In this document: positions 1 to 64,000 of the stretch, piece after piece | How the letters are laid out: each line of letters opens with the position of its first letter | Position numbering within the stretch: the first letter of the stretch is position 1 | Assembly (NCBI RefSeq): GCF_018324205.1 | Contig: NZ_AP023356.1 | Coordinates: 1,426,001 to 1,490,000 of the forward strand | DNA length: 64,000 nt | Reading direction: 5' to 3' | From: Actinoplanes ianthinogenes | Lineage (GTDB): Bacteria > Actinomycetota > Actinomycetes > Mycobacteriales > Micromonosporaceae | Notes under the pieces: generated by a model | Told to the model about the DNA's origin: nothing | The model's input: only the letters and a program-made list of their open reading frames with translations | Database searches by the model: none | Translations under genes and position numbers: made by a program

Positions 1-202
1 GTTGCCGCTGGTCGCACGCACCGCCGGGAGGACGGCACCGGCCGCCCGCCGCGTTCGGCCTACTTCCCCGCCGCGGCTCCCGGCCGCCCGGCGCGCCCAC
101 CACCAAGCTCCCCCGCCCCGAAACTCAGCGACTGGGTGAGGGGTGTCTTGGGCACCACGCCGAGACACCCCTCGGCGCGAGCCGGGACCGCGATGCACGC
201 CA

Positions 203-422
203 CGGACCCGACCGCCACGGCCCCCAACCGCCACGGACCCCGACCAGCACGGGCTGCGACCAGCACGGACCCCGACCAGCACGGGCTGCGACCGGCACCG
301 ACCCCGACCGGCACGGACCCCGACCCCACGGGCTGCGACCGGCACGGACCCCGACCGGCACGGGCTGCGACCGGCACGGGCTGCGACCGGCACGGGCTGC
401 GACCGGCACCGACCCCGCGCGG
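203..422. repeat. 16-bp tandem repeat array, about 13 units
   Basis: Units alternate between CGGACCCCGACCGGCA-like and CGGGCTGCGACCGGCA-like versions, with two units of 15 bp. Three identical copies lie back to back at 361-408. The array lies 3' of the minus-strand flavoprotein gene, about 330 bp beyond its stop codon. No coding role is supported, because the period is not a multiple of three. Confidence 0.85.
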
Positions 423-734
423 CCCGCCACGACCCGCAACCCGCGCCGCGGGCCACAACCAGCACAGACCCCGCACAGCCCACGACCGCAACCCGCCCGG
501 CGGACCGCGACCAGCACAGATCCCGCGCGGCCCGCCACGACCGCAACCCGCGCCGCACACCCTGACCAGTACAAACAACGCGCAGCCCGCCGCGACCGCA
601 ACCCGCGTGCCGGCCTGGGCCGGGGCGGGCCTTGCGGTGCGCCGGGACACACCCGTGCGTCGCCTCGTCGGTCTCGAGCGGGACTGCCTCGCGGGTTGGC
701 TCGGGACGGGGCTGGTGCGGTTGGGGTAGGGCGA

Positions 735-747
735 GGTCGTACAAAAT
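735..747 (+). promoter_or_regulatory. AT-rich 13-mer GGTCGTACAAAAT, copy 1
   Basis: This 13-mer is identical to one at 24785-24797, and a near copy (GTCGTACAAGAT) lies on the minus strand at 29798-29787. In such GC-rich DNA an exact AT-rich repeat of this length is unlikely by chance. Function is unknown; this copy sits at the 3' end of the minus-strand flavoprotein gene rather than in front of a gene. Confidence 0.3.
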
Positions 748-753
748 ACGGTT

Positions 754-1428
754 TTAAGGAAGTAAACCGACAGCCGCCTCCCAGCTGAAGGCACGGCTGT
801 CGGTCAGGCGGACGCCGGCGGACCGAAGCACAGCGAGGTTGCCGGCGAAGGCGGGGTGCGCGGCCAGCTCGGGTTTGACGTGTACGGCGGCGACGATCGG
901 GATGTCGCTGCTCAGGTACTCGTTGAGGAGACCGACGGCCAGGTTGTCGTTCACGCCGGTGGCCCACTTGTTGAGGGTGTTGAACGTGGCCGGAGCGACC
1001 AGGATGGCGTCCGGGGTGAGCTCGGGCCACGGTTCGTCGGGGAGCGGCATGCGATGCAGCAGCGGCCGGCCGGTCCGCTCGGCGACGTCGCCGAGGAACG
1101 GCCAGCTGGCGGCGGTCGGCGTGGCCAGCACGGTGATCTGCCAGCGCCGGCCCACCGCCCTCGGCCCCTCCCCCGGCGGCCGAGCGCCCGCCCGCCCATC
1201 CCCCGCCACCCGAGCGCCCGCCTGCCCATCCCCCGCCACCCGAGCGCCCGCCTGCCCATACTCCGCCGGCCGAGCGCCCGCCTGCCCATCCTCCGGCGGT
1301 CTCTCGCCCACCGGCCGATCGTCTCGTGGCCGACCGTCCGGCGGCCCGCTCTGGAGTAGGTCGATCAGCTCGCCGATCCGCCGCAGCGGGGTCGCCGCGC
1401 ACACCACCAACAGCAGTTGATCAGTCAC
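754..1428 (-). CDS. Flavoprotein, phosphopantothenoylcysteine decarboxylase-like fold, with an internal decapeptide repeat
   Basis: This encodes 224 residues from a GTG start at 1428 (MTDQLLLVVCAATP). The N-terminal LLVVCAATPLRRIGELIDLL and the later segments TVLATPTAASWPFL, LPDEPWPEL, ILVAPATFNTLNKWATGVND and IPIVAAVHVKP match the HFCD flavoprotein fold: the FMN-binding PATFNTxNKWATGxxD stretch is diagnostic. Such proteins bind FMN and decarboxylate cysteine-type substrates, or act as uncharacterised flavoproteins in actinomycetes. Residues about 37-86 are an inserted low-complexity segment of 10-residue repeats (GQAGARVAGD-like), probably an exposed loop between the first helix and second strand. 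The substrate is unknown. A longer open frame extends to 1494, but it lacks the family's usual start. Confidence 0.8.
   Translation of the reverse strand: MTDQLLLVVCAATPLRRIGELIDLLQSGPPDGRPRDDRPVGERPPEDGQAGARPAEYGQAGARVAGDGQAGARVAGDGRAGARPPGEGPRAVGRRWQITVLATPTAASWPFLGDVAERTGRPLLHRMPLPDEPWPELTPDAILVAPATFNTLNKWATGVNDNLAVGLLNEYLSSDIPIVAAVHVKPELAAHPAFAGNLAVLRSAGVRLTDSRAFSWEAAVGLLP
1170..1319 (-). repeat. 30-bp in-frame minisatellite inside the flavoprotein gene, 5 units
   Basis: Five 30-bp units run head to tail, and the middle ones are nearly identical. Each encodes ten residues of the type GQAGARVAGD. Because 30 is a multiple of three, copy number can change without a frameshift. The tract falls in a region where related flavoproteins have a short loop. 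Confidence 0.85.
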
Positions 1429-1584
1429 ATACCGCAGGTTAGGCCCTGTCTGGCCGATCCTGCGAGGCTGCGGCACGGCCGTCGCTCGATCCACCGAGCG
1501 GGACCTAATCCTCAGCGGTTATTCAGCGACTTCACAACCAACCGCGTCACAGTGGGAGCACATCCCCCGACCTGGAGGTAGGTA

Positions 1585-1857
1585 ATGGGTCTACTCGGCA
1601 TCATCAGCCTGGCCCTGCTCATCGTGCAGTTCCTGCTGATCGCCCGCGCGGTGCTGGACTGGAGCGCGGTGCTGGCCGGTCCGGCGATGCCCGGCTCGTT
1701 CCGCTCGCGGCTGTCCGGCGGCGTGTTCGCGGTGACCGAGCCGATCCTGGCCCCGGTGCGGAAGCTGATTCCGCCGCTGCGGGCCGGTGGAGTGTCCATC
1801 GATCTGGCGTTCATCATCGTGTTCTTCGCGGTCACGATCCTGCACAGCCTGATCTGA
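1585..1857 (+). CDS. YggT family integral membrane protein
   Basis: This small protein has 90 residues and two hydrophobic helices, at about 3-20 and 72-88. Between them lies the family signature FAVTEPILAPVRKLIPPL (the consensus is a TEP-hydrophobic-P-R-x-IPP stretch). A strong ribosome site, GGAGGTAGGTA, lies just before the ATG. YggT proteins are inner-membrane proteins that often sit near cell-division genes (sepF, divIVA) in actinobacteria. Here no division gene is adjacent, so this is probably a stray paralogue. Its precise role is unknown. Confidence 0.85.
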   Translation: MGLLGIISLALLIVQFLLIARAVLDWSAVLAGPAMPGSFRSRLSGGVFAVTEPILAPVRKLIPPLRAGGVSIDLAFIIVFFAVTILHSLI

Positions 1858-1949
1858 CCCGTCCCGCGACTTTGCTCTGATCCCACGCGCAGCCTGATCC
1901 GACCTGCCCGCGCCGTCCCCGCCCCTGGGATGGCCTGGGCGGTCCCAGG

Positions 1950-2215
1950 CGCCCTGGCCGGCCCGGGCCGTCTCCCCCTGACGAGCCCGGGCCGCTCCAG
2001 GCCCCACTCCGGCCCGGGCCGTCTCCCCCGTGACGAGCCCGGGCCACTCCAAACCGTGACGGGTACCGGCCGCGTCCGCCCGACGCGTCGGGGCCGCTTC
2101 ACGCCCCTGACCGGCCCGGGCCGTCCTCCCCCCGTGACGAGCCCGGGCCACCCCACCCCCCTCACCGGCCCGGGCCCCTTTCCCCCCGAGGAGCCCGGGC
2201 CACCCCGACTCTCCC
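1950..2215. repeat. GGCCCGGGCC-type palindromic repeats downstream of yggT
   Basis: Four degenerate units of roughly 50 bp each carry a CCGGCCCGGGCC half and a GA(C/G)GAGCCCGGGCC half about 20-25 bp apart (near 1961-1993, 2011-2044, 2111-2149 and 2164-2203). Each unit could fold into a strong hairpin. The array starts about 100 bp 3' of the yggT stop. Several frames are open through it, but they look like composition artefacts. Confidence 0.75.
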
Positions 2216-2244
2216 GACATGACGGTCGGTCCTCTGACGACAGT

Positions 2245-2274
2245 GAGCCGCGCATCCCACCGGATGCGCGGCTC
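2245..2274. terminator. Perfect 13-bp stem-loop upstream of the SnoaL-like gene
   Basis: GAGCCGCGCATCC and GGATGCGCGGCTC form a perfect 13-bp stem around a CACC tetraloop. It has no U-tract, as is usual for actinobacterial terminators. It lies just before the promoter of the next gene and could insulate it from read-through out of the repeat tract. Confidence 0.6.
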
Positions 2275-2282
2275 GTCCGTGT

Positions 2283-2312
2283 TTGGAGTCGTTGTTCCCG
2301 TGCGCATAGGGT
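2283..2312 (+). promoter_or_regulatory. Candidate leaderless promoter for the SnoaL-like gene
   Basis: TTGGAG and TAGGGT are separated by 18 bp. The -10 hexamer ends 6 nt before the GTG start codon at 2319, so the transcript would begin at or next to the start codon. No ribosome-binding site is visible. Confidence 0.5.
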
Positions 2313-2318
2313 CGATGT

Positions 2319-2693
2319 GTGACCGATTCGCACAGGGAACTCTTCGAACGGTATGTCTACGCCGGCGCGATCACCCGCAACCCCGACGCGATCGCCGATC
2401 TGTTCACCGAGGACGGGATCTTCGAGGCGCCACTGGTCTCACCGGGCGGCCCGTTGCCGAGCCGGCTGGCCGGGCGGGAGGCGATCCGGGCCGGGATCGG
2501 CGCCTTCCAACAGGATGCTCCCGGGCCGGTCGACCCGGCACGCAGCGGATATGTGCTGCACGAGACCGCCGACCCGGGCGTCTTCATCGCCGAGATCGAC
2601 GCGGTGTCCGGCGGTGTCGAGATGTCCCTGGTCCAGATCTTCCGGATCCGCGACGGCCAGATCGCGCATCTCCGCGACTACTTCCGCGCCTGA
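2319..2693 (+). CDS. SnoaL-like / NTF2-fold protein
   Basis: This encodes 124 residues from a GTG start. The pattern is that of the SnoaL-like NTF2 fold: an N-terminal helix (ELFERYVYAGAITRNPDAIADLFTED, shown by its key parts LFERY, AGAI and LFTEDG), then FEAPL, LAGREAIRAGIGAF, and a C-terminal strand pair SLVQIFRIRDGQIAHLRDYF. Such proteins are small hydroxylases, isomerases or ligand-binding proteins, and the substrate cannot be predicted. The neighbour on the right is convergent. The start is supported by the promoter hexamer 6 nt upstream. Confidence 0.75.
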   Translation: MTDSHRELFERYVYAGAITRNPDAIADLFTEDGIFEAPLVSPGGPLPSRLAGREAIRAGIGAFQQDAPGPVDPARSGYVLHETADPGVFIAEIDAVSGGVEMSLVQIFRIRDGQIAHLRDYFRA

Positions 2694-2722
2694 CACAAAG
2701 CCCGGCGCCGGCCGGCCCGGCG

Positions 2723-3373
2723 TCAGAGCAGCGTGGCGATCGAGTCGCCCCGAGCCCCGTCGAGCGGCGTCGACACATCGCAGAAACGCCACTTCTTGTC
2801 ACTGCCCCGGACCAGCGAGATCCGGACCGTCGTCGACTTCAACTCCGGGAGGTAGGACAGCACCTCCGTCTGCTTACCGGTCTTGCGCGGGGTGATCGCC
2901 TCGGCCGGGCGGCTCACCCGGATGTCCAGGCTCGCCCGATCGCCGAACGGGGCCGCCCCCGCCGACGGGGACGGCCAGCGCACCGCGGTCACCGTCGGCG
3001 TGCTGGTCGTCACGTAGGCGCCCTGGTCGATCAACGACTGCGTCTCGGCGATCAACTGGTTGGCCGCGCTGCACCCCGGGGCCGCGATGGTGGTGACCTT
3101 CGACGGGTCCGGGTTCGCGATCAGCCATTGGCCGTATTTGATCAGGGAGGCGACGACCACGGGCAGGTTCGTGCCGGTGTTCGACAGTCCCGGGGCGGAG
3201 GTGTTCGGCACCGCGGGGGTCTGCACGAACGTGCTGGTCGGGGCCGCCTGGATCGGCGGCGCGGAGGTCGCGGTGACGGCGGGGGCCGAGGTCAGCGCGG
3301 CGCACCCGGTCAGGGCGCAGGCCGAGGCGACGACAGCGGTCAGCCGCAGGGCACGACGGGGGGTCGGCTGCAT
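2723..3373 (-). CDS. Secreted lipoprotein of unknown function
   Basis: This encodes 216 residues, with an Arg-rich n-region, a hydrophobic core and the lipobox L21-T-G-C24, followed by an Ala/Pro/Thr-rich linker to about residue 55. The mature domain has two cysteines that could pair (in APGCSAAN and WRFCDVS). I recognise no catalytic motif. The pattern (a conserved globular domain with a terminal beta-rich segment containing SLVRGSDKKWRFCDV) suggests an extracellular binding protein. The ribosome site GGAGGA precedes the ATG. It sits between a convergent SnoaL-like gene and a PadR regulator on the same strand. Confidence 0.75.
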   Translation of the reverse strand: MQPTPRRALRLTAVVASACALTGCAALTSAPAVTATSAPPIQAAPTSTFVQTPAVPNTSAPGLSNTGTNLPVVVASLIKYGQWLIANPDPSKVTTIAAPGCSAANQLIAETQSLIDQGAYVTTSTPTVTAVRWPSPSAGAAPFGDRASLDIRVSRPAEAITPRKTGKQTEVLSYLPELKSTTVRISLVRGSDKKWRFCDVSTPLDGARGDSIATLL

Positions 3374-3464
3374 CAGGGTTCCTCCGGTACGACGTTTCGC
3401 GACCAGTCAGGTCGGTACCGGAGGGCGCCGCTTGAGGAATCGAGACGCAGTCGAACCGGGGCGC

Positions 3465-3791
3465 TCAGGTGGTCTGCGGCTCGGGGAGGCCGAGGCCCCG
3501 GGTCAGCTGCCGGTTGAGCTCGGCGAGCTCGGCGCGGGCCGCGACGGCTCCGTCGCTGGTGAGCCGGTAGTACTTGCGGGCCGGGCGACCGGCGGCGACC
3601 GGGTCGAGAGTCTCCCAGCGGGCCTCGATCCAGCCGGCTCTCTCCAGCCGCATCAGGATCGGGTAGAGCGTGCCGCTCGGATAACCGCTGTCACGCATGA
3701 GATCGAGCCCATACCGATCCGCGGCCGGGTCCTCGAGAAACGCGGCCAGCACCCTGGCCACGGCGGTCGTGGCCCGGATCGGCTTGATCAT
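3465..3791 (-). CDS. PadR family transcriptional regulator
   Basis: This encodes 108 residues. The winged-helix domain is clear: VARVLAAFLEDPAADRYGLDLMRDSGYPSGTLYPILMRLE, with the family hallmark S/YPSGTLYPxLxRLExxGWI, then the wing GRPARKYYRLTSDG. The short C-terminal helix (ARAELAELNRQL) matches subfamily-2 PadR dimerisation helices. The ATG at 3791 is preferred over an in-frame TTG nine bases upstream. The AT-rich region in front contains a 14-bp palindrome within the likely promoter (TTGATC at 3853-3848, TATGTA at 3831-3826), suggesting autorepression. The target gene is not evident, since the next gene upstream lies beyond a repeat array. Confidence 0.9.
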   Translation of the reverse strand: MIKPIRATTAVARVLAAFLEDPAADRYGLDLMRDSGYPSGTLYPILMRLERAGWIEARWETLDPVAAGRPARKYYRLTSDGAVAARAELAELNRQLTRGLGLPEPQTT

Positions 3792-3835
3792 GCCGACCAA
3801 CCTACCGCACCCCGGATAGCGAATCTACATAGGGT

Positions 3836-3849
3836 TCTTCCAGGGAAGA
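3836..3849. promoter_or_regulatory. Palindrome TCTTCC-AG-GGAAGA in the padR promoter
   Basis: The 6-bp arms are perfect with a 2-nt centre. The palindrome lies between the likely -35 and -10 elements of padR. The position suits an autoregulatory operator; binding is inferred, not shown. Confidence 0.4.
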
Positions 3850-4004
3850 TCAAATTCAACGAGCACATACTTCATTGACGCAGGTCCGCGCGGGTGCGGA
3901 TCGCATGCTCCCGCGCGGGCCGGAGGCGGCGATCTGGCCGCTGACGCGTCCAAACCAATCGCCACCTCCTTCACTGTCCGCGGCCGGTCCCGGAGATCAA
4001 CCCC

Positions 4005-4337
4005 CAGCTGGCCCCCACCGCCCTATCCCGTGCCCGGATAGGGCCACCAACACCAGCCCGACACCCCCCAGCTGGCCCCCAGCGCCCTATCCCGTTCCCG
4101 GATAGGGCCACCAACACCAGCCCGACACCCCTCGGCTGGTCCTCAGCGCCCTATCCCGTGCCCGGAAAGGGCCACCAGGACCAGCCCGACACACCCCGGC
4201 TGGCCCCCAGCGCCCTAACCCAACCCCGGAAAGGGCCACCAGGACCAGCCCGACACCCCCCGGCTGGCCCCCAGCGCCCTATCCCGTGCCTGGATAGGGC
4301 CATCAGGACCAGCCGGGCACTCCTCGGCTGGCCCCCA
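4005..4337. repeat. 64-bp palindromic tandem repeat array D: 5 full units plus a stub
   Basis: Units begin at 4005, 4069, 4133, 4197 and 4261 with a stub at 4325, an exact 64-bp spacing throughout. Each unit reads C(A/G)GCTGG, then GCCCTATCC, a 5-7-nt loop, GGATAGGGC, and finally CCAGCC-CGACAC. The inner arms (CCCTATCC with GGATAGGG) and outer arms (GGCTGG with CCAGCC) can pair into one long hairpin per unit. The array begins about 20 bp beyond the stop codon of the minus-strand acetyl-xylan esterase gene. The same unit with the same period recurs at 11276-11885. No coding role is supported. The rest of the 3792-4355 gap holds only the padR promoter region and GC-rich sequence. Confidence 0.9.
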
Positions 4338-4355
4338 CGATCGATGCCACCGGGC

Positions 4356-5330
4356 CTAGAAGACGTGTTTCGCGGCGAACTCCAGGGCTTCCACGTCGAA
4401 GAACGAGCGGCCGCCGTCGTGGCCGTCCCACTCGTAGACCCTGATGTCCTTGGCGCCGGGGATCTCGTTGTAGGCGGCGAAGACCCCGGACGGCGGGCAC
4501 ACCTGGTCCATCAGGGCGGTGGAGAACAGGGCCGGCGCGGTGACCCGGCGGGCCTGGTGGACCACATCGAAGTGGTCCAGGGTGGCGAAGGTCTGCTCGG
4601 CCCGGTCCGCGTTCGGCCGGAGGAACTGGACGATCTCCTGGAACGGGAAGCTGTCGGTGATGGTGACCGCGCGCCGGATGTCGCAGAGGAACGGCACCCC
4701 GGCCACCACGGCGGCGACCCGGTCCGGGACCAGGCCGGCGGCCGCGATCGACAGCGCGCCGCCCTGGCTCTTGCCGGTGGTCACCAGCCGTGCCGCGTCC
4801 ACACCGGGCAGCTCGGCGGCGGTCTCGACGGCCCGGGCCGCGTCGGTGAACAGCCGCCGGTAGTAGTGCGTCTCGGGCGAGCGGACCCCGCGAGTCATGA
4901 AGCCGGGCGCGGACGGGCCGGCGCCGTCCGGGTCGACGTCCGGGGTGCCGCCGCCGCGCCAGTTGCCGCCCTGGCCGCGGGTGTCCATCACCAGGTGCGC
5001 ATAGCCCGCGGAGGCCCAGACCAGCCAGTCGATCGGCAGGCCACGGCCACCGCCGTACCCGATGAACTCGACCGCGATCGGCAGCGGACCGGACGCGCCG
5101 GCCGGGACGTTGAGCCACGCCTTGATCGGCTGGCCGGCGAAGCCGGTGAAGGTCACGTCGTAGCTGGTGATGCCGCGCAGCGGGGTGGTGACCTCGGTGA
5201 GCTCGACCGGCTTGGCGGCGGCCCGCGCCTCGTCGAGCGTGCGGGACCAGAACTCGTCGAACCCGTCCGGCACCGGCGTGGCGGAGCGGTAGGTGCGCAA
5301 CTCGGCGAGCGGGAGATCAAAATGGGCCAT
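4356..5330 (-). CDS. Acetyl-xylan esterase / cephalosporin-C deacetylase family (AXE1)
   Basis: This encodes 324 residues, the usual length of the AXE1 (CE7) family of cytoplasmic alpha/beta hydrolases that deacetylate xylo-oligosaccharides and other acetyl esters. The features are the N-terminal MAHFDLPLAELRTYR, the RGQGGNWRG oxyanion-side loop, the nucleophile motif GKSQGG (Ser of G-x-S-Q-G), an acidic residue near FSTALMDQVCPP, and the terminal His in EWDGHDGG. There is no signal peptide, so it probably acts on imported oligosaccharides. It is divergent from recD2. The promoter TTGGGA-N17-TACCGT lies 6 nt before the ATG, which fixes the start. Function fits with the xylanase, GH51 and GH43 genes elsewhere in the window. 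Confidence 0.9.
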   Translation of the reverse strand: MAHFDLPLAELRTYRSATPVPDGFDEFWSRTLDEARAAAKPVELTEVTTPLRGITSYDVTFTGFAGQPIKAWLNVPAGASGPLPIAVEFIGYGGGRGLPIDWLVWASAGYAHLVMDTRGQGGNWRGGGTPDVDPDGAGPSAPGFMTRGVRSPETHYYRRLFTDAARAVETAAELPGVDAARLVTTGKSQGGALSIAAAGLVPDRVAAVVAGVPFLCDIRRAVTITDSFPFQEIVQFLRPNADRAEQTFATLDHFDVVHQARRVTAPALFSTALMDQVCPPSGVFAAYNEIPGAKDIRVYEWDGHDGGRSFFDVEALEFAAKHVF

Positions 5331-5336
5331 GCGGCA

Positions 5337-5375
5337 ACGGTAGGCGACCGTGGCCGCGCTCCCAAGGGGGTCTGC
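5337..5375 (-). promoter_or_regulatory. Leaderless promoter of the acetyl-xylan esterase gene
   Basis: On the minus strand TTGGGA (5375-5370) and TACCGT (5342-5337) are 17 bp apart, and the -10 ends 6 nt before the ATG. No ribosome site is present. This is one of the better-matched examples of the leaderless pattern in this window. Confidence 0.6.
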
Positions 5376-5404
5376 CGACAGCCGAATCCGGCGGGGAGGG
5401 CACG

Positions 5405-7606
5405 ATGGTCGCCATGTCCGGTGCGGCACAGACCTCCCGCCCGGCGCCGCACGTCCTGGAAGCGGTGCTGGAGCGGCTGACCTATGTGAACGAGGAGACC
5501 GGTTACACGGTCGCCCGGGTGGCCACCGCGAAGAGCGGGCCGGACCTGCTGACCGTGGTCGGGGCGCTGCTCGGCGCGCAGCCCGGGGAGAGTCTGCGGC
5601 TGTCCGGCTGGTGGACGTCGCATCCGCAGTACGGCCGCCAGTTCGAGGTGGTCTCGTACACCACCGTGCTGCCGGCCACCGTGCAGGGCATCCGGCGTTA
5701 TCTGGGATCCGGGCTGGTCAAGGGCATCGGCCCGGTCTTCGCCGAGCGGATCGTGGACCACTTCGGACTGGACACGCTCCAGATCATCGAGGAGTCGCCG
5801 GCCCGGCTGATCGAGGTGAACGGGCTCGGCCCGAAACGCACCGCGAAGATCACCGCGGCCTGGGCCGAGCAGAAGGCGATCAAGGAGGTGATGCTGTTCC
5901 TCCAGGGGGTCGGCGTGTCCACCTCGATCGCGGTCCGGATCTACAAGAAGTACGGCGACGCGTCGATCTCGGTGGTGAAGAACAGCCCGTACAAGCTCGC
6001 CTCGGACGTCTGGGGCATCGGGTTCAAGACCGCGGACACGATCGCGCAGGCGGTCGGCATCCCGCACGACAGTCCCGAACGGGTGAAGGCGGGTCTGCAG
6101 TACACGCTGTCCCAGGCGACCGATAACGGTCACTGCTTCCTGCCGGCCGACGATCTCATCGCGGATGCCGCCAAGATCCTCGAGGTTCCCGCCGGACTCG
6201 TCCCGGCCTGTCTGGACGAATTGGTCACCGAGGAGGGTGTGGTCCGCGAGGACGACCACGTCTATCTCGTGCCGTTTCATCGCGCCGAAGTGTCGCTCGC
6301 CTCGCAACTCGTCCGTCTGCTGCGGGAGAAATCGGACCGCATGCCGCATTTCGCGGAGGTCGACTGGAGCCGGGCCCTCTCGTGGCTGCACCGGCGCACC
6401 GGCTCCACCCTCGCCCCGGAGCAGGAGGAGGCGGTCAAGCTCGCGCTCACGTCGAAGGTGGCGGTGCTCACCGGCGGCCCCGGCTGCGGCAAGAGCTTCA
6501 CCGTCCGCTCCATCGTCGAGCTCGCCGCCGCCAAACAGGCCAAGATCCAGCTGGTCGCGCCGACCGGCCGCGCCGCCAAACGCCTCGCCGAACTCACCGG
6601 CCATCCCGCCGCCACGGTTCATCGCCTGCTCAAACTCCAGCCCGGCGGGGACGCGAGCTACGACCGCGACAACCCGCTCGACGCCGACCTGCTGGTCGTC
6701 GACGAGTCCTCGATGCTCGACCTGATCCTGGCGAACAAGCTGGTCAAGGCGATCCCGCCGGGTGCGCACCTGTTGCTGGTCGGCGACGTCGACCAGCTGC
6801 CGAGCGTCGGCGCCGGCGAGGTGCTGCGCGACCTGCTCGCCGCCGACGTCATCCCGCGGGTCCGGCTCACCCAGATCTTCCGGCAGGCCGCGGAGAGCGG
6901 CGTGGTCACCAACGCGCACCGGATCAACCAGGGCCGGCCGCCGCTGCTCGACGGGATGAAGGACTTCTTCCTGTTCCCGTGCGACGACACCGAGGCGACC
7001 GCGGCGCTCACCGTGGACGTGGCGTGCACCCGGATCGCCCGCAAGTTCGGCCTGGACCCACGCCGCGACGTGCAGATCCTCACCCCGATGCACCGCGGGC
7101 CGGCCGGCGCCGGCGCTCTCAACACGCTGTTGCAGCAGGAGCTGACCCCGGGCCGCGAGGGGCTGCCTGAGCGCCGGGTCGGCGGGCGGGTGTTCCGGGT
7201 CGGCGACAAGGTCACCCAGATCAGGAACAACTACGACAAGGGGGTTGCGGGCGTCTTCAACGGCACGGTCGGCGTCGTGACCGGGCTGTCGCCCGAGGAG
7301 CAGACCCTTACGGTACGCACGGACGAGGACGAGCTGATCGAGTACGACTTCGACGAGCTGGACGAGCTCGCGCACGCGTATGCGATCACGATCCACCGGT
7401 CGCAGGGTTCGGAGTACCCGGCCGTGGTGATCCCGCTGACCACCAGCGCGTGGATGATGCTCCAGCGCAACCTGCTCTACACCGCGATCACCCGGGCGAA
7501 GAAGCTGGTCGTGCTGGTCGGCTCGCGCAAGGCCCTGGCCGCCGCGGTGCGCACGGTCGGCGCGGGCCGGCGGCACACCGCGCTGACCGAGCGCCTCACC
7601 GTGTAG
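5405..7606 (+). CDS. recD2: RecD2-type ATP-dependent DNA helicase
   Basis: This encodes 733 residues, full length for RecD2, an SF1 5'-3' DNA helicase that acts without RecBC in DNA repair. The N-terminal OB-like region carries NEETGYTVARV. Next come helix-hairpin-helix segments (GLVKGIGPVFAERIVDHFG, VNGLGPKRTAKI). The helicase core has Walker A GGPGCGKSF near residue 360, Walker B LLVVDESSM near 430, GDVDQLPSVGAGEVL (motif III), RLTQIFRQ, the C-terminal SH3-like domain and HRSQGSEYP, then motif VI NLLYTAITRAK. The ATG at 5405 has GGGAGG five bases upstream and is preferred to the ATG at 5414. The stop codon is followed immediately by a 29-bp repeat array. Confidence 0.95.
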   Translation: MVAMSGAAQTSRPAPHVLEAVLERLTYVNEETGYTVARVATAKSGPDLLTVVGALLGAQPGESLRLSGWWTSHPQYGRQFEVVSYTTVLPATVQGIRRYLGSGLVKGIGPVFAERIVDHFGLDTLQIIEESPARLIEVNGLGPKRTAKITAAWAEQKAIKEVMLFLQGVGVSTSIAVRIYKKYGDASISVVKNSPYKLASDVWGIGFKTADTIAQAVGIPHDSPERVKAGLQYTLSQATDNGHCFLPADDLIADAAKILEVPAGLVPACLDELVTEEGVVREDDHVYLVPFHRAEVSLASQLVRLLREKSDRMPHFAEVDWSRALSWLHRRTGSTLAPEQEEAVKLALTSKVAVLTGGPGCGKSFTVRSIVELAAAKQAKIQLVAPTGRAAKRLAELTGHPAATVHRLLKLQPGGDASYDRDNPLDADLLVVDESSMLDLILANKLVKAIPPGAHLLLVGDVDQLPSVGAGEVLRDLLAADVIPRVRLTQIFRQAAESGVVTNAHRINQGRPPLLDGMKDFFLFPCDDTEATAALTVDVACTRIARKFGLDPRRDVQILTPMHRGPAGAGALNTLLQQELTPGREGLPERRVGGRVFRVGDKVTQIRNNYDKGVAGVFNGTVGVVTGLSPEEQTLTVRTDEDELIEYDFDELDELAHAYAITIHRSQGSEYPAVVIPLTTSAWMMLQRNLLYTAITRAKKLVVLVGSRKALAAAVRTVGAGRRHTALTERLTV

Positions 7607-7746
7607 GCCGCGGGGCGCTTCGGCTCGTCAGCCGCGGGGCCGGGCGCTTCGGCTCGTCAGCCGCGCGGCGGGGCGCTTCGGCTCGTCAGCCGCGCGGCGG
7701 GGCGCTTCGGCTCGTCAGCCGCGCGGCGGGGCGCTTCGGCTCGTCA
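7607..7746. repeat. 29-bp tandem repeat array starting right after the recD2 stop
   Basis: Units start at 7607 (24 bp), 7631, 7660, 7689 and 7718. They end in GGCGCTTCGGCTCGTCA and contain a GCCGCGCGGC palindrome; a degenerate unit continues to about 7794. The array fills the space between recD2 and the convergent membrane-protein gene, whose last codons overlap the degenerate unit. It may act as a bidirectional terminator. Confidence 0.85.
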
Positions 7747-7784
7747 GCCGCGAGCCGGGCTGGTAGGTCGCCGGGCCGGGCGCC

Positions 7785-8966
7785 TCAGCTCGTCGGCTCG
7801 GGCTGCGCCTGCGGCTGCGGCTGCGGGACCGGCGCGGCGGCGATCGCCGCGCCGACCGCGTGCAGGCCGCGCAGCCGGCGCTCCAGCTCGGCCGCGTTCA
7901 CCCCGGAGATCTTCGACTTCGGGTCCTCCCAGATCAGCCCGCCGTCCGCGCTGAACTCGTCGGGATGCCGCGAGTCGACGACCGCGCGCAGCCCCGGCCA
8001 GACCGCACGCCACCCGGGCGCCGAGCCGGACGCCAGCCGGTCGGTGATCGCCACGTCCTCGACCTGGAGCAGCGGCACCGCGCCGGGCAGCGCCATCGCC
8101 CACGCGGTACGCCCGACCCCCTTGCCGTCCCGATAGGTGAAGACCACGAACGGCATGCCCTCGTAGACCCCGTAGACCAGGTACTCCGCGAACGCCTGGC
8201 CGGCCTTGAGCCCCGGCAGCCGCAGCCGGGCCACCAGGTCGTGGTCGAACCGGCGATAGAGAAAGCCACGCTTCCTGGCCCACTGCCGCCGTCCCACCCG
8301 GGTGCGCCAGATGTCCACCAGGCTTCCGCAGCCGGTCAGCGCGAAGGCCAGGGTGATCAGCATGATGCCCCAGGCCCAGAGGTTCTCGTCCTCGACCACG
8401 AAGACGAACGCCACGAAGGAGGCGAGCGCCATGATCAGGACCAGCACCACCGTGCCGGCGACGCTCTCCGCGCGGGGCCGCTTGCCGACCGTCTCGCCGA
8501 GCGGGTGCAGCGCCGGGTGCGCCGGGACCGGGTGCAGCGGCGGGCCGGGCCGGAACCCGGCCGACGCCCTCTCCGCGGCGGCCTCGCGCCGGGCGGTGCG
8601 CACCGCGCTGACCGGCACCCCGAGGATCAGCAGCACGCCGAGCCCGGCGGCGCCCCAGCCGACCTTGCGGATCAGGGCGTGGTGCTCGGTGCGGCCCTCG
8701 ACCGAGTACTTCTCCCGGATCTCGGCCATCTCGTCGGCGTACTTGCGGGTGCCGGTCTCCCGGCCGTTGGTGTACGACACGCACTCGTCGCCGGCGCTCA
8801 TCTCCTGGCCGCCGCAGTCCACCTTCTGCGAGTAGATCATGTGGTCCGAGTCGGCCTGGATCTCCTCGGCGGTCAGCGTGTGCCGGTCCACCGTCCACAG
8901 CCCGCCGGCCACGATGCCCAGGCCGATCACCAGCTGGACGATCCATCCGAAAAGTCTTCTGCGCAC
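7785..8966 (-). CDS. Membrane protein of unknown function, four predicted helices
   Basis: This encodes 393 residues. Hydrophobic helices lie at about 6-25, 102-122, 168-190 and 196-214. Between the first two is an extracytoplasmic loop with a cysteine pair (KVDCGGQE, DECVSYTNG). After the fourth helix a cytoplasmic domain of about 170 residues follows (from RKRGFLYRRFDHDLVARL), ending in a Pro/Gln-rich tail. I do not recognise the family. The layout suggests an actinobacterial envelope protein with a soluble sensor or binding domain. It is convergent with recD2 across the 29-bp repeat array. Confidence 0.7.
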   Translation of the reverse strand: MRRRLFGWIVQLVIGLGIVAGGLWTVDRHTLTAEEIQADSDHMIYSQKVDCGGQEMSAGDECVSYTNGRETGTRKYADEMAEIREKYSVEGRTEHHALIRKVGWGAAGLGVLLILGVPVSAVRTARREAAAERASAGFRPGPPLHPVPAHPALHPLGETVGKRPRAESVAGTVVLVLIMALASFVAFVFVVEDENLWAWGIMLITLAFALTGCGSLVDIWRTRVGRRQWARKRGFLYRRFDHDLVARLRLPGLKAGQAFAEYLVYGVYEGMPFVVFTYRDGKGVGRTAWAMALPGAVPLLQVEDVAITDRLASGSAPGWRAVWPGLRAVVDSRHPDEFSADGGLIWEDPKSKISGVNAAELERRLRGLHAVGAAIAAAPVPQPQPQAQPEPTS

Positions 8967-9191
8967 GGCGACCTGTATAGCACCCGCCGCCGGCCGGCCG
9001 CGGCACCCCCATTAGCACCATTTGCCGCCGGCCGGGCCGAAATGGGCAGATCCCGGCCGAATGGCCGGTGCGAGAAGACACCCGGACAACGAATTCCACT
9101 GAACACGGCGAGGGGGAATCAAATCGCGAGAGGCGTCGCGGAAATATTCTTTTCCCAACGCACCAACCGATTCGATAAACGGGGGTTATTC

Positions 9192-9830
9192 ATGTTCCGT
9201 CAACTGACCGCCGGCGCGGCAATGCTCGCTTCTCTCGCCGTCGCCGCACCCGCGCAGGCCTCGCCGCTGCCCACTCCGGACGAGATGATGATCATCAACG
9301 TGGTGAACGCGAACGGCTCCGGCTGCCCGGACAAGTCGGCGAAGATCACGGTGTCGCCGGACAACACCGCGTTCACCGTGACCTACTCGGACTACACCGC
9401 CCAGGTCGGCCCGGAATCATCACCACTGGATTTCCGAAAGAATTGCCAGATCGCGCTGGACATCAAGGTGCCGTCCGGATTCACGTTCGCGATCGCCAGC
9501 GCGGACTACCGCGGATATGCCAGCCTGGCGCGCGGCGCGTGGGCCCAGGAAGCCGCCAACTACTACTTCCAGGGGCATTCTCAGACGACCCGGATCGAGC
9601 ACAACTTCCGCGGGCCGTTCGACGACAACTGGCAGCGCACCGACCAGGTGGGAATCGCCTCGCTGAGCTTCCTGCCGTGCGGTGAGCGCCGTTACCTGAA
9701 CATCAACACCGACCTGCGGGTCAACCGCGGCTCGTCGGACGCGCACAAGTACACCAGCTTCATCTCGATGGACTCCACCGACGCCGCGATCAACACGGTG
9801 TACCGGGTCGCCTGGAAGAAGTGCTTCTAG
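9192..9830 (+). CDS. Secreted DUF4360 family protein
   Basis: This encodes 212 residues with a Sec signal peptide (MFRQLTAGAAMLASLAVAAP, cleaved after AQA) and a mature region typical of DUF4360. Family hallmarks are NGSGCPDKSAKITVSPDNTAFTVTYS in part (GSGCP and DNTAFTVTY), SPLDFRKNCQIALDIKVP in part (RKNCQI), FAIASADYRGYASL in part, and the terminal cysteines. DUF4360 proteins are small extracellular proteins of fungi and actinomycetes whose function is unsettled. The ATG has GGGGG six bases upstream. The stop codon TAG overlaps the stop of the convergent gene in a shared CTAG. Confidence 0.85.
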   Translation: MFRQLTAGAAMLASLAVAAPAQASPLPTPDEMMIINVVNANGSGCPDKSAKITVSPDNTAFTVTYSDYTAQVGPESSPLDFRKNCQIALDIKVPSGFTFAIASADYRGYASLARGAWAQEAANYYFQGHSQTTRIEHNFRGPFDDNWQRTDQVGIASLSFLPCGERRYLNINTDLRVNRGSSDAHKYTSFISMDSTDAAINTVYRVAWKKCF

Positions 9831-11056
9831 TTGTCGAAGGCCGCCCACGGGCTCTCGGTGGGCGGGCGTGAGCCGGTCGTCGCCACGACGGCCGGCTCCG
9901 CTGTCCGCGCCACCGCGATCCGGTGCGCGATCAGCGCGGCCAGGGCCGTGGTGATCGGCACCGCGGAGATCAGGCCGATCGTGCCGACCGCGCTGCGCAC
10001 CAGCTCCTGGGCGATCAGCTGCCCGGTGAGCAGCTCGCCGACCGGGGTGCCGCCGGTCGCGAAGAGCAGCATCAGCGGCAGCGACGCGCCGGCGTAGGCG
10101 AGCACGATCGTGTTGATCACCGAGGCGATGTGCGCCCGGCCGATCCGGGTGGCCGCGCCGTACAGGCTGCGGAAGCCGTACGCCGGATTCGCCAGTGCCA
10201 GCTCGGTGACCGTGGCCGACTGCGTGACGGTCACGTCGTCGAGCACGCCGAGCGAGCCGATCACGATGCTGGCCAGCAGCAGGCCCTGCATGTTGACCGC
10301 GCCCTGGGTGATCGACAGGAAGTTCGAGGTGTCGTCGGCAACGCCGGTGAGGTGGACGGCGGCGACGCTGATCTCGGCGAGCACGGTGGTGATGACCAGG
10401 CTGGTCAGGGTGCCGGCGACGGCGATCGTGGTGGTGATGGTCAGGCCGTGCGTCAGGTACAGCACGGTCAGCATGATCGCGGCGGAGCCGACCACGGCGA
10501 CCAGCATCGGTGACCGGCCGTCCAGGATCGCCGGGACGATGAAGAACAGCAGCACGCCGAACGTGACGGCGAGCCCGGCCAGGGCGGTCAGCCCGCGCCA
10601 GCGGCCGAAGGCGATCACCGCGAGGGCGAACGCCGCGCCGAGGATCCACAACTCGCGGGAGCGCTGGTGATCCGAGATCGAGTAGGTGAGGCCGCCGCCC
10701 TCGTCCTCCAGGCCGATCAGCACCACCCGGTCACCGGCCTCGATGGTGGGCGCGCCCGGCCCGTACGGCAGGCCGGTGCTGATCACCTCGCCGTTCGCCA
10801 GCCGCACCACGGCGGTGCCGCACCCGGTGGGCTGCGTCTCGCCCTCCGGGACCGGGGCGCACGCGGCCGGCGTCGTCGTCTGGACCACGCCGTTGACCGG
10901 GGCCGGGCCCGCGGCGTTGTCCGACTTCGGGGCGTCCCGGGGCCAGAGCAGCAGCATGCCGAGCGCGGTCAGCAGCACCGCCGGAATCAGCAGTGCCAGG
11001 GTCAGCTTGCGCGCCTTGGGCAGCGGGTCACTGGGATGGTGGTGGTGACCACCCAT
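9827..11056 (-). CDS. YibE/F family membrane protein
   Basis: This encodes 409 residues. A His-rich cytoplasmic N-terminus (MGGHHHHPSDP) precedes a first transmembrane helix. An extracytoplasmic OB-like domain follows (ANGEVISTGLPYGPGAPTIEAGDRVVL in part: GDRVVLIG), then a block of about seven helices with the YibE/F signatures GLTALAGL, LVTITTxIA-type repeats, NMQGLLLASIVIGSLGVLDDVT in part (GSLGVLDDVTVTQ) and GRAHIAS. YibE/F proteins are polytopic membrane proteins of unknown transport function. GAGGAG precedes the ATG. The gene ends in the shared CTAG with the convergent DUF4360 gene. Confidence 0.9.
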   Translation of the reverse strand: MGGHHHHPSDPLPKARKLTLALLIPAVLLTALGMLLLWPRDAPKSDNAAGPAPVNGVVQTTTPAACAPVPEGETQPTGCGTAVVRLANGEVISTGLPYGPGAPTIEAGDRVVLIGLEDEGGGLTYSISDHQRSRELWILGAAFALAVIAFGRWRGLTALAGLAVTFGVLLFFIVPAILDGRSPMLVAVVGSAAIMLTVLYLTHGLTITTTIAVAGTLTSLVITTVLAEISVAAVHLTGVADDTSNFLSITQGAVNMQGLLLASIVIGSLGVLDDVTVTQSATVTELALANPAYGFRSLYGAATRIGRAHIASVINTIVLAYAGASLPLMLLFATGGTPVGELLTGQLIAQELVRSAVGTIGLISAVPITTALAALIAHRIAVARTAEPAVVATTGSRPPTESPWAAFDN

Positions 11057-11275
11057 GGGCAGGACTCCTCAGGTCAGCGTCGACGACCCGCCGAACCTAC
11101 CGGTGCCCGGTCGTCCCCACTCCCGCACGGGTGCTTTTCTTCCGAGGGGGCAAGAACGCGGTCCGCCCCGTCCCGAAGCGCTCTCGCACCGGCCGGCCAT
11201 GGTCAGCGCGCCACGCCACGAAGCCGCCAGCCATGGTCGCAGCCGCCCGTCACGGCCTGCCCGCTCGCAGTCTCC
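11057..11275. other. Upstream region of the YibE/F gene, no gene seen
   Basis: This stretch holds the ribosome site and presumed promoter of the YibE/F gene (minus strand) and GC-rich sequence with no convincing ORF. With the repeat array at 11276-11885 it makes a gap of 900 bp without a gene. Confidence 0.6.
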
Positions 11276-11885
11276 GGCTGGCGCTCGCGGCCCTATCCAG
11301 GCGCTCGATAGGGCCATGAGCGCCAGCCCGACGGTCACGGGCTGGCCCTGGTGGCCCTATCCGAGCGTGCGACAGGGCCATGAGCGCCAGCCCGACAGTC
11401 GCGGGGCTGGTCCTGGCGGCCCTATCCGAGCGTGCGACAGGGCCATGAGCGCCAGCCCGACAGTCACGGGCTGGCCCTGGTAGCCCTATCCGGGCGCTCG
11501 ATAGGGCCGTGAGCGCCAGCCCGACAGTCACGGGCTGGCCCTGGCGGCCCTATCCGGGCGATAGGCCAGAGCGCGCCAGCCCGACGGTTGCGGGCTGGCC
11601 CTGGTAGCCGGCCGTGAGCGCCAGCCCGACGGTCACGAGCTGGCCCTGGTAGCCCTATCCGGGCGCTCGATAGGGCCGTGAGCGCCAGCCCGACAGTCAC
11701 GGGCTGGCCCTGGCGGCCCTATCCGGACGTGCGACAGGGCACTGAGCGCCAGCCCGACAGTTACGGGCTGGCCCTGGCGGCCCTACCCGGACGTGCGACA
11801 GGGCCCTGAGCGCCAGCCCGACGGTCACGGGCTGGCCCTGGCGGCCCTATCCGGGCGCTCGATAGGGCCGTGAGCGCCAGCCGAG
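11276..11885. repeat. 64-bp palindromic tandem repeat array F: 10 units
   Basis: The GGCTGG (once AGCTGG) that opens each unit lies at 11276, 11340, 11405, 11469, 11533, 11593, 11638, 11702, 11766 and 11830. Most spacings are 64 bp, with one of 65, one of 60 and one of 45 (a unit that lost its inner stem). Units read GGCTGGCCC, then GGCCCTATCC, a GGGCGCTC-type loop, GATAGGGCC, then CCAGCCCGAC. The inner and outer arms are complementary. Architecture and period match the array at 4005-4337. The array lies about 80 bp 3' of the minus-strand ADC-like gene. Confidence 0.9.
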
Positions 11886-11964
11886 GGTTTGGGTTTGCGG
11901 CCGGGGCGTGCAGGCCGCGAGCAGCCACGACGGACGGGGCGATCGGACGCTGGGAGGGGCTTTC

Positions 11965-12621
11965 TCAGTGGGGGCGGGCGGCGGCGCGGTCCTTTGCTGA
12001 GCGGCCGAAGACCAGCCAGAAGTCGGTGACGGCGAGGTTCAGCACGGGGCGGCGCCCGGCGAGGTAGGCGAGGGGGCCGTCCGGGTCGGGGCGCCACGCC
12101 GCGTTGCTCGTACGCAAACCGGCGCGGCCTCGCACCGGGGTCCGCCGCACCTGGTCGCCGAGAGCCTGAGCCACCGTGAGCCCCAGCGGGAAGCGGCCCG
12201 GAACCCGCCGTTTCAGCCGGATCAGAGCGGACCCGATCGGGGCGCCCCCGGGCGCCGCGGCCGTCGCGTCGACCAGCTCGTCGTCCGCGTCGAGGGTGAA
12301 CTCGGCCAGTTCCTTGGGGATGCCCCAGAGCCGGCGACCGCCGTCGCGGGAGGCGACGCTGTCGACCCAGATGTCGGTGATGCTGACCCGCGGCCGGCCG
12401 TGCTCGTGGGTCAGCACCGCGCTGAGCAGCTCCCGGTAGTGCAGGACGCCGCCGGGCTGGTAGTCGACCCAGGCGGCGCCGACCGCGGCCCGCCCGCCGA
12501 ACGACAACGGCCGTGCCGCCGCGCCCAGCACCTCGGGCAGCGGCGGCACGGCACGCATCGGGATCAGGAAGACCGACAGGTACATCTGTCCGCGCAGGTG
12601 CCAGGGCTCGGGCGGGTACAT
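11965..12621 (-). CDS. Acetoacetate decarboxylase family protein
   Basis: This encodes 218 residues. The ADC-like fold is indicated by EPWHLRGQMYLSVFLIP in part, a strand pair around GAAWVDYQPGGVLHYRELL in part (DYQPGGVLHYREL), and RRLWGIPKELAEF, where the lysine in IPKE corresponds to the Schiff-base lysine of classical acetoacetate decarboxylases. Actinobacterial members at this length are mostly uncharacterised lyases acting on beta-keto acids or related ligands, so the substrate is open. It lies just beyond the 64-bp array and upstream of the MCP gene on the same strand (the MCP gene is 24 bp to its right). Confidence 0.8.
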   Translation of the reverse strand: MYPPEPWHLRGQMYLSVFLIPMRAVPPLPEVLGAAARPLSFGGRAAVGAAWVDYQPGGVLHYRELLSAVLTHEHGRPRVSITDIWVDSVASRDGGRRLWGIPKELAEFTLDADDELVDATAAAPGGAPIGSALIRLKRRVPGRFPLGLTVAQALGDQVRRTPVRGRAGLRTSNAAWRPDPDGPLAYLAGRRPVLNLAVTDFWLVFGRSAKDRAAARPH

Positions 12622-12645
12622 GCCCCTAACACTGGCATCGATGGG

Positions 12646-14217
12646 TCAGTAACGGAAGCGGGACACCAGGCTCTGCAACTGGCCGGCGGTGACGGTGAGC
12701 TCGTCGGCCGCCCGGCGGGTGTCGCCCATCGTCTCGGTGGTCCGCTGGGTGGCCGCGGAGACCCCGGTGATGGTGGCCGCGATGTCCCCGGCGCCGCCGG
12801 CCGCCTCGGTCAGCGTCCGGTTCATCTCCTGGGTGGTCGCGGTCTGCTCCTCGACCGCCGAGGCGATGGTCAGCTGGAGGCCGTTGATCCGCTCGATGAT
12901 CTCGCTGATCTCCTCGATCGCCATCACCGCGCCGCTGGTGTCCGCCTGGATCGACTGCACCCGCTGGGAGATGTCCTCGGTCGCCTTGGCGGTCTCCTGG
13001 GCCAGGTCCTTCACCTCGCCGGCCACCACCGCGAAGCCCTTGCCCAGCTCACCGGCGCGGGCCGCCTCGATGGTCGCGTTCAGGGCGAGCAGGTTGGTCT
13101 GCTCGGCGATGCTGGTGATCACCTTGACGACGGTGGCGATCTCGGCGGACGACTCGCCGAGCCGGGCCACGATCTGGTTGGTGGCCGCGGCGGCCTGCAC
13201 CGCCTGCACCACCACCTGGGTGGCCTCGGAGGTGGAGACGCTGATGTCCCGGATCGCCGAGCCCATCTCCTGCGCGCCGGCCGAGACGAACTGCAGGTTG
13301 TTGGAGACCGTCTCGGCGGCCGCGGAGACCGTGCCGGCCTGCGAGGACGCCTCGGTGGCGGCCGCGTCGACGGCGCCGGAGACCGCGGTCAGCTGACCGG
13401 CGGCGTGCTGGAGGGTGGTGGCGCTGCCGGCCAGCTGCACGACATCCTCGCGGAGCCGGGCGATGCCCCGGTCGAGCGCGGCGGCCATCTGGCCGACCTC
13501 GTCCTGGCTGGTCACGCCGGAGGTGCGGGTGAGGTCACCCTCGGCCAGGCCCTCGGCAAGCTTGGAGACGCCGCGGACCGAGGCCCGCACGCTGCCCGCC
13601 ACCCGGAAGCCGATCAGCAGGCTGAGCAGCACGCCGGCGGCGAGCACCGCGGCGATCGTCCAGGTGGCCGTGTTGGCCGCGGACTGCGCGTCGGTGATCT
13701 GCTGCTCGGCCAGCTTGGCGGCCTGGGCCTGGAGCGACTGCGCGTCCTCGAGGAGCGCGCCGTGCAGCTTGGTGTACTGGGCCAGGCCGGCGTTCATGTC
13801 GGCTTCGGTGTTCGGGGTCGACGGCACCGCGGTCATGAACTTCATGTAGGCGGCCCAGTCGTCCTTGGCCTTGGCCACGGTGACGTTGCCGGGCAGCTGC
13901 TCGCCGAGGCGGGCCAGCGCGCCGTCGACCGCCGCCTTGTTGGCGTTCATGACCTCGAGGATCTGCTTGGCGATCTTCGGATACAGCTGGACCGCCGAGG
14001 CGTTGCCGGCGTACGCCTCGATGTTCTGGCTGTAGTCGGTGACCGCGGACCCGATCGCGAGCGACTGGTGCTGCGCGTTCTTCGCCTTGTCGTTCAGGCT
14101 GCGCACCGTGTTGATCGACATGCCGCCCACGATCAGGCCGCCGATGGTCGCGGTCAGGGCCGCCGCACCGATCTTCGTCCGCAAAGAGCGGTTGTCGAAC
14201 GCCCCACTCAACCCCAT
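12646..14217 (-). CDS. Methyl-accepting chemotaxis protein
   Basis: This encodes 523 residues. The order is a transmembrane helix (about 17-38), an extracellular four-helix-type sensor domain of about 150 residues, a second helix (about 188-210), a HAMP segment to about 265, and a signalling domain to the end. The hairpin tip is clear: [19 protein letters not shown]. The C-terminus lacks an NWETF-type methyltransferase tether. The ligand is unknown. An AGAAGG ribosome site precedes the ATG. The gene lies 59 bp downstream of dhaL on the same strand and could be cotranscribed with dhaKL, hinting at triose or glycerol-related taxis, but this is only positional. No che genes are nearby. Confidence 0.95.
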
Positions 14218-14276
14218 CGCCGTACCTTCTCTCAGCAGTGTCTGATACCCGCTGAATCGGCACGGTTTGCCCTCAG

Positions 14277-14897
14277 TTAAGAAACGTCGGCCAATGCTTG
14301 AAAGATCAGGCCGGTGGAGGTGGCTCCTGGGTCCCGATGTCCGATACTGCGTTCGCCCAGGTAGGAGGCCCGGCCCTTGCGGGCCTGCATCGGCACGGTG
14401 GCCTCGGCGCCCGCCTCGGCGGCCCGGGACGCCGCCGCGGCCGCCTCGGCCAGATCCGCTCCCCCGGCCACCGCTTTCTCGAACGCGTCCAGGGCCGGGG
14501 TGTACGCGTCGACCAGGGTCTTGTCCCCGGGCGCCGCCCCGCCCAGCTTGCGGACCGCGTCCAGGCCGGCGTGCAGCGCCGTGGCCAGGTCGGCCGGCTG
14601 CACCTCGGCGGTGGGCGGCAGGGCCTTGCCGGCCGAGCGCAGCGCGGTGCCGTACAGCGGGCCGGACGCGCCGCCCACCCGGGACATCAGCGTGGCGCCG
14701 GCCTTGACCAGCACGTCCGACACCGTCTCCGGCGGCGTTTTCTCCAGGGCGGCGACCACCGCGGTGAAGCCCCGGTTGAGGTTCACCCCGTGGTCGCCGT
14801 CACCGATGGCGGAGTCGAGCTGGGTGAGCCGGTCGGCGTCGGCCGCGATCAGGTCGGCGGCGGCCCGCATCCAGTCCCGGGCGAGTGCGACATTCAC
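14277..14897 (-). CDS. dhaL: Dihydroxyacetone kinase subunit DhaL
   Basis: This encodes 206 residues. It is the ADP-binding subunit of the PTS-dependent dihydroxyacetone kinase, which phosphorylates DHA bound to DhaK. The Mg-ADP ligands are visible as D28, D33 and D35 in [24 protein letters not shown] and the C-terminal [19 protein letters not shown] in part ([12 protein letters not shown]) are DhaL signatures. The GTG start lies 3 nt after the dhaK stop, implying translational coupling. It acts in the cytoplasm with DhaK and DhaM. Confidence 0.95.
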
Positions 14898-14900
14898 TGT

Positions 14901-15893
14901 TCAGGCACCCCAGCGCAGTCCGGGGGTACGCGCCGGCGCGTCCCAGAGGCGGATCATCTCGTCGGTGGCCTGGCACAGGGTGAGCGACATCCCGGCCATG
15001 TCCAGGCTGGTCACGTAGTTGCCGATGAGCTGCCGGGCGATCCGGACACCCCGGTCCTCGAGGTGTTTCGCCAGCTCGCCGTAGATCAGGTACAGCTCGA
15101 TCAGCGGGGTGCCGCCGAGCCCGTTGACCAGCACGATCACCGGGCCGGGGAACGGCTTGGCGTCCAGGATCGCGTCCAGCGCCGAGCGCACCAGCTCCCT
15201 GGCCGGGCGCAGTTTCTCGCGGCGGCGGCCGGGCTCGCCGTGGATGCCGACACCGGCCTCGATCTCGTCGGCCGGCAGGTCGAAGCCGGGACGACCGGCG
15301 GCCGGGGTGGTGCCGGCGGTCAGCGCGTACGCAAAGGATCCGGAATTGGTGTTGACCTCGCGGCCGATCGCGGCCACCTCGGCGAGCTTGCCGCCCTCCT
15401 CGGCCCGCGCGCCGGCGATCTTCTCGACCAGCAGGGTGGCGCCGGTGCCGCGCCGGCCGGCGGTCCAGGTCGAGTCCTCCACCGCCACGTCGTCGTCGAC
15501 CAGCACGGTCTCGACGCTGATCCCCTCGTCGGTGGCGAGCTCCGCGGCGAGCTGGAAGTTCATCACGTCGCCGGTGTAGTTCTTGACGATGTGCACCACG
15601 CCGGCGCCACCGTCGACGGCCTTGGTGGCGGCCAGGATCTGATCCGGCACCGGGGAGGTGAAGACCTCGCCGGGGCAGGCCGCGTCGAGCATGCCGGGAC
15701 CGACGAAACCGCCGTGCAGCGGCTCGTGCCCGGAACCGCCGCCGGAGACCAGGCCCACCTTGCCGGGGCGTGGCGCGTCGGCCCGCACGATGTATTGCTC
15801 GTCGATGTCCACCCGCAGCTCCGGGTGGGCGGCGGCGATCCCCGCCAGGGCCTGCGCCACCACGTCGGCGGGATCGTTGATGAATTTCTTCAC
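14901..15893 (-). CDS. dhaK: Dihydroxyacetone kinase subunit DhaK
   Basis: This encodes 330 residues. It is the substrate-binding subunit of PTS-type DHA kinase. The residues line up with E. coli numbering: H56 in [13 protein letters not shown]109 in NYTGD, and H218 in [10 protein letters not shown], the histidine that binds dihydroxyacetone covalently. The start is GTG with GGGAG upstream. dhaK-dhaL form one transcript, divergent from dhaM and the HPr gene across 66 bp. Product DHA-phosphate enters glycolysis. Glycerol dehydrogenase is not nearby. Confidence 0.95.
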
Positions 15894-15959
15894 GACCGGC
15901 TCCCTTCCGTGATTACTCCATCACCTCCTGCATCCTCGCGCGGTCTAGAGTCGAGATCC
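15894..15959. promoter_or_regulatory. Divergent dhaKL / dhaM promoter region
   Basis: The 66-bp spacer must hold promoters for both directions. TAGAGT (15946-15951) ends 8 nt before the dhaM ATG and could be a leaderless -10. A regulator gene (a DhaS/DhaR or DeoR type) is not present nearby. Confidence 0.4.
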
Positions 15960-16343
15960 ATGGGGCTCGTGGGAATCGTGTTGGTATCGCACTCCGAGCA
16001 GTTGGCGTCAGGCCTGGCCGAGTTGCTCAGTCAGGTGGCCACCCCGGACGTGCACGTCGTGCCCGCCGGCGGCACCGACGACGGCGAGCTGGGCACCAGC
16101 GCCGACCGGATCACCGCGGCCATCGAGCGCGCCGAGGACGGCGCGGGCGTGCTGATCCTGGCCGATCTGGGCAGCGCGGTGCTGACCGCCCGGGCGGTGC
16201 TCGACGAGGCGCCGGGCCCGCTGCTGGTGGACGCGCCGTTCGTGGAGGGCGCGGTGGCCGCCGCGGTCACCGCGTCGACCGGCGCCGATCTGGCGACCGT
16301 CGCCGAGGCCGCCCGGGAGGCGCGCGATGTCGACAAGTTCTGA
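15960..16343 (+). CDS. dhaM: PTS-dependent dihydroxyacetone kinase phosphotransferase subunit DhaM
   Basis: This encodes 127 residues, the IIA-mannose-like domain that passes phosphate from HPr to DhaL-bound ADP. The phosphorylated histidine is H11 in IVLVSHSEQLASG. Further signatures are the GGTDDGELGTSADRI segment and LADLGSAVLTA. Only the IIA domain is present; E. coli DhaM also carries HPr and EI-like domains. The missing HPr function is encoded by the overlapping downstream gene. The ATG at 15960 follows a TAGAGT hexamer. Confidence 0.95.
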   Translation: MGLVGIVLVSHSEQLASGLAELLSQVATPDVHVVPAGGTDDGELGTSADRITAAIERAEDGAGVLILADLGSAVLTARAVLDEAPGPLLVDAPFVEGAVAAAVTASTGADLATVAEAAREARDVDKF

Positions 16344-16590
16344 GATCCCGGTCGTGCTTCCGGCGGCGTTGCACGCCCGCCCGGCGGGCGAGGTGGTCCG
16401 GACCGCCGCCCACTTCCCGGACACCACGATTTCGGTACGCCACGGGGCGCGCGAGGCCTCCGCTCGCAGCGCCCTCAAACTGATGTCCCTGGGCGCGAAC
16501 ACCGGCGCGACCGTCACCGTCATCGCCACCGGTGACGACGCCTCGACCGCCGCCGAGGCGGTCGCGGAGGCCCTGCGCACCGCCGAGTGA
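16327..16590 (+). CDS. HPr family phosphocarrier protein
   Basis: This encodes 87 residues. The active-site histidine is H16 in AALHARPAG, and the regulatory-serine region SALKLMSLGA is present (S48 aligns with Ser46 of classical HPr). It overlaps dhaM by 17 nt, so the two are translationally coupled. The location implies a dedicated HPr for DHA phosphorylation, with EI supplied from elsewhere in the genome. It could also serve as the general HPr. Confidence 0.9.
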   Translation: MSTSSEIPVVLPAALHARPAGEVVRTAAHFPDTTISVRHGAREASARSALKLMSLGANTGATVTVIATGDDASTAAEAVAEALRTAE

Positions 16591-16760
16591 CCGGCCGCCC
16601 GCCGAGTCCGTGGTCGATGCGCCCGGCCGCTGCCCCCACGGCGCCGACTGAATCGGTTGAGTCACCTATTTTGTGAAAAAATCGGCCGAACCTACGCATC
16701 CAGGTGGATCTTGCGGCGTTGGGCATATGACTTTCCCGAATCTCGCCAGAGAGAAAATCG

Positions 16761-17297
16761 ATGCCTTCCAACGCCTCGGACGACCGCGGCCGGCAACGCG
16801 GCAAACGGCGGACGCGCCGGAACAGGTCCACGAATATCGGCGAATCCATGTCCATGCTCAGCCTTGGAGCAGTCAGACTCCACGTCGTCAAGGCGACGAT
16901 CGGTCTCCTCACCATTTCGACGGGGCTGGCGATAGCCCCCGAGAAGGCCGTCGACGCCTGCCGGAATCCGGCCGGTTGCGTGCGCCGAGCCGACCCTCGC
17001 CACGTCGGACAGCAGACGCAGGACCGGTGCGCGGCGGACCCCGCGGACGTGCCCGAGCCGGACGACGCTGTGCTGCATTGCGTGACCATGACACCCGGCG
17101 AGACGCTGACCATCCACCTCAGACCTCGGCACTCCAAAGGATTCAAGCCGATCCAGCGACAGAGGGTGCGCGAGAGGGATTTCTGGATCTTTCTCAACCT
17201 GGGTGACCACGTGAAACCGGACGCCACGAGCGCGGACCTGTTCATCGAGGGCAACCGGGGCACGCTGAGTCGCATCAAGTTCAGGTTCACCGGCTGA
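16761..17297 (+). CDS. Hypothetical protein with a basic N-terminus and one hydrophobic segment
   Basis: This encodes 178 residues. The first 30 are highly basic (RGKRRTRRNR), followed by a hydrophobic stretch (about 38-60) that could be an N-terminal membrane anchor or signal. A cysteine-rich region (ACRNPAGC, DRCAADP, VLHCVTM) and a beta-rich C-terminal domain (SADLFIEGNRGTLSRIKFRFTG in part) come next. Third codon positions are GC-rich on this strand, which favours it over the opposing ORF at 16692-17309. AGAGAG lies before the ATG. AT content around the gene is higher than in its neighbours, which hints at acquisition or fast evolution. No family is recognised. Confidence 0.5.
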   Translation: MPSNASDDRGRQRGKRRTRRNRSTNIGESMSMLSLGAVRLHVVKATIGLLTISTGLAIAPEKAVDACRNPAGCVRRADPRHVGQQTQDRCAADPADVPEPDDAVLHCVTMTPGETLTIHLRPRHSKGFKPIQRQRVRERDFWIFLNLGDHVKPDATSADLFIEGNRGTLSRIKFRFTG

Positions 17298-17399
17298 TCC
17301 CGCATTCACGAGCTGGACGTAACGGCGGCTGCACGCCAGCCGCCACTCAGCGGACGGCCGGGAGGCGGTGCGGTGTTCGTACCGTAAGTGGGTTTGATC

Positions 17400-18883
<1,484 letters not shown>

Positions 18884-18918
18884 CCCGCGGGATCGCCCGG
18901 GGCCGCCATGATCAGCAC

Positions 18919-19506
18919 ATGATCTGGCGGCCCCTCCCCCTGCTCGCGCTGGTCCTCGTGGCCGGCTGCACCGACGCCGGCCCGCCGGCACCGGAGAAGA
19001 CGGTGGCCGCCTGCACGGGCGGGCAGATCACGTTCGGCACGGCGGTCACCGGCGAGCTGCTGACCGGCGTGACCGAGATGCTGGACGCCGAGGTCAAGGG
19101 GATGACGCTCAAGGACGACTACACCGAGCTCGCCACCCGGACCGCTCAGGTGCGGGCCCCGGCGCAGGTGCCCGCGCGGGAGGTCTATCAGCGGCTGGCG
19201 GACACCTACGCGGCGGAGGACCGGCCGCTGGTCGATCTCGGCAAGGTCCACCACCTGGACACGAGCGGCTCGGCGACGTTCGACGGGACCGGCCGGTTCG
19301 TGAGCTACGAGTCGATCACCACGCTGGACATGCCGTTCAGCTACACCTGCGGCGGCACGACCAGCCAGGGCACGGTGGTCAGCTGGCTGGCCACCGAGCT
19401 GGCCGGCCTGCTGAACTGCGATGAGCCGGAGGTGGGCCCGTCACCGGCCGGCCAGCGAGCCGCGGTGACCGATCAGGTCCGCGAACTCCGCTGCCCGGAC
19501 GCCTGA
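18919..19506 (+). CDS. Secreted lipoprotein of unknown function (intact copy)
   Basis: This encodes 195 residues, with a short signal and the lipobox LVAGC (Cys17). The mature protein contains conserved cysteines (VAACTGGQ, FSYTCGGT, LLNCDEP, ELRCPDA). A second half starting VPAREVYQRLAD is repeated by the next ORF downstream. The ORF begins 35 bp after the xylanase stop and may be cotranscribed. No known family is recognised; extracytoplasmic location is inferred from the lipobox. Confidence 0.75.
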   Translation: MIWRPLPLLALVLVAGCTDAGPPAPEKTVAACTGGQITFGTAVTGELLTGVTEMLDAEVKGMTLKDDYTELATRTAQVRAPAQVPAREVYQRLADTYAAEDRPLVDLGKVHHLDTSGSATFDGTGRFVSYESITTLDMPFSYTCGGTTSQGTVVSWLATELAGLLNCDEPEVGPSPAGQRAAVTDQVRELRCPDA

Positions 19507-19535
19507 CGGGTGGCACGGACATTGGCGACGGGGAC

Positions 19536-19856
19536 GTGCCGCGTGAGGAGATCTACCGGCGGTTCGCGGCGAGGGTGAACACCGACGGCGAGATCGACGT
19601 GGTCGCTTACGGCACGGCGTGGGAGCTGGATCCGGACAGCGGCGTCACCACGCAGGGCCCGGGCGACGTCGCGGTGGCGGTCGGGATCACCGCGGTCGAC
19701 GCGACCTTCACCTATGCGTGCGGCGGCGTCACGGTGCGGGGAACGGTCAACTCCTGGCGTCCGAGCCACGAGACGCTGATCTTCGACTGCTCGGACGACG
19801 CCGATCCGCCCGCCGGCGCGATGGAACGGCAGGCCCGGAAACTGACCTGCCGCTGA
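19536..19856 (+). pseudogene. Truncated duplicate of the preceding lipoprotein
   Basis: This encodes 106 residues matching the second half of the gene before it. Both have VP(R/A)(E)E(I/V)Y(Q/R)R(L/F)A, then an AWELD/VHHLD strand, a (T/S)YxCGG core and a terminal Arg/Leu-(T/R)C. The signal peptide, lipobox and first half are missing. A GTG lies at 19536, but the frame continues upstream without a clear start and is shifted relative to the intact copy. I read it as a tandem partial duplication that lost its 5' end. A short functional ORF cannot be excluded. Confidence 0.6.
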
Positions 19857-20064
19857 CCTCGGCAGCCGGGGGGTCCTGGGCATCCTGGGACTGGTGGCGG
19901 CGGCGTCACCGGCCACCGCCCCGCCGGCCGCCGGCGCCGCCCAGGCGGCCGCGCTCGCCGGGTGCCCGGCCAACTCGCGCAGGCGGGCGACGTGGGCGTG
20001 CAGCGAGCGGCGCGCCTGCGGCGGCGGCTATCGGATCGAGGGGCGGGTCCCTACTTCTCCGGGA
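19857..20064. other. Gap between lipoprotein remnant and thiolase gene
   Basis: No gene is supported. On the plus strand a short open stretch reads like an Ala-rich secretion signal followed by a cysteine-containing segment (GCPANS, CSERRACGGGY), which might be another decayed secreted-protein fragment of the same cluster. Confidence 0.35.
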
Positions 20065-21342
20065 TCACTTCTCCAGGATCGCGACGACGCCCTGGCCGCC
20101 GGCGGCACAGATGGAGATCAGGCCGCGGCCGGAGCCCTTCTGCGCGAGCAGCTTGGCCAGCGTCGCGACGATCCGGCCGCCGGTCGCCGCGAACGGGTGG
20201 CCGGCCGCCAGCGAGGAGCCGTTGACGTTCAGCTTGCTCCGGTCGATCGTGCCGAGCGGCGCGTCCAGGCCGAGTTTCTCCTTGCAGAACTCCGGCGACT
20301 CCCAGGCCGCGAGGGTGGCCAGCACCTGCGACGCGAACGCCTCGTGGATCTCGTAGTAGTCGAAGTCCTGCAAGGTCAGGCCGTTGCGGGCGAGCATCCG
20401 GGGCACCGCGTAGGCCGGCGCCATCAGCAGGCCCTCGTCGCCGTGCACGTAGTCGACCGCGGCCGCCTGGGAATCCGCGAAATACGCCAGGACCGGGAGC
20501 GAGTGCGCCTCGGCCCACTCCTCGGAGGCGAGCAGCACCGTGGACGCGCCGTCGGTGAGCGGCGTCGAGTTGCCCGCCGTCATGGTCGCGCCCTCCTTGC
20601 CGTATACCGGCTTGAGTTTCGCCAGCTTCTCCAGACTGGAGTCGGCACGCAGGTTCTGATCGCGGGTCAGGCCCAGATAGGGCGTCATCAGATCGTCGAA
20701 GAAGCCCTTTTCGTACGCCGCGGCGAGGTGCTGATGCGACGCCAGCGCCAGCTCGTCCTGCGCCTGCCGCTCGATCTGCCAGCGCAGCGCGGTGATCGCC
20801 GCGTGCTCGCCCATCGACAGCCCGGTCCGCGGCTCGGCGTTGCGCGGGATCTCCGGCCGCACGGCGTGCTGCGGCCGGAGCTTGGCCGCCGCCTTGAGCC
20901 GCGCGCCCAGGGTCCGAGCCCGGTTCAGCTCCAGCAGCGCGAGCCGCATGTCCTCGTTCACCTGCAACGGCGCGTCCGAGGTGGTGTCCACGCCACCGGC
21001 GACGCCGGCCTCGATCTGGCCCAGCGCGATCTTGTTGGCCACCAGGATGGCGGCCTCCAGGCCGGTGCCGCAGGCCTGCTGGATGTCGTAGGCCGGGGTG
21101 TGCGGGTCGAGGCGGGAGCCGAGCACCACCTCGCGGGTCAGGTTGAAGTCGCGGGAGTGCTTGAGCACCGCGCCGGCCACCACCTCGCCGAGGCGCTCGC
21201 CGGCCAGGCCGAACCGGGCGATCAGCCCGTCCAGCGCGGCGGTGAGCATGTCCTGGTTGCTCGCCGCGGCATATTTGCTGTTCGACCGGGCGAACGGGAT
21301 ACGGTTACCGCCCAGGACGGCGACACGGCGCACGGTCGGCAC
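20065..21342 (-). CDS. Acetyl-CoA C-acyltransferase (thiolase), FadA2-like
   Basis: This encodes 425 residues from the GTG at 21342, which has GGAGGA correctly spaced inside the longer open frame. The nucleophile is C91 in QQACGTGLEA. HEAFASQ, LAAGHPFAATGGR and the terminal CAAGGQG complete the thiolase active site. It catalyses the last step of beta-oxidation or the reverse condensation. It is divergent from the FabG4-like reductase, and the order thiolase / FabG4-like / MaoC hydratase matches Rv0243-Rv0242c-Rv0241c (fadA2-fabG4-htdX) in M. tuberculosis, as I recall it. Confidence 0.93.
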   Translation of the reverse strand: MPTVRRVAVLGGNRIPFARSNSKYAAASNQDMLTAALDGLIARFGLAGERLGEVVAGAVLKHSRDFNLTREVVLGSRLDPHTPAYDIQQACGTGLEAAILVANKIALGQIEAGVAGGVDTTSDAPLQVNEDMRLALLELNRARTLGARLKAAAKLRPQHAVRPEIPRNAEPRTGLSMGEHAAITALRWQIERQAQDELALASHQHLAAAYEKGFFDDLMTPYLGLTRDQNLRADSSLEKLAKLKPVYGKEGATMTAGNSTPLTDGASTVLLASEEWAEAHSLPVLAYFADSQAAAVDYVHGDEGLLMAPAYAVPRMLARNGLTLQDFDYYEIHEAFASQVLATLAAWESPEFCKEKLGLDAPLGTIDRSKLNVNGSSLAAGHPFAATGGRIVATLAKLLAQKGSGRGLISICAAGGQGVVAILEK

Positions 21343-21417
21343 GGCGATCCTCCACACATCGAAGATTGATTCACTTCACAAGCGCAAGCTATCGACAAAC
21401 TCGAAGCTACTGACGGG

Positions 21418-21423
21418 TAGGGT
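21418..21423 (+). promoter_or_regulatory. Leaderless -10 hexamer TAGGGT of the FabG4-like gene
   Basis: TAGGGT ends 6 nt before the ATG at 21430. The -35 is poor (TCGACA at 21392 with a 20-bp spacer). The identical hexamer with identical spacing precedes the SnoaL-like gene at 2319. Confidence 0.45.
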
Positions 21424-21429
21424 ACTCGC

Positions 21430-22770
21430 ATGGCTGACAGGTACGCGAACTTCGCCAACTCCGGTCTGGGCCGGACGGTGGTCAAGCGGCTCGGGCTGCC
21501 CGACCCGCCCCGGCTGCGACGCTACCGCCCGGGCGACCCGCTCGTGTCCGGTCCGGTGCTGCTCGGCGCGGCGCCCGGCGGGCGGCTGTCCGGCGAGGTC
21601 GGCAAGCTGCTGGAGAGCGCGGGCGTGACGGTCGCCGAGAGCGGGGCGGCGGGCACGAAGTACGCGGCGCTGGTCTTCGACGCGACCGGGATCGGGGACT
21701 CCGAGCAGCTGCGAGCGCTTTTCGACTTCTTCCAGCCGTACGCGAGGAGTTTGACCGGGTGCGGCCGGGTCATCGTGCTGGGCACCCCACCGGAAGCCGC
21801 AGCGGGCCCGAGAGAGGCGACCGCGCAGCGGAGCCTGGAGGGTCTGACCCGCAGCATCGGCAAGGAGTTCGGCCGCGGCACCACCAGTCAGCTGGTCTAC
21901 GTCGCGCCCGGCGGGGAGCAGGCGGTCGAGTCGACGCTGCGGTTCCTGCTCAGCGGGCGGTCCGCCTACGTCTCCGGCCAGGTGATCCGGATCGGAGCCG
22001 GCAGCGCGAGCGCCCCGGCCGACTGGGACAAACCGCTGGACGGCAAGCTCGCGCTGGTCACCGGCGCGGCCCGGGGCATCGGCGCGGCGATCGCGGCGAC
22101 CCTCGCCCGGGACGGCGCCGAGGTGATCGCGCTGGACGTGCCGGGCGCCGGCGACGCCCTGGCCGACGTGGCGAACAAGGCGAGGGGCCGCGCCCTGCAA
22201 CTCGACCTGACCGCCGCCGACGCGGCGGAACGCCTCGCCGGTTACCTCTCGGCCGGACCGCACGCCGGTGTCGACATCGTGGTGCACAACGCCGGCATCA
22301 CCCGGGACAAGACCATCGCCCGGATGGACGCGAGCCGGTGGGACTCGGTGATCGGGGTCAACCTGACCGCCCCGGAGCGGGTCAACGACCTGCTGCTGGA
22401 GCGCGGCCTGGTCACACCGGGCGGCCGGATCGTGGGCGTCGCCTCGATCGCCGGGATCGCCGGGAACCGGGGGCAGACCAACTACGCCACCAGCAAGGCC
22501 GGGGTGATCGGGCTGGTCCAGTCGACCGCGCCGATCCTGGCCGCCAAGGACATCACGATCAACGCGGTGGCGCCCGGGTTCATCGAGACGGCGATGACCG
22601 CGAAGATGCCGATCGGGCTGCGCGAGGCCGGGCGCCGGCTGAACAGCATGTCGCAGGGCGGCCTGCCGATCGACGTGGCCGAGACGATCGCCTGGTTCGC
22701 GTCGCCGGGCTCGGCGACGATCACCGGGAACGTGGTGCGCGTCTGCGGCCAGAGCCTGCTGGGGGCCTGA
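21430..22770 (+). CDS. High-molecular-weight 3-oxoacyl-ACP/CoA reductase, FabG4-like
   Basis: This encodes 446 residues, about 200 more than ordinary FabG. The N-terminal flavodoxin-like domain (1-195) is typical of HMwFabG proteins. The C-terminal short-chain dehydrogenase domain has the dinucleotide motif TGAARGIG (211-218), NAG at 287-289, and the catalytic S339, Y352, K356 (GVASIAGIAG, NYATSKAG). It reduces 3-oxoacyl-CoA with NADH. It is followed by a MaoC hydratase gene 1 nt later, so these act in successive fatty-acid steps with the divergent thiolase. A TAGGGT hexamer 6 nt upstream implies leaderless expression. Confidence 0.93.
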   Translation: MADRYANFANSGLGRTVVKRLGLPDPPRLRRYRPGDPLVSGPVLLGAAPGGRLSGEVGKLLESAGVTVAESGAAGTKYAALVFDATGIGDSEQLRALFDFFQPYARSLTGCGRVIVLGTPPEAAAGPREATAQRSLEGLTRSIGKEFGRGTTSQLVYVAPGGEQAVESTLRFLLSGRSAYVSGQVIRIGAGSASAPADWDKPLDGKLALVTGAARGIGAAIAATLARDGAEVIALDVPGAGDALADVANKARGRALQLDLTAADAAERLAGYLSAGPHAGVDIVVHNAGITRDKTIARMDASRWDSVIGVNLTAPERVNDLLLERGLVTPGGRIVGVASIAGIAGNRGQTNYATSKAGVIGLVQSTAPILAAKDITINAVAPGFIETAMTAKMPIGLREAGRRLNSMSQGGLPIDVAETIAWFASPGSATITGNVVRVCGQSLLGA

Positions 22771-22771
22771 G

Positions 22772-23605
22772 GTGGTGGCGGTCGTCGAGCTGAGCGAGGG
22801 GCCGGGCACCGGGGCGGCCTATGCCAAGGCCGCCCTCGGGATGCTGCCCGGGATGCGGCGCGGCGGCGCCCTGCCGGACGTCGAGCTGGTCCATCGTGGG
22901 GTCACGGTGGACCGGGCGCACCTGGCTCGGTACGACCGGGTGTGCGGGCTGCGGCTGACCGATGCGCTCCCCGGGACCTATCCGCATGTCTTGGCGTTTC
23001 CGCTGGCCATGCGGCTGATGTCGGCCGGCGACTTCCCGCTGCCGATGATCGGGCTGGTGCACGTGTCGAACCGGATCACCGTGCGGCGGGCGATCGACGC
23101 GGGCAGCCGGTTGGATCTGGCGGTGCGGGCGGTCGATCTGCGGGAGCATCCGCGGGGGCGGCAGTTCGACGTGGTGGCGACGGCCTCGGTGGACGGCGAG
23201 GAGGTGTGGCGGGGCGTGTCGACCTATCTGCGCAAGGAGTCGGCCGGGTCGCGTTCGGAGCACCCCGATCCCGTCCCCTCCGGTGGCGCGGTCTGGCGAC
23301 TGACCGCTCGCACGGGCACGGACTACGCCGCCGTCTCCGGGGACCGGAACCCGATCCACACCTCCCGGGTCGGGGCGAAACTGTTCGGCTTCCCGCGGCA
23401 GATCGCGCACGGCATGTGGACCAAGGCCCGGTGCCTGGCCGCGCTCGAGGGCCGGTTGCCGGCGGCGTACACGGTCGAGGTCGCCTTCAAGCAGCCGATC
23501 CTGCTGCCGTCCACGGTCCGTTTCACCTCGTCGCCGGCGGACGGTGGCTGGGAGTTCGGCGTGCACGGCAAGCGGCCGCACCTGACCGGCGCGATCACCG
23601 CTTAG
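22772..23605 (+). CDS. MaoC-like (3R)-hydroxyacyl dehydratase/hydratase, HtdX-like
   Basis: This encodes 277 residues forming a double hotdog. The second half has the hydratase motif YAAVSGDRNPIHTS (Asp and His catalytic) followed by GFPRQIAHGMWT, the hydratase-2 signature. It interconverts trans-2-enoyl and (R)-3-hydroxyacyl thioesters. The GTG start lies 1 nt after the reductase stop, so expression is coupled. The 3' end overlaps the convergent DUF4232 lipoprotein gene by 11 nt. Confidence 0.92.
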   Translation: MVAVVELSEGPGTGAAYAKAALGMLPGMRRGGALPDVELVHRGVTVDRAHLARYDRVCGLRLTDALPGTYPHVLAFPLAMRLMSAGDFPLPMIGLVHVSNRITVRRAIDAGSRLDLAVRAVDLREHPRGRQFDVVATASVDGEEVWRGVSTYLRKESAGSRSEHPDPVPSGGAVWRLTARTGTDYAAVSGDRNPIHTSRVGAKLFGFPRQIAHGMWTKARCLAALEGRLPAAYTVEVAFKQPILLPSTVRFTSSPADGGWEFGVHGKRPHLTGAITA

Positions 23606-24233
23606 CCGGGGCCTCGGTGGGGTCGGCGGACGGCTGCCAGGCGCTGACCGCGAAGCGGCCGGTGCTGCCGAAATCGAGGGGCCCGTCCGGCTCGAGGGTC
23701 TGTGCCGGGCGGCCGGCGAGGGGCGCGATCCGCAGGTACTTCCCGTTGGCCGGTGGTTTCGAGATGTCGTCGTAGGTGCTGCGCCAGGCCAGCGCGAAGC
23801 CGGCGCGCCGGCCGGGGCGCAGTGTCACCGGTTGCGGCGGGCCGTCCCACGGCATGGTGCCGAGGATCTCGGTGACCCCGTTGAGGACCCGCACGTCAAG
23901 GGGCGCCCGGTCCTCGTCGAGCGCCTGGACGGCCGGGTAACCCTTCAGGCGGTAGGTCTCGGTGCCGCAGTTGACCAGCGTGATGCTGAGGACGCGCAGG
24001 CCGGCCGCGGCGTCGCCGCCACCCTGCTCCAGGCGAACCCCCTCGGGCGGGCAGGTCGGCGCGGTGCTGGGCGACGGCGCTCCGGACGGCGTTCCGGCCG
24101 ACGCGGAGGGCGGCGGCGGGGAGGGCGTCGTCGCGTCGCCGTCGGCCGTGCCGATGGGCTGGGGCGCGCAGCCGGCCAGCAGCACGACGGCGGCCAGCGG
24201 AACGGCACGGCGGCAGGCCTGAATTCCGATCAC
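23595..24233 (-). CDS. DUF4232-type secreted lipoprotein
   Basis: This encodes 212 residues from a GTG at 24233. It has a basic n-region, a hydrophobic core and the lipobox VVLLAGC, then a Pro/Ser/Thr-rich linker (about 28-60). The mature beta-sandwich has the DUF4232 pattern: CPPEGVRLE, GLRVLSITLVNCGTETYRLKGYP in part (LVNCGTETYRLKGYP), then VTLRPGRRAGFALAWR in part. These are actinobacterial extracellular lipoproteins of unknown role. The longer open frame to 24794 is not needed. Confidence 0.85.
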   Translation of the reverse strand: MIGIQACRRAVPLAAVVLLAGCAPQPIGTADGDATTPSPPPPSASAGTPSGAPSPSTAPTCPPEGVRLEQGGGDAAAGLRVLSITLVNCGTETYRLKGYPAVQALDEDRAPLDVRVLNGVTEILGTMPWDGPPQPVTLRPGRRAGFALAWRSTYDDISKPPANGKYLRIAPLAGRPAQTLEPDGPLDFGSTGRFAVSAWQPSADPTEAPAKR

Positions 24234-24265
24234 CGGGCCATCCTGCCCGGCCGGGGCAAGCACCC

Positions 24266-24655
24266 TCAGGAGTGGGCGCTGCTGAACGCGATGTAGATGA
24301 TCAGCAGGGCGGGCACCAGCAGGCCGTAGGCGGCGGAGCGGTCCAGCAGGGGCTTGCCCGGGTCGAGGGTGCGGTCGTTGGCGGGCCGCTCGGAGTCCGG
24401 CAGCAGCGCGACCCGGGCCCGGCGCACCGTGTTCAGCACCAGCACACCTGGCGTGATGATCATCGACAGCATCCCCCACCAGCCGCGCAGCAGCGTGTGC
24501 GCGCTGATGTCGCGGTAGGCGGCCAGCCCACACTGCTTGCAGAACGGGCCGTCGATCCGGCGGAAGCGCATCAGCACCAGCAGGCCCTCGTGCCCGTGGA
24601 AGCTGACTTTCGCGGCGGGCGCCCGGTGACAGACGCGGCACGAGGTCTCGGACAC
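24266..24655 (-). CDS. Small membrane protein with a two-CxxC zinc-ribbon-like N-terminus
   Basis: This encodes 129 residues from GTG at 24655 (MSETSCRVCHRAPA), placed by GAAGGA seven bases upstream. CRVCH and CKQC, about 40 residues apart, could bind one zinc. Two hydrophobic helices follow (about 58-75 and 107-125). The pattern is seen in actinobacterial membrane proteins with no assigned function. It is on the same strand as the DUF4232 gene and ends 33 bp before that gene begins. Confidence 0.75.
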   Translation of the reverse strand: MSETSCRVCHRAPAAKVSFHGHEGLLVLMRFRRIDGPFCKQCGLAAYRDISAHTLLRGWWGMLSMIITPGVLVLNTVRRARVALLPDSERPANDRTLDPGKPLLDRSAAYGLLVPALLIIYIAFSSAHS

Positions 24656-24784
24656 GAACACTTCCTTCGGAACGCACGCGGGCAGTGATGGATTTACCTG
24701 ATCCACTTGGCGGACGCATGCTACGGCATGGCACTCCGGCGGCGCGGCGGTCGGCCTCGCGCACGGACCGGCCGCGGTGCTCCG

Positions 24785-24872
24785 GGTCGTACAAAATGGG
24801 GTGGGGGAAAGCGGTGCCGGACCAATGAGAAACCTCAGGGGGTTGTGAGTTCCGTTACGCGGCCCGTAGGGT
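24785..24872 (+). promoter_or_regulatory. Upstream region of the acyl-CoA dehydrogenase operon
   Basis: It contains GGTCGTACAAAAT (24785-24797), a second exact copy of the 13-mer at 735, and a -10-like TAGGGT (24867-24872). The latter is 18 nt before the ATG at 24891, so this transcript would have a short leader. No known operator is recognised. Confidence 0.35.
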
Positions 24873-24890
24873 TACCGGCGAGTTAACTGG

Positions 24891-26123
24891 ATGCGGTCGA
24901 AGGGTCCTGTGGTGGAGTTCTGGCTCGATCTCAACGAGGAACAATCGGATCTGCGTGACTGGATCCACGGCTTCGCGGAGCAGGTCATCCGGCCCGCCGC
25001 GGCCGAGTGGGACGAGCGCGAGGAGACGCCCTGGCCGGTGCTCCAGGAGGCGGCGAAAATCGGGCTCTACGGTTTCGAGTTTCTGATCAACACCTGGGCC
25101 GACAACACCGGGCTGTCGCTGCCGATCGCCAACGAGGAGCTGTTCTGGGGCGACGGCGGGATCGGGATGGCGATCTCCGGCACCTCGCTCGCGGTCGCCG
25201 CGATCTACGGGTCGGGCACGCCGGAGCAGCTGGTCGAGTGGGTGCCGCAGTGCTTCGGTGACGCCGACGAGCCGAAGGTGGCCGCGTTCTGCTCGACCGA
25301 GCCGGAGGCGGGGTCGGACGTCGCCTCGATGAAGACCCGGGCGGTCTACCACGAGGCCACCGACGAGTGGGTGCTCACCGGGCAGAAGGCTTACGCCACC
25401 AACGGCGGCATCGCCAACGTGCACGTGGTGACCGCCAGCGTCGACCCGGAGCTCGGCTCCCGCGGGCAGGCCGCGTTCATCGTCCCGCCCGGCACGAACG
25501 GGCTGGTCGGCACGAAGAAGCTGAAGAAGCTCGGCCTGCGCGCCTCGCACACCGCCGACGTCTTCCTGGACGAGGTCCGGCTCCCGGGCAGCTGTCTGCT
25601 CGGCGGCAAGGACGCCCTCGACGAGCGCCTCGCGCGAGCCCGCAGCGCCGCTCCCAAGAACAAGAACGCCGCCATGCGGACGTTCGAGCTGTCCCGCCCC
25701 GCAGTCGGCGCCCAGGCGCTCGGCATCGCCCGCGCCGCGTACGAGTACGCGCTGGAGTACGCGAAGCACCGCGTCGCCTTCGGCCGGCCGATCATCGAGA
25801 ACCAGGCGATCGCGTTCGCCCTGGCGGACATGAAGATGGAGATCGACGCCGCGCGCCTGCTGGTCTGGCGGGCCGCCTGGATGGGCCGCAACGACAAGCC
25901 GTTCACCGCGGGCGAGGGCTCGATGTCGAAGCTGAAGGCCGGCGAGGTGGCCGTCGCGGTCACCGAGAAGGCGGTGCAGATCCTCGGCGGCGCCGGCTAC
26001 CTGCGCGAGCACCCGGTGGAGCGGATGTTCCGGGACGCCAAGATCTACACGATCTTCGAGGGCACCTCGGAGATCCAGCGCCTGGTGATCTCCCGAGCGA
26101 TCTCCGGAATGCAGATCCGCTGA
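24891..26123 (+). CDS. Acyl-CoA dehydrogenase family protein
   Basis: This encodes 410 residues, full length for a FAD-dependent acyl-CoA dehydrogenase. FCSTEPEAGSDVASMKTRA in part (STEPEAGSD), GQKAYATNGG, and the C-terminal IFEGTSEIQRL with the catalytic-base region are typical. It introduces the 2,3 double bond of acyl-CoA. The gene runs 1 nt from the acyl-CoA synthetase gene, forming an activation-plus-oxidation pair. A GTG pair at 24909/24912 with GAAGGG upstream is an alternative start. Confidence 0.9.
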   Translation: MRSKGPVVEFWLDLNEEQSDLRDWIHGFAEQVIRPAAAEWDEREETPWPVLQEAAKIGLYGFEFLINTWADNTGLSLPIANEELFWGDGGIGMAISGTSLAVAAIYGSGTPEQLVEWVPQCFGDADEPKVAAFCSTEPEAGSDVASMKTRAVYHEATDEWVLTGQKAYATNGGIANVHVVTASVDPELGSRGQAAFIVPPGTNGLVGTKKLKKLGLRASHTADVFLDEVRLPGSCLLGGKDALDERLARARSAAPKNKNAAMRTFELSRPAVGAQALGIARAAYEYALEYAKHRVAFGRPIIENQAIAFALADMKMEIDAARLLVWRAAWMGRNDKPFTAGEGSMSKLKAGEVAVAVTEKAVQILGGAGYLREHPVERMFRDAKIYTIFEGTSEIQRLVISRAISGMQIR

Positions 26124-26124
26124 C

Positions 26125-27726
26125 ATGGACGCGCTCTTCGTCGGTGGCACCATGCTGCGGCGCGGGCTGCTGCACCCGGGCAACCCGGTCCGGATCGTGC
26201 GGCAGTTCGCGGCGCTGGGCCGGTGGGGGTTCGGGCTCGCCGGCGAGCTACGGCAGGCCGCGGCTCGCAGTCCGCACCGGATCGCGGTCATCGACGATCA
26301 GCGCAGTGTGTCGTACGCGAAACTGCTGGACCGCGCGGAACGGCTCGCCCGCAGCCTGCCCGCGGGCCCGGGCGACCGGATCGGTCTGCTCTGCCGCAAC
26401 TCGGCGCGGATGATCGAGGCCATGATCGGCGCCACCACGCTGGGCGCCGACCCGGTCCTGATGAACACCGGCCTCTCGCCGCACCAGCTGGTCACCGTGG
26501 CCAAGGACCAGGGGCTGCGCGCGCTGATCCTCGACGACGAGTTCGGGCCGAAGGTGGCGCTCGTCGACGGGGTCGAGAAGATCACCGAGGAGCGGTTCGA
26601 GGAGCTGATCGCCGGGGCGCCCGAGGGCGGGAGTCAGCCGCCGGAGCGCCCCGGGCGCACCATCGTGCTGACCTCCGGCACCACCGGCGTGCCGAAAGGC
26701 GCCCGCCGCCCGACGCCGGGCGGGTTCCGCCCGCTCTGCTCAGTGATCGACCGGATCCCGTTGCGCGCGGAGCAGCGCGTCATGATCGCCGCGCCGCTCT
26801 TCCACACCTGGGGCTTCGCCGGTCTCCAGATCGCCCTGGCGCTGCGGGCGACCATCGTGCTGCGCCGCAGGTTCGAGCCGGCCGCGATCCTCGACGACCT
26901 GATCCAGCACTCCTGCACCGGGATGATCGCGGTCCCGGTGATGATTCAGCAGCTCATGGAACTGCCGGAGCCGGCCGGGAAACCGGCGCTGTCGGTGGTC
27001 GCGGTGAGCGGCTCGGCGCTGCCGGGAGGGCTGGCCACCCGGTTCATGGACCGGTTCGGCGACGTGCTCTACAACCTCTACGGCTCCACCGAGGCGTCCT
27101 GGGCCTCCATCGCCACCCCGGAAGACCTCAGGATCAACCCCGCGACCGCGGGCAAACCCCCTTACGGTACGACCGTTGCCGCGCTCGACGAGACCGGCGC
27201 ACCCGTGCCCGCCGGGGAGGTCGGGCGGCTGTTCGTCGGCAACGAGATGCTCTTCGAGGGGTACACGAACGGCGCGTCCCGCACCATGCACGACGGTCTG
27301 CTGGCCACCGGCGACCTCGGGCATCTGGACGCCGACGGCCGGGTCTACGTCGACGGCCGCGAGGACGACATGATCGTCTCCGGTGGCGAGAACGTCTACC
27401 CGGCCGAGGTGGAGGGGCTGCTCGCGGACCTGCCACAGATCCGGGAGGTGACGGTGATCGGGGTGCCGGACCACGAGTACGGGCAGCGGCTCGCGGCGTA
27501 CCTGGTCCTGCGCGAGGGCGAGACCCTCGGCCCGGAGGCGGTCCGCGAGCACGTCCGCCGGCACCGGGCCCGGTTCAGTGTCCCCCGCGACGTGATCTTC
27601 CTGGACGAGTTGCCGCGCAATGCCACCGGCAAGGTGGTCACCCGCGAGCTAGGGATGCAGGGCCGTACCGGTCAGCAGCAGCGCGGCCAGCACGACCAGG
27701 TCGGCGGCACCGAGCAGGATCGCTAG
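26125..27726 (+). CDS. Long-chain acyl-CoA synthetase (AMP-forming), with a read-through C-terminus
   Basis: This encodes 533 residues. The AMP-binding motifs are IVLTSGTTGVPKG (A3), the NLYGSTEASWASIA region (A5), LLATGDLGHLD (A7), GREDDMIVSGGENVYPAE (A8, in part) and the A10 lysine in RNATGKVVTREL. It activates fatty acids to acyl-CoA for the dehydrogenase just upstream. The usual protein end is at about residue 508. The last 26 residues (Gln/Gly-rich) are antisense to the convergent membrane-protein gene and overlap it by 78 bp, so the native stop seems to have been lost. Confidence 0.9.
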   Translation: MDALFVGGTMLRRGLLHPGNPVRIVRQFAALGRWGFGLAGELRQAAARSPHRIAVIDDQRSVSYAKLLDRAERLARSLPAGPGDRIGLLCRNSARMIEAMIGATTLGADPVLMNTGLSPHQLVTVAKDQGLRALILDDEFGPKVALVDGVEKITEERFEELIAGAPEGGSQPPERPGRTIVLTSGTTGVPKGARRPTPGGFRPLCSVIDRIPLRAEQRVMIAAPLFHTWGFAGLQIALALRATIVLRRRFEPAAILDDLIQHSCTGMIAVPVMIQQLMELPEPAGKPALSVVAVSGSALPGGLATRFMDRFGDVLYNLYGSTEASWASIATPEDLRINPATAGKPPYGTTVAALDETGAPVPAGEVGRLFVGNEMLFEGYTNGASRTMHDGLLATGDLGHLDADGRVYVDGREDDMIVSGGENVYPAEVEGLLADLPQIREVTVIGVPDHEYGQRLAAYLVLREGETLGPEAVREHVRRHRARFSVPRDVIFLDELPRNATGKVVTRELGMQGRTGQQQRGQHDQVGGTEQDR

Positions 27727-28077
27727 CCGGGCCAGCGGGCGACCCCACCGGCCGGGTGTGCCGCGACGCAGCGCGGCTACGCCGAGACCGATCGCGAAGC
27801 CGCCGAACACGAGGCTGAACAGGAACAGGCCGGCCGCTCCGAAGGCCACCGCCGCCCCGGTACGCCCGTCGACCGGCGCGACCGCGAGCTCGTCCCGCGG
27901 GGCGACGGTGGTCACCAGGGCCCGCTGCCGCCGGCGCAGCACCACGTGACCGTGCGTCACCACCAGCGAGGCCGCGCCGGCCAGCACACCCAGCGTCAGG
28001 CAGAGCCAGGGATGGCCGGTCAGGGTCACCGGACCGGCCAGCAGCACCCAGGTGATCAAGCCCGCGGCGAAGAGCAT
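27649..28077 (-). CDS. Small polytopic membrane protein of unknown function
   Basis: This encodes 142 residues with about four hydrophobic helices (near 3-20, 24-42, 75-98 and 116-138). AAGGAGA seven bases before the ATG at 28077 fixes the start. A basic loop (VVLRRRQRALVTT) lies between helices two and three. No family is recognised. The gene follows the VOC gene on the same strand by 78 bp and overlaps the acyl-CoA synthetase gene tail to tail. Confidence 0.7.
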   Translation of the reverse strand: MLFAAGLITWVLLAGPVTLTGHPWLCLTLGVLAGAASLVVTHGHVVLRRRQRALVTTVAPRDELAVAPVDGRTGAAVAFGAAGLFLFSLVFGGFAIGLGVAALRRGTPGRWGRPLARLAILLGAADLVVLAALLLTGTALHP

Positions 28078-28155
28078 CAGTTCATCTCCTTCGATGTCAG
28101 GTGTGCGGCTCCTTACCCGGGACATCCGGCGCATATGCCCGGTTACCGCCCCCGA

Positions 28156-28494
28156 TCAGGAGACGCAGAACTCATTGCCGGACGGGTCTTGCAGGACGAC
28201 CCACTGATGGCCGTGCTCGTCGTGCTCCGACTGGACGGTGGCACCCAGGTCGAGCAGCCGCTTCACCTCGGCGTCCCGGTCGTCGGCGGACAGGTCGAGG
28301 TGGCAGCGGTTCTTGGCCGACTTCGGCTCGGCGACCTTGAGGAACATCAGGGTCGGCGCGGGCCCGCCGGCGCCGATGGTGGCGAAGAACTCGCCGGCCC
28401 CGGGGTCGACCGGGCGGTCCAGGACCCGCGACCAGAAGGACGCCAGGGCCGCGCTGTCCGCACAGTCGAAGGTGATGTTGGCAAGCGTGATCAT
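28156..28494 (-). CDS. VOC family protein (glyoxalase-like)
   Basis: This encodes 112 residues. The fold signature is ITLANITFDCADSAALASFW in part, CHLDLSADDRDAEVKRL, and the C-terminal WVVLQDPSGNEFCV. It lacks a full set of obvious metal ligands and could be a binding protein. The ATG is 1 nt from the merR stop (TGA-G-ATG), so it is coupled to the MerR regulator and is its likely effector or protection gene. Confidence 0.88.
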   Translation of the reverse strand: MITLANITFDCADSAALASFWSRVLDRPVDPGAGEFFATIGAGGPAPTLMFLKVAEPKSAKNRCHLDLSADDRDAEVKRLLDLGATVQSEHDEHGHQWVVLQDPSGNEFCVS

Positions 28495-28495
28495 C

Positions 28496-29281
28496 TCAGT
28501 CCTCCAGGGGTTGAACGGGCCAGCAGATCTCGGTGCGGAAGTCGTCCTCGGGCACGCCGTCGCCCGGTCCGACCAGGTAGTACTCCCGGACGCGGCCGGC
28601 CAGGCCGAAGCCGCCGCCGGCCAGCCAGGCGCCGAGCGCGCGATATCCGGCGGCCATGCTGTGATAAGGCCCGACGAACTCGGCGACCGCGAACCGGCCG
28701 CCGGCCAGCACCTCGTCGCCGTGCTCGGCCACCACGAACGCGGTGGCCGGCATCGGCTCGTCGTGGAACTCCGCCGGGAACAGCGCGCCGAGCCGGGCCG
28801 AGGTGGCGGGCACCCGGGCGCGCAGCCGCGCGTATGCCTCGTCGAGGAACGAGGCGAAGTCGTCCTCCCGGACCTCGGCGGTCAGCGTGAAGGCGCGCAC
28901 CGCCGGCAGGGTGCGCTCGCTGACCGCGGCCGGGGTGGCCGCGGACGGCTCGGCCAGCAGCTCGTCGGTGACGTCCAGAATGGTCTCCAGCCGCTGCCGC
29001 TGAGCGACGATCCGCTCCCGGTGCGCGGCCAGCACCCGGCGGGTCACCGCCGGATCCCGCGCGGCGAGCACCTCGCGGATGCCGGCCAGCGGCACGTCGA
29101 GGGCACGCAACTGTTTGATCAGCGCGGCGTCGCCGAGCTGGACGGCCCGATAGCCCCGGTATCCGGTCCGCGGGTCGACCACGGCCGGCTCCAGCAGGCC
29201 GGACTCGTGATAGGCCCGCAGTGTGTTGGCCGAGAGCAGCGTCGCCCGGGAGAACGCGCTGATCGGCAGTAGGTCGTTCAC
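28496..29281 (-). CDS. MerR family regulator with GyrI-like effector domain
   Basis: This encodes 261 residues. The N-terminal MerR helix-turn-helix includes FSRATLLSANTLRAYHESGLLEPA in part (SANTLRAYHESGLL), then DPRTGYRGYRAVQLGDAALI in part. A coiled dimerisation helix follows, then a GyrI/BmrR-like small-molecule-binding domain (about 125-255, with the terminal EICWPV). Multidrug-type ligands are typical for this architecture. It starts at GTG 29281, downstream of a MerR-type dyad promoter, and is coupled to a VOC gene. Confidence 0.92.
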   Translation of the reverse strand: MNDLLPISAFSRATLLSANTLRAYHESGLLEPAVVDPRTGYRGYRAVQLGDAALIKQLRALDVPLAGIREVLAARDPAVTRRVLAAHRERIVAQRQRLETILDVTDELLAEPSAATPAAVSERTLPAVRAFTLTAEVREDDFASFLDEAYARLRARVPATSARLGALFPAEFHDEPMPATAFVVAEHGDEVLAGGRFAVAEFVGPYHSMAAGYRALGAWLAGGGFGLAGRVREYYLVGPGDGVPEDDFRTEICWPVQPLED

Positions 29282-29288
29282 GGGACCA

Positions 29289-29319
29289 AGCCTCGACCTT
29301 CACCCAGGGTGAAAGTCAA
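29289..29319 (-). promoter_or_regulatory. MerR-type promoter/operator of the merR-VOC operon
   Basis: On the minus strand TTGACT (29319-29314) and a weak GAGGCT (29294-29289) are 19 bp apart, the long spacer characteristic of MerR promoters. A dyad GACCTTCACCC / GGGTGAAAGTC (29295-29317, ten of eleven pairs) fills that spacer. The -10 ends 7 nt before the GTG start. Confidence 0.7.
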
Positions 29320-29352
29320 CAAGGCAGTTCAGCGGGGCGGCTTTCGCCCGTG

Positions 29353-29751
29353 CTAACGGTCGGCTTCGACGGCGAACGTGTTGCCGTCCGGGTCGCGGAA
29401 CCAGGCGATCCGGCCGCCGCCGGCGCGCGGGGTGATGCCCTTGGCGTCGTGCACCAGGCCCTCGTAACGGGCGAACTCGACCCCGGCCTCGGTGAGCTCG
29501 CCGACGACGCTGTCGAGATCGTCGACATACCAGGTGGCCAGGGTCGCCGCGGTCTGCCCCGCGGTCGCCGACTGGTAGACGTTGAGCGCCGGCCCGCCAC
29601 CGGACTCGTAGACCCGGCCGCCGTCGGGAATCGTGGCGCTCGGGCCGGTCCAGAGCGGGCGCAGCCCGAGTCTCCCCTCGTAGAACGCGACTGCCCGGCC
29701 GATGTCGGCGACCGCGACCGAGGTCCTGACGTGATGCGCACCCAACGGCAT
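29353..29751 (-). CDS. VOC family protein (glyoxalase/bleomycin resistance type)
   Basis: This encodes 132 residues from an ATG at 29751 with GGTGGGG in front. HHVRTSVAVADIGRAVAFYEGRLGL in part, TWYVDDLDSVVGEL and the C-terminal IAWFRDPDGNTFAVEAD in part show the VOC fold with Pfam glyoxalase-like character. It is unlinked to the MerR operon, with the MerR operator lying beyond its 3' end. GTCGTACAAGAT lies 36-47 bp upstream on its own strand. Confidence 0.88.
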   Translation of the reverse strand: MPLGAHHVRTSVAVADIGRAVAFYEGRLGLRPLWTGPSATIPDGGRVYESGGGPALNVYQSATAGQTAATLATWYVDDLDSVVGELTEAGVEFARYEGLVHDAKGITPRAGGGRIAWFRDPDGNTFAVEADR

Positions 29752-29951
29752 GCCCCACCTTAAGGCCGCTTCGGCGTCAAACCCCCATCTTGTACGACGT
29801 GCAGCCCGTGGCTGGACAGTGCGCGAGGCCGCGACCGGCCCGGACCGCACCGCGTCCCGCGGCCCGGCCGCCGCTCACGGTCGCCCCGGAGGTCTCGCCA
29901 CGAGCACCGGCAGCCGGGCGCCGAGCCGGTTCCGGCGTCCGGCTCGCCGGA

Positions 29952-29957
29952 TACCGT
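29952..29957 (+). promoter_or_regulatory. Leaderless -10 hexamer TACCGT of the DUF1990 gene
   Basis: TACCGT ends 6 nt before the GTG at 29964. TTCCGG at 29930-29935, 16 bp upstream, is a weak -35. The same hexamer and spacing precede the acetyl-xylan esterase gene. Confidence 0.4.
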
Positions 29958-29963
29958 GGGCTG

Positions 29964-30491
29964 GTGCGAGGTCTCACCGAACTGGCCACCGCCGAGCTGA
30001 CCTATCAGCAGGTCGGAGCCACCCGCGACGACGCGCTACCGGCCGGCTACGACCGTGTCCGGCGCGATGTCGTGGTGGGGCACGGCAGGGAGGCCTTCAA
30101 CCGCGCCGCCGCCGGAGTGTTCGACTGGCGGATGCACCGGGAGGCGGGGCTGGCGCCCATCAGTTCCGCCGAGCGGGCCACACCCGGCGCCGTCGTGGTG
30201 CTGCGAGCCGGACTCGGGCCGGTACGCCTCACCATTCCCTGCCGGGTCGTCTACACCGTGGTGGAGGACCGCCGGCGCGGGTTCGCCTACGGGACACTGC
30301 CGGGGCATCCGGAGCGGGGCGAGGAGGCGTTCCTGGTGGAGCTGGCGGCCGACGGGGCGGTCTGGATCCGGATCCGCGCGTTCAGCCGGCCCGCCTCGCT
30401 GCCGGCCCGGGCCGGTGGGCCGCTGACCAGGCTCGCCCAGCGTTACGCGACGAATCGCTACGTGGCCGCGGCCCGGCGGCTCAGCCGGTAG
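29964..30491 (+). CDS. DUF1990 family protein
   Basis: This encodes 175 residues, the family's usual size. Diagnostic segments are LTYQQVGATRDDALPAGYD, RDVVVGHGREAFNRAAAGV in part, FDWRMHREAGL, then YGTLPGHPERGEEAFLVEL in part (GTLPGHPERGEEAF), and the terminal RYATNRYVAAARR. The open frame runs upstream to 29790, but the Pro/Arg-rich extension is not part of the family. The start at 29964 is supported by the TACCGT hexamer 6 nt upstream. DUF1990 proteins are uncharacterised; plant and actinobacterial members share this fold. Confidence 0.85.
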   Translation: MRGLTELATAELTYQQVGATRDDALPAGYDRVRRDVVVGHGREAFNRAAAGVFDWRMHREAGLAPISSAERATPGAVVVLRAGLGPVRLTIPCRVVYTVVEDRRRGFAYGTLPGHPERGEEAFLVELAADGAVWIRIRAFSRPASLPARAGGPLTRLAQRYATNRYVAAARRLSR

Positions 30492-30700
30492 TCCGGTGGC
30501 CGGCGGTGCGACGCTCGGCAGATGGATGGGGGGTCAGCGGGCGGAGGTGAGGGCGCGGCTCGCGGCGGCCACGGGCGAGGAGCGGGGGCGAGCGGTCGTC
30601 GTGTTGTGGTGTCACGCGACGGCATACACAGTGGTCCAGGCCGGGCTGGCGGTGAGCGAGCCGCCGCGCGGGTCTGGCGGCACCGGGATCGTGGGCCGGT

Positions 30701-30826
30701 CGGGGCCGCGCGGGCCGGCGGGCCGGCGGGCCGTGGCGGACGGTCCTCGGGGCCGCGCGGGCCGGCGGACCGTGGCGGACGGTTCTGGGGGCCGCGCGGG
30801 CCGGCAGACCGAGGCGGACGGTCCTC
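30701..30826. repeat. 39-bp tandem repeat, three units
   Basis: Three imperfect head-to-tail units of 39 bp (the first lengthened by 9 bp). Multiples of three keep frames open on both strands. It lies between the DUF1990 stop and the macro-domain start. Confidence 0.8.
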
Positions 30827-30903
30827 GGGTTCGCGCTGGCGGCGGCGGGGTTGCGGATGGCGCGGGCGGCGATCGTCCGGCGGCTCGTCCGTGGGGAAAC
30901 CGA

Positions 30904-30932
30904 TTGATGGGGGTCTTCGCGGGTGGCAGCAT
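30904..30932 (+). promoter_or_regulatory. Candidate leaderless promoter of the macro-domain gene
   Basis: TTGATG (30904-30909) and CAGCAT (30927-30932) are 17 bp apart and the -10 ends 7 nt before a GTG at 30940. The -10 is weak. The arrangement supports the GTG start, placing the protein's first residues at the beginning of the macro fold. Confidence 0.4.
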
Positions 30933-30939
30933 CGCCCGG

Positions 30940-31416
30940 GTGCGGCCGCTGCGGATCATCAAAGGGGACGCGACGAGTCCGCAGGCCAAGGGGCCGAAGA
31001 TCGTCGCGCATGTGTGCAACGACCTCGGTGGGTGGGGCAAGGGGTTCGTGCTGGCGCTCTCCCGGCGGTGGCCGGAGCCGGAGCGGGCCTATCGGCAGTG
31101 GCACCGGGAGCGGGCCGGGAACGACTTCGGGCTCGGGGCCACGCAGCTGGTGCAGGTGCGCCCGGACGTCTGGGTGGCGAACATGGTCGCGCAGCGGGGG
31201 ACCCGGCACGGGTCCGGTGGGCCGCCGATCCGGTATCCCGCGGTCGCCGACTGTCTGAGCACGGTCGCCGGGCACGCGGCGCGACTGGACGCGTCGGTGC
31301 ATCTGCCGCGGATCGGGTGCGGGCTGGCCGGGGGTCGCTGGGAGCGGATCGAACCGCTGATCGTGGCGGCGCTGTGTGAGCGGGACATCGCCACGACGGT
31401 GTACGACCACGCTTGA
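30940..31416 (+). CDS. Macro-domain protein (ADP-ribose/ADP-ribosyl binding)
   Basis: This encodes 158 residues. LRIIKGDATSPQAKGPKIVAHVCND in part (KGDAT, IVAHVCND), GGWGKGFVLALSRRWPE, and HLPRIGCGLAGGRWERIEPLI in part (PRIGCGLAGGRWE) are the macro motifs that surround the adenine, distal ribose and diphosphate. Members like this (the VapC-distant ALC1/TARG1-type) can hydrolyse ADP-ribose from proteins or nucleic acids; the activity here is inferred only. An ATG at 30907 is the alternative start. The TGA stop lies inside the MerR operator of the next transcription unit. Confidence 0.85.
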   Translation: MRPLRIIKGDATSPQAKGPKIVAHVCNDLGGWGKGFVLALSRRWPEPERAYRQWHRERAGNDFGLGATQLVQVRPDVWVANMVAQRGTRHGSGGPPIRYPAVADCLSTVAGHAARLDASVHLPRIGCGLAGGRWERIEPLIVAALCERDIATTVYDHA

Positions 31417-31443
31417 CCTTGTCACTGTGACAAGGTCTTCACT
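31413..31443 (+). promoter_or_regulatory. MerR-type promoter/operator of the HEAT - MerR-HEAT operon
   Basis: TTGACC (31413-31418) and TTCACT (31438-31443) are 19 bp apart. Between and across them lies a perfect 23-bp inverted repeat: GACCTTGTCAC, a central T, GTGACAAGGTC (31415-31437). The long spacer and dyad are the hallmark of MerR activators. The -35 element overlaps the stop codon of the macro-domain gene. Confidence 0.8.
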
Positions 31444-31463
31444 GGTGGTCGGAGGTGGTTCCG

Positions 31464-32357
31464 ATGAACCCGGACACGCGAGTGATCGAGGCGCTGGCCT
31501 CGGCAAGTTCGTCGACGCGGCTGAACGCGGCCATGGCGGCCGGCAGCCGGGCCGAGCCCGGGACGGTCGAGGTGCTGGTGGCGCGGTGCGCGGTCGAGCC
31601 GGACTTCTTCGTGCGCGACATGCTCACCTGGGCGCTGACCCGGCTGCCGGCCGAGGTCACGGTGCCGCGGCTGCTCGCGGAGCTTCGGTCCACGAGCGCC
31701 CAGGCCCGGAGCCAGGCGTTGCACACCCTGTCCAAGATCGGCGATCGTGGCGCGTGGCCGGCGATCACCCGGGAGTTGCTGCACGACGCGGACGACGAGG
31801 TCGCGCGGACGGCGTGGCGTGCGGCTGCCGGGCTGGCGCCGGAGGAGGCGAAGCGGGAGCTGGCGGCGGAGCTGGCGACCGAGTTCGGCCGGGGTGACCG
31901 GGCGGTGCGGCTGAGCTTGAGCCGGTCGCTGGTCGCGCTCGGCGAGGTGGTCGAGCCGGTGCTGCGGGCGGCGATGAGCAGCGCGGACCCGGTGGTGCGG
32001 GCGCACGCGAGCGCCACCGAGCGGCTGCTGCGCGACCCGGAGGCCGGGTTCGACCTGGCCGTCCACGAGGCGACCCGGGTGGTCGCGCTGGGCCCGGACC
32101 AGAACGACGGCGCGGAGCGCGATCAGAAAGCGGAGCGCGATCAGAAAGCGGACCACGAGCAGAAAGCGGACCACGAGCAGAAAGCGGACCACGAGCAGAA
32201 AGCGGACCACGAGCAGAAAGCGGACCACGAGCAGAAAGCGGCGCGCGAGCGGACAGCGAAGCACGAGCGGACAGCGAAGCACGAGCGGACAGCGAAGCAC
32301 GAGCGGACAGCGGAGCGCCAGCAGACGCTGGGCCGGGAGGAGACGGTTGCGTGCTGA
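31464..32357 (+). CDS. HEAT-repeat protein with a charged hexapeptide tail
   Basis: This encodes 297 residues from an ATG with GGAGG ten bases upstream. Residues 1-205 are HEAT/PBS-lyase-type helical repeats (AEPGTVEVLVARCAVEPDFFVRDML in part, VPRLLAELRSTSAQARSQALHTLSK in part, DADDEVARTAWRAAAG). Residues about 217-288 are twelve hexapeptides: two AERDQK, five ADHEQK, AARERT, three AKHERT and AERQQT. The alternating charges favour a long single alpha-helix. It overlaps the MerR-HEAT gene by 7 nt and shares its operator. Similar HEAT blocks are found in the regulator, so the two may bind each other. Function is unknown. Confidence 0.85.
   Translation: MNPDTRVIEALASASSSTRLNAAMAAGSRAEPGTVEVLVARCAVEPDFFVRDMLTWALTRLPAEVTVPRLLAELRSTSAQARSQALHTLSKIGDRGAWPAITRELLHDADDEVARTAWRAAAGLAPEEAKRELAAELATEFGRGDRAVRLSLSRSLVALGEVVEPVLRAAMSSADPVVRAHASATERLLRDPEAGFDLAVHEATRVVALGPDQNDGAERDQKAERDQKADHEQKADHEQKADHEQKADHEQKADHEQKAARERTAKHERTAKHERTAKHERTAERQQTLGREETVAC
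32112..32327 (+). repeat. 18-bp in-frame minisatellite in the HEAT gene, 12 units
   Basis: Twelve 18-bp units run head to tail. Units 3-7 (AAAGCGGACCACGAGCAG-type) and units 9-11 (ACAGCGAAGCACGAGCGG-type) are identical within each group, showing recent slippage or unequal crossing-over. The length is always a multiple of three. Confidence 0.9.
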
Positions 32358-33397
32358 TCGGTGAGGTGGCGCGGCGGTCCGGGGTGAGTGCCCGGATGCT
32401 GCGCCACTACGACTCGCTCGGGCTCGTACGCCCGACCGGGCGGACCGTGGGCAACTATCGGGAGTATACGCCCGAGGACGTGCGGCGGATCTTCCACGTG
32501 GAGGGGCTGCGCTCGCTGGGGCTGTCGCTGCGGCAGATCGGCCGGGCGCTCGACGATCCCGGGTTCACGCCGGCCGCGCTGGTCGGCGACCTGATCCGGA
32601 AGACCGAGGAGCGGCTCGCCCGGGAGCACGAGCTTCTCGACCGGCTCCGGGCGGTCGACGCGGCCGATCCCGGCGGCTGGCAGGACGTCGCGCGCCTGGT
32701 CGACCTGCTGCACGGGCTCGGATCCCCGCACGCCGAGCGGCGGCAGCAGGCCGTGCTGGCGCCGGCCGAGCACGCGCCGGCCCCGGCCGAGCTGCTGGCC
32801 AGGGCGGTGCTCACGGAAGCCGACCCGAACGTGGCCGGGGCGCTGAGCTGGGCCCTGGCCCGGGCCGGCCCGGACGGGGTGGCCGGCCTGGCCACCGGCG
32901 CGCGGTCGGCCGATGTCGACGTGCGCCGGCGCGCCGTGCTGGCCCTCGCCAAGCTGCCCGGGGACGAGGCGACCGCGCTGCTCACCGACACCCTCGGTGA
33001 CGCCGACGCGGTCATCCGCCAGCGGGCCGCGCTCGCCCTGGGCGCGCGGGGCGTCGACGCCGCCGTGCCGACGCTGCTCGGCATGGTGGCCGGCGGCCCC
33101 AACGACGTCGAGGCCGCCGAACTGCTCGGCGCGCTCGCCGGGGACCCGGCCCGGGCCGACCGGATCATGGGTTCGCTCACCGCCGAACTCGGCGCCGCCA
33201 CGGACCCGGCCGTCCGCCTGCGGCTGACCCAGGCCCTCGCCGAGATGCCCGGCGCCCTCGCGCTGGACACGCTGCGCACGCTGGTCGACGACGCCGATCG
33301 ACCGGTGGCCCTCCTGGCGTCGGCCCTGGTCCGGGCGTTGGCGGAGAGGAGCGACCCACGCGCACCCGGCGCGAGCCCGCGTGCACCGGCTGACTGA
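32351..33397 (+). CDS. MerR family regulator fused to HEAT repeats
   Basis: This encodes 348 residues. The MerR domain (1-70) has LIGEVARRSGVSARMLRHYDSLGLV in part (SGVSARMLRHYDSLGLV), the wing NYREYTPEDVRRI, and a dimerisation helix to about 120. The rest is an Ala/Leu-rich HEAT array (about 145-335, ADVDVRRRAVLALAKLP, DADAVIRQRAALALGARG), replacing the usual small-molecule domain with a protein-binding solenoid. The GTG start overlaps the HEAT gene. It likely binds the perfect inverted repeat at 31415-31437, with the partner HEAT protein as its ligand or antagonist; this is an inference. Confidence 0.88.
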   Translation: MLIGEVARRSGVSARMLRHYDSLGLVRPTGRTVGNYREYTPEDVRRIFHVEGLRSLGLSLRQIGRALDDPGFTPAALVGDLIRKTEERLAREHELLDRLRAVDAADPGGWQDVARLVDLLHGLGSPHAERRQQAVLAPAEHAPAPAELLARAVLTEADPNVAGALSWALARAGPDGVAGLATGARSADVDVRRRAVLALAKLPGDEATALLTDTLGDADAVIRQRAALALGARGVDAAVPTLLGMVAGGPNDVEAAELLGALAGDPARADRIMGSLTAELGAATDPAVRLRLTQALAEMPGALALDTLRTLVDDADRPVALLASALVRALAERSDPRAPGASPRAPAD

Positions 33398-33474
33398 CCG
33401 GCCGCGACGCGCCCGGCGGCGCGTCGCGGTCCGAGCCGGAGCGACCCGGCGCCGTACCGTAAACGCGTTGAACC

Positions 33475-33509
33475 GCGCCAGACCGCAATGCGGCAAAGCG
33501 GCCTGGCGC
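33475..33509. terminator. Hairpin between merR-HEAT and the convergent small membrane protein
   Basis: GCGCCAG-A-CCGC and GCGG-C-CTGGCGC form an 11-bp stem with one mismatch and an 11-nt loop. It sits between two convergent genes, so a bidirectional terminator is likely. GGCGCCGTACCG occurs as a direct repeat on either side (33449 and 33505). Confidence 0.55.
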
Positions 33510-33524
33510 CGTACCGAAAATGGG

Positions 33525-33770
33525 TCAACCGGCGGTCGAAAGCCGCCGCAACCGCTGCCGTTCCCGGCGCGCGAGCAGAGCGAACGCGATCGTCACGGCC
33601 GCGAAGCCGAGCGCGATCAGCATCTCCAGCGACCCGCTGTGATGGTCCGGGTCAACCCCGGTCAGCAGTTCGATCCAGTCCTCCCAGACCAGCGTCAGCA
33701 CCAGCGCGAGGAGGCTGACCGCCGCGAGCCCGGTCTCGATCCAGAACCGCCAGGTGGCACTCTTTCTCAT
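33525..33770 (-). CDS. Small two-helix membrane protein
   Basis: This encodes 81 residues with hydrophobic helices at about 11-27 and 48-66 joined by an acidic loop (WEDWIELLTGVDPDHHSG) and ending in an Arg-rich cytoplasmic tail. GGGGG lies ahead of the ATG. It starts 12 bp after the propeller gene stop on the same strand, so it is the last gene of that operon. It resembles small membrane proteins annotated only as hypothetical in actinomycetes. Confidence 0.8.
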   Translation of the reverse strand: MRKSATWRFWIETGLAAVSLLALVLTLVWEDWIELLTGVDPDHHSGSLEMLIALGFAAVTIAFALLARRERQRLRRLSTAG

Positions 33771-33782
33771 CGGATGTCCCCC

Positions 33783-36095
33783 TCAGTCCACGCCGGCGCA
33801 ACCCACCGAGACGAAATGTCCCGGGTCGTTGCTCTCCTGGGCCTTCACATCGCCGAAGGACGGCACCCAGGAGCCGTCCGCGTGCCGGATGGTGTGCCAC
33901 ATCTTGCCGTCCTCGGTGAGCCCGAGGACCTGGAGTTCGCCGTTGACGCCGGCGCAGCCGGTCGCGGTGAAGTAACCCGGATCGTTGCTCTCCACGCCCT
34001 TCACGTCGCCGAAGAACGGCTGCCAGCCGGTGCCGCCGGCCAGCCGGATGGTGTGCCACATGCCGCCGTCGCCGGTCAGCGCGACCACGTGCAGCTCACC
34101 GTTCACCCCGGCGCAGCCGACCGATGTGAAGTAGCCGGGATCGTTGCTCTCCACGCCCTTCACGTCACCGAAGAACGGCTGCCAGCTGCCGTCCGCGTGC
34201 CGGATGGTGTGCCACATCTTGCCGTCGTCGGTCAGCCCGACCACGTGCAGCTCGCCGTTGACACCGGCGCAGCCGACCGCGGTGAAGTGGCCCGGATCGT
34301 TGCTCTCCTGACCCTTCACGTCCCCGAACGCCGGAGTCCAGCTGCCGTCGGCGTGCCGGATGGTGTGCCACATCTTGCCGTCGTTGGTCAGCCCGACCAC
34401 GTGCAGCTCGCCGCTCACCGCCGCGCAGCCGACCGCGCCGAAGTGCCCGGGGTCGTTGCTCTCCTGGGCCTTCACGTCGCCGAACGACGGCTGCCAGCCG
34501 GACCCGTCGGCGAACCGGATGGTGTGCCACATGCCGCCGTTGTGGGTCAGCCCGACCAGGTGCATGCCGCCGCGGGCGCCGGCGCACGCGGTGGCCACGA
34601 AGTGCCCGGGGTCGTTGCTCTCCACGCCCTTCACGTCGCCGAAGAACGGCTGCCAGGATCCGTCCTCCTGCCGGATCGTGTGCCACAGCCCGCCGCGGCT
34701 GGTGGTCGCGGTCAGTTGCAGCACCTCGGGCAGGACCGCGACGTAGAACGGGTCGATCGAGACGTTGACCTGCGTGGTGTTGTTCAGCGCGAGCAGCCGG
34801 TGCCCGGCGAAGTCCGCGTTGCGCTGATAGGTCACGCCCTGCGGGAAGTTGGCCAGGTCGGGCGTGTTGTTCGCGGAGAAGACCCCGTGGAACGAGGTGT
34901 CCAGGGCGAGCAGGTGCACGTAGTCGCCGTTGTAGGGCAGGAACTGCCGGACCGGGGTGCCGGCCGGCACGGTCGCCAGGACCCGGTCGTCGGTGGTGCC
35001 GAAGTCGTTGCGGGTGCGCAGCAGGTGGGTCACCCAGCGCTGCCCGGACAGCGGGCCGGAGGTGCCGGTGACCTCCTGGTAGAGGAAGCCGAGCACGCCG
35101 CTGGCGCTGATCGCGAGGGCCGGGTTGGTCGCGTTCGGCACGGTACGGATGTCGCCCGACCAGGTCACCCCGCGGTCCACCGAGCGCCGCACGTGCAGCG
35201 TGTACGTGGTGGTCGCCTTGTCCGCCCAGGCCACGTAGACCCGGTTGCTGTCCACCGGGTCGACCACGACCGTCAGGTTCGAGCCCTGCCGCTCCTGACC
35301 GAAGTCGGTGTGGCTGAAGTTCTCGAACGGGATGCGCACCCCGGTCGCCACGAACCGCCCGGACCGGCCGTCGCTCGGATCCTTCAGGTCGTTGAAGCCG
35401 CCGGCGCCGCCCTTGTCGTCGCGGACCACCACGATGTCGACCTGCCCGCCGGACGCCCCGGTCCAGTGGAAGAACGCGCCGTAGACGGTGCCGTCCCGGT
35501 TCCACGTCGGCCGGATCGACGGTCCGTCCTGGCCGACCGGGGTGCGCGCCTCGATGCGCATGGAGCTGAAGCCGCTCGGCGGCGGCGTCTGCGCGGCGGA
35601 CGAGACGTCGATCGTCGCGGTCCGGCCGCTCGCCGCGTTGAAGTCGTTGATGCCGACGAAGACGTGGTCGCCGCCGGGCGCGCCGTCCGAGCGCGCCTCC
35701 ACGTAGGGCTGGTCGACGCTGCCCCGGGAGGTGAGCACGGTCATCGTCTGCGCGCCGAGGAAATCGGCGGTGCGCAGCATCGCGAGATCGATGTTCGGCC
35801 GGCGCAGAATGCCGGCGTACAGGTTGTTGCTCATGGTGGCGAACCGGAGCGTGATGTCCGCCGTCATGGCGCCGTTCTGGCTGGGCACAATCGCGTTCAG
35901 CAACCACGTCTGGCCGCCGTCGCTGGAAACGTAGATCGGGGCGTTCGCACCGCCGAAAGGATTCGGCGTGAATGCGGATGCGGCCAGATTCCGGGGATTA
36001 GCCGGATTGACCGTGACATTGGGCTCGCTGTCCTGATTGGTCTCGCCGCTGAGCGCCCGGGGAATCATGTTCACGACACGTATCACGCCGATCAC
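33783..36095 (-). CDS. BNR-like protein fused to a six-blade lectin-type propeller
   Basis: This encodes 770 residues. Residues about 1-445 look like a sialidase/BNR-type propeller (APIYVSSDGGQTWLLNA in part, RRSVDRGVTWSGDIRTV in part). From about 450 six 52-residue repeats follow, each with WHTIRHADGSWQP, FGDVKGQESNDPGHF and GCAGVNGELHVVGLT-like parts. These resemble the blades of PLL-type lectin propellers. The last repeat stops at GCAGVD, and the first lacks that strand, so the ring can close by a velcro strand. No signal peptide is visible. The GTG start overlaps the stop of the upstream gene as GTGA. Ligand and role are unknown; carbohydrate binding is inferred. Confidence 0.8.
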   Translation of the reverse strand: MIGVIRVVNMIPRALSGETNQDSEPNVTVNPANPRNLAASAFTPNPFGGANAPIYVSSDGGQTWLLNAIVPSQNGAMTADITLRFATMSNNLYAGILRRPNIDLAMLRTADFLGAQTMTVLTSRGSVDQPYVEARSDGAPGGDHVFVGINDFNAASGRTATIDVSSAAQTPPPSGFSSMRIEARTPVGQDGPSIRPTWNRDGTVYGAFFHWTGASGGQVDIVVVRDDKGGAGGFNDLKDPSDGRSGRFVATGVRIPFENFSHTDFGQERQGSNLTVVVDPVDSNRVYVAWADKATTTYTLHVRRSVDRGVTWSGDIRTVPNATNPALAISASGVLGFLYQEVTGTSGPLSGQRWVTHLLRTRNDFGTTDDRVLATVPAGTPVRQFLPYNGDYVHLLALDTSFHGVFSANNTPDLANFPQGVTYQRNADFAGHRLLALNNTTQVNVSIDPFYVAVLPEVLQLTATTSRGGLWHTIRQEDGSWQPFFGDVKGVESNDPGHFVATACAGARGGMHLVGLTHNGGMWHTIRFADGSGWQPSFGDVKAQESNDPGHFGAVGCAAVSGELHVVGLTNDGKMWHTIRHADGSWTPAFGDVKGQESNDPGHFTAVGCAGVNGELHVVGLTDDGKMWHTIRHADGSWQPFFGDVKGVESNDPGYFTSVGCAGVNGELHVVALTGDGGMWHTIRLAGGTGWQPFFGDVKGVESNDPGYFTATGCAGVNGELQVLGLTEDGKMWHTIRHADGSWVPSFGDVKAQESNDPGHFVSVGCAGVD

Positions 36096-36850
36096 TCCTC
36101 GACGATGGCGCGCAGGTCCGCGCTGCTGGTGGCGAGCTGGACGTCGAGCATCGTGGGCGCGGTGAACGCCTCGGTGGCGGCCGCCGCCAGCCGTGGCACG
36201 GCGTCCGGTGAGTGCAGCAGGAAGACGCCTTCCTGGCCGGTCTCGAACTTCGGCGTGTACACGTACGCCACGTCCTCGCTGGCCGGGAAGACCACCACCA
36301 CCTCGTCCCCCGGCGGCGACCCCTTGATCACCTCGCTGACGTCGAGCACCGCCTCCATGGCCTGCGGCTCGTGCTCGGAACGGCGCTCCACGCTGTCGGC
36401 GAGCGCAAGCCGCGCCCCGGTCAGCGGGCGCACCTCGGCCACCCGCCCGGCGACCACCAGGTCGGCCGCCACGAACCGGTCGCGCAGTTCGGCGCCGGAC
36501 TGGTCCTGCCGCACCGACATCACCTCATCCGCCAGCGTCTCCGGACCGTCCTGCGGCGGCCGGTGTTCCCGTTCGACCAGGGCGAGGCTCTCGCCCACCA
36601 GCCAGCCGTCGGCGGCGAAGTCCGCGACCTCGCCGACCGCGACGTGCCCCGCGTCGCGGAGCCGCACCGTCACCGTCTCACCGGCCAGGCCGGTGAACGC
36701 CTCCGGCGCGTGGAAGACCTCGGCGACCGCGACGATCGCGGTCGCCCCGGTCGGTTGCAGCGACGCCAGGGTGGCGGCGCCCAGTTCTTGGATGGTTCCC
36801 CGGAATACGAAATCAGCGTCCCCGGAGGCCAGCGCGAATCCATTCGGCAT
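36092..36850 (-). CDS. Protein of unknown function, first gene of the propeller operon
   Basis: This encodes 252 residues with no signal or membrane segment. Two related halves seem to be present: FVFRGTIQELGAATLASLQP in part with VAVAEVFHAPEAFTGLAG, and LVVAGRVAEVRPLTGA with AVLDVSEVIKGSPPGDEVVVVFP in part. Both have an (F/V)xGxVxE strand followed by a V(A/S)EV(F/I)(H/K)xP strand, an OB-like duplicated layout. GAGGTGAGCC precedes the ATG. The four-base overlap GTGA with the propeller gene means coupled synthesis, so the two probably act together. Confidence 0.7.
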   Translation of the reverse strand: MPNGFALASGDADFVFRGTIQELGAATLASLQPTGATAIVAVAEVFHAPEAFTGLAGETVTVRLRDAGHVAVGEVADFAADGWLVGESLALVEREHRPPQDGPETLADEVMSVRQDQSGAELRDRFVAADLVVAGRVAEVRPLTGARLALADSVERRSEHEPQAMEAVLDVSEVIKGSPPGDEVVVVFPASEDVAYVYTPKFETGQEGVFLLHSPDAVPRLAAAATEAFTAPTMLDVQLATSSADLRAIVEE

Positions 36851-36986
36851 GGCTCACCTCGATTTTCACACCGCAGAGGTAGCGGCGAGAACCGCCGCCG
36901 AACCTCAGGAATAGGCTCAGCGGCGGGGTAGGTCAAGCAGCCTTTTGACGTGGTGCGCCATCTGCCAACGTGTGTGCCCGAGGTAT

Positions 36987-39900
36987 TCAGTCGGCGGATT
37001 GCCGGGCGGCTTCGGGCGTACGCAAAAGATTTTTTTCGGCCGTGTCGCCGCGATGCGGCAGGGACGCCGGGTCCGGCAGGTCGAGCAGATCGTTCTCCGG
37101 TGCGGCGATCAGGCCGTTGCGGTGGGCGATCAGGCGCTCGCCGGCGACCAGGTCGTCGAGCATGGCGGCCAGCCGGGCGGCGCCGGCCTTGTTCGCGGTC
37201 CAGCCGAACAACCGGGCCGCGGCCGCGAGCAGGTCCTCGCTCTCCACCAGGCCGGCGTCCAGGACCAGGTATTCCAGGGCCAGCTGGAGTTCGGACTCGG
37301 CGACCTGCTCCGGCTTGCGGGTGACGCCGTCGCCGGGCACCCGGACCGCCGGGATCGGCGCGTCGGCGGCGGTGACGAAGGTGCCGTCGAAGATCGCCCG
37401 GGACTCGCGCAGCGCGGCCTCGATGGCCTGCCGGATCGGCTGGGTGACCCGGCTGATCCCCCACGCGTCGCGGATCCGGCGGATCAGCACGGCGAGGTGC
37501 ACCGGGCCCTCCACCTCGGCGATCCGCTCCACGGTCCGGATCAGCAGGTCGCCGGCGAGCCGGTCGTTGACCCGGGCGGACGGCGGCAGCGGCTCCAGCT
37601 CGGCCCGCTGGTAGGGCAGGGCCCACTCGGGGCGCTGGGCGGGCCGGGTGACCAGCTCCAGCTCCGGCTCGGCGAAGACGTCCGGGACGGCCAGGGCGTT
37701 CTCGATGGCGGCGCGCAGCCGGGCCTCCTCCTCCGGGCGGTCGTGGTGCCAGGCGACCGACCAGACACGGTGCAGGTGCCAGCCGAGGGTGTGCAGGACC
37801 TGCTCGCGGAGCCGGTCGCGGTCGCTCGCGACCGGTATCTCGGCGTAGGCCGGCCCGTCGCACTGGATGCCCAGGGCGTAAGCGTCCAAAGAGGTGTGCC
37901 GCACCCCGATCTCGACGCGGTATCGACCCGCGCCCACCTGCCGGGTGACCTCGAAACCCCAGCCTTCGACGGTGGCGGCCACCGCCTCCGCCAGAGGCGA
38001 GAGGTCCGGCTTTTCGGCATGAGGATCGAGATGATTCAGGTACGCCGCCAGCCGCCGCTCCCCCTCGTCAGCCGCATCCTCCCGGCGCGACTCCGGAATC
38101 GCGGTCACCACCTCGACCCGCTGCCGCGCCCGGGTGATCGCCACGTCCAGCCGCCGTCCCCCGGTCGGCCCGCCCGCCGCGGCCAGGTCCGGCCCGGTGG
38201 ACAGGATGATCACGTCCCGCTCGTCGCCCTGCGCCGCGTCCGCCGGCTTCACGAAGAACCCGGTCAGTGGATCGTCGGCGAGGAAGCGTTCCAGGTCGGG
38301 CCGCGCGCCGAGCACGGTCTCCACCGCGTCGGCGACCGCGTCGGCCTGCCCGGCGGTCAGCGTGACCACGCCGAGCGACAGCGTCGGCCGGGTGGTGAAG
38401 TGGTGCGCGACCCGCTCGGCGACCAGCGCGGCCTCGACCGGCGCGTCGACCGCCGGCAGCAGCTCCAGCCCGAGGTCCGGCCCGGCCGGGTGCGCGCTCG
38501 GGAAGGTGACCAGCCGGTCCTGGTAGAACGTGTGGTTGGCGAAGCTGATCAGCGACTCGTGCCGGCTGCGGTAGTGGCCGGTCAGGCCGAGCCGGGTGAA
38601 GGCGGCGCAGTCGTTCGCGACGACCAGCACGGACGGGCGGCCACCGGCCGGGGGCAACTGGCAGTCGTCGCCGATCACGATCAGCGACCGGCCGCGGTAC
38701 GCGCAGGCCACCGCGGCGGCCGGGGTGACCCGGGACGCCTCGTCGATGATCACCACGTCGAAGCGCTGGTCGGCGGGGAGGTAGCGGCTCACCGCGGCGG
38801 GCGGCATCACGAAGCAGGGCTTCAAGGCGGCAGCGGTCTCCCAGGTACGCCCGAGCAGCTCCCGCACCGGCAGATGCCCGTCCTGCTTGAGTCCCTCGGC
38901 CCGGATCAGCGCCGGCGCCCCGTCGGCGGTGACCTCCGGACGCCGCGCGTTGACCGCCTCGATGATCGTGCCGGCCGCGTCCTGCACCAGCTCGGCGTCG
39001 AGCCGGCGGAACTCCTCGACCAGCTCGTTGCGTTCCAGCGCGGCGAGCGGCTCCAGGCGTTCGTCGGCCGCGACGACCGCGTCGGCCCACGCCTTGTAGA
39101 CGGTCCGCTCGATCACCGGGATCAGCTTGCCGACGTCGAGGCCGTGGTCGGCGCAGTAGTCGACGACGGTGTCCAGGCCGTGCTCGGCGAGCACCTCGCG
39201 GGCGGCCAGGTAGTCGAACCACTCGCGCTGGCCGGTCTCGTCCTCGCGGAGGTCGCGCAGCAGGTCACGGGCGGTCTCGAAGCGGTCGAGGGTGGTGGCG
39301 AGGCGGACCTGGCGGGCCGGGCCGAAGGCGTCGATGATCCGCTGCCGGGCCTCCTGCCACATCGCGATCAGCGTCCTCATGTCCGCGTTCTTCTCGACAT
39401 GCAGTGCCGCCGCCTGCTCCGCGGTCAGCGCGGCGTCGGTGCCGCTGCGCAGCGTCCGGGCCCGCGCCGCCCAGTCCAGCGCCTGATCCATGCCGCGCAG
39501 GTCGCGAGAGGAGCCGAGGACGGCCTGGAACCCGGGTTCCGCCTCCGCCAGCGCCCGCGCCGCGGCGACCACCCGCTCCCGGACGGCGGCGATCTCCGCC
39601 GCCGCCGCCATGTCGAGCTCCCGTCCGGCCACCTCACTGAGCTGCCCGACCGCCTCGGCCACCGCACCCAGCGGCCCGACCTGCGCCCGCAGCCATCCGA
39701 TCGCCGCCGCCAGCGTCCCGTGCCCGAGTTCGGGCCGGGCCGCCGCCTCGGGCGCCGCCTGGAGCGTGGACCGCCAGTGCCGGAACACGTCCCGCGCCTC
39801 GGTCACCGCCCGCAGCAGCTCGGTGTCGCCGCCCCGGTTGCAGACGTACTCGCTGATCCCGGGAAGGGCCTCGGGGGGCGTCACCCGCAGCACCTCGCCG

Positions 39901-42224
39901 ACCGTCTCCAGGGCCCGCCCGATCGCCAGGAAGTCGGTGTCGAGCCGCTTCCAGTATCGGCCCAGCAGCGGCGCGTTCTGCCGCTCGGCGGCGAGCAGCC
40001 CCTCGTTGGCGCGCCGCCACGCGACGGCCAGGGGCAGGTGGGCGACGGCCTCGTCGACGCTGACCCCGGGCTCGGCGAGTGCCGCGACGGTCTCCCTGTC
40101 CCAGCGGTGCCCGGACAGGAACCTGCGCATCCCCCGGTGCACGGTGGCGAACCGCTCGGCCAGATCCTCGACCGGCTCGTGCAGCACCGCCTCGGTGAAG
40201 TACTCCCGCGCCTGCGCCCGGGCCGCCGCGACGGCCTCCACGTGCCGGCGCAGCGCGGCCGCGGCCGCGTGCACGTTCGCCTGCGCGCCCGGCCCGAACC
40301 AGGCCGGCTCCGGCTTGTCCGGCCGGTTGCCCAGCTCGGCGATCACGGTGACCAGCTCGACGTCGGAGAAGCTGACCACCTCCGGCAGCCCGAGCCGCGC
40401 GGTGATCCGGTCCAGGTTGCGCTGCTGGTGCTCCAGCTCGTCGGCGTCCGCGGCGAACCGCCCGGCCAGGACCTTGGCGGCGGCCGCGGTGAGCGGCGCC
40501 AGGTCGACCGCGGGCGGGTCCAGCTCGGGCTGTGCGGGCAGCTCGGCGACGGTCTGCTCGGCGAGCTTGGCGGGGCTCAGGCCGGTGCGGGCGCGCGCCT
40601 GGTCCTCGGCCGCGCGCACCTCGGCGAGCAGCGCGGCCAGGCTCTCCGCGGCCTCCCGGACCGGGCGCAGGCTGGCCGCGGTGAGCCAGGAGTCGGCGAC
40701 CGCGGCGGGCCGCCTCGCCGCGTGCTCGACCAGGTCGGCCAGCTCGGCGGCGTCGGCCGGCAGCCGCACGTGGAACGCGGTCGCCAGTGGCGTGTAGGCA
40801 TCCGTGGCCTCGGTCAGCGCGTCCAGCGTGAGCTGCGCCTCCTCCAGCGCCGCGCCGAGCGGCGCCTTCTCCATCACCTCGCGCCACCGGAAGCCGCTGC
40901 GCTCGGTGGCCGGCCGCCACGCCCGGCTCAGGCGGCCGGCCGCGGCCCGGATCCGGTCCAGGGTGGCCTCGGTGAGGGCGAGCGGTTGCAGCGCCGGCGC
41001 CGGGCTTTCCGGCACGCCGGAAAGCCGCGCATACCGGCCGATGATCTCGTGCACGCTGCATCCGAGCGGTTCGCGCGGCTCATTGACGGCTTCCGCGTAC
41101 GCGGTGAGCGCCGCCCGCCGTTCCCGCAGCGTGTGCCGATCCACCTCGTCCATCCCGGGCGACGGCAGCGGCACCGCCTCCAGGGCGGCGGCCAGGGACG
41201 CCGCGACGTGGCGGCGCCCGGCTCGCGGCCCGTGCAGGTCCAGCAGGTAGTTGCCGAGCCCGGCGGCGGCCAGCCGGTGCTGCACCACGTCGAGCGCGGA
41301 CGCGGTCTCGGAGACGAATAGGACCCGCTTCCCGGCGTGGGCGAGCGCCCCGATCATGTTGGCGACGGTCTGCGACTTGCCGGTGCCGGGCGGGCCGTCG
41401 ACCACGAAACTGTGCCCGGCCAGCGCCGCGGCGACGCAGGCGCGCTGGTCGCCGTCGGCGTCCAGCAGCAGCGGCGGCTCGTCCTCGTCGAGCTGCCCGG
41501 CGTCGCCCGGGGTGAACAGCAGATCGCCGTCCTCGGCGGCGAGCGCCCGGACCACCGGGTGCGCCAGGATCGTGTCCTCGTGCTCGGTGAGATCCGCCCG
41601 GATCGCCTCGGCGGCCAGGTCGAACCGGGCCAGCACGACCGCGTCGGCGATCCGCCAGCCCTGGTGGGCCGCGATCCGCCGGCGCAGCTCGTCCAGGTCG
41701 TCGGTGAGCACCACGCCGCGCTCGCCCAGCCGGCGCGCCAGGACCGGGTTGAGCACCGGGTCGCCGGTGGCGGCGCGCAGCCGGGGCACCTCGCCCGGGC
41801 CGAGGGCTACCAGCTCGACCGGGGTGAGCAGCAGGGGGCTGGCGTGCCCGGCGCCGTCCGCGTCGGTCCAGTGCAGCAGGCCGGTGGCCAGGTGCAGGGT
41901 GTCCTCGCCGCGGTCAAGGCTCTCCTGGTGGGCGTGCCGGCGCAGGTGCCGCAGCAGGGTCTGAAGGGTGTCGGCGGGCAGCTCGGTCTCCAGCCGATCG
42001 GCCGTGCCCGGCCCGAACGACCAGTCCCGGCCGCGGCGCAGCCGGTCGGTGACGGTGTCCGCGGCCGGCCCGGTGATCTCCACCAGGTCGGCGCCGGCCC
42101 GCGGCAGGTCGATCAGCCGATCGGCGGCGCCCGGGTCGGCGAGGCCGTCCCGCCAGGCGGCGAGGGCCGCCCGGGCGTCGTCGCCCGGCGGGACGGGCTG
42201 TCCTTCTGCATCATCCGGCCGCAT
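36987..42224 (-). CDS. Giant SF1 helicase, DUF4011-helicase-Vsr (Hhe-like) architecture
   Basis: This encodes 1,745 residues from ATG 42224. The N-terminal DUF4011-like part is followed by Walker A GPPGTGKSQT near 276, a very long helical insertion (about 330-1100), Walker B VVIIDEASRV near 1158, GDDCQLPPA, HYRSRHESL and motif VI ITRARQRVEV near 1365. A Vsr/MTES_1575-type nuclease-like domain (about 1420-1490) and a DUF3320-like helical C-terminus (about 1555-1590) complete it. Such proteins form the single-gene candidate anti-phage system Hhe. In the nuclease-like domain the family D (IDLAV) is E1438 and the family E (IECDG) is Q1454, so cleavage may be impaired. The single long ORF extending to 43931 includes unrelated upstream sequence. 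Confidence 0.85.
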   Translation of the reverse strand: MRPDDAEGQPVPPGDDARAALAAWRDGLADPGAADRLIDLPRAGADLVEITGPAADTVTDRLRRGRDWSFGPGTADRLETELPADTLQTLLRHLRRHAHQESLDRGEDTLHLATGLLHWTDADGAGHASPLLLTPVELVALGPGEVPRLRAATGDPVLNPVLARRLGERGVVLTDDLDELRRRIAAHQGWRIADAVVLARFDLAAEAIRADLTEHEDTILAHPVVRALAAEDGDLLFTPGDAGQLDEDEPPLLLDADGDQRACVAAALAGHSFVVDGPPGTGKSQTVANMIGALAHAGKRVLFVSETASALDVVQHRLAAAGLGNYLLDLHGPRAGRRHVAASLAAALEAVPLPSPGMDEVDRHTLRERRAALTAYAEAVNEPREPLGCSVHEIIGRYARLSGVPESPAPALQPLALTEATLDRIRAAAGRLSRAWRPATERSGFRWREVMEKAPLGAALEEAQLTLDALTEATDAYTPLATAFHVRLPADAAELADLVEHAARRPAAVADSWLTAASLRPVREAAESLAALLAEVRAAEDQARARTGLSPAKLAEQTVAELPAQPELDPPAVDLAPLTAAAAKVLAGRFAADADELEHQQRNLDRITARLGLPEVVSFSDVELVTVIAELGNRPDKPEPAWFGPGAQANVHAAAAALRRHVEAVAAARAQAREYFTEAVLHEPVEDLAERFATVHRGMRRFLSGHRWDRETVAALAEPGVSVDEAVAHLPLAVAWRRANEGLLAAERQNAPLLGRYWKRLDTDFLAIGRALETVGEVLRVTPPEALPGISEYVCNRGGDTELLRAVTEARDVFRHWRSTLQAAPEAAARPELGHGTLAAAIGWLRAQVGPLGAVAEAVGQLSEVAGRELDMAAAAEIAAVRERVVAAARALAEAEPGFQAVLGSSRDLRGMDQALDWAARARTLRSGTDAALTAEQAAALHVEKNADMRTLIAMWQEARQRIIDAFGPARQVRLATTLDRFETARDLLRDLREDETGQREWFDYLAAREVLAEHGLDTVVDYCADHGLDVGKLIPVIERTVYKAWADAVVAADERLEPLAALERNELVEEFRRLDAELVQDAAGTIIEAVNARRPEVTADGAPALIRAEGLKQDGHLPVRELLGRTWETAAALKPCFVMPPAAVSRYLPADQRFDVVIIDEASRVTPAAAVACAYRGRSLIVIGDDCQLPPAGGRPSVLVVANDCAAFTRLGLTGHYRSRHESLISFANHTFYQDRLVTFPSAHPAGPDLGLELLPAVDAPVEAALVAERVAHHFTTRPTLSLGVVTLTAGQADAVADAVETVLGARPDLERFLADDPLTGFFVKPADAAQGDERDVIILSTGPDLAAAGGPTGGRRLDVAITRARQRVEVVTAIPESRREDAADEGERRLAAYLNHLDPHAEKPDLSPLAEAVAATVEGWGFEVTRQVGAGRYRVEIGVRHTSLDAYALGIQCDGPAYAEIPVASDRDRLREQVLHTLGWHLHRVWSVAWHHDRPEEEARLRAAIENALAVPDVFAEPELELVTRPAQRPEWALPYQRAELEPLPPSARVNDRLAGDLLIRTVERIAEVEGPVHLAVLIRRIRDAWGISRVTQPIRQAIEAALRESRAIFDGTFVTAADAPIPAVRVPGDGVTRKPEQVAESELQLALEYLVLDAGLVESEDLLAAAARLFGWTANKAGAARLAAMLDDLVAGERLIAHRNGLIAAPENDLLDLPDPASLPHRGDTAEKNLLRTPEAARQSAD

Positions 42225-42295
42225 GTGCCCATTGCAGCAAGGCAACCGTTGCGATGCTGGCGATTCGTCCGAAAGACACCCGCCGCTCTTGCGGA

Positions 42296-43873
42296 TCAGC
42301 GCTTGCGCCTGGCCACCAGGACCGCGTCGTGCAGGATTATCTCCGACCCGTCCGGGGTAGCGGCGCGGCGCGGGCGCTTCGCGGTGGTGACGATCTCCCA
42401 CTCGTCCGGGTCCAGGTCGGCGGCGACCTGCTCGGCGCTGAACATCATGTCCGGGAAGTGCATCCGGCGGGCCGCGGTGGCCAGGTCGTCCGGGTGGTGG
42501 CCGACGATCAGCAGGGTGCCGCCGGGCGCGACGGCGGCCGCCAGCCTGGCGTACAGCTCCCGCCGGACGTCGCCGGGCAGATGCATGAAGTGTGCCGAGA
42601 CCAGGTCGTAGGAGCGTTCCGCGGGTGGCTCCTTGCGCAGGTCGGCCTGGGTGAACGTGATCCGGTCGGCGAGCCCGGCCGCGGCGGCGTGCCCGGCGGC
42701 CCGCAGCAGCGCGACCGAGGAGATGTCCACGCCGGTCACCTGCCAGCCGCGCTCGGCCAGCCAGGCCGCGTCGGCGCCCTCGCCGCAGCCGACGTCCAGG
42801 GCCCGGCCGGCGGGCAGCCCGGCGGCCTCGGCGACCAGCTGGGCGTTCGGCTTGCCGCTCCAGATCGTCGGCTTCGCCCTGTACCGCTCCTCCCAGGTCT
42901 CGGCCTCGTGCATGGTCTCCTGCTGCCGGCGGTAGTCGTCGACGGCGGCCCGGGTCTCCGCGGCGATCAGGTCCATGTTGATCATCGCGCCGGCGGTCTG
43001 CCCGGCCGCCGCGGCCACCGCCACGGTGGCGCCCAGGTTGGTGACGTTGCCGGCCACCCAGACGCCGGGCACCGTGGTGGCCCCGGACTCCTCGGCCGGG
43101 ATCCGCATGCCCATCACGTGCCCGTTCATCTCCATCGGGGCGGGCTCCAGGCCGAGCGAGGCGAGGAACGCCGAGCGGGCCACGAAGCGCGGGGCCACCG
43201 CGATCGCCTCCAGCTCGATCACCCGGCCGCCGGCCAGGCGTACCCCGGTGATCCGGTCGCCGGCGACCTCGACCGCCTCGATCGCCTCGGCGACCACCGG
43301 GATCCGGCGCGCGGCGAGCTGCTCGGCCTGCTCCGGCGACGGCGCCGGGCCGCCGTTGAGCAGGTAGAGCACGTCGTCGCTGAGCTGCCGCCAGAGCTGC
43401 GCCCCGTGCAGGCTGAGCGGGCTGCTGACCAGCACGCCGATCCGCTTGTCCCGCAGCTCGTAGCCGTGGCAGTACGGGCAGTGCGCCACGTCCCGCCCCC
43501 ACCGCGCGGCCAATCCCGGGATCTCCGGCAGCTCGTCGGCCAGCCCGGTGGTGACCAGCAGCCGGCGCCCGCGCACCCGCTCGCCGCCGGCCAGGGTGAC
43601 CAGGAACCCGTCGCCGTCGCGCTCGGCCCGCTCGGCGGTGCCGTCCAGGAACTCGCCGCCGTACCCGGCGACCTCGGCCCGGCCGGCCCGGTACAGCTCG
43701 GCGGGCGCGACGCCCTCCCGGCCGAGCAGGTTGTGCACATGGCCGGCCGGGGCGTTGCGCGGCTCGCCGCTGTCGATCACCAGGACCGTGCGGCGGGACC
43801 GGGCCAGGGTGACCGCGCCGCTCAGGCCGGCCGCGCCGCCACCGATCACCAGTACGTCGTACGTCTGCTCCAC
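42296..43873 (-). CDS. Thioredoxin-reductase-like flavoprotein fused to a SAM methyltransferase
   Basis: This encodes 525 residues from a GTG with AGGAGG in front. Residues 1-315 are an FAD-dependent oxidoreductase: the FAD motif GGGAAGLSGA (11-20), the redox pair C132-x-x-C135 in HCPYCHGYE, and the final GNVTNLGATVAVAAAAG segment. Residues about 322-525 form a class I methyltransferase with ALDVGCGEGADAAWL (358-372) and TGVDIS. CPYC-type members include TrxB-like and GliT-like disulfide oxidases. The fusion suggests redox chemistry and S-methylation of one substrate. The divergent XRE-cupin regulator 72 bp away is its likely controller. Confidence 0.9.
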   Translation of the reverse strand: MEQTYDVLVIGGGAAGLSGAVTLARSRRTVLVIDSGEPRNAPAGHVHNLLGREGVAPAELYRAGRAEVAGYGGEFLDGTAERAERDGDGFLVTLAGGERVRGRRLLVTTGLADELPEIPGLAARWGRDVAHCPYCHGYELRDKRIGVLVSSPLSLHGAQLWRQLSDDVLYLLNGGPAPSPEQAEQLAARRIPVVAEAIEAVEVAGDRITGVRLAGGRVIELEAIAVAPRFVARSAFLASLGLEPAPMEMNGHVMGMRIPAEESGATTVPGVWVAGNVTNLGATVAVAAAAGQTAGAMINMDLIAAETRAAVDDYRRQQETMHEAETWEERYRAKPTIWSGKPNAQLVAEAAGLPAGRALDVGCGEGADAAWLAERGWQVTGVDISSVALLRAAGHAAAAGLADRITFTQADLRKEPPAERSYDLVSAHFMHLPGDVRRELYARLAAAVAPGGTLLIVGHHPDDLATAARRMHFPDMMFSAEQVAADLDPDEWEIVTTAKRPRRAATPDGSEIILHDAVLVARRKR

Positions 43874-43923
43874 CGTTCCTCCTGACTCGTCCGTCCCGCG
43901 AACCGTGCCTCGGCGCCCGCCGC

Positions 43924-43953
43924 AACGGCAAGTATCTTTGCCGTTATGGCAAA
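43924..43953. promoter_or_regulatory. Triple half-site operator overlapping the XRE-cupin start
   Basis: AACGGCAA (43924-43931) and TTGCCGTT (43938-43945) form a perfect inverted repeat with a 6-nt spacer. TTTGCC (43937-43942) and GGCAAA (43948-43953) form a second one with a 5-nt spacer that covers the ATG. The hexamer TATCTT (43933-43938) is a plausible -10 with 7 nt to the ATG. This arrangement fits autorepression and control of the divergent fusion gene. Confidence 0.6.
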
Positions 43954-44515
43954 GGACCTGGCCGCCGTCGGCCCGCAGCTGCGCGCCCTGCGGCAGAAAC
44001 GGGACATCACGCTGACCCAGCTCGCGCAGACCACCGGCATCTCGGTGAGCACGCTGTCCCGGCTCGAGTCCGGCAGCCGCAAACCGACCCTGGAACTGCT
44101 GCTGCCGCTCGCCGAGGCGTACCAGGTGACCCTGGACGAGCTGGTGGACGCGCCGGAGACCGGTGATCCGCGGGTCCGGCAGCGGCCGATCGAGCGCAAC
44201 GGGCACACCTACGTCCCGCTGACCCGGCGGCCGGGCGGTGTGCAGGCCTTCAAGCAGATCATCCCGCCCACCCCGCCGGACTGCGGACCGGACCAGCAGA
44301 CCCACGAGGGCTACGAGTGGATCTACGTGCTGAGCGGCCGGATCCGGCTGCTGCTCGGCGAGCACGACCTGGAGCTGGCACCGGGCGAGGCCGCCGAGTT
44401 CGACACCCGGGTCCCGCACCTGATCCTCAATCCGGGCGCCGAGCCGGCCGAGGTGCTCAACCTGTTCGGCCCCCAGGGCGAACGGGTGCACGTCCGCGCC
44501 CGCCCGAAGGTCTAA
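43946..44515 (+). CDS. XRE family regulator with C-terminal cupin domain
   Basis: This encodes 189 residues. The N-terminal helix-turn-helix reads LRALRQKRDITLTQLAQTTGISVSTLSRLESGSRKPTLE in part (GISVSTLSRLESGSRKP). The C-terminal cupin (about 85-180) has THEGYEWIYVLSGRIRLLLGEHDLEL in part (HEGYEWIYVLSGRI) and the second motif PGEAAEFDTRVPHLILN in part. Cupin ligands are small molecules or metals. Divergent from the flavoprotein-methyltransferase gene, which it probably regulates. The ATG is preceded by an operator and a leaderless-type hexamer. Confidence 0.92.
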   Translation: MAKDLAAVGPQLRALRQKRDITLTQLAQTTGISVSTLSRLESGSRKPTLELLLPLAEAYQVTLDELVDAPETGDPRVRQRPIERNGHTYVPLTRRPGGVQAFKQIIPPTPPDCGPDQQTHEGYEWIYVLSGRIRLLLGEHDLELAPGEAAEFDTRVPHLILNPGAEPAEVLNLFGPQGERVHVRARPKV

Positions 44516-44518
44516 GTT
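44513..44518 (+). promoter_or_regulatory. Leaderless -10 hexamer TAAGTT of the enoyl-CoA hydratase gene
   Basis: TAAGTT overlaps the stop codon (TAA) of the XRE-cupin gene and ends 7 nt before the GTG start at 44526. No ribosome site is visible. The -35 is not obvious, so transcription may also run through from the upstream gene. Confidence 0.35.
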
Positions 44519-44525
44519 CGGTCTC

Positions 44526-45287
44526 GTGGATCTTTCTGTCAGCCTCCAGGACGGTGTCGCGCTGCTCGAGATGCGGCGGCCTCCGGCCAACCACTTCGAC
44601 GAGGCGCTGATCGGGCAGATCGTCGGTGCGGCCGGTGAGCTGGACGACGATCCGGCCTGCCGGGTGCTGCTGCTCGCCTCGGAGGGCAAGCACTTCTGCG
44701 CCGGGGCGGACTTCGGTGGTGGCGAGTTCGCCGCCGACCACGTGGCCGCGGCCGAGCGCCTCTATCGGCGCGCCGCCCAGCTGTTCGACCTGCGGACGCC
44801 GATCGTCGCCGCAGTGCAGGGCACGGCCGTCGGCGGCGGCCTCGGCCTGGCCTGCGCCGCCGACTTCCGGGTCGCCGAGGCGGCCACCCGGTTCCAGGCG
44901 AATTTCGGCAAGCTCGGCTTCCACGCCGGCTTCGGGCTCAGCGTGACGCTGCCCGAGCTGATCGGCCGGCAGAAGGCGACCGACATGATGCTGACCGCGC
45001 GCCGGGTCGGCGGCGACGAGGCGCACCGGATCGGGCTGGCCGACCGGCTCGCCGAGCCGGGCCGGGTCCGGGAGACCGCCCGCGCCCTGGCCCTGGAGAT
45101 CGCCGCGGCGGCGCCGCTCGCGGTCCGGTCGATGCGCGCCACGCTCCGCGGCGACCTGGCCGGCCGGGTGCGGCAGGCGCTCGACCACGAGCTGGCCGAG
45201 CAGAAGGTGCACTGGGCGACGGCGGACAGCGCGGAGGGGATCGCGGCGAGCCTGGCCCGCCGACCCCCGACCTTCACCGGCAACTAG
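44526..45287 (+). CDS. Enoyl-CoA hydratase/isomerase family protein
   Basis: This encodes 253 residues. Crotonase motifs are HFCAGADF (oxyanion), VQGTAVGGGLGLACAADFRVA in part (GGGLGLACAADF), and the glutamate-poor second motif FGKLGFHAGFGLSVTLPELIG in part. It acts on 2-enoyl-CoA thioesters; the identity of the glutamate pair cannot be fixed, so isomerase or hydrolase activity is possible. It lies just downstream of the XRE-cupin gene, with a hexamer overlapping that gene's stop codon. Confidence 0.88.
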   Translation: MDLSVSLQDGVALLEMRRPPANHFDEALIGQIVGAAGELDDDPACRVLLLASEGKHFCAGADFGGGEFAADHVAAAERLYRRAAQLFDLRTPIVAAVQGTAVGGGLGLACAADFRVAEAATRFQANFGKLGFHAGFGLSVTLPELIGRQKATDMMLTARRVGGDEAHRIGLADRLAEPGRVRETARALALEIAAAAPLAVRSMRATLRGDLAGRVRQALDHELAEQKVHWATADSAEGIAASLARRPPTFTGN

Positions 45288-45314
45288 GATTCCGTGCGAG
45301 CAGCGGCCTCCCGG

Positions 45315-46262
45315 TCAAGGATGCGGCCAGACCTGATTGCGCAGAGGCTGAGCGGCGAGAAAGGCCGCCACGTTCGCCTCGATCAGCCCCGCCGCGCCGA
45401 CCGGACGGCCACCGGCCGCGTGCGGGGTGATGATCACGTTCGGCTGGTCCCACAGCTCCGAGGCGGGCGGCAGCGGCTCGGTGGCGAACACGTCCAGGGC
45501 CGCGCCGGCGATCCGGCCCGAGCGCAGCGCGTCGAGCAGCGCGGTTTCGTCGAGGGTGCTGCCCCGGCCCACGTTCACCACCCAGGCGCGCGGCGGGAGC
45601 AGGCCGAACACGGTGGCGTCCAGCGCACCGGCGGTCGACGCGGTGGCCGGCAGGATCGAGATCAGCACGTCCGCGGTGGGCAGCAGCTCGGGGAAGTCGG
45701 CGGCGGTGACGACCGGGAAGCCGTGGCGCTCGCCGGCCGTCCGGGCCACCCCGGTGACCCGGGCGCCGAGCGCGGCCAGCAGCGGGGCGAGGGTGCCGGC
45801 GATCCCGCCGAAGCCCCAGATCACCACGTGCGCGTCGCGCAGCGTCCGGAAGGCGCCGGTGTCCTTGACCGGCTGCCTCCCGCCCAGCTCCCCCGCCCAG
45901 CGGTGGCCGATCTGAGCCCGGACCAGCAGGTTCAGCCGGCGGGCGGCGGCCAGCACCAGGGTCAGGGTGTGCTCGGCGACGGTCTGGTCGTGCAGCCCGA
46001 GCCCGGCGGTGACCACCACGTCCGGGGCGAACCCGGCCTGGAGCACCGCGTCCGGCCCGGCGGCCAGGGTCTGCACCCAGCGCAGCCGTTTGAGCCGCTG
46101 GGCCGCGTCGGCCAGCGGGGCCGGCGGGTTGCCCCAGACCACCAGGATCTCGGCGTCGGTGTGCTCCTCCGGGATCGGCGCGCCGATCTGATAGACCACG
46201 GCGGTGACGTCGGCGGGCAGCGTGACGTCGAGTTCCACGGAGTCGGGCAGCAGCACCTTCAT
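45315..46262 (-). CDS. D-isomer specific 2-hydroxyacid dehydrogenase
   Basis: This encodes 315 residues. The NAD domain has VVIWGFGGIAGTLAPLLAALG in part (GFGGIAG). Catalytic residues are the Arg in NVGRGS, the Glu in DVFATEPLP and the His in ITPHAAGG. It reduces 2-oxoacids or oxidises D-2-hydroxyacids, and actinobacterial relatives are annotated broadly. The ATG at 46262 lies 19 nt after the stop codon of the glycosyltransferase gene on the same strand, so the two may be cotranscribed. Confidence 0.9.
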   Translation of the reverse strand: MKVLLPDSVELDVTLPADVTAVVYQIGAPIPEEHTDAEILVVWGNPPAPLADAAQRLKRLRWVQTLAAGPDAVLQAGFAPDVVVTAGLGLHDQTVAEHTLTLVLAAARRLNLLVRAQIGHRWAGELGGRQPVKDTGAFRTLRDAHVVIWGFGGIAGTLAPLLAALGARVTGVARTAGERHGFPVVTAADFPELLPTADVLISILPATASTAGALDATVFGLLPPRAWVVNVGRGSTLDETALLDALRSGRIAGAALDVFATEPLPPASELWDQPNVIITPHAAGGRPVGAAGLIEANVAAFLAAQPLRNQVWPHP

Positions 46263-46281
46263 GGGTCGACAGCCTGCCAGG

Positions 46282-47796
46282 TCAGCCCTTGCGGCGGTAC
46301 AGCACCGCGGTGCCGTGTTTCTTGTGCCAGCGACCGGCCTCGGTGTACTGCGTGGTGAGCAGCTCGCGCAGGCCGGGCCGGGCGCCCAGCGGGTCGGGCC
46401 GCTGGTCCGCGAGGATCAGCCAGACCTCCGGGGCGCCGGCCACCCGGGCCGCGTCGTCGGTGTACTCGTCGGCAATGAGCAGGCCGGTCTGCGCGGCCGG
46501 GGTCTTGAACAGCACGTCGGCCGGCCGGCTGGGCAGCCGGTTCAGGTAGTAGTCCATCCCGGCGCGCATCGCGCGGTTCTTGGGCGGGTAGACGATCACG
46601 TCGCCGGGCTGCTCGTACTGGCCGACCACCTTGGCCAGGCCGCGGTAGTCCGGCCCGTTCTTCGCGGCCGGCTTGCGGACGTCCTGCTGGCCCGGCAGCG
46701 CGACGAAGGCGAGCAGGAGCAGCACCGCACCGATCCGGAAGAACCGGCCGCCGAGCAGGTCCCGCCAGGCGCGCGGCTCCGGGGTGTCGGCGACCAGGGC
46801 GACCGCGGCCAGGAGGGCGAGCGGGGTCAGCACCACGAGCATGTAGCGGGCCACCCACATCGGCGAGGCCAGCGCCGAGACCAACGCGACCACGGTGAAC
46901 GGGCCGAGCGCGAGCACCGCGATCGGCGCGATCCGGCGGCCCGGGCGCCAGGCGGCGAGCACCGCGAGGCCGATCAGCAGCCAGACCAGCCGGCTCGATC
47001 CGGCGATGTCGGCGGGCATCGCGCGGACCAGGTCGATGGTGATCGGCTTGACCCAGTGCAGCTGGGTCTCGTCCTGCTGGGTGCCGAACCGGGCCAGCGG
47101 CAGCAGGGGCAGGACCGCGACCACGACGGCGATCAGCCAGGTCCGGACCAGCCGCCAGTCGTGCCGGCGCCAGGCGGCGACGCCCACGACCACGGCGTGC
47201 GCGGCCAGGGTGGTGAGCGAGACCAGGTGGAACCCGCCGAGCAGCAGCAGGGTCACCGAGTAGCCGGCCCACAGCCAGAGGGGCGCTCGCTCCCTCCTGG
47301 CCACCAGGGTCACTAGGATCAGCAGGGCGAGGACCGAGAGGAAGCAGACGAACGCGTAGGGCCGGGCCTCCGCCGCATAGCGCGAGGTGTTCGGGATCAT
47401 CACCAGGATCAGACCGGTGACCAGCCCGATCAGCGGGCTGAACAGCCGCCGGCCGAGCTCGGCGGCGAGCCCGGCCGCGCCGGCCATCGCCAGGATCGAC
47501 GGCAGCCGCAGCGACAGCATGCTGTCGCCGAAGACCCCGGTCCAGGCGTGCAGGAACCAGTAGTACGCGGCGAAGACGGCGTCCACGTGGTGGACCAGCG
47601 TCCAGATCTCGCCGAAGGTCCGCTGGGACACCTCGGCCGAGGTCACCTCGTCCCAGCTCAGTCCCGGACGGGTGGCGTCGGTCAGAGCGACCACGAGCAT
47701 CAGCAGTCCGGAGAGCACCCCGGGGACGACGGCCCGCGCCCGAGCCGTCACGGTCGTCGTGGCCACCGGCTGCACACCGGTCTCTAAGTCGATCAC
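46282..47796 (-). CDS. Polytopic GT-C glycosyltransferase (family 39/ArnT-like)
   Basis: This encodes 504 residues with about twelve hydrophobic helices. The first loop carries the GT-C catalytic acidic motif SWDEVTSAE, followed by FHAW-type helices and SRYAAEARPYAFV (the RPY motif). A soluble extracytoplasmic C-terminal domain (about 400-504) follows the last helix. Such enzymes transfer mannosyl or arabinosyl groups from polyprenyl phosphate to cell-envelope acceptors. GGGGAG precedes the GTG start. It is the only envelope glycosyltransferase in the window. Confidence 0.85.
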   Translation of the reverse strand: MIDLETGVQPVATTTVTARARAVVPGVLSGLLMLVVALTDATRPGLSWDEVTSAEVSQRTFGEIWTLVHHVDAVFAAYYWFLHAWTGVFGDSMLSLRLPSILAMAGAAGLAAELGRRLFSPLIGLVTGLILVMIPNTSRYAAEARPYAFVCFLSVLALLILVTLVARRERAPLWLWAGYSVTLLLLGGFHLVSLTTLAAHAVVVGVAAWRRHDWRLVRTWLIAVVVAVLPLLPLARFGTQQDETQLHWVKPITIDLVRAMPADIAGSSRLVWLLIGLAVLAAWRPGRRIAPIAVLALGPFTVVALVSALASPMWVARYMLVVLTPLALLAAVALVADTPEPRAWRDLLGGRFFRIGAVLLLLAFVALPGQQDVRKPAAKNGPDYRGLAKVVGQYEQPGDVIVYPPKNRAMRAGMDYYLNRLPSRPADVLFKTPAAQTGLLIADEYTDDAARVAGAPEVWLILADQRPDPLGARPGLRELLTTQYTEAGRWHKKHGTAVLYRRKG

Positions 47797-47940
47797 CAGT
47801 CTCCCCTGCCGGGCCTCACCCGGCCGCTGCGCGGCATTCCCGCGTAGGAAGTTAGCGTGTCGGTTCCAGTTCCTCTCCGTGACTTACGTCATGTAACCAC
47901 GCGGGAGCCCCGGCCCGTCCGGTTACGTTGCGTGAAATGT

Positions 47941-47973
47941 GAACGGCCACGGCGCCGTACGCCGTGGCCGTTC
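47941..47973. terminator. Intrinsic terminator of phoX
   Basis: GAACGGCCACGGC and GCCGTGGCCGTTC form a perfect 13-bp stem around a GCCGTAC loop. It begins 11 bp beyond the minus-strand phoX stop codon. No U-tract follows, as is normal in GC-rich actinobacteria. Confidence 0.75.
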
Positions 47974-47984
47974 CGGCGATGACG

Positions 47985-50099
47985 TCAGCTGCCGATCGGG
48001 CCGCCGTCCGGGCGCCAGGTGACGATCACGGCGGGCTTGGCGTACCCGCCGTCCGGCCAGACCGAGGCCGGCTTGTCGACGGTGGCGCCGGTGACCTCAC
48101 CGGGGTGCTGCACCGCCACGAAGACCGACTTGTCGTCCTCGGTGATGAACGGGCCGCAGGTCTCGGCGCCGACCGGCACGGTCAGGAACTGCTTGAGGTG
48201 CCCGCGCTCCCGGCCCTCGACCGGCACCGCGAACAGGCCGTCGTTGGTCTTCAGCGTGCTCGGCGTACCGTCCGTGGAGATCCACAGGTTGCCGGCGCTG
48301 TCGAAGGCGACGTTGTCCGGGCAGGAGATCGGCGAGACCGCCGACTTGTCGTAACCGCCGAAGTAGGTGTCGGCCGCGGCCGGGTCGCCGCAGACGATCG
48401 GCAGCTGCCAGCTGAACGACTCGCCGGTGTGGTCGCCGCCGTCCTCGGTGATCTCGAAGATGTGCCCGTGCTTGTTGGCGTTGCGCGGGTTCGCCTCGTC
48501 GGCCGGGGCGTTCGTGCCGACACCACGGTTGGTGTTGTTGGTCATCGCGGCGTAGATCTTGCCGGTACGCAGGCTCGGCTGCACGTCCTCGGGCCGGTCC
48601 ATCTTCGTCGCGCCGGCCGCGTCGCCCGCCTGGCGGGTGAAGGTCAGCACGTCCGCGGCGGTCATCCCCGGGACGAACGAGCGGTTGCCCGCGACCAGCT
48701 TGATCCAGACGCCCTTGCCGTCGAACTTCTCGTCGAGCGGGAGCTTGCCGGAGCCGTCGATCTCGCTCGCCACGCTGTCGCCGATGACCTTGGCGACGTA
48801 CAGCGTGCCGGACTCGAGCAGGGTCAGGTTGTGCTTGCGGGCCACGGGCGAGTGCCCCGGCATGAACTTCTTGTCGGAGACGAACTTGTACAGGTACTCG
48901 AACCGCTCGTCGTCACCCATGTACGCGACCACGTGCCCGTTCTTCGCCACGATGACGTTCGCGCCCTCGTGCTTGAGCCGGCCCAGCGCGGTGTGCTTGC
49001 GCGGGGCCGAGTCCGGGTCGAACGGGTCCACCTCGACGACCCAGCCGAACCGGTTCGCCTCGTTCGGGTGCTTGGCCAGGTCGAAGCGCTCCTGCGCCCG
49101 GTCCCACTTGCGCGAGCCGCTGGGATACCGCGCGGTGGTGGTGATGCCGTACCGGTTGAGCCTGACCTTCTCGGCGTCGGAGACCGCGTCGCCACCGACG
49201 AAGTACTGGTTGAAGTTCTCCTCGCCGGAGAGCACAGTGCCCCACGGGGTGACGCCGCCGGAGCAGTTGTTCAGCGTACCGATGACGGTCTTGCCGTGCG
49301 GGTCGGCGGCGGTCCGCAGCGCGGCCGAGCCGGCGGCCGGGCCGGTCAGGTGGAACGTGGTGGCCAGCGCGGTGATCCGGCGGTTGTAGGGCAGGCGGCG
49401 ACCGGCAACCGGCTTCCACTGCCCGCTGCGGCCGACCCGCTCGATCTCCACGACGGAGAGGCCGTGCGCGGCGATCGCGGTCTCCAGCTGCCCGACGGAG
49501 AGCGCGTCCAGGCTGGTGAAGCCGGGGAACATCAGCTCCTCGTTGGTGTACTCGTGGTTGACCACGAGCAGCGCCCGGTCGTGCCGTCCGGGAAGCGGCA
49601 GCACGCCGACGAAGTCGTTGTTGAAGCCGAACTGGAGCGACTGCCGGTACGCCGACTGGTTGTGCAGGTCGAAGGCCGGTGCGCCGGCGACGACCGGGTC
49701 ACCCCAGCGGATCACGACCGAGGTCTGGTAGCCGGCCGGGATGGTCACCCGGTCCAGCGTGTTCGGCTCGACGGTCTCGAAGGTGAGCTTGCCGGCCTTC
49801 GTGGGCTTGTGGCCGTGCGCGGGAGTGTGCGAAGCAGGCGCGGCGGCCGCCGCCGGGCCGGCCAGGGCGGCGGTGGCCGCACCGCCGAAGCCGAGCACCA
49901 TGCCGCCGACCGCGCCGGCGCGCATCACGCCACGGCGGCTCATCGCGGCGTTGACCACATCGCCCAGGTAGCCGTTGGCGGACTCGTTGGGCGCGGGGTG
50001 GTCACAGGCGTTCCCGCATCGGTAGAAACAGGTCATCGCGTCCCGGTTGCCACCACTGTGCCCGAGCAGCGGCAGAAGACGGCGAATCGAGTCTGGCAT
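47985..50099 (-). CDS. phoX: PhoX-family alkaline phosphatase (DUF839), Tat-exported
   Basis: This encodes 704 residues from ATG 50099. The N-terminus has the PhoX-type RCGNACDHPAPNESANGYL in part and a Tat signal (SRRGVMRAGAVGGM, then a hydrophobic stretch ending near AAAA). The domain contains the calcium/iron-cofactor motifs LPLPGRHDRALLVVNHEYTNEE in part (VNHEYTNEE), TPWGTVLSGEENFNQYF in part, and SCPDNVAFDSAGNLWISTDG in part. It releases phosphate from esters outside the cell. A PHO box lies upstream, consistent with PhoP control, and a strong terminator follows. Confidence 0.93.
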   Translation of the reverse strand: MPDSIRRLLPLLGHSGGNRDAMTCFYRCGNACDHPAPNESANGYLGDVVNAAMSRRGVMRAGAVGGMVLGFGGAATAALAGPAAAAAPASHTPAHGHKPTKAGKLTFETVEPNTLDRVTIPAGYQTSVVIRWGDPVVAGAPAFDLHNQSAYRQSLQFGFNNDFVGVLPLPGRHDRALLVVNHEYTNEELMFPGFTSLDALSVGQLETAIAAHGLSVVEIERVGRSGQWKPVAGRRLPYNRRITALATTFHLTGPAAGSAALRTAADPHGKTVIGTLNNCSGGVTPWGTVLSGEENFNQYFVGGDAVSDAEKVRLNRYGITTTARYPSGSRKWDRAQERFDLAKHPNEANRFGWVVEVDPFDPDSAPRKHTALGRLKHEGANVIVAKNGHVVAYMGDDERFEYLYKFVSDKKFMPGHSPVARKHNLTLLESGTLYVAKVIGDSVASEIDGSGKLPLDEKFDGKGVWIKLVAGNRSFVPGMTAADVLTFTRQAGDAAGATKMDRPEDVQPSLRTGKIYAAMTNNTNRGVGTNAPADEANPRNANKHGHIFEITEDGGDHTGESFSWQLPIVCGDPAAADTYFGGYDKSAVSPISCPDNVAFDSAGNLWISTDGTPSTLKTNDGLFAVPVEGRERGHLKQFLTVPVGAETCGPFITEDDKSVFVAVQHPGEVTGATVDKPASVWPDGGYAKPAVIVTWRPDGGPIGS

Positions 50100-50179
50100 C
50101 GTTATCCCCTCGTGGACGTCCGCGCTGATGGCGCGGGCTCCCGGGACGCTATGAGCACGGGTGCACGGTGACCACCGGG

Positions 50180-50201
50180 TCCGGATTAACGCCCGATGAA
50201 C
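50180..50201 (-). promoter_or_regulatory. PHO box (two 11-bp direct repeats) upstream of phoX
   Basis: On the minus strand GTTCATCGGGC is followed directly by GTTAATCCGGA. Both fit the actinobacterial PhoP direct-repeat consensus G(G/T)TCAYYYR(G/C)G (7-9 of 11 positions). The site lies about 80-100 bp before the phoX start. Confidence 0.6.
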
Positions 50202-50269
50202 GTCACGGTCATCCCTCGCTTGACCCGCGATGCAAGTGGCGGTCAAGGGCGCTCCGCCACACTCGCCGC

Positions 50270-51022
50270 ATGTCGGTCACGTTCACCCTGCTCGGTCCGG
50301 TCCGCGCCTGGCGCGACGGCGCCGAACTGCCGCTCGGCTCCCCGCAGCAGCGCGCCGCGCTCTCCGTGCTGCTGCTCCGTGAGGGACTGCTGACCACGGT
50401 GGACGAGCTGGTCGACGCGCTCTGGCCGACGGATCCGCCGGCGTCCGCGGTGGCCACCGTGCGCACCTACCTGTCCCGGCTGCGCGGGCTGCTCCGCCCC
50501 GGCGACGCGGTCCGGATCGACTGGATCGGCGGGGGCTACGTGCTGACGGCGCCCCCCGGTTCCCTCGACGTCCAGGTCTTCCACCGGCACACCGCGCGGG
50601 CCGCGGAGGCGCTCCGGGCCGGCGACCGGCGAACCGCGGCTGCCGCGTTGCGCGCCGCCCTGGCCCTGCACCGGGGCGCCCCGCTGGCCGGCGTCGGCGG
50701 CGACTACGTGACGGGCCAGCGCGCCCGGCTCACCGAGCTGCGCCGGGCCGCCGCCGTCGACCTGGCCACCGTCACCATCGAGCTGGGCGGGCACGCCGAG
50801 GCGATCGCCGACCTGCGTGCCATGGTCGCCGAGGAGCCGCTCCGCGAGCACTGCCACGCGCTGCTGATGACCGCGCTGCATCGCTCCGGGCGCACCGCCG
50901 ACGCGCTGAGCCATTACCGCGAGGTGCACCGGGTGCTCGCCGCCGAGCTGGGCGTCCAGCCGGGTCCCGCCCTGCGCGCGCTGCACCGGCGGATCCTGAC
51001 GGGTGACCCGGCTCTGGTCTGA
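50270..51022 (+). CDS. SARP-type regulator (OmpR-like DNA-binding plus BTAD)
   Basis: This encodes 250 residues. The N-terminal winged helix (about 1-95) has FTLLGPVRAWRDGAELPLGSPQQRAAL in part (GSPQQRAALSVLLL) and WPTDPPASAVATVRTYLSRLRG in part. The bacterial transcriptional activation domain (about 96-250) ends with LHRRILTGDP. It is a stand-alone activator of the AfsR/SARP family, normally a controller of secondary metabolism or morphogenesis. No biosynthetic cluster is adjacent. It is divergent from phoX. CTTGACC and GGTCAAG (50219-50225, 50241-50247) flank its promoter as an inverted repeat. Confidence 0.88.
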   Translation: MSVTFTLLGPVRAWRDGAELPLGSPQQRAALSVLLLREGLLTTVDELVDALWPTDPPASAVATVRTYLSRLRGLLRPGDAVRIDWIGGGYVLTAPPGSLDVQVFHRHTARAAEALRAGDRRTAAAALRAALALHRGAPLAGVGGDYVTGQRARLTELRRAAAVDLATVTIELGGHAEAIADLRAMVAEEPLREHCHALLMTALHRSGRTADALSHYREVHRVLAAELGVQPGPALRALHRRILTGDPALV

Positions 51023-51080
51023 CCGCGCGGATCAGGACCGCCGGCCGCTCACGGCGGGCGGTCCTCTCTGTCACTTCGGC

Positions 51081-51144
51081 TTTCGGTACGCCGGGAGCGC
51101 GCTGCCGCGGGTGGGGCGGGGACGGTGCTCCGGGCGTACCGAAA
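51081..51144. terminator. 18-bp inverted repeat downstream of the SARP gene
   Basis: TTTCGGTACGCCGGGAGC (51081-51098) pairs with GCTCCGGGCGTACCGAAA (51127-51144) with one mismatch across a 28-nt loop. It begins about 60 bp after the SARP stop and is the best terminator candidate there. The remaining gap to 51390 holds the GH51 promoter. Confidence 0.5.
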
Positions 51145-51210
51145 TCGGGTCTTGATCTTGGGGGAACCGGAAGGAAAGCGGCCTGTTTTGCGGCGCTGCA
51201 AATGTAAGTT

Positions 51211-51227
51211 TGGTGAACGTTAACAAC
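51211..51227 (+). promoter_or_regulatory. LacI-like operator half-sites upstream of the GH51 gene
   Basis: TGGTGAACGTTAACAAC is centred on the palindrome AACGTT, with partial symmetry outside it. LacI-family sugar regulators bind similar AACGTT-centred sites, so sugar control of the arabinan operon is possible. It lies about 60 bp before the -35. Confidence 0.3.
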
Positions 51228-51285
51228 AGAACCGCATGGTGCGCCAGAGGGGTTTTTCGGCAGGCAGGACATCGACGCGATCCTC

Positions 51286-51315
51286 TTGACAGGACGATCG
51301 ATGTTTGCGTACACA
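51286..51315 (+). promoter_or_regulatory. Promoter of the GH51-GH43 operon
   Basis: TTGACA (51286-51291) and TACACA (51310-51315) are separated by 18 bp. The -35 is a perfect consensus and the -10 matches four of six positions. It lies 75 bp before the GH51 ATG. The best consensus promoter in the window. Confidence 0.65.
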
Positions 51316-51390
51316 TTGCAGAGCTTCCGACACCGAAACATCCCCGACACATCCCCACGTTGCGTCTCCACCCGCACCGGAGGACCCCTC

Positions 51391-53853
51391 ATGCCACACA
51401 TCAGAGCCCGTTTGATCGGAGCGGCGGCCGTGCTGGTCTCGCTGCCGCTCGCGGTCGCCCCGCCGGTCGCCGCGTCCGCGGTCGAGCCGGACTACACGAT
51501 CAAGGTCAGCCCGGACGCCACCGGCGCGAAGATCTCGAAGTCGATGTACGGCGTCTTCTTCGAGGACATCAACTACGCGGCCGACGGCGGTCTCTACGCC
51601 GAGCTGGTCCGCAACCGCTCGTTCGAGTTCACTGCGACCGACGCGAACGGCTTCAACGGCCTGACCGCCTGGACCGTCGACGGCACGGCCACCGTGGTGA
51701 ACGACGACCAGCGGCTCAACGAGCGCAACCGGAACTATCTGTCGCTGAACGGCAGCGTCACCAACGCCGGGTACAACAGCGGCATCGCCGTACAAAAATC
51801 TGATTTGTACGATTTTTCGATCTGGGCCCGTGGCTCCGCGACGCTGACGATCACCCTGACCGGTGCCGCGCCCCTCACGATCACGACGAGCGGTGACGCC
51901 TGGCGGAAATACACCGGGCTGCTGCGCGGGACGGCCACCTCCGACCGCGGCCGGCTGAGCGTCTCCAGCAGCGCGCCGGTCAAGATCGACGAGGTCTCGC
52001 TGTTCCCGCGCGACACCTACAAGGGCCGCAAGAACGGCCTGCGCGCCGACCTGGCCGAGAAGATCGCGGCGCTGCACCCGGGCTTCGTCCGGTTCCCCGG
52101 CGGCTGCCTGGTCAACACCGGCAGCATGTACCCCTACGACGCGGCGAACAACTACCCGCGGGCCCGGTCCTACCAGTGGAAGGACACCGTCGGGGCGGTC
52201 GAGACCCGTGCCACCAACAAGAACTTCTGGGGCTACAACGCCTCCTACGGCCTCGGCTACTACGAGTACTTCCAGTTCGCCGAGGACATCGGCGCGATGC
52301 CGCTGCCGGTGCTGCCGGCGCTGGTCACCGGCTGTGGGCAGAACCGCGCCACGGTCGACGAGGCGCTGCTCCAGAAGTACATCCAGGACACCCTGGACCT
52401 GATCGAGTTCGCGAACGGGCCGGTCACCTCGACCTGGGGCAGGGTCCGCGCGCAGATGGGGCACCCGAAGCCGTTCGGCCTGACCACGGTCGCCATCGGC
52501 AACGAGGAGAACCTGCCCGAGGAGTACTTCGCGAACTTCGTCAAGTTCGAGGACGCGATCAAGGCCAAGTACCCGTCGATCACCGTGATCAGCAACTCCG
52601 GGCCGGACGACCAGGGCGGCACGTTCGAGAACCTGTGGGCCAAGAACAAGGCCAACGGCACCGACATGGTCGACGAGCACTACTACAACAGCCCGGCCTG
52701 GTTCCTCCAGAACAACAACCGGTACGACTCGTACGACCGCAACGGTCCCAAGGTCTTCCTCGGTGAGTACGCCTCGCTGGACGCCAAGTTCGCCAACTCG
52801 CTGGCCGAGGCGGCCTACATGACCGGTCTGGAGCGCAACGCCGACGTGGTGAAGATGGCGTCCTACGCGCCGCTGCTCGCCAACATCGACAACGTGCAGT
52901 GGAAGCCGGACATGATCTGGTTCGACAACGACGAGTCGTGGGGCTCGACCAGCTACCAGATGCAGAAGCTGTTCATGAACAACGTCGGCGACCGGGTGGT
53001 GCCGAGCGCGGTCAGCGGCGGCGGCGTGCAGCTGCCCAAGCCGATCACCGGCGCGATCGGGCTCTCCACCTGGCGGACCGCGGCCACCTACGACGACGTC
53101 AAGGTGACCAGGCCGGACGGCACGGTGCTATTCAGCGACGACTTCGGTGACGGCAACGCCGACGGCTGGACCCCGGTGGCGAACCGCGGCACCTGGACCG
53201 TGGCGAACGGCGGCTACGCCCAGACGACCACGGACACCGAGGACACCATGGTCAAGGCGGCGACGATCACCGACACCGACTACGACTACACGCTGAAGGC
53301 GACCAAGCAGGCCGGCGCCGAGGGCTTCCTGGTCGCGTTCGGCATCCAGCAGACCGGCAACTTCTACTGGTGGAACCTGGGCGGCTGGAACAACACCCAG
53401 GGCGCCGTCGAGAAGGGGATCACCTCCGCCAAGGAGCAGCTGCTCACCAAGCCGAACACGATCACCACCGGGCAGACCTACGACCTCAAGATCCAAGTAC
53501 GGGGTACGAAGGTGACGCTGTTCCTGGACGGCGTCGAGTGGGGCAGCTTCGACGACAACGCGGTCACCGAGCCGTTCGCGCAGGTCGTCACCACCGACAC
53601 GAAGACCGGCGAGCTGATCGTCAAGGTGGTCAACGCCCAGGACAAGGCGGCCGTCACCAAGATCGATCTTGGCGGCCGGAAGGTCGCGGGCACGGCGAAG
53701 ATGACCGTCCTGACCGGCGACCCGGCCGAGCAGAACACCCGCACGGCCGAACCGATCCAGCCGGTCACCAGCACCATCCGCGGCGTCTCGTCGAGCTTCA
53801 CCCGCGAGTTCCCGGCGAACTCGGTCACCTTCCTGCGCATCCGGACCCGATGA
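51391..53853 (+). CDS. Alpha-L-arabinofuranosidase, GH51 with an inserted beta-sandwich
   Basis: This encodes 820 residues, with a signal peptide (about 1-30, cleaved near AASA). The GH51 barrel is interrupted by a LamG/CBM66-like domain (about 575-735, SDDFGDGNADGWTPVANRGTW in part). The acid/base is E372 in AIGNEENLPEE and the nucleophile E459 in FLGEYASLD. It releases arabinose from arabinan and arabinoxylan outside the cell. GGAGG precedes the ATG. The next gene, a GH43 enzyme, starts 11 bp after its stop, so the two share a transcript. Confidence 0.95.
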   Translation: MPHIRARLIGAAAVLVSLPLAVAPPVAASAVEPDYTIKVSPDATGAKISKSMYGVFFEDINYAADGGLYAELVRNRSFEFTATDANGFNGLTAWTVDGTATVVNDDQRLNERNRNYLSLNGSVTNAGYNSGIAVQKSDLYDFSIWARGSATLTITLTGAAPLTITTSGDAWRKYTGLLRGTATSDRGRLSVSSSAPVKIDEVSLFPRDTYKGRKNGLRADLAEKIAALHPGFVRFPGGCLVNTGSMYPYDAANNYPRARSYQWKDTVGAVETRATNKNFWGYNASYGLGYYEYFQFAEDIGAMPLPVLPALVTGCGQNRATVDEALLQKYIQDTLDLIEFANGPVTSTWGRVRAQMGHPKPFGLTTVAIGNEENLPEEYFANFVKFEDAIKAKYPSITVISNSGPDDQGGTFENLWAKNKANGTDMVDEHYYNSPAWFLQNNNRYDSYDRNGPKVFLGEYASLDAKFANSLAEAAYMTGLERNADVVKMASYAPLLANIDNVQWKPDMIWFDNDESWGSTSYQMQKLFMNNVGDRVVPSAVSGGGVQLPKPITGAIGLSTWRTAATYDDVKVTRPDGTVLFSDDFGDGNADGWTPVANRGTWTVANGGYAQTTTDTEDTMVKAATITDTDYDYTLKATKQAGAEGFLVAFGIQQTGNFYWWNLGGWNNTQGAVEKGITSAKEQLLTKPNTITTGQTYDLKIQVRGTKVTLFLDGVEWGSFDDNAVTEPFAQVVTTDTKTGELIVKVVNAQDKAAVTKIDLGGRKVAGTAKMTVLTGDPAEQNTRTAEPIQPVTSTIRGVSSSFTREFPANSVTFLRIRTR
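51789..51811 (+). promoter_or_regulatory. Inverted repeat CGTACAAA / TTTGTACG inside the GH51 gene
   Basis: Perfect 8-bp arms (51789-51796 and 51804-51811) with a 7-nt spacer form a very AT-rich island in GC-rich coding DNA (residues about 134-141). AraR of Bacillus binds a TTTGTAC/GTACAAA palindrome; here the arms point the other way. It may be an internal operator or chance, supported by TACAAAAT repeats elsewhere. Confidence 0.35.
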
Positions 53854-53864
53854 GGAGCCCAGCC

Positions 53865-55283
53865 ATGAATCGTCGGACTCTCCTTCTGGGCGGCGCCGCC
53901 GGTGCGCTCGCCACCGTTCTGCCGGCCGCCGCTCTGCTGAGCGCCGCCGAGGGCGCGCCGCACGCCGACCCGGTTGTCAGCGACGCCGAGATCTACGGCG
54001 TGCCCACCACCCAGCCGCTGGTCAGTCAGCGGGCCGACCCGTTCATCAGCGAGCGGATCAACGGCAAGTACTACTTCACCGGCTCGGTCCCCTCCTACGA
54101 CCGCGTCGTGCTGCGCGGCTCCACCACCCTGGCCGGGCTGACCGACGCGACCGAGACCACCATCTGGACGCGCCCGGCCGGCGGCAAGATGGGCGGTTTC
54201 GTCTGGGCGCCGGAGCTGCACCGGATCGACGGCAAGTGGTACATCTACTTCACCAGCAGCGACGCCGACGACATCTGGCACATCCGGCCGTTCGTCCTGG
54301 AGTCGTCGCTGGCCGACCCGCTCGACCCGGCCGGCTGGTCGGTGAAGGGCGAGATCGCTCTGGAGTGGGACAGCTTCGCGCTGGACGCGACCACGTTCAG
54401 CCACCGGGGCAAGCGGTACCTGCTGTGGGCGCAGAGCGAGCCGGAGATCGCGGTGAACTCCAGCGTCTACATCGCCGAGATGGCGAACCCGTGGACGCTG
54501 AAGTCGAAGCCGACCCGGCTCACCACGCCCACCAAGTCGTGGGAGATCCAGGGCTACAAGGTGAACGAGGGGCCGGCGGTGCTGGTCCGCAACGGGCGGG
54601 TGTTCCTGACCTACTCGGCCAGCGCCACCGACGCCAACTACTGCATGGGGCTGCTCACCGCGTCCGCCTCGGCGAACCTGCTGGACCGGGACAGTTGGAC
54701 GAAGAGCCCGGACCCGATCTTCGTGAGCAACGATGAGACGAAGCGCTGGGGTCCCGGGCACAACTCGTTCACCGTGGCCGAGGACGGTAAGACCGACGTG
54801 CTGGTCTACCACGCCCGTGACTACAAGCAGATCACCGGCGACCCGCTGTACGACCCGAACCGCCACGCCCGGGTGCAGAAGCTTTACTGGCACCCGGACG
54901 GCACGCCGCTGTTCGGGGTGCCGGTGGGCGACGGCGGCCCGATCGTCCGCCTGAACGTCCGTGACTCCCGGAACACCTTCGTGCACCACGCTGGCACGGC
55001 GGTCCAGGTCGCCCCGGCGCCGCGTGACCTGGGCGCCACCCAGTTCCGCTTCGTAGCCGCCGCCGACGGCACCGAAACCATCCAGTCCGTCGACCAGCCC
55101 TCCCTGTTCCTCACCATCAACGGCACCGCGGTGACCCTCACCGCCACCGCCACCCCGATCCGCCGGATCCCCACCCGGGGAGGCATCACCATCCGCACCG
55201 CCGCCGACCCGGCCCGCTTCCTGAAGGTCACCGCCGGCACGGTAACCACCGCCACCTCCGGCACCGTCTTCCAGCTGAGCTGA
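53865..55283 (+). CDS. GH43 family glycoside hydrolase with C-terminal AbfB-like domain
   Basis: This encodes 472 residues, with a Tat signal (MNRRTLLLGGAAGALATVL in part). The five-blade GH43 propeller has the catalytic base D58 (SQRADPFI), D174 (ALDATTF) as the modulating residue and E235 (KVNEGPAV) as the acid. A C-terminal beta-trefoil (about 360-472) resembles the AbfB arabinofuranose-binding module. Likely activities are alpha-L-arabinofuranosidase, arabinanase or beta-xylosidase. GAGGAG precedes the ATG. It completes the arabinan operon with GH51 and is followed by a strong terminator. Confidence 0.93.
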   Translation: MNRRTLLLGGAAGALATVLPAAALLSAAEGAPHADPVVSDAEIYGVPTTQPLVSQRADPFISERINGKYYFTGSVPSYDRVVLRGSTTLAGLTDATETTIWTRPAGGKMGGFVWAPELHRIDGKWYIYFTSSDADDIWHIRPFVLESSLADPLDPAGWSVKGEIALEWDSFALDATTFSHRGKRYLLWAQSEPEIAVNSSVYIAEMANPWTLKSKPTRLTTPTKSWEIQGYKVNEGPAVLVRNGRVFLTYSASATDANYCMGLLTASASANLLDRDSWTKSPDPIFVSNDETKRWGPGHNSFTVAEDGKTDVLVYHARDYKQITGDPLYDPNRHARVQKLYWHPDGTPLFGVPVGDGGPIVRLNVRDSRNTFVHHAGTAVQVAPAPRDLGATQFRFVAAADGTETIQSVDQPSLFLTINGTAVTLTATATPIRRIPTRGGITIRTAADPARFLKVTAGTVTTATSGTVFQLS

Positions 55284-55288
55284 ACCCC

Positions 55289-55323
55289 GTCGCCGGCAGC
55301 CCACCCTCCGGGCTGCCGGCGAC
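55289..55323 (+). terminator. Intrinsic terminator of the GH51-GH43 operon
   Basis: GTCGCCGGCAGCCC and GGGCTGCCGGCGAC form a perfect 14-bp stem around an ACCCTCC loop just after the GH43 stop. It is the strongest stem-loop in the window. Confidence 0.85.
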
Positions 55324-55480
55324 CTCCAACCCCGACACACGCTCCCGGGACAGCCGGCAACTTCAGACCCAACCCACCCTCCGGGCAACCGGCAACCTCA
55401 AACCCGGCGCACCCTCCGGGCAACCCAAAACCCAGCCCACCCTCCGGGCAGCCCGCAACCTCACACCAAGCCCACCCGTG
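55301..55480. repeat. Tandem partial copies of the GH43 terminator
   Basis: CCCACCCTCCGGGC and CGCACCCTCCGGGC recur near 55300, 55375, 55405 and 55438, followed by CAACC or CAGCC and CAACCTCA-type segments. These are degraded copies of the terminator's loop and right arm, spaced 30-75 bp. The tract fills the gap to the convergent DesR gene. Confidence 0.7.
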
Positions 55481-55524
55481 AAACCTCACACCCTCCCTTC
55501 CGGAGCCCTCGGCCTCCGACTACC

Positions 55525-56127
55525 TCAGATCCAGCCCTCCACCCAGGCGCGATGAGCGGCGGCATGCCGGGTGTCAGCGCCCAACTTGCCCATCACCACC
55601 GACAGATAGTTGCGAACAGTCCCCGGTGCCAAATGCAACGCCGCGGCGATCTCGGCGATCGGCGCCCCGCCCCGAACCACCGCAAGAATCTCCAGCTCAC
55701 GCGCGGTAAGCGGACAGTCATTCTCGCTCAGGGCACTCGCCGCGATCTCCGGGTCGACATAGCGCCCGCCACCGTGCACCGCCCGGATGATCTCAGCAAG
55801 CCTGGCCGCCGGCGTCGTCTTCGGAACGAACCCGCCAATGCCGGCCGCCAACGCCCGGCGCAGCACAGCCGGCCGAGCATGCCGGGTGACCAGCACAACC
55901 GGTATCCCCAACCGGGCCCGAATCGCCGTCGCCGCCTGCAACCCGTCCCCCGGCGGCATCTCCAGGTCGAGCACCGCCAGATCGGGTCGAGTCCGCATCG
56001 CGACCTCAACCGCCCTCTCGCTGTCCGCCGCCTCGCCGACCACCGTGAGGTCCGGCTCTAGAGTCAGCAGCGCAGCCAACGCCCCACGAATCAGGTCCTC
56101 GTCATCAGCAAGCACCAACCGAATCAT
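55525..56127 (-). CDS. DesR-type response regulator (NarL/FixJ family)
   Basis: This encodes 200 residues. The receiver domain has the acidic pair DDE (about 8-10), the phosphorylated D54 in LAVLDLEMP and the lysine in FVPKTT. The LuxR-type helix-turn-helix lies at about 138-195 (LTARELEIL, PIAEIAAALHLAPGTVRNYLS in part). It pairs with the DesK-like kinase gene to the right on the same strand, but a 15-bp repeat tract of about 400 bp lies between them. Its operator is probably the palindrome in the divergent ABC promoter. Confidence 0.92.
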   Translation of the reverse strand: MIRLVLADDEDLIRGALAALLTLEPDLTVVGEAADSERAVEVAMRTRPDLAVLDLEMPPGDGLQAATAIRARLGIPVVLVTRHARPAVLRRALAAGIGGFVPKTTPAARLAEIIRAVHGGGRYVDPEIAASALSENDCPLTARELEILAVVRGGAPIAEIAAALHLAPGTVRNYLSVVMGKLGADTRHAAAHRAWVEGWI

Positions 56128-56642
56128 CAGCAGCCCTCACCCGCCGCCGAATTCCTGTCCCAGCGCACCACCGTCCGCCGCACCACCACCCGCGGCACCA
56201 CCACCCGCCGGGCCACCGCTCGCCGCACCACCACCCGCCGCACCACCGCCCGCCGCACCACCGCCCGCCGCACGACCGCCTGGCGCATCATGCACCGACG
56301 CACCACGGCCAGACGCACCACCGCCGGGCGCGCCATCACCCGGCGCACCACCGCCAGACGCACCACCGCCAGACGCGCCACGACGCGGCGCACCACCGAC
56401 CGCGGCACCACCGCCAGCGCCACCACCAGGAGGCACCACCGACCGCGGCACCACCGAAAGGCGCACCACCGCCAGAGGCACCAGGGACCGCGGCGCCACC
56501 GAGAGGCGCGCCACCGCCGGGCGCGCCACCGCCGGGCGCGCCACCGCCGGACGCACCACCGCCCGCCGCATCGTCGAGGGCCACACGCTGCGCCGGGAAC
56601 GCTGACAAGCGGCGCGCGCCCCGCCGCTGCTCACTGTTCGGA
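56128..56642. other. Repeat-filled gap between the DesK and DesR genes
   Basis: The two-component genes are normally adjacent or overlapping. Here 515 bp separate them, and most of that is the 15-bp tandem repeat described next. Open frames on both strands through it (Gly/Ala-rich on one, Arg/Val-rich on the other) are composition artefacts. Confidence 0.7.
56164..56569. repeat. 15-bp tandem repeat array, about 27 units, between desK and desR
   Basis: Units of the type CGCACCACCGCCNGN run from 56164 to 56569, with variants such as CGCGCCACCGCCGGG. Several consecutive units are identical. Because 15 is a multiple of three, both strands are open throughout. The array lies within one transcription unit, downstream of the kinase gene, and adds a long untranslated stretch between the coding regions. 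Confidence 0.85.
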
Positions 56643-57797
56643 TCATCGGGCGAGCGTCTCGGGGACAGCCGCATCGACGGTGAAACGGTCCGCCGTCCGG
56701 GTGGCCTGCAGGTGGCCGCCCACCGCCGCGATACGCTCCCGCAACCCGGCCAGCCCGCCGTCCGGCCCGGCCCGGGCATCCAGCGGCGCATCGTTGGCGA
56801 ACCGCAGCGCCACCCCGCCGTCCCGTGCGGTCAGCGAAATCTCGCAGCGACGTGCGGCGCTGTGCCGAAGGACATTCGTGGTGCACTCCCGGACCACCAG
56901 GCCGAGCAGATTCTCCATGGCGGGCGGCAGCCCAGGCAGCCCGTCGGCCGGAGCGATCGAGGATCTGATCCCGGCCGCGTCGAGAACCCGGGCGGCGTTG
57001 GCAATCTCCGTCTCCAGCGACACCGCACGATAGCCCTGGACCAGCTCGCGGGTGTCCCCGAGCGCCTGCCGGGCCAGCGCCTGCACGTCGCGCATCTCTG
57101 CCAGGGCGCGGGCCGGATCGGTCTGGGCCAGCCGCTCGGCCAGCTCGCTCTTGAGCGCGATGACCTGAAGGTGGTGGCCCTGGATGTCGTGCAACTCCGC
57201 CGCGAACCGCTGTCGCTCACCGGTCACCGCGGCGCTCCGCTCCGCCCGGCGGGCCCGCTCGATGCGCTCCGCCACCTCACACATCCACACCTGCGCGTAG
57301 AGCGCGGCGGCGCACAGCACGGTGATCCCGGCATCCGTCAGGGCGGCCCGCAACGCGGCCGGTCCGATCGACCGGGAGCCGGCGAGCACGATGCCGAAAG
57401 CCAGGAGCCCGCCGACCGGCAGAACCATCCACCGCCTCGATCCCGAGCCGGCCAGCACCGCGGCGATCAGGGCGGCCAGCGGCAGCGCCCAGGGGAACCC
57501 GCCGACACCGATGACGTGGGCACCGAGCAGAATGCCGGCCGCGCCCGCCCCGGCCACGACGATCAGCCCGGCCGGTGGGACAGGCGTGCCCAGCACCGGC
57601 ACCGCGAAGAGCCCGCCGGCCACCGCACAGACCAGCAGCAACACCACGAACACCAGCCCGCGGGCGGCCTGCGCCGGCACCGCGGACAGGTCGACGCCGA
57701 GGATCACCACGACCGCGAGCAGGCAGCCGATCACAGTCCACCAGGTAAGCCGGCGGAGCGCGGTCAGCCCAACGGCGTGGTCGGTCGATGCGGTCAC
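56643..57797 (-). CDS. DesK-type sensor histidine kinase
   Basis: This encodes 384 residues from GTG 57797. About five to six hydrophobic helices (12-175) are followed by a HisKA_3 dimerisation domain with the phosphorylated H203 in AAELHDIQGHHLQ and an HATPase domain: GLVVRECTTNVLRHS (N box), and the G box near GLAGLRERIAAVGG. No separate sensor domain is seen, so it likely senses membrane state or a hydrophobic ligand. It faces an ABC exporter gene across 126 bp. Confidence 0.92.
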   Translation of the reverse strand: MTASTDHAVGLTALRRLTWWTVIGCLLAVVVILGVDLSAVPAQAARGLVFVVLLLVCAVAGGLFAVPVLGTPVPPAGLIVVAGAGAAGILLGAHVIGVGGFPWALPLAALIAAVLAGSGSRRWMVLPVGGLLAFGIVLAGSRSIGPAALRAALTDAGITVLCAAALYAQVWMCEVAERIERARRAERSAAVTGERQRFAAELHDIQGHHLQVIALKSELAERLAQTDPARALAEMRDVQALARQALGDTRELVQGYRAVSLETEIANAARVLDAAGIRSSIAPADGLPGLPPAMENLLGLVVRECTTNVLRHSAARRCEISLTARDGGVALRFANDAPLDARAGPDGGLAGLRERIAAVGGHLQATRTADRFTVDAAVPETLAR

Positions 57798-57849
57798 GCC
57801 ACCATGATGCGGGCTGGTCACCCGGCGGCGCCCGTCCCGGGAGCACATT

Positions 57850-57865
57850 GATGACATCTGTCATC
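57850..57865. promoter_or_regulatory. DesR-type operator GATGACA-TC-TGTCATC
   Basis: Perfect 7-bp arms with a 2-nt centre lie in the divergent promoter region between the kinase and ABC genes. LuxR-type response regulators beside ABC exporters typically bind such ATGACA-N2-TGTCAT palindromes, so this is the likely DesR target. Confidence 0.55.
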
Positions 57866-57923
57866 GAACCTGATGCACGAATGCCACTACGGCAACGCCG
57901 GCATTCCGCCGAGACTCGATGGC

Positions 57924-58772
57924 ATGAATCCGATCATGTGTTCCGGCCTCCGGTTCGCCTACGAGCGATCCGAGGTGGTGCGCGGCGTGGATCTGGAGGT
58001 CCGCCCCGGCGAGCTGTTCGCCCTGCTCGGCACGAATGGCGCTGGCAAGACCACCACCATGGACCTGCTGCTCGGGCAGCGCCGGCCCCGGGCGGGCACG
58101 ATCCGACTGCTGGGTCGCGACCCGTGGCACGACCGCCGACGGCTCGCCGCCGAGGTGGGCGTGGCCCCGCAGGAGAGCGGGTGCGCCCCGGAGCTGACCG
58201 TGCTGGAGACGATCCGCCTCTGGCTGCGGCTGCACCGACGCCGCGACGTCCACCGCGCAGCCACCGATCTGCTCGGCGAGGTGCACCTTGAGCACCGGGC
58301 CGAGCTCCGGGTCGGCCGGCTCTCCGGCGGTGAGCGACGCCAGCTCGACCTGGCCGTCGCGCTGTGCGGTCAACCTCGGCTGCTGCTGCTGGACGAGCCG
58401 ACCAGCGGGCTCGATCCGCAGTCGCGGAAACACACCTGGACGCTTCTCCGGTCACTGCGCGAGCGCGGCACGACCATCCTGTTCACCACCCACTATCTGG
58501 AGGAGGCGGAGGCGCTGGCAAACCGGCTCGCCATCATGGACGAGGGCCGGGTGGCGTTCACGGGCACGGTCGCCGACGCGGGCGGCCCCGGCTCCCTGAC
58601 CGGACCTTCCACCACATCGCCGGTTCGGTCACGGAGTCCCAGCCATGAGCCCCTACCCCACACCAGACCACCGAGCGGACCATGCGAGCCCGGCTGCAAA
58701 TCCCCGCTCGACGGCAGCCCTTCAGGCCGACAACGGAAACCCCGCTACACGCGACCACCCCGCACCAGATGA
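57924..58772 (+). CDS. ABC transporter ATP-binding protein with a probable C-terminal frameshift
   Basis: This encodes 282 residues from ATG 57924. Walker A is GTNGAGKTT (36-44), the Q-loop VAPQESG, the signature LSGGERRQ, Walker B LLLLDEPTSG and the H-loop TTHYLEEAE. From about residue 215 the sequence turns Ser/Pro-rich without family character. A second frame of 58364-58648 ends with LPDRTFHHIAGSVTESQP and a TGA overlapping the permease ATG as ATGA, which is how such genes usually couple. A one-base shift near 58580 would restore it. With the permease it forms an ABC-2-type exporter controlled by DesKR. Confidence 0.85.
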   Translation: MNPIMCSGLRFAYERSEVVRGVDLEVRPGELFALLGTNGAGKTTTMDLLLGQRRPRAGTIRLLGRDPWHDRRRLAAEVGVAPQESGCAPELTVLETIRLWLRLHRRRDVHRAATDLLGEVHLEHRAELRVGRLSGGERRQLDLAVALCGQPRLLLLDEPTSGLDPQSRKHTWTLLRSLRERGTTILFTTHYLEEAEALANRLAIMDEGRVAFTGTVADAGGPGSLTGPSTTSPVRSRSPSHEPLPHTRPPSGPCEPGCKSPLDGSPSGRQRKPRYTRPPRTR

Positions 58773-59577
58773 CCGGAAGGCCCGCCGCGGAAGCCCACCC
58801 ACGAACCTTCACATCACCTCCGGACCCCCTGGCACCCGCAGGGTAAGGCGGGTTCCGGTCTGGCTGCTGATTGCCGGGGCCGAGTTCACGCTGCTGCGGC
58901 GGAGCCCCTTCACCCTGGTGATGGGCGCGGTGTTGCCGACCGCGCTGGGGTTGCTGATCCTCTGGGCCGAGGCGGACACCGGCCGGGCCGGCCCGGACGC
59001 CACCGCCGGGCTGCTGCTGGTCACGGTGATCACCCTGACCGGATATGTCTCCGGCACCACCACGCTGGCCGCTCGCCGCCGGCAGTCCGTCCTTCGCCGG
59101 CTGCGGACCAGCGGCGCGTCGGACGCGGCGATCCTGGCCGGCACCCTGGCGCCGTCGGCGGCGCTCACCGTGGCACAGACAGCGCTCCTGCTCGGCATCA
59201 CCGCGTCCGGGGAGGGCTTGGGGCCGGTCACGCCGGGCCCGCTGCTGCTCGCCGTCGTGGGCGGCACCGTCCTCGGGTGCGCTCTGGCAGCACTGACCGC
59301 CGCGTTCACCTCCGCCCCCGAGCTGGCTCAGCTGACCACCTCACCGATCGCCCTGGCCTGGCTGGGCAGCGCCTTGTGGGCCGCCCGGACCCCGCCGGAC
59401 CAGGTACCCACTCTGATGCTGGCGCTCCCGGGCGCGGCGGTGACCCAGCTGTCCCGGATCGCTTGGCAGATCCCGGGCGCCGCCGGCCTGCTACCGGCCA
59501 TCGCCTTGCTGACCTTGCCCGCACTGGCCGCGGTGCCCATAGCCACCCGGCTGTTCCGCTGGGACCCACGCCAGTAG
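58645..59577 (+). CDS. ABC-2 type transporter permease
   Basis: This encodes 310 residues from ATG 58645. The first 70 residues are Pro/Arg-rich, then six hydrophobic helices (VWLLIAGAEFTLLRRSPFTLVMGAVL in part, GLLLVTVITLTGYVSGTTTLA in part, PLLLAVVGGTVLGCALAALTAAF in part, and three more). The layout matches ABC-2 exporters of drugs or lipids. It overlaps the ATPase reading frame by 128 bp, which is more than usual and fits the idea that the ATPase frame is extended by a shift. The true start may be near 58840. Confidence 0.85.
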   Translation: MSPYPTPDHRADHASPAANPRSTAALQADNGNPATRDHPAPDDRKARRGSPPTNLHITSGPPGTRRVRRVPVWLLIAGAEFTLLRRSPFTLVMGAVLPTALGLLILWAEADTGRAGPDATAGLLLVTVITLTGYVSGTTTLAARRRQSVLRRLRTSGASDAAILAGTLAPSAALTVAQTALLLGITASGEGLGPVTPGPLLLAVVGGTVLGCALAALTAAFTSAPELAQLTTSPIALAWLGSALWAARTPPDQVPTLMLALPGAAVTQLSRIAWQIPGAAGLLPAIALLTLPALAAVPIATRLFRWDPRQ

Positions 59578-59729
59578 GCCCAGCCCCTCATTGGCCGCCG
59601 TGGCATCTTGTTGCAGCGCCGCTGGTTCGCTCGGCAATGCCAGACGGACCGGAAACGCGCGACGCTGTCAGCGGGAAGGCCGTCGGGCGATCTCCATCAG
59701 ACGAACCCGCGCACTGCGCTGGCTTGAGG

Positions 59730-59765
59730 TCAGCGGAAGTCCTCCCAGCAGAGGTAGGTGATGCG
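59730..59765 (-). pseudogene. Decayed copy of the 3' end of the Baeyer-Villiger monooxygenase gene
   Basis: The minus-strand 36 bases RITYLCWEDFR-stop match the last 12 codons of the next gene, RTTRLRPEDFW-stop, at 26 of 36 nucleotides including the TGA. It lies 39 bp beyond that gene's stop codon. It looks like a short tandem duplication, now degenerated. The rest of 59578-59804 contains no gene. Confidence 0.5.
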
Positions 59766-59804
59766 AACGAACCGACCACCCTTCGGCACTTCGCCGACTC
59801 CAGG

Positions 59805-61226
59805 TCACCAGAAGTCTTCGGGGCGGAGGCGGGTGGTGCGGCGGCGGTATTCGGCGGCCATGCCTGGCCAGTTGGTGACTACGCGGCCGGTGGCGGTGCG
59901 ATACCAGCTTTGACAAGACGTCCAGACACTTTTCGCGAGGCGGGTCTGCAATTCCTCGTCGTAGGCGGCAGCGACCTCGGGGCGTACCTCGAAAGGGGTT
60001 TGATGATGGTTGAGATGGCGGACAGCCTGGGCGATCCAGCGGGCCTGGGCCTCGTGGAAGTAGACCACCGAGGTGTTGCCGGTGTTCGTGTTCGGGCCGT
60101 AGACCAGGAACATGTTCGGAAATCCGGGGACGGCCATGCCCAGATAGGCGTGCGCACCGTCCTTCCACACCTCGTCCAGCCGGACCCCGTCCCGGCCGGT
60201 CACCTTGATCGGGACCAGGAACTCGGTCGCCGCGAAACCGGTGCCGTACACCAGCACGTCGGCCGCATGCTCCACCCCGTCCGCGGTCCGCACGCCACCA
60301 GCCGTCACCCCGATGATCTTCTCGGTGATCAGGTCGACGTCCGGGCGGGCGAGGGTGGGCAGCCAGTCGTTGGTGAACAGCACCCGCTTGCAGCCCATCG
60401 GCTCGTCCGGGGTGACCTTGCGACGCAGCGCAGGGTCGCGCACCTGCCAGCGGCGCTGGCCGGCGGAGAGGGTGTGCAGCAGCGCACCCGCGATCTTGTG
60501 TCCGGTCAGGGCACGACCGGTCACCACGGTCATCAGCCAGGTGCCCGCACGCGCCGGTCCCATCAGCGCCGGGAACGACTTGTACAGATTTCTCCGGACG
60601 AAGCCGTAGCGGCGGTTCGGCTTCGGCAGCGTCCACGGCGCGGTTCGCTGAAACACCGTGACCCGCGAAGCCACCCCCGCGATAGCCGGCACCAACTGAA
60701 TCGCGCTGGCCCCGGTCCCGATCACCGCCACCCGCTTACCCGACAGCGACACCGAGGGATCCCAGCGAGCCGTGTGCATGGCCGGCCCCGCGAATTCCCC
60801 GCTGAGCTGCGGCATCGCCGGCCGCGACAGCTGCCCGACAGCCGGGATCACCACGTCCGCCACAAGCACCTCGCCGGCAGCGGTCGTCACCCGCCACACC
60901 CCGTCGGCCCACTCCGCGGCCGTCACCTCGGTCCCGAGCCGGACCTTCCCCGCGAGACCGAATTCGGCCACGCACCGTTCGAGATAGGCCAGGATCTCCG
61001 ACTGCGGCGGAAAGCGACGACTCCACGCGGGATTCTGCGCGTACGAATAGGAGTAGAGCGGAGCAGGAATGTCGCAAGCGCACCCGGGATACCGATTGTC
61101 CCGCCACACCCCACCGACTCGATCCGCCTTCTCGACCAGGGTGATGTCATCGAACCCGGCCTTGAGCAGCGCGTCAGCAGCCGCCACCCCGCCGAACCCG
61201 GCGCCGATGATCAGGATGCGGGTCAT
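59805..61226 (-). CDS. Flavin-containing monooxygenase, Baeyer-Villiger type (EthA-like)
   Basis: This encodes 473 residues. The FAD motif GAGFGGVAAA (8-17), the linker VGGVWRDNRYPGCACD in part (YPGCACD), the family fingerprint near FAGPAMHTARW (F-x-G-x-x-x-H-x-x-x-W), and the NADPH motif VIGTGASA are all present. It oxidises ketones to esters or sulfides. The ATG overlaps the stop of the GMC oxidoreductase gene by 4 nt (ATGA). The pair alcohol oxidase plus BVMO suggests stepwise oxidation of a steroid or terpene-like alcohol via a ketone. Confidence 0.92.
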   Translation of the reverse strand: MTRILIIGAGFGGVAAADALLKAGFDDITLVEKADRVGGVWRDNRYPGCACDIPAPLYSYSYAQNPAWSRRFPPQSEILAYLERCVAEFGLAGKVRLGTEVTAAEWADGVWRVTTAAGEVLVADVVIPAVGQLSRPAMPQLSGEFAGPAMHTARWDPSVSLSGKRVAVIGTGASAIQLVPAIAGVASRVTVFQRTAPWTLPKPNRRYGFVRRNLYKSFPALMGPARAGTWLMTVVTGRALTGHKIAGALLHTLSAGQRRWQVRDPALRRKVTPDEPMGCKRVLFTNDWLPTLARPDVDLITEKIIGVTAGGVRTADGVEHAADVLVYGTGFAATEFLVPIKVTGRDGVRLDEVWKDGAHAYLGMAVPGFPNMFLVYGPNTNTGNTSVVYFHEAQARWIAQAVRHLNHHQTPFEVRPEVAAAYDEELQTRLAKSVWTSCQSWYRTATGRVVTNWPGMAAEYRRRTTRLRPEDFW

Positions 61227-62881
61227 CCCGAGATCCTCAGGCGCAGCGCCGCCGGAGCATCAGCGGGAACAACCGCCTTGACCGGCTCAACCGGATTCAC
61301 CGAGACATATCCCGTTAGCGGCCGCGGATCCGACTCGCCGACGTTGGGCCACATCGCCACCGCTCGCTCCGCCAGCGCGGTTATCGTCAGCGACGGATTG
61401 ACCCCGAGATTCGCCGCCACCGTGGACCCGTCGATCACGTGCAGCCCCGGATACCCATAGAGGCGGTGATACGGATCCACCACCCCGGAGTCAGCGTCCG
61501 CCCCGATCGCGCACCCCCCGATGAAATGCCCGGTCACCGGCTTCCCGATCAACTCGGTGTACGACCCGAGCGGCACCCCGTCCACCTTCTCCGCGGTCCG
61601 CCGAGCCACGTCGTGCGCCGCCGGCACCCAGTCCGGATTCGGCTCACCCACCCCGGGCCGGCTGGTCAGCCGCCCCCTCCTGCGAAACACCGTGATCGAG
61701 TTGTCCAGCGGCTGCATGGCCAGCAGCACCACGGTCTGCCGCGACCAGTCCCGCGGCGACACGTAAAGCCGCAGGTCCCGCCCCGCCCTCGCCAGCGCCT
61801 TGAGCCCGGCCCACCACCGCGGCTGCCGCCCCGCGTCGTCCACCATCACTGTCGAGAGCAACGCCAGCAGGTTGCTTCCCGGCCCGTAACGCACCGGCTC
61901 GACGTGCGTGACCGCATCCGGATGGATCGAGGAGGTGATCGCGACACCGTGGCTGAAGTCCCGGTCCCGCCGCCGGGTGCGGGCGCCCAGGATCGACTCC
62001 GAGTTGGTCCGGCTCAGCTCACCGAGCCGCGCCGAGATCGCCGGCAGGCTGCCCCTGTCCCGCAGCTTGTGCAGCAGCCGCTGGGTGCCGAGCGCCCCGG
62101 CCGCGAAGACCACCTGCTCCGCCGTGAACGTCCGTTTCGCCAGCCCGCCGGTCCGCCGCGTGGCGACCACGTAGCCACCGTCGGGAAGCGGCCGCACGTC
62201 CCGCACCGTGGTCCGCTCGAGCACCTCCGCCCCCGCCCGCTCGGCCAGGTAGAGATAGTTCTTGACCAGCGTGTTCTTGGCGTTCTCCCGGCACCCGGTC
62301 ATGCACGACCCGCACAGCGTGCAGCCCTTGCGCTCCGGCCCGGCCCCGCCGAAGAACGGGTCCGCCGCCACGGCGCCGGGTTCGCTTCCGAAGTAGACCC
62401 CCACTGGCGTACGCCGATAGCTGTCCCCGACTCCCAGGTCGTCGGCCACCGCCCGCAGCGCGCGATCAGATTCCGTCTCGACCGGGTTGATCGTCACCCC
62501 GAGCATGCGTTTGGCCTGGTCGTAATAGGGGGCCAGGGCCGCCTTCCAGTCCGTGATCCCGGACCACTGCGGGTCGGCGTAAAACGCGTCCGGCGGCTCG
62601 TACAGCGTGTTCGCGTACCCGAGCGAGCCACCGCCGACCCCCGCCCCCGACATGATCAGCACGTTTTTGAGCAGGGTGAGCCGGAGGATGCCGTAGCAAC
62701 CGAGCGCCGGGGCGTACACATAGTCACGCAGCCGCCAGGACGTCGTGGCGAACTGGTCGTCGGTGAAGCGGCGCCCGGCCTCGAGGACGCCGACGCGATA
62801 GCCCTTCTCGGTCAGGCGCAGCGCGGTCACGCTGCCCCCGAACCCGGAGCCGATCACGAGGACGTCGTAGTCGTACGACAT
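61223..62881 (-). CDS. GMC oxidoreductase (cholesterol-oxidase-like)
   Basis: This encodes 552 residues. The FAD motif is IGSGFGGSVTALRL in part (GSGFGGS), followed by MSGAGVGGGSLGYAN in part (GGGSLGYAN). CTLCGSCMTGCRENAKN is the cysteine-rich segment of the actinobacterial cholesterol-oxidase-type GMC subfamily. The C-terminal HFIGGCAIG and HVIDGSTVAANLGVNPSLTI in part hold the catalytic residues. It oxidises an alcohol to a ketone or aldehyde with FAD. No signal peptide is present. It starts the operon with the BVMO gene; the operator TTGACA-N3-TGTCAA lies 22 bp upstream. Confidence 0.92.
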   Translation of the reverse strand: MSYDYDVLVIGSGFGGSVTALRLTEKGYRVGVLEAGRRFTDDQFATTSWRLRDYVYAPALGCYGILRLTLLKNVLIMSGAGVGGGSLGYANTLYEPPDAFYADPQWSGITDWKAALAPYYDQAKRMLGVTINPVETESDRALRAVADDLGVGDSYRRTPVGVYFGSEPGAVAADPFFGGAGPERKGCTLCGSCMTGCRENAKNTLVKNYLYLAERAGAEVLERTTVRDVRPLPDGGYVVATRRTGGLAKRTFTAEQVVFAAGALGTQRLLHKLRDRGSLPAISARLGELSRTNSESILGARTRRRDRDFSHGVAITSSIHPDAVTHVEPVRYGPGSNLLALLSTVMVDDAGRQPRWWAGLKALARAGRDLRLYVSPRDWSRQTVVLLAMQPLDNSITVFRRRGRLTSRPGVGEPNPDWVPAAHDVARRTAEKVDGVPLGSYTELIGKPVTGHFIGGCAIGADADSGVVDPYHRLYGYPGLHVIDGSTVAANLGVNPSLTITALAERAVAMWPNVGESDPRPLTGYVSVNPVEPVKAVVPADAPAALRLRISG

Positions 62882-62902
62882 CGCCGTAGCATCACGCCCT
62901 TA

Positions 62903-62917
62903 TTGACAACATGTCAA
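62903..62917. promoter_or_regulatory. Palindromic operator TTGACA-ACA-TGTCAA before the GMC/BVMO operon
   Basis: Perfect 6-bp arms separated by 3 nt. One arm doubles as a -35 (TTGACA) for the minus-strand operon. The pattern suits a TetR-family repressor. The region also serves the divergent alpha/beta hydrolase gene, so both could share control. A regulator gene is not in the window. Confidence 0.5.
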
Positions 62918-63001
62918 CAACGCGTTTCCCGGTCTTGCCCGCACCGCCAATCCACCCGTCCGACGGTGCCGTTCCCGGCCGGCGGACGGCATGGTGCTCG
63001 G

Positions 63002-63814
63002 ATGACGTCGCTGACCCATCACCGGCGCGGGTCCGGCCCGCCCCTGCTGCTGATCCACGGCATCGGCAGCCACTGGCAAGTGTGGAACCCGGTGCTCCCC
63101 CTGCTGGAGCCGCACCGCGACGTCATCGCGATCGACCTGCCCGGCTTCGGCACGTCGCCGATCTGGCCCGCGCCGCCGCCCGGCGTCCGCCCCGGCTCGG
63201 TGCCGCACCTGGCCGGCCTGGTCGCCACCTTCCTGGACGCGCTCGGCCTCGACGAGGTGGAGATCGCCGGCAGTTCGATGGGCGGCGGGATCGCCCTGGA
63301 GCTGGGCCGCCGCGGCCGGGCCCGCGCGGTGACCGCGTTCTCGCCGGTCGGGTTCTGGCCGCCGGGCGGCGCGCGCTGGGGACGGTTCGTGGTCGGCGCC
63401 GCCCGGGCCGGCAGCGCGGCGCTGGATCCGCTGCTTCCCCGGCTGATGGCAGCGCGGGCGGGGCGGGTGGTGTTGTGCGCGCCGTTCTACGCCAAGCCGG
63501 CGGGGCTGGCCGTGGACGAGTGCGTCGCCGCCGCCCGGGCGCTGGCCGGAGCGCCGGGGTTCTCGGCGTCGCGAGCGGCGTTCCGGGACCTGACGCCGTG
63601 GGCGCTTCAGGATCACGGTGCGCTGAGCCGGATACCGGTCACCATCGCCTGGGGCACCCGGGATGCCGTCCTGCCGTACCGTAAGCAGGCTTTCCGGGCG
63701 CGGACCGCGCTGCCCGGCGCGCGCCATGTGCCGCTGCCCGGGTGTGGCCACCTGCCTTTCCCGGACGCCCCGGCCCGCTGCGCCGACCTGGTCCTGCGTC
63801 CCGCCCCGGTCTGA
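63002..63814 (+). CDS. Alpha/beta hydrolase family protein
   Basis: This encodes 270 residues. The fold is shown by LLLIHGIGSHW (oxyanion HG), IAIDLPGFGTS, the nucleophile elbow AGSSMGGG, the acid in AWGTRDAV and the catalytic His in GCGHLPFPD. It is a general esterase/hydrolase-type protein; the position next to a GMC/BVMO operon would fit ester hydrolysis after a Baeyer-Villiger step. Divergent from that operon across 120 bp, sharing the palindromic region. The ATG is preceded by a weak CATGGT hexamer 6 nt upstream. Confidence 0.88.
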   Translation: MTSLTHHRRGSGPPLLLIHGIGSHWQVWNPVLPLLEPHRDVIAIDLPGFGTSPIWPAPPPGVRPGSVPHLAGLVATFLDALGLDEVEIAGSSMGGGIALELGRRGRARAVTAFSPVGFWPPGGARWGRFVVGAARAGSAALDPLLPRLMAARAGRVVLCAPFYAKPAGLAVDECVAAARALAGAPGFSASRAAFRDLTPWALQDHGALSRIPVTIAWGTRDAVLPYRKQAFRARTALPGARHVPLPGCGHLPFPDAPARCADLVLRPAPV

Positions 63815-64000
63815 CTACTGCCAGAGGATCGCGGCGAACTGCGCGTCGGCCGGGGCGCCGGACGGATCCCGGCACACGACGCGCTCGTGATCCTCGGCGG
63901 AGATCACACAGGTGGCGGCGGTGGCATAGCTCGTGACCTGCACGACGCCCCGCCCCGCGGGCAGCCCGGGAAAGGCGACCCGGTACTCCCCCGGCCCGGA
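63815..64000 (-). CDS. C-terminal fragment of a probable secreted protein (runs off the right edge)
   Basis: The last 61 codons of a minus-strand gene are visible, ending in TAG at 63817-63815. The segment GEYRVAFPGLPAGRGVVQVTS in part, then ATAATCVISAEDHERVVCRD in part and a final AILWQ, has two cysteines that could pair. The gene overlaps nothing and its stop is directly next to the hydrolase stop (convergent, adjacent). The family is not recognised, because the N-terminus lies outside the window. Confidence 0.7.
   Translation of the reverse strand, partial: SGPGEYRVAFPGLPAGRGVVQVTSYATAATCVISAEDHERVVCRDPSGAPADAQFAAILWQ

Follow-up and report, generated by a model that had tools for sequence, protein, structure and literature searches.

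A REP-like hairpin repeat with a near-fixed 53-nt frame forms dispersed tandem arrays toward gene 3' ends in Actinoplanes ianthinogenes

Clusters of palindromic units between genes are known from the BIME-2 elements of Escherichia coli, and high copy number combined with terminal inverted repeats characterizes MITEs and other non-autonomous mobile repeats. The repeat family of Actinoplanes ianthinogenes described here resembles BIME-2 in that its palindromic units are clustered between genes but, unlike BIMEs, with which it was compared by arrangement, has a single unit type at a 63/64-bp step. It is also high-copy with terminal inverted repeats, and in copy number and ends it resembles MITEs. 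REP elements such as the species-specific REPs of Pseudomonas putida are likewise short, dispersed, extragenic, palindromic, specific to a species, and often found in gaps between convergent genes (PMC1525189). Unlike these, the A. ianthinogenes repeat has a stem that can reach 25 bp, a frame measuring 53 nt in most copies, GGCTGG/CCAGCC ends, and a stem that is replaced between related species, while no Y1 transposase was found in the genome. Similar in another respect are the intrinsic terminators of high-GC actinomycetes, U-poor 3'-end hairpins that are portrayed as long, stable, and rich in GC (PMC12207403), from which our repeat is set apart by its hundreds of copies, near-fixed length, fixed ends, and tandem arrangement. 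What distinguishes the family from REP and BIME elements, as judged from the sequences, is a nearly fixed 53-nt frame with fixed ends around a stem that changes between related species, and a literature search, with most subscription journals outside its coverage, returned no paper appearing to describe such a family.

Two arrays of the repeat, D and F, lie in the window, by which we mean the whole stretch of 64,000 nucleotides that was analysed from the single-contig genome of this species (bases 1426001-1490000 of 9.9 Mb, about 72% G+C; Table 1). A preliminary description had reported them as two tandem arrays of a 64-bp unit, and this is borne out by Tandem Repeats Finder, which gives period 64 for both, and by the anchor spacing: The GCTGG anchors of array D lie at 4007, 4071, 4135, 4199, 4263, and 4327, a step of exactly 64 bp (unit starts at 4006, 4070, 4134, 4198, and 4262), and the units of array F follow one another at steps of 64, 65, 64, 64, 60, 45, 64, 64, and 64 bp. 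The unit order proposed at the time, beginning with GGCTGG, holds for most units, except that D1, D2, and F7 start with AGCTGG and that F6 is missing most of its inner palindrome. As for the proposed hairpin within a hairpin, six of eight folds (six window units, two of them on both strands) reached a z of -3.4 or below, and two F units fold weakly (z -2.3 and -1.7). The 8 nt that separate the outer from the inner arm are unpaired in many window units. In the example unit D3 (z -5.1), the outer arm has 10 bp, the inner arm one mismatch, and the loop 7 nt, and the best paired of the six folded units is F1.

Table 1. Coordinates of arrays, example units, leader element, and neighboring genes in the window
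Feature	Position	Strand	Description
PadR-like regulator gene	3465..3800	-	Pfam PadR, E 5.1e-12
Leader element ("ld")	3871..4003	+	nhmmer score 129.1, 133 of 134 profile positions
Array D	4006..4337	.	five 64-bp units and a 12-nt stub
D3, example 53-nt palindrome	4134..4186	.	exact GGCTGG-N41-CCAGCC
Acetyl xylan esterase-like gene	4356..5429	-	Pfam AXE1, E 6.6e-103
YibE/F-like gene	9827..11056	-	Pfam YibE_F, E 4.3e-67
Array F	11276..11882	.	ten units, two shortened; without leader element
F1 unit	11276..11328	.	-45.3 kcal/mol, z -7.7
Acetoacetate decarboxylase-like gene	11965..12621	-	Pfam ADC, E 2.7e-11

The AXE1-like gene faces array D with its 3' end at 42 bp, and the PadR-like gene lies on the other side of the leader element and the array, 206 bp from D; in the same manner, the 3' end of the ADC-like gene faces array F at 83 bp, with the YibE/F-like gene 220 bp from F. 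No Rfam family matched positions 1-20000 of the window at gathering score, and the best sub-threshold match in 3800-12000, Twister-sister, scored 24.9 bits of the 34 required. Array F had no match in a plasmid collection and the leader with array D none in a phage collection, scans from which A. ianthinogenes itself and near records may be absent.

Genome-wide, the skeleton GGCTGG-N41-CCAGCC occurs in 768 copies compared to 9 for the reversed control. The strict inner palindrome GCCCTATCC..GATAGGGC gave 194 forward and 169 reverse matches, with many sites matching both strands, and its control gave 0; recurrence of the inner palindrome is not chance. A covariance model of 15 window units found at least 150 matches in the genome, all of those listed at E ≤ 2.2e-7. 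Clusters were surveyed in 69 regions (68 around matches and one contig start; 0.79 Mb with the window), and an iterated profile search of these 0.79 Mb yielded 509 units. They fall into 81 clusters with 1-13 members each, and 76 clusters hold at least two. Since further arrays lie outside the surveyed regions (e.g., near 32 kb, 119 kb, and 440 kb), which cover 326 of the 768 exact skeletons, the 81 clusters are a lower bound that is biased to the strongest matches. The clusters support the earlier suggestion of one repeat family that was amplified more than once, and the unit clearly does not occur only at this locus.

Each unit consists of a 53-nt palindrome and a spacer of 10 or 11 nt. Both end anchors are present in 489 of the 509 units (20 are without an anchor), and 475 of these 489 measure exactly 53 nt from end to end (14 differ), with a unit finder that preferred 53 nt where several ends fitted; when skeleton lengths of 43-63 were allowed, 768 of 910 matches were exactly 53 nt long. 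The GCCC and GGGC of the inner arm, both favored by the search profile, are found at 99% or more across units, the TATCC/GGATA part is variable, and mismatches are frequent in the 8 nt that separate the arms. The median fold energy of the 475 units is -31.4 kcal/mol, and one copy, at 322215, has a perfect stem of 25 bp. Spacers between neighbors measure 10 nt in 182 and 11 nt in 187 of 409 cases (369 together). Helical phasing of the 63/64-bp step was considered, but is suggestive only, with the spacers of 16-20 nt (9 of 409) poorly fitting one extra turn. No dnaA was seen among the open reading frames in the first 8 kb of the contig, and analysis of origin and replication strand was dropped.

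Array D is directly preceded by a structured leader element, which the preliminary description had not mentioned, as it had not mentioned the preference for gene 3' ends. The conserved end of this leader lies within 10 bp of 34 of the 81 clusters, D among them; 31 of the 34 carry the full-length element of ~133 nt and 3 its last part only, whereas 47 clusters have no directly attached leader. By hand count, 23 clusters are accompanied by a long trailer, defined as a profile match that reaches at least position 105, and inspected trailers end in a copy of the leader end or a shortened form of it. In an alignment of 52 leader copies, from which the 5 most divergent of the 57 available were omitted, compensatory change was seen at 7 of 30 predicted pairs of the stem. 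At a threshold of E 0.001 and with up to 12 candidates scored in each genome, the leader is matched in 36 of the 67 genomes available for the genus, A. ianthinogenes included, with no A. ianthinogenes-type array behind the leader in the 19 relative loci inspected. A constant period and a leader-like element beside many clusters could bring to mind a CRISPR-like or other spacer-acquiring array. However, the spacers of 10-11 nt are near-identical within the arrays inspected, the units themselves are palindromic, and more than half of the clusters do without an attached leader, so that the distinction from CRISPR drawn in the preliminary description stands and an array of this kind is extremely unlikely.

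The repeat is dispersed through the genome and placed toward gene 3' ends, being enriched in convergent gaps and depleted from divergent ones. With genes called by a simple codon-usage caller made for this analysis, no cluster among the 81 extends further than 20 nt into a called gene. The 78 gaps with clusters comprise 46 convergent, 28 tandem, and 4 divergent ones, compared to 22, 53, and 54, respectively, among the 129 gaps longer than 150 bp without clusters at the same loci (convergent enrichment: odds ratio 7.0, Fisher p 9e-10; divergent depletion: odds ratio 0.075, Fisher p 1.2e-9). Gaps with arrays are longer (medians 768-1179 versus 232-273 bp), partly because the arrays themselves sit inside. 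Between tandem genes, the array is closer to the 3' end in 21 of 29 pairs (p 0.008), and 2 of 36 full leaders lie in divergent gaps. Among three relatives, no hairpin cluster out of 38 lies in a divergent gap (one overlaps a called gene), as against 23 divergent gaps among 79 longer than 60 bp at the same loci, for which the regions of two relatives, G066 and G032, were chosen partly for well-paired-looking hairpins.

Units are 87.3% identical within clusters versus 77.0% between clusters, and identity declines from 0.897 for neighbors to 0.824 for units eight apart. Edge pairs are 0.858 identical versus 0.910 for interior pairs, and this pattern, with similarity highest between neighbors and lower at array edges than in the interior, fits local duplication; tandem arrays may have grown by local duplication or unequal recombination. 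Homogenization is accounted for by duplication alone, which speaks for a selfish or neutral repeat that multiplies by a mobiliser or slippage, survives at gene 3' ends, and is functionless. Such a repeat, which we consider possible if rather unlikely, would have to be reconciled with the 53 nt kept in 475 of the 489 anchored units despite stem divergence and with the near-invariant GCCC and GGGC, though the latter are favored by the search profile.

Across the genus, 14 of 67 genomes, A. ianthinogenes among them, are enriched in the 53-nt skeleton (28-768 copies, compared to 6-19 for reversed controls), with 0-17 copies in the other 53 genomes and no enrichment in any of 233 other genomes of the family (0-11 copies). 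The strict core was found in 1 of 60 genomes searched, that of A. ianthinogenes, and was absent from 35 congeners and 24 others. A scan of an 84,980-species collection for the same core, in which matches come from other genera and A. ianthinogenes and near records may be left out, gave 32 scattered stretches with one palindromic site each that we read, uninspected, as chance. The covariance model matched 20 of the 67 genomes of the genus, again including A. ianthinogenes, and in the ten relatives whose best locus was inspected, the match is a hairpin that shares the ends but has a different stem; one of these hairpins measures 50 nt. In G066, 272 of 557 skeletons (lengths 43-63) measure 53 nt, and at least 17 copies of 52 nt are among the matches listed (hand count). 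Tandem arrays, their period being 63 or 72, were seen at many loci in G077 and at a single locus in each of G014, G086, and G021; G077 shares the 63/64-bp step of the A. ianthinogenes arrays. A few units of G077 and G014 share A. ianthinogenes-like pieces and the cores are not wholly unrelated, but for the most part frame and ends are common to relatives and the stem is largely species-specific. Together with the patchy copy number, this would suit a selfish repeat, as would the AXE1-PadR locus of G010, an apparent empty site with neither leader nor unit where the PadR start follows ~55 bp after the AXE stop. At the same locus, G077 has an apparent leader remnant without hairpin that was unscored by the profile and no A. 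ianthinogenes-type unit, and G014 has one palindrome with a different core.

In relatives with mostly single elements the stem has stayed paired, but in the A. ianthinogenes arrays its pairing has decayed except for outer and inner arms. In G066 and G032, the element occurs mostly as single hairpins with compensated stems, and pairing at stem positions 7-23 amounts to 0.847 versus 0.668 in shuffles for G066 (z 13.9) and 0.724 versus 0.647 for G032 (z 7.9), as determined on 30 of 272 and 50 of 162 copies, respectively, with a shuffle that ignores kinship. Median fold energies of these samples are -41.1 kcal/mol (G066, 30 copies) and -30.3 kcal/mol (G032, 50 copies). By comparison, 427 distinct A. 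ianthinogenes units pair at 0.624 versus 0.693 in shuffles (z -20.7), a negative value to which mixed unit orientation contributes, and arm covariation among the window units does not exceed that of shuffles. Covariation of the arms, which the preliminary description had named as a check on the family, is strong in the relatives G066 and G032 and, beyond shuffles, not seen among the window units or the 53-nt units of A. ianthinogenes. The decayed arms in the A. ianthinogenes arrays would again be expected of a functionless repeat, whereas the near-perfect compensated stems of G066 would not, unless self-templated repair of imperfect palindromes, which could perfect arms without selection, has been at work.

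The inner core, kept as sequence across A. ianthinogenes units without covariation, would also be compatible with a site that acts at the level of DNA, where arrays at convergent 3' ends bind a topoisomerase or nucleoid protein in the manner of BIME-2 and gyrase. The convergent placement and the 10- or 11-nt spacers at most neighbor distances would agree with this, and REPs are described in PMC1525189 as sites for gyrase, Pol I, and IHF that are frequent between convergent genes. In the loci read, however, the core differs between related species and GGCTGG/CCAGCC is the common part, which makes one conserved core-reading protein unlikely, and we regard a DNA-level site as improbable.

Like REP and BIME elements, the family is a short palindrome that is present in many extragenic copies (768 skeletons, 0 of 81 clusters overlapping called genes beyond 20 nt), prefers 3' ends and convergent gaps, is rare in promoter gaps, and is species-specific in sequence. 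The associated Y1 (RAYT) transposase was not found, as Pfam Y1_Tnp had 0 matches in the A. ianthinogenes genome, with 5 of 14 control genomes positive, and none was found in G077. Some REP families lack a Y1 transposase in the same genome, and we have therefore kept the label to "REP-like" only. Y1_Tnp is present in 21 of 67 genomes of the genus and only weakly associated with copy number (p 0.022, 0.027, 0.027, and 0.060 for minimum copy numbers of 9, 20, 28, and 60, respectively; kinship uncorrected), and no skeleton lies within about 1.5 kb of the four Y1 genes inspected.

With its fold energies and 3' placement, the repeat presents a stable hairpin at gene 3' ends as intrinsic terminators do. 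A pattern scan of 3000-13000 found 6 terminator-like sites, none inside D or F. Short T runs follow some array-end units that border a leader (e.g., CCAGCCGGGTTTTGATC in locus L050), and GGGTTTT follows one copy in a relative (locus L219), but a T run is absent from most flanks inspected. According to PMC12207403, the terminator hairpins of Streptomyces surpass those of the other species in a set of 13 in length and stability and have few U, and most Streptomyces 3' ends may come from Rho or RNA processing. B. cereus terminators show compensatory change, as stated in PMC5381666, and REPs are quoted in PMC1525189 as not being specific terminators. That the A. ianthinogenes arms pair less than shuffled ones is unexpected for a strict RNA-hairpin function, and a merely tolerated repeat would show 3'-end placement, too.

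We consider it probable that the repeat is a clade-specific, REP/BIME-like extragenic hairpin that spreads, is either tolerated or put to use as a 3'-end element acting in both directions, and in A. ianthinogenes was multiplied into tandem arrays through local duplication. We infer that the arrays may terminate transcription: The hairpin would form in nascent RNA of either strand and contribute to terminating or delimiting transcripts. A copy behind a gene would then be harmless or useful, and a tandem array would amount to a stack of weak terminators between genes. A further reading, which we hold to be quite unlikely, takes the repeat as a mobile hairpin that is defined by its frame (length, GGCTGG/CCAGCC ends, and self-complementarity) and not by its sequence. 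Its length would be 53 nt, or also 52 nt in one species, its stem would be rewritten with compensation, both inside a single genome and from one related species to another, one arm may template the other during copying, it would depend on a non-Y1 mobiliser, and in some species its arrays would wall off convergent genes.

The genus offers a natural experiment on hairpin repeats, in which one frame occurs mostly as single hairpins in some species and as tandem arrays in others, beside unenriched congeners. It allows testing by what route such repeats multiply in genomes where a search for REP-type transposases finds none, whether they terminate transcripts in bacteria with U-poor terminators, and how a stem can change yet stay paired.

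At locus L155 of the A. ianthinogenes genome, the leader element (a structured stretch of about 133 nt adjoining hairpin clusters) is followed by one unit, a trailer (the sequence at an array's other end), two units and another trailer, which is a duplication of the array-plus-trailer block itself. Pairs of leader elements at three loci of relatives (L146, L147 and L153) are inverted and face inward, separated by about 0.6-3.7 kb.

Tandem Repeats Finder detected further arrays in the window, including a 29-bp repeat that directly follows the stop of a RecD2-like gene and is another gene-end array, with a consensus unlike that of the hairpin unit. Periods among the short-period arrays include 15, 16, 30, 35, 39 and 51 bp. 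The 156-bp and 18-bp repeats are putatively coding, as their periods are multiples of three. Four Twister-sister matches on the minus strand of array F, the ten-unit hairpin array, scored below threshold (22-25 bits versus a cut-off of 34) and are probably due to chance.

Coordinates of repeats and related features
Feature	Sequence	Positions	Copies
Short-period array	window	201-417	
Short-period array	window	1145-1299	
Short-period array	window	1952-2203	
Short-period array	window	30712-30845	
Short-period array	window	55297-55477	
Short-period array	window	56164-56570	
RecD2-like gene	window	5405-7606	
29-bp repeat	window	7610-7759	5.2
Twister-sister matches	window	11307-11849	
18-bp repeat	window	32112-32325	11.9
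156-bp repeat	window	33793-34687	5.7
Perfect-stem hairpin	genome	322215-322267	
L155	genome	4379500-4384000	

One hairpin copy in the genome has a perfect 25-bp stem and, among the matches listed, no further exact skeleton (GGCTGG-N41-CCAGCC) less than 1 kb away; it may be near the form from which the tandem unit arose.
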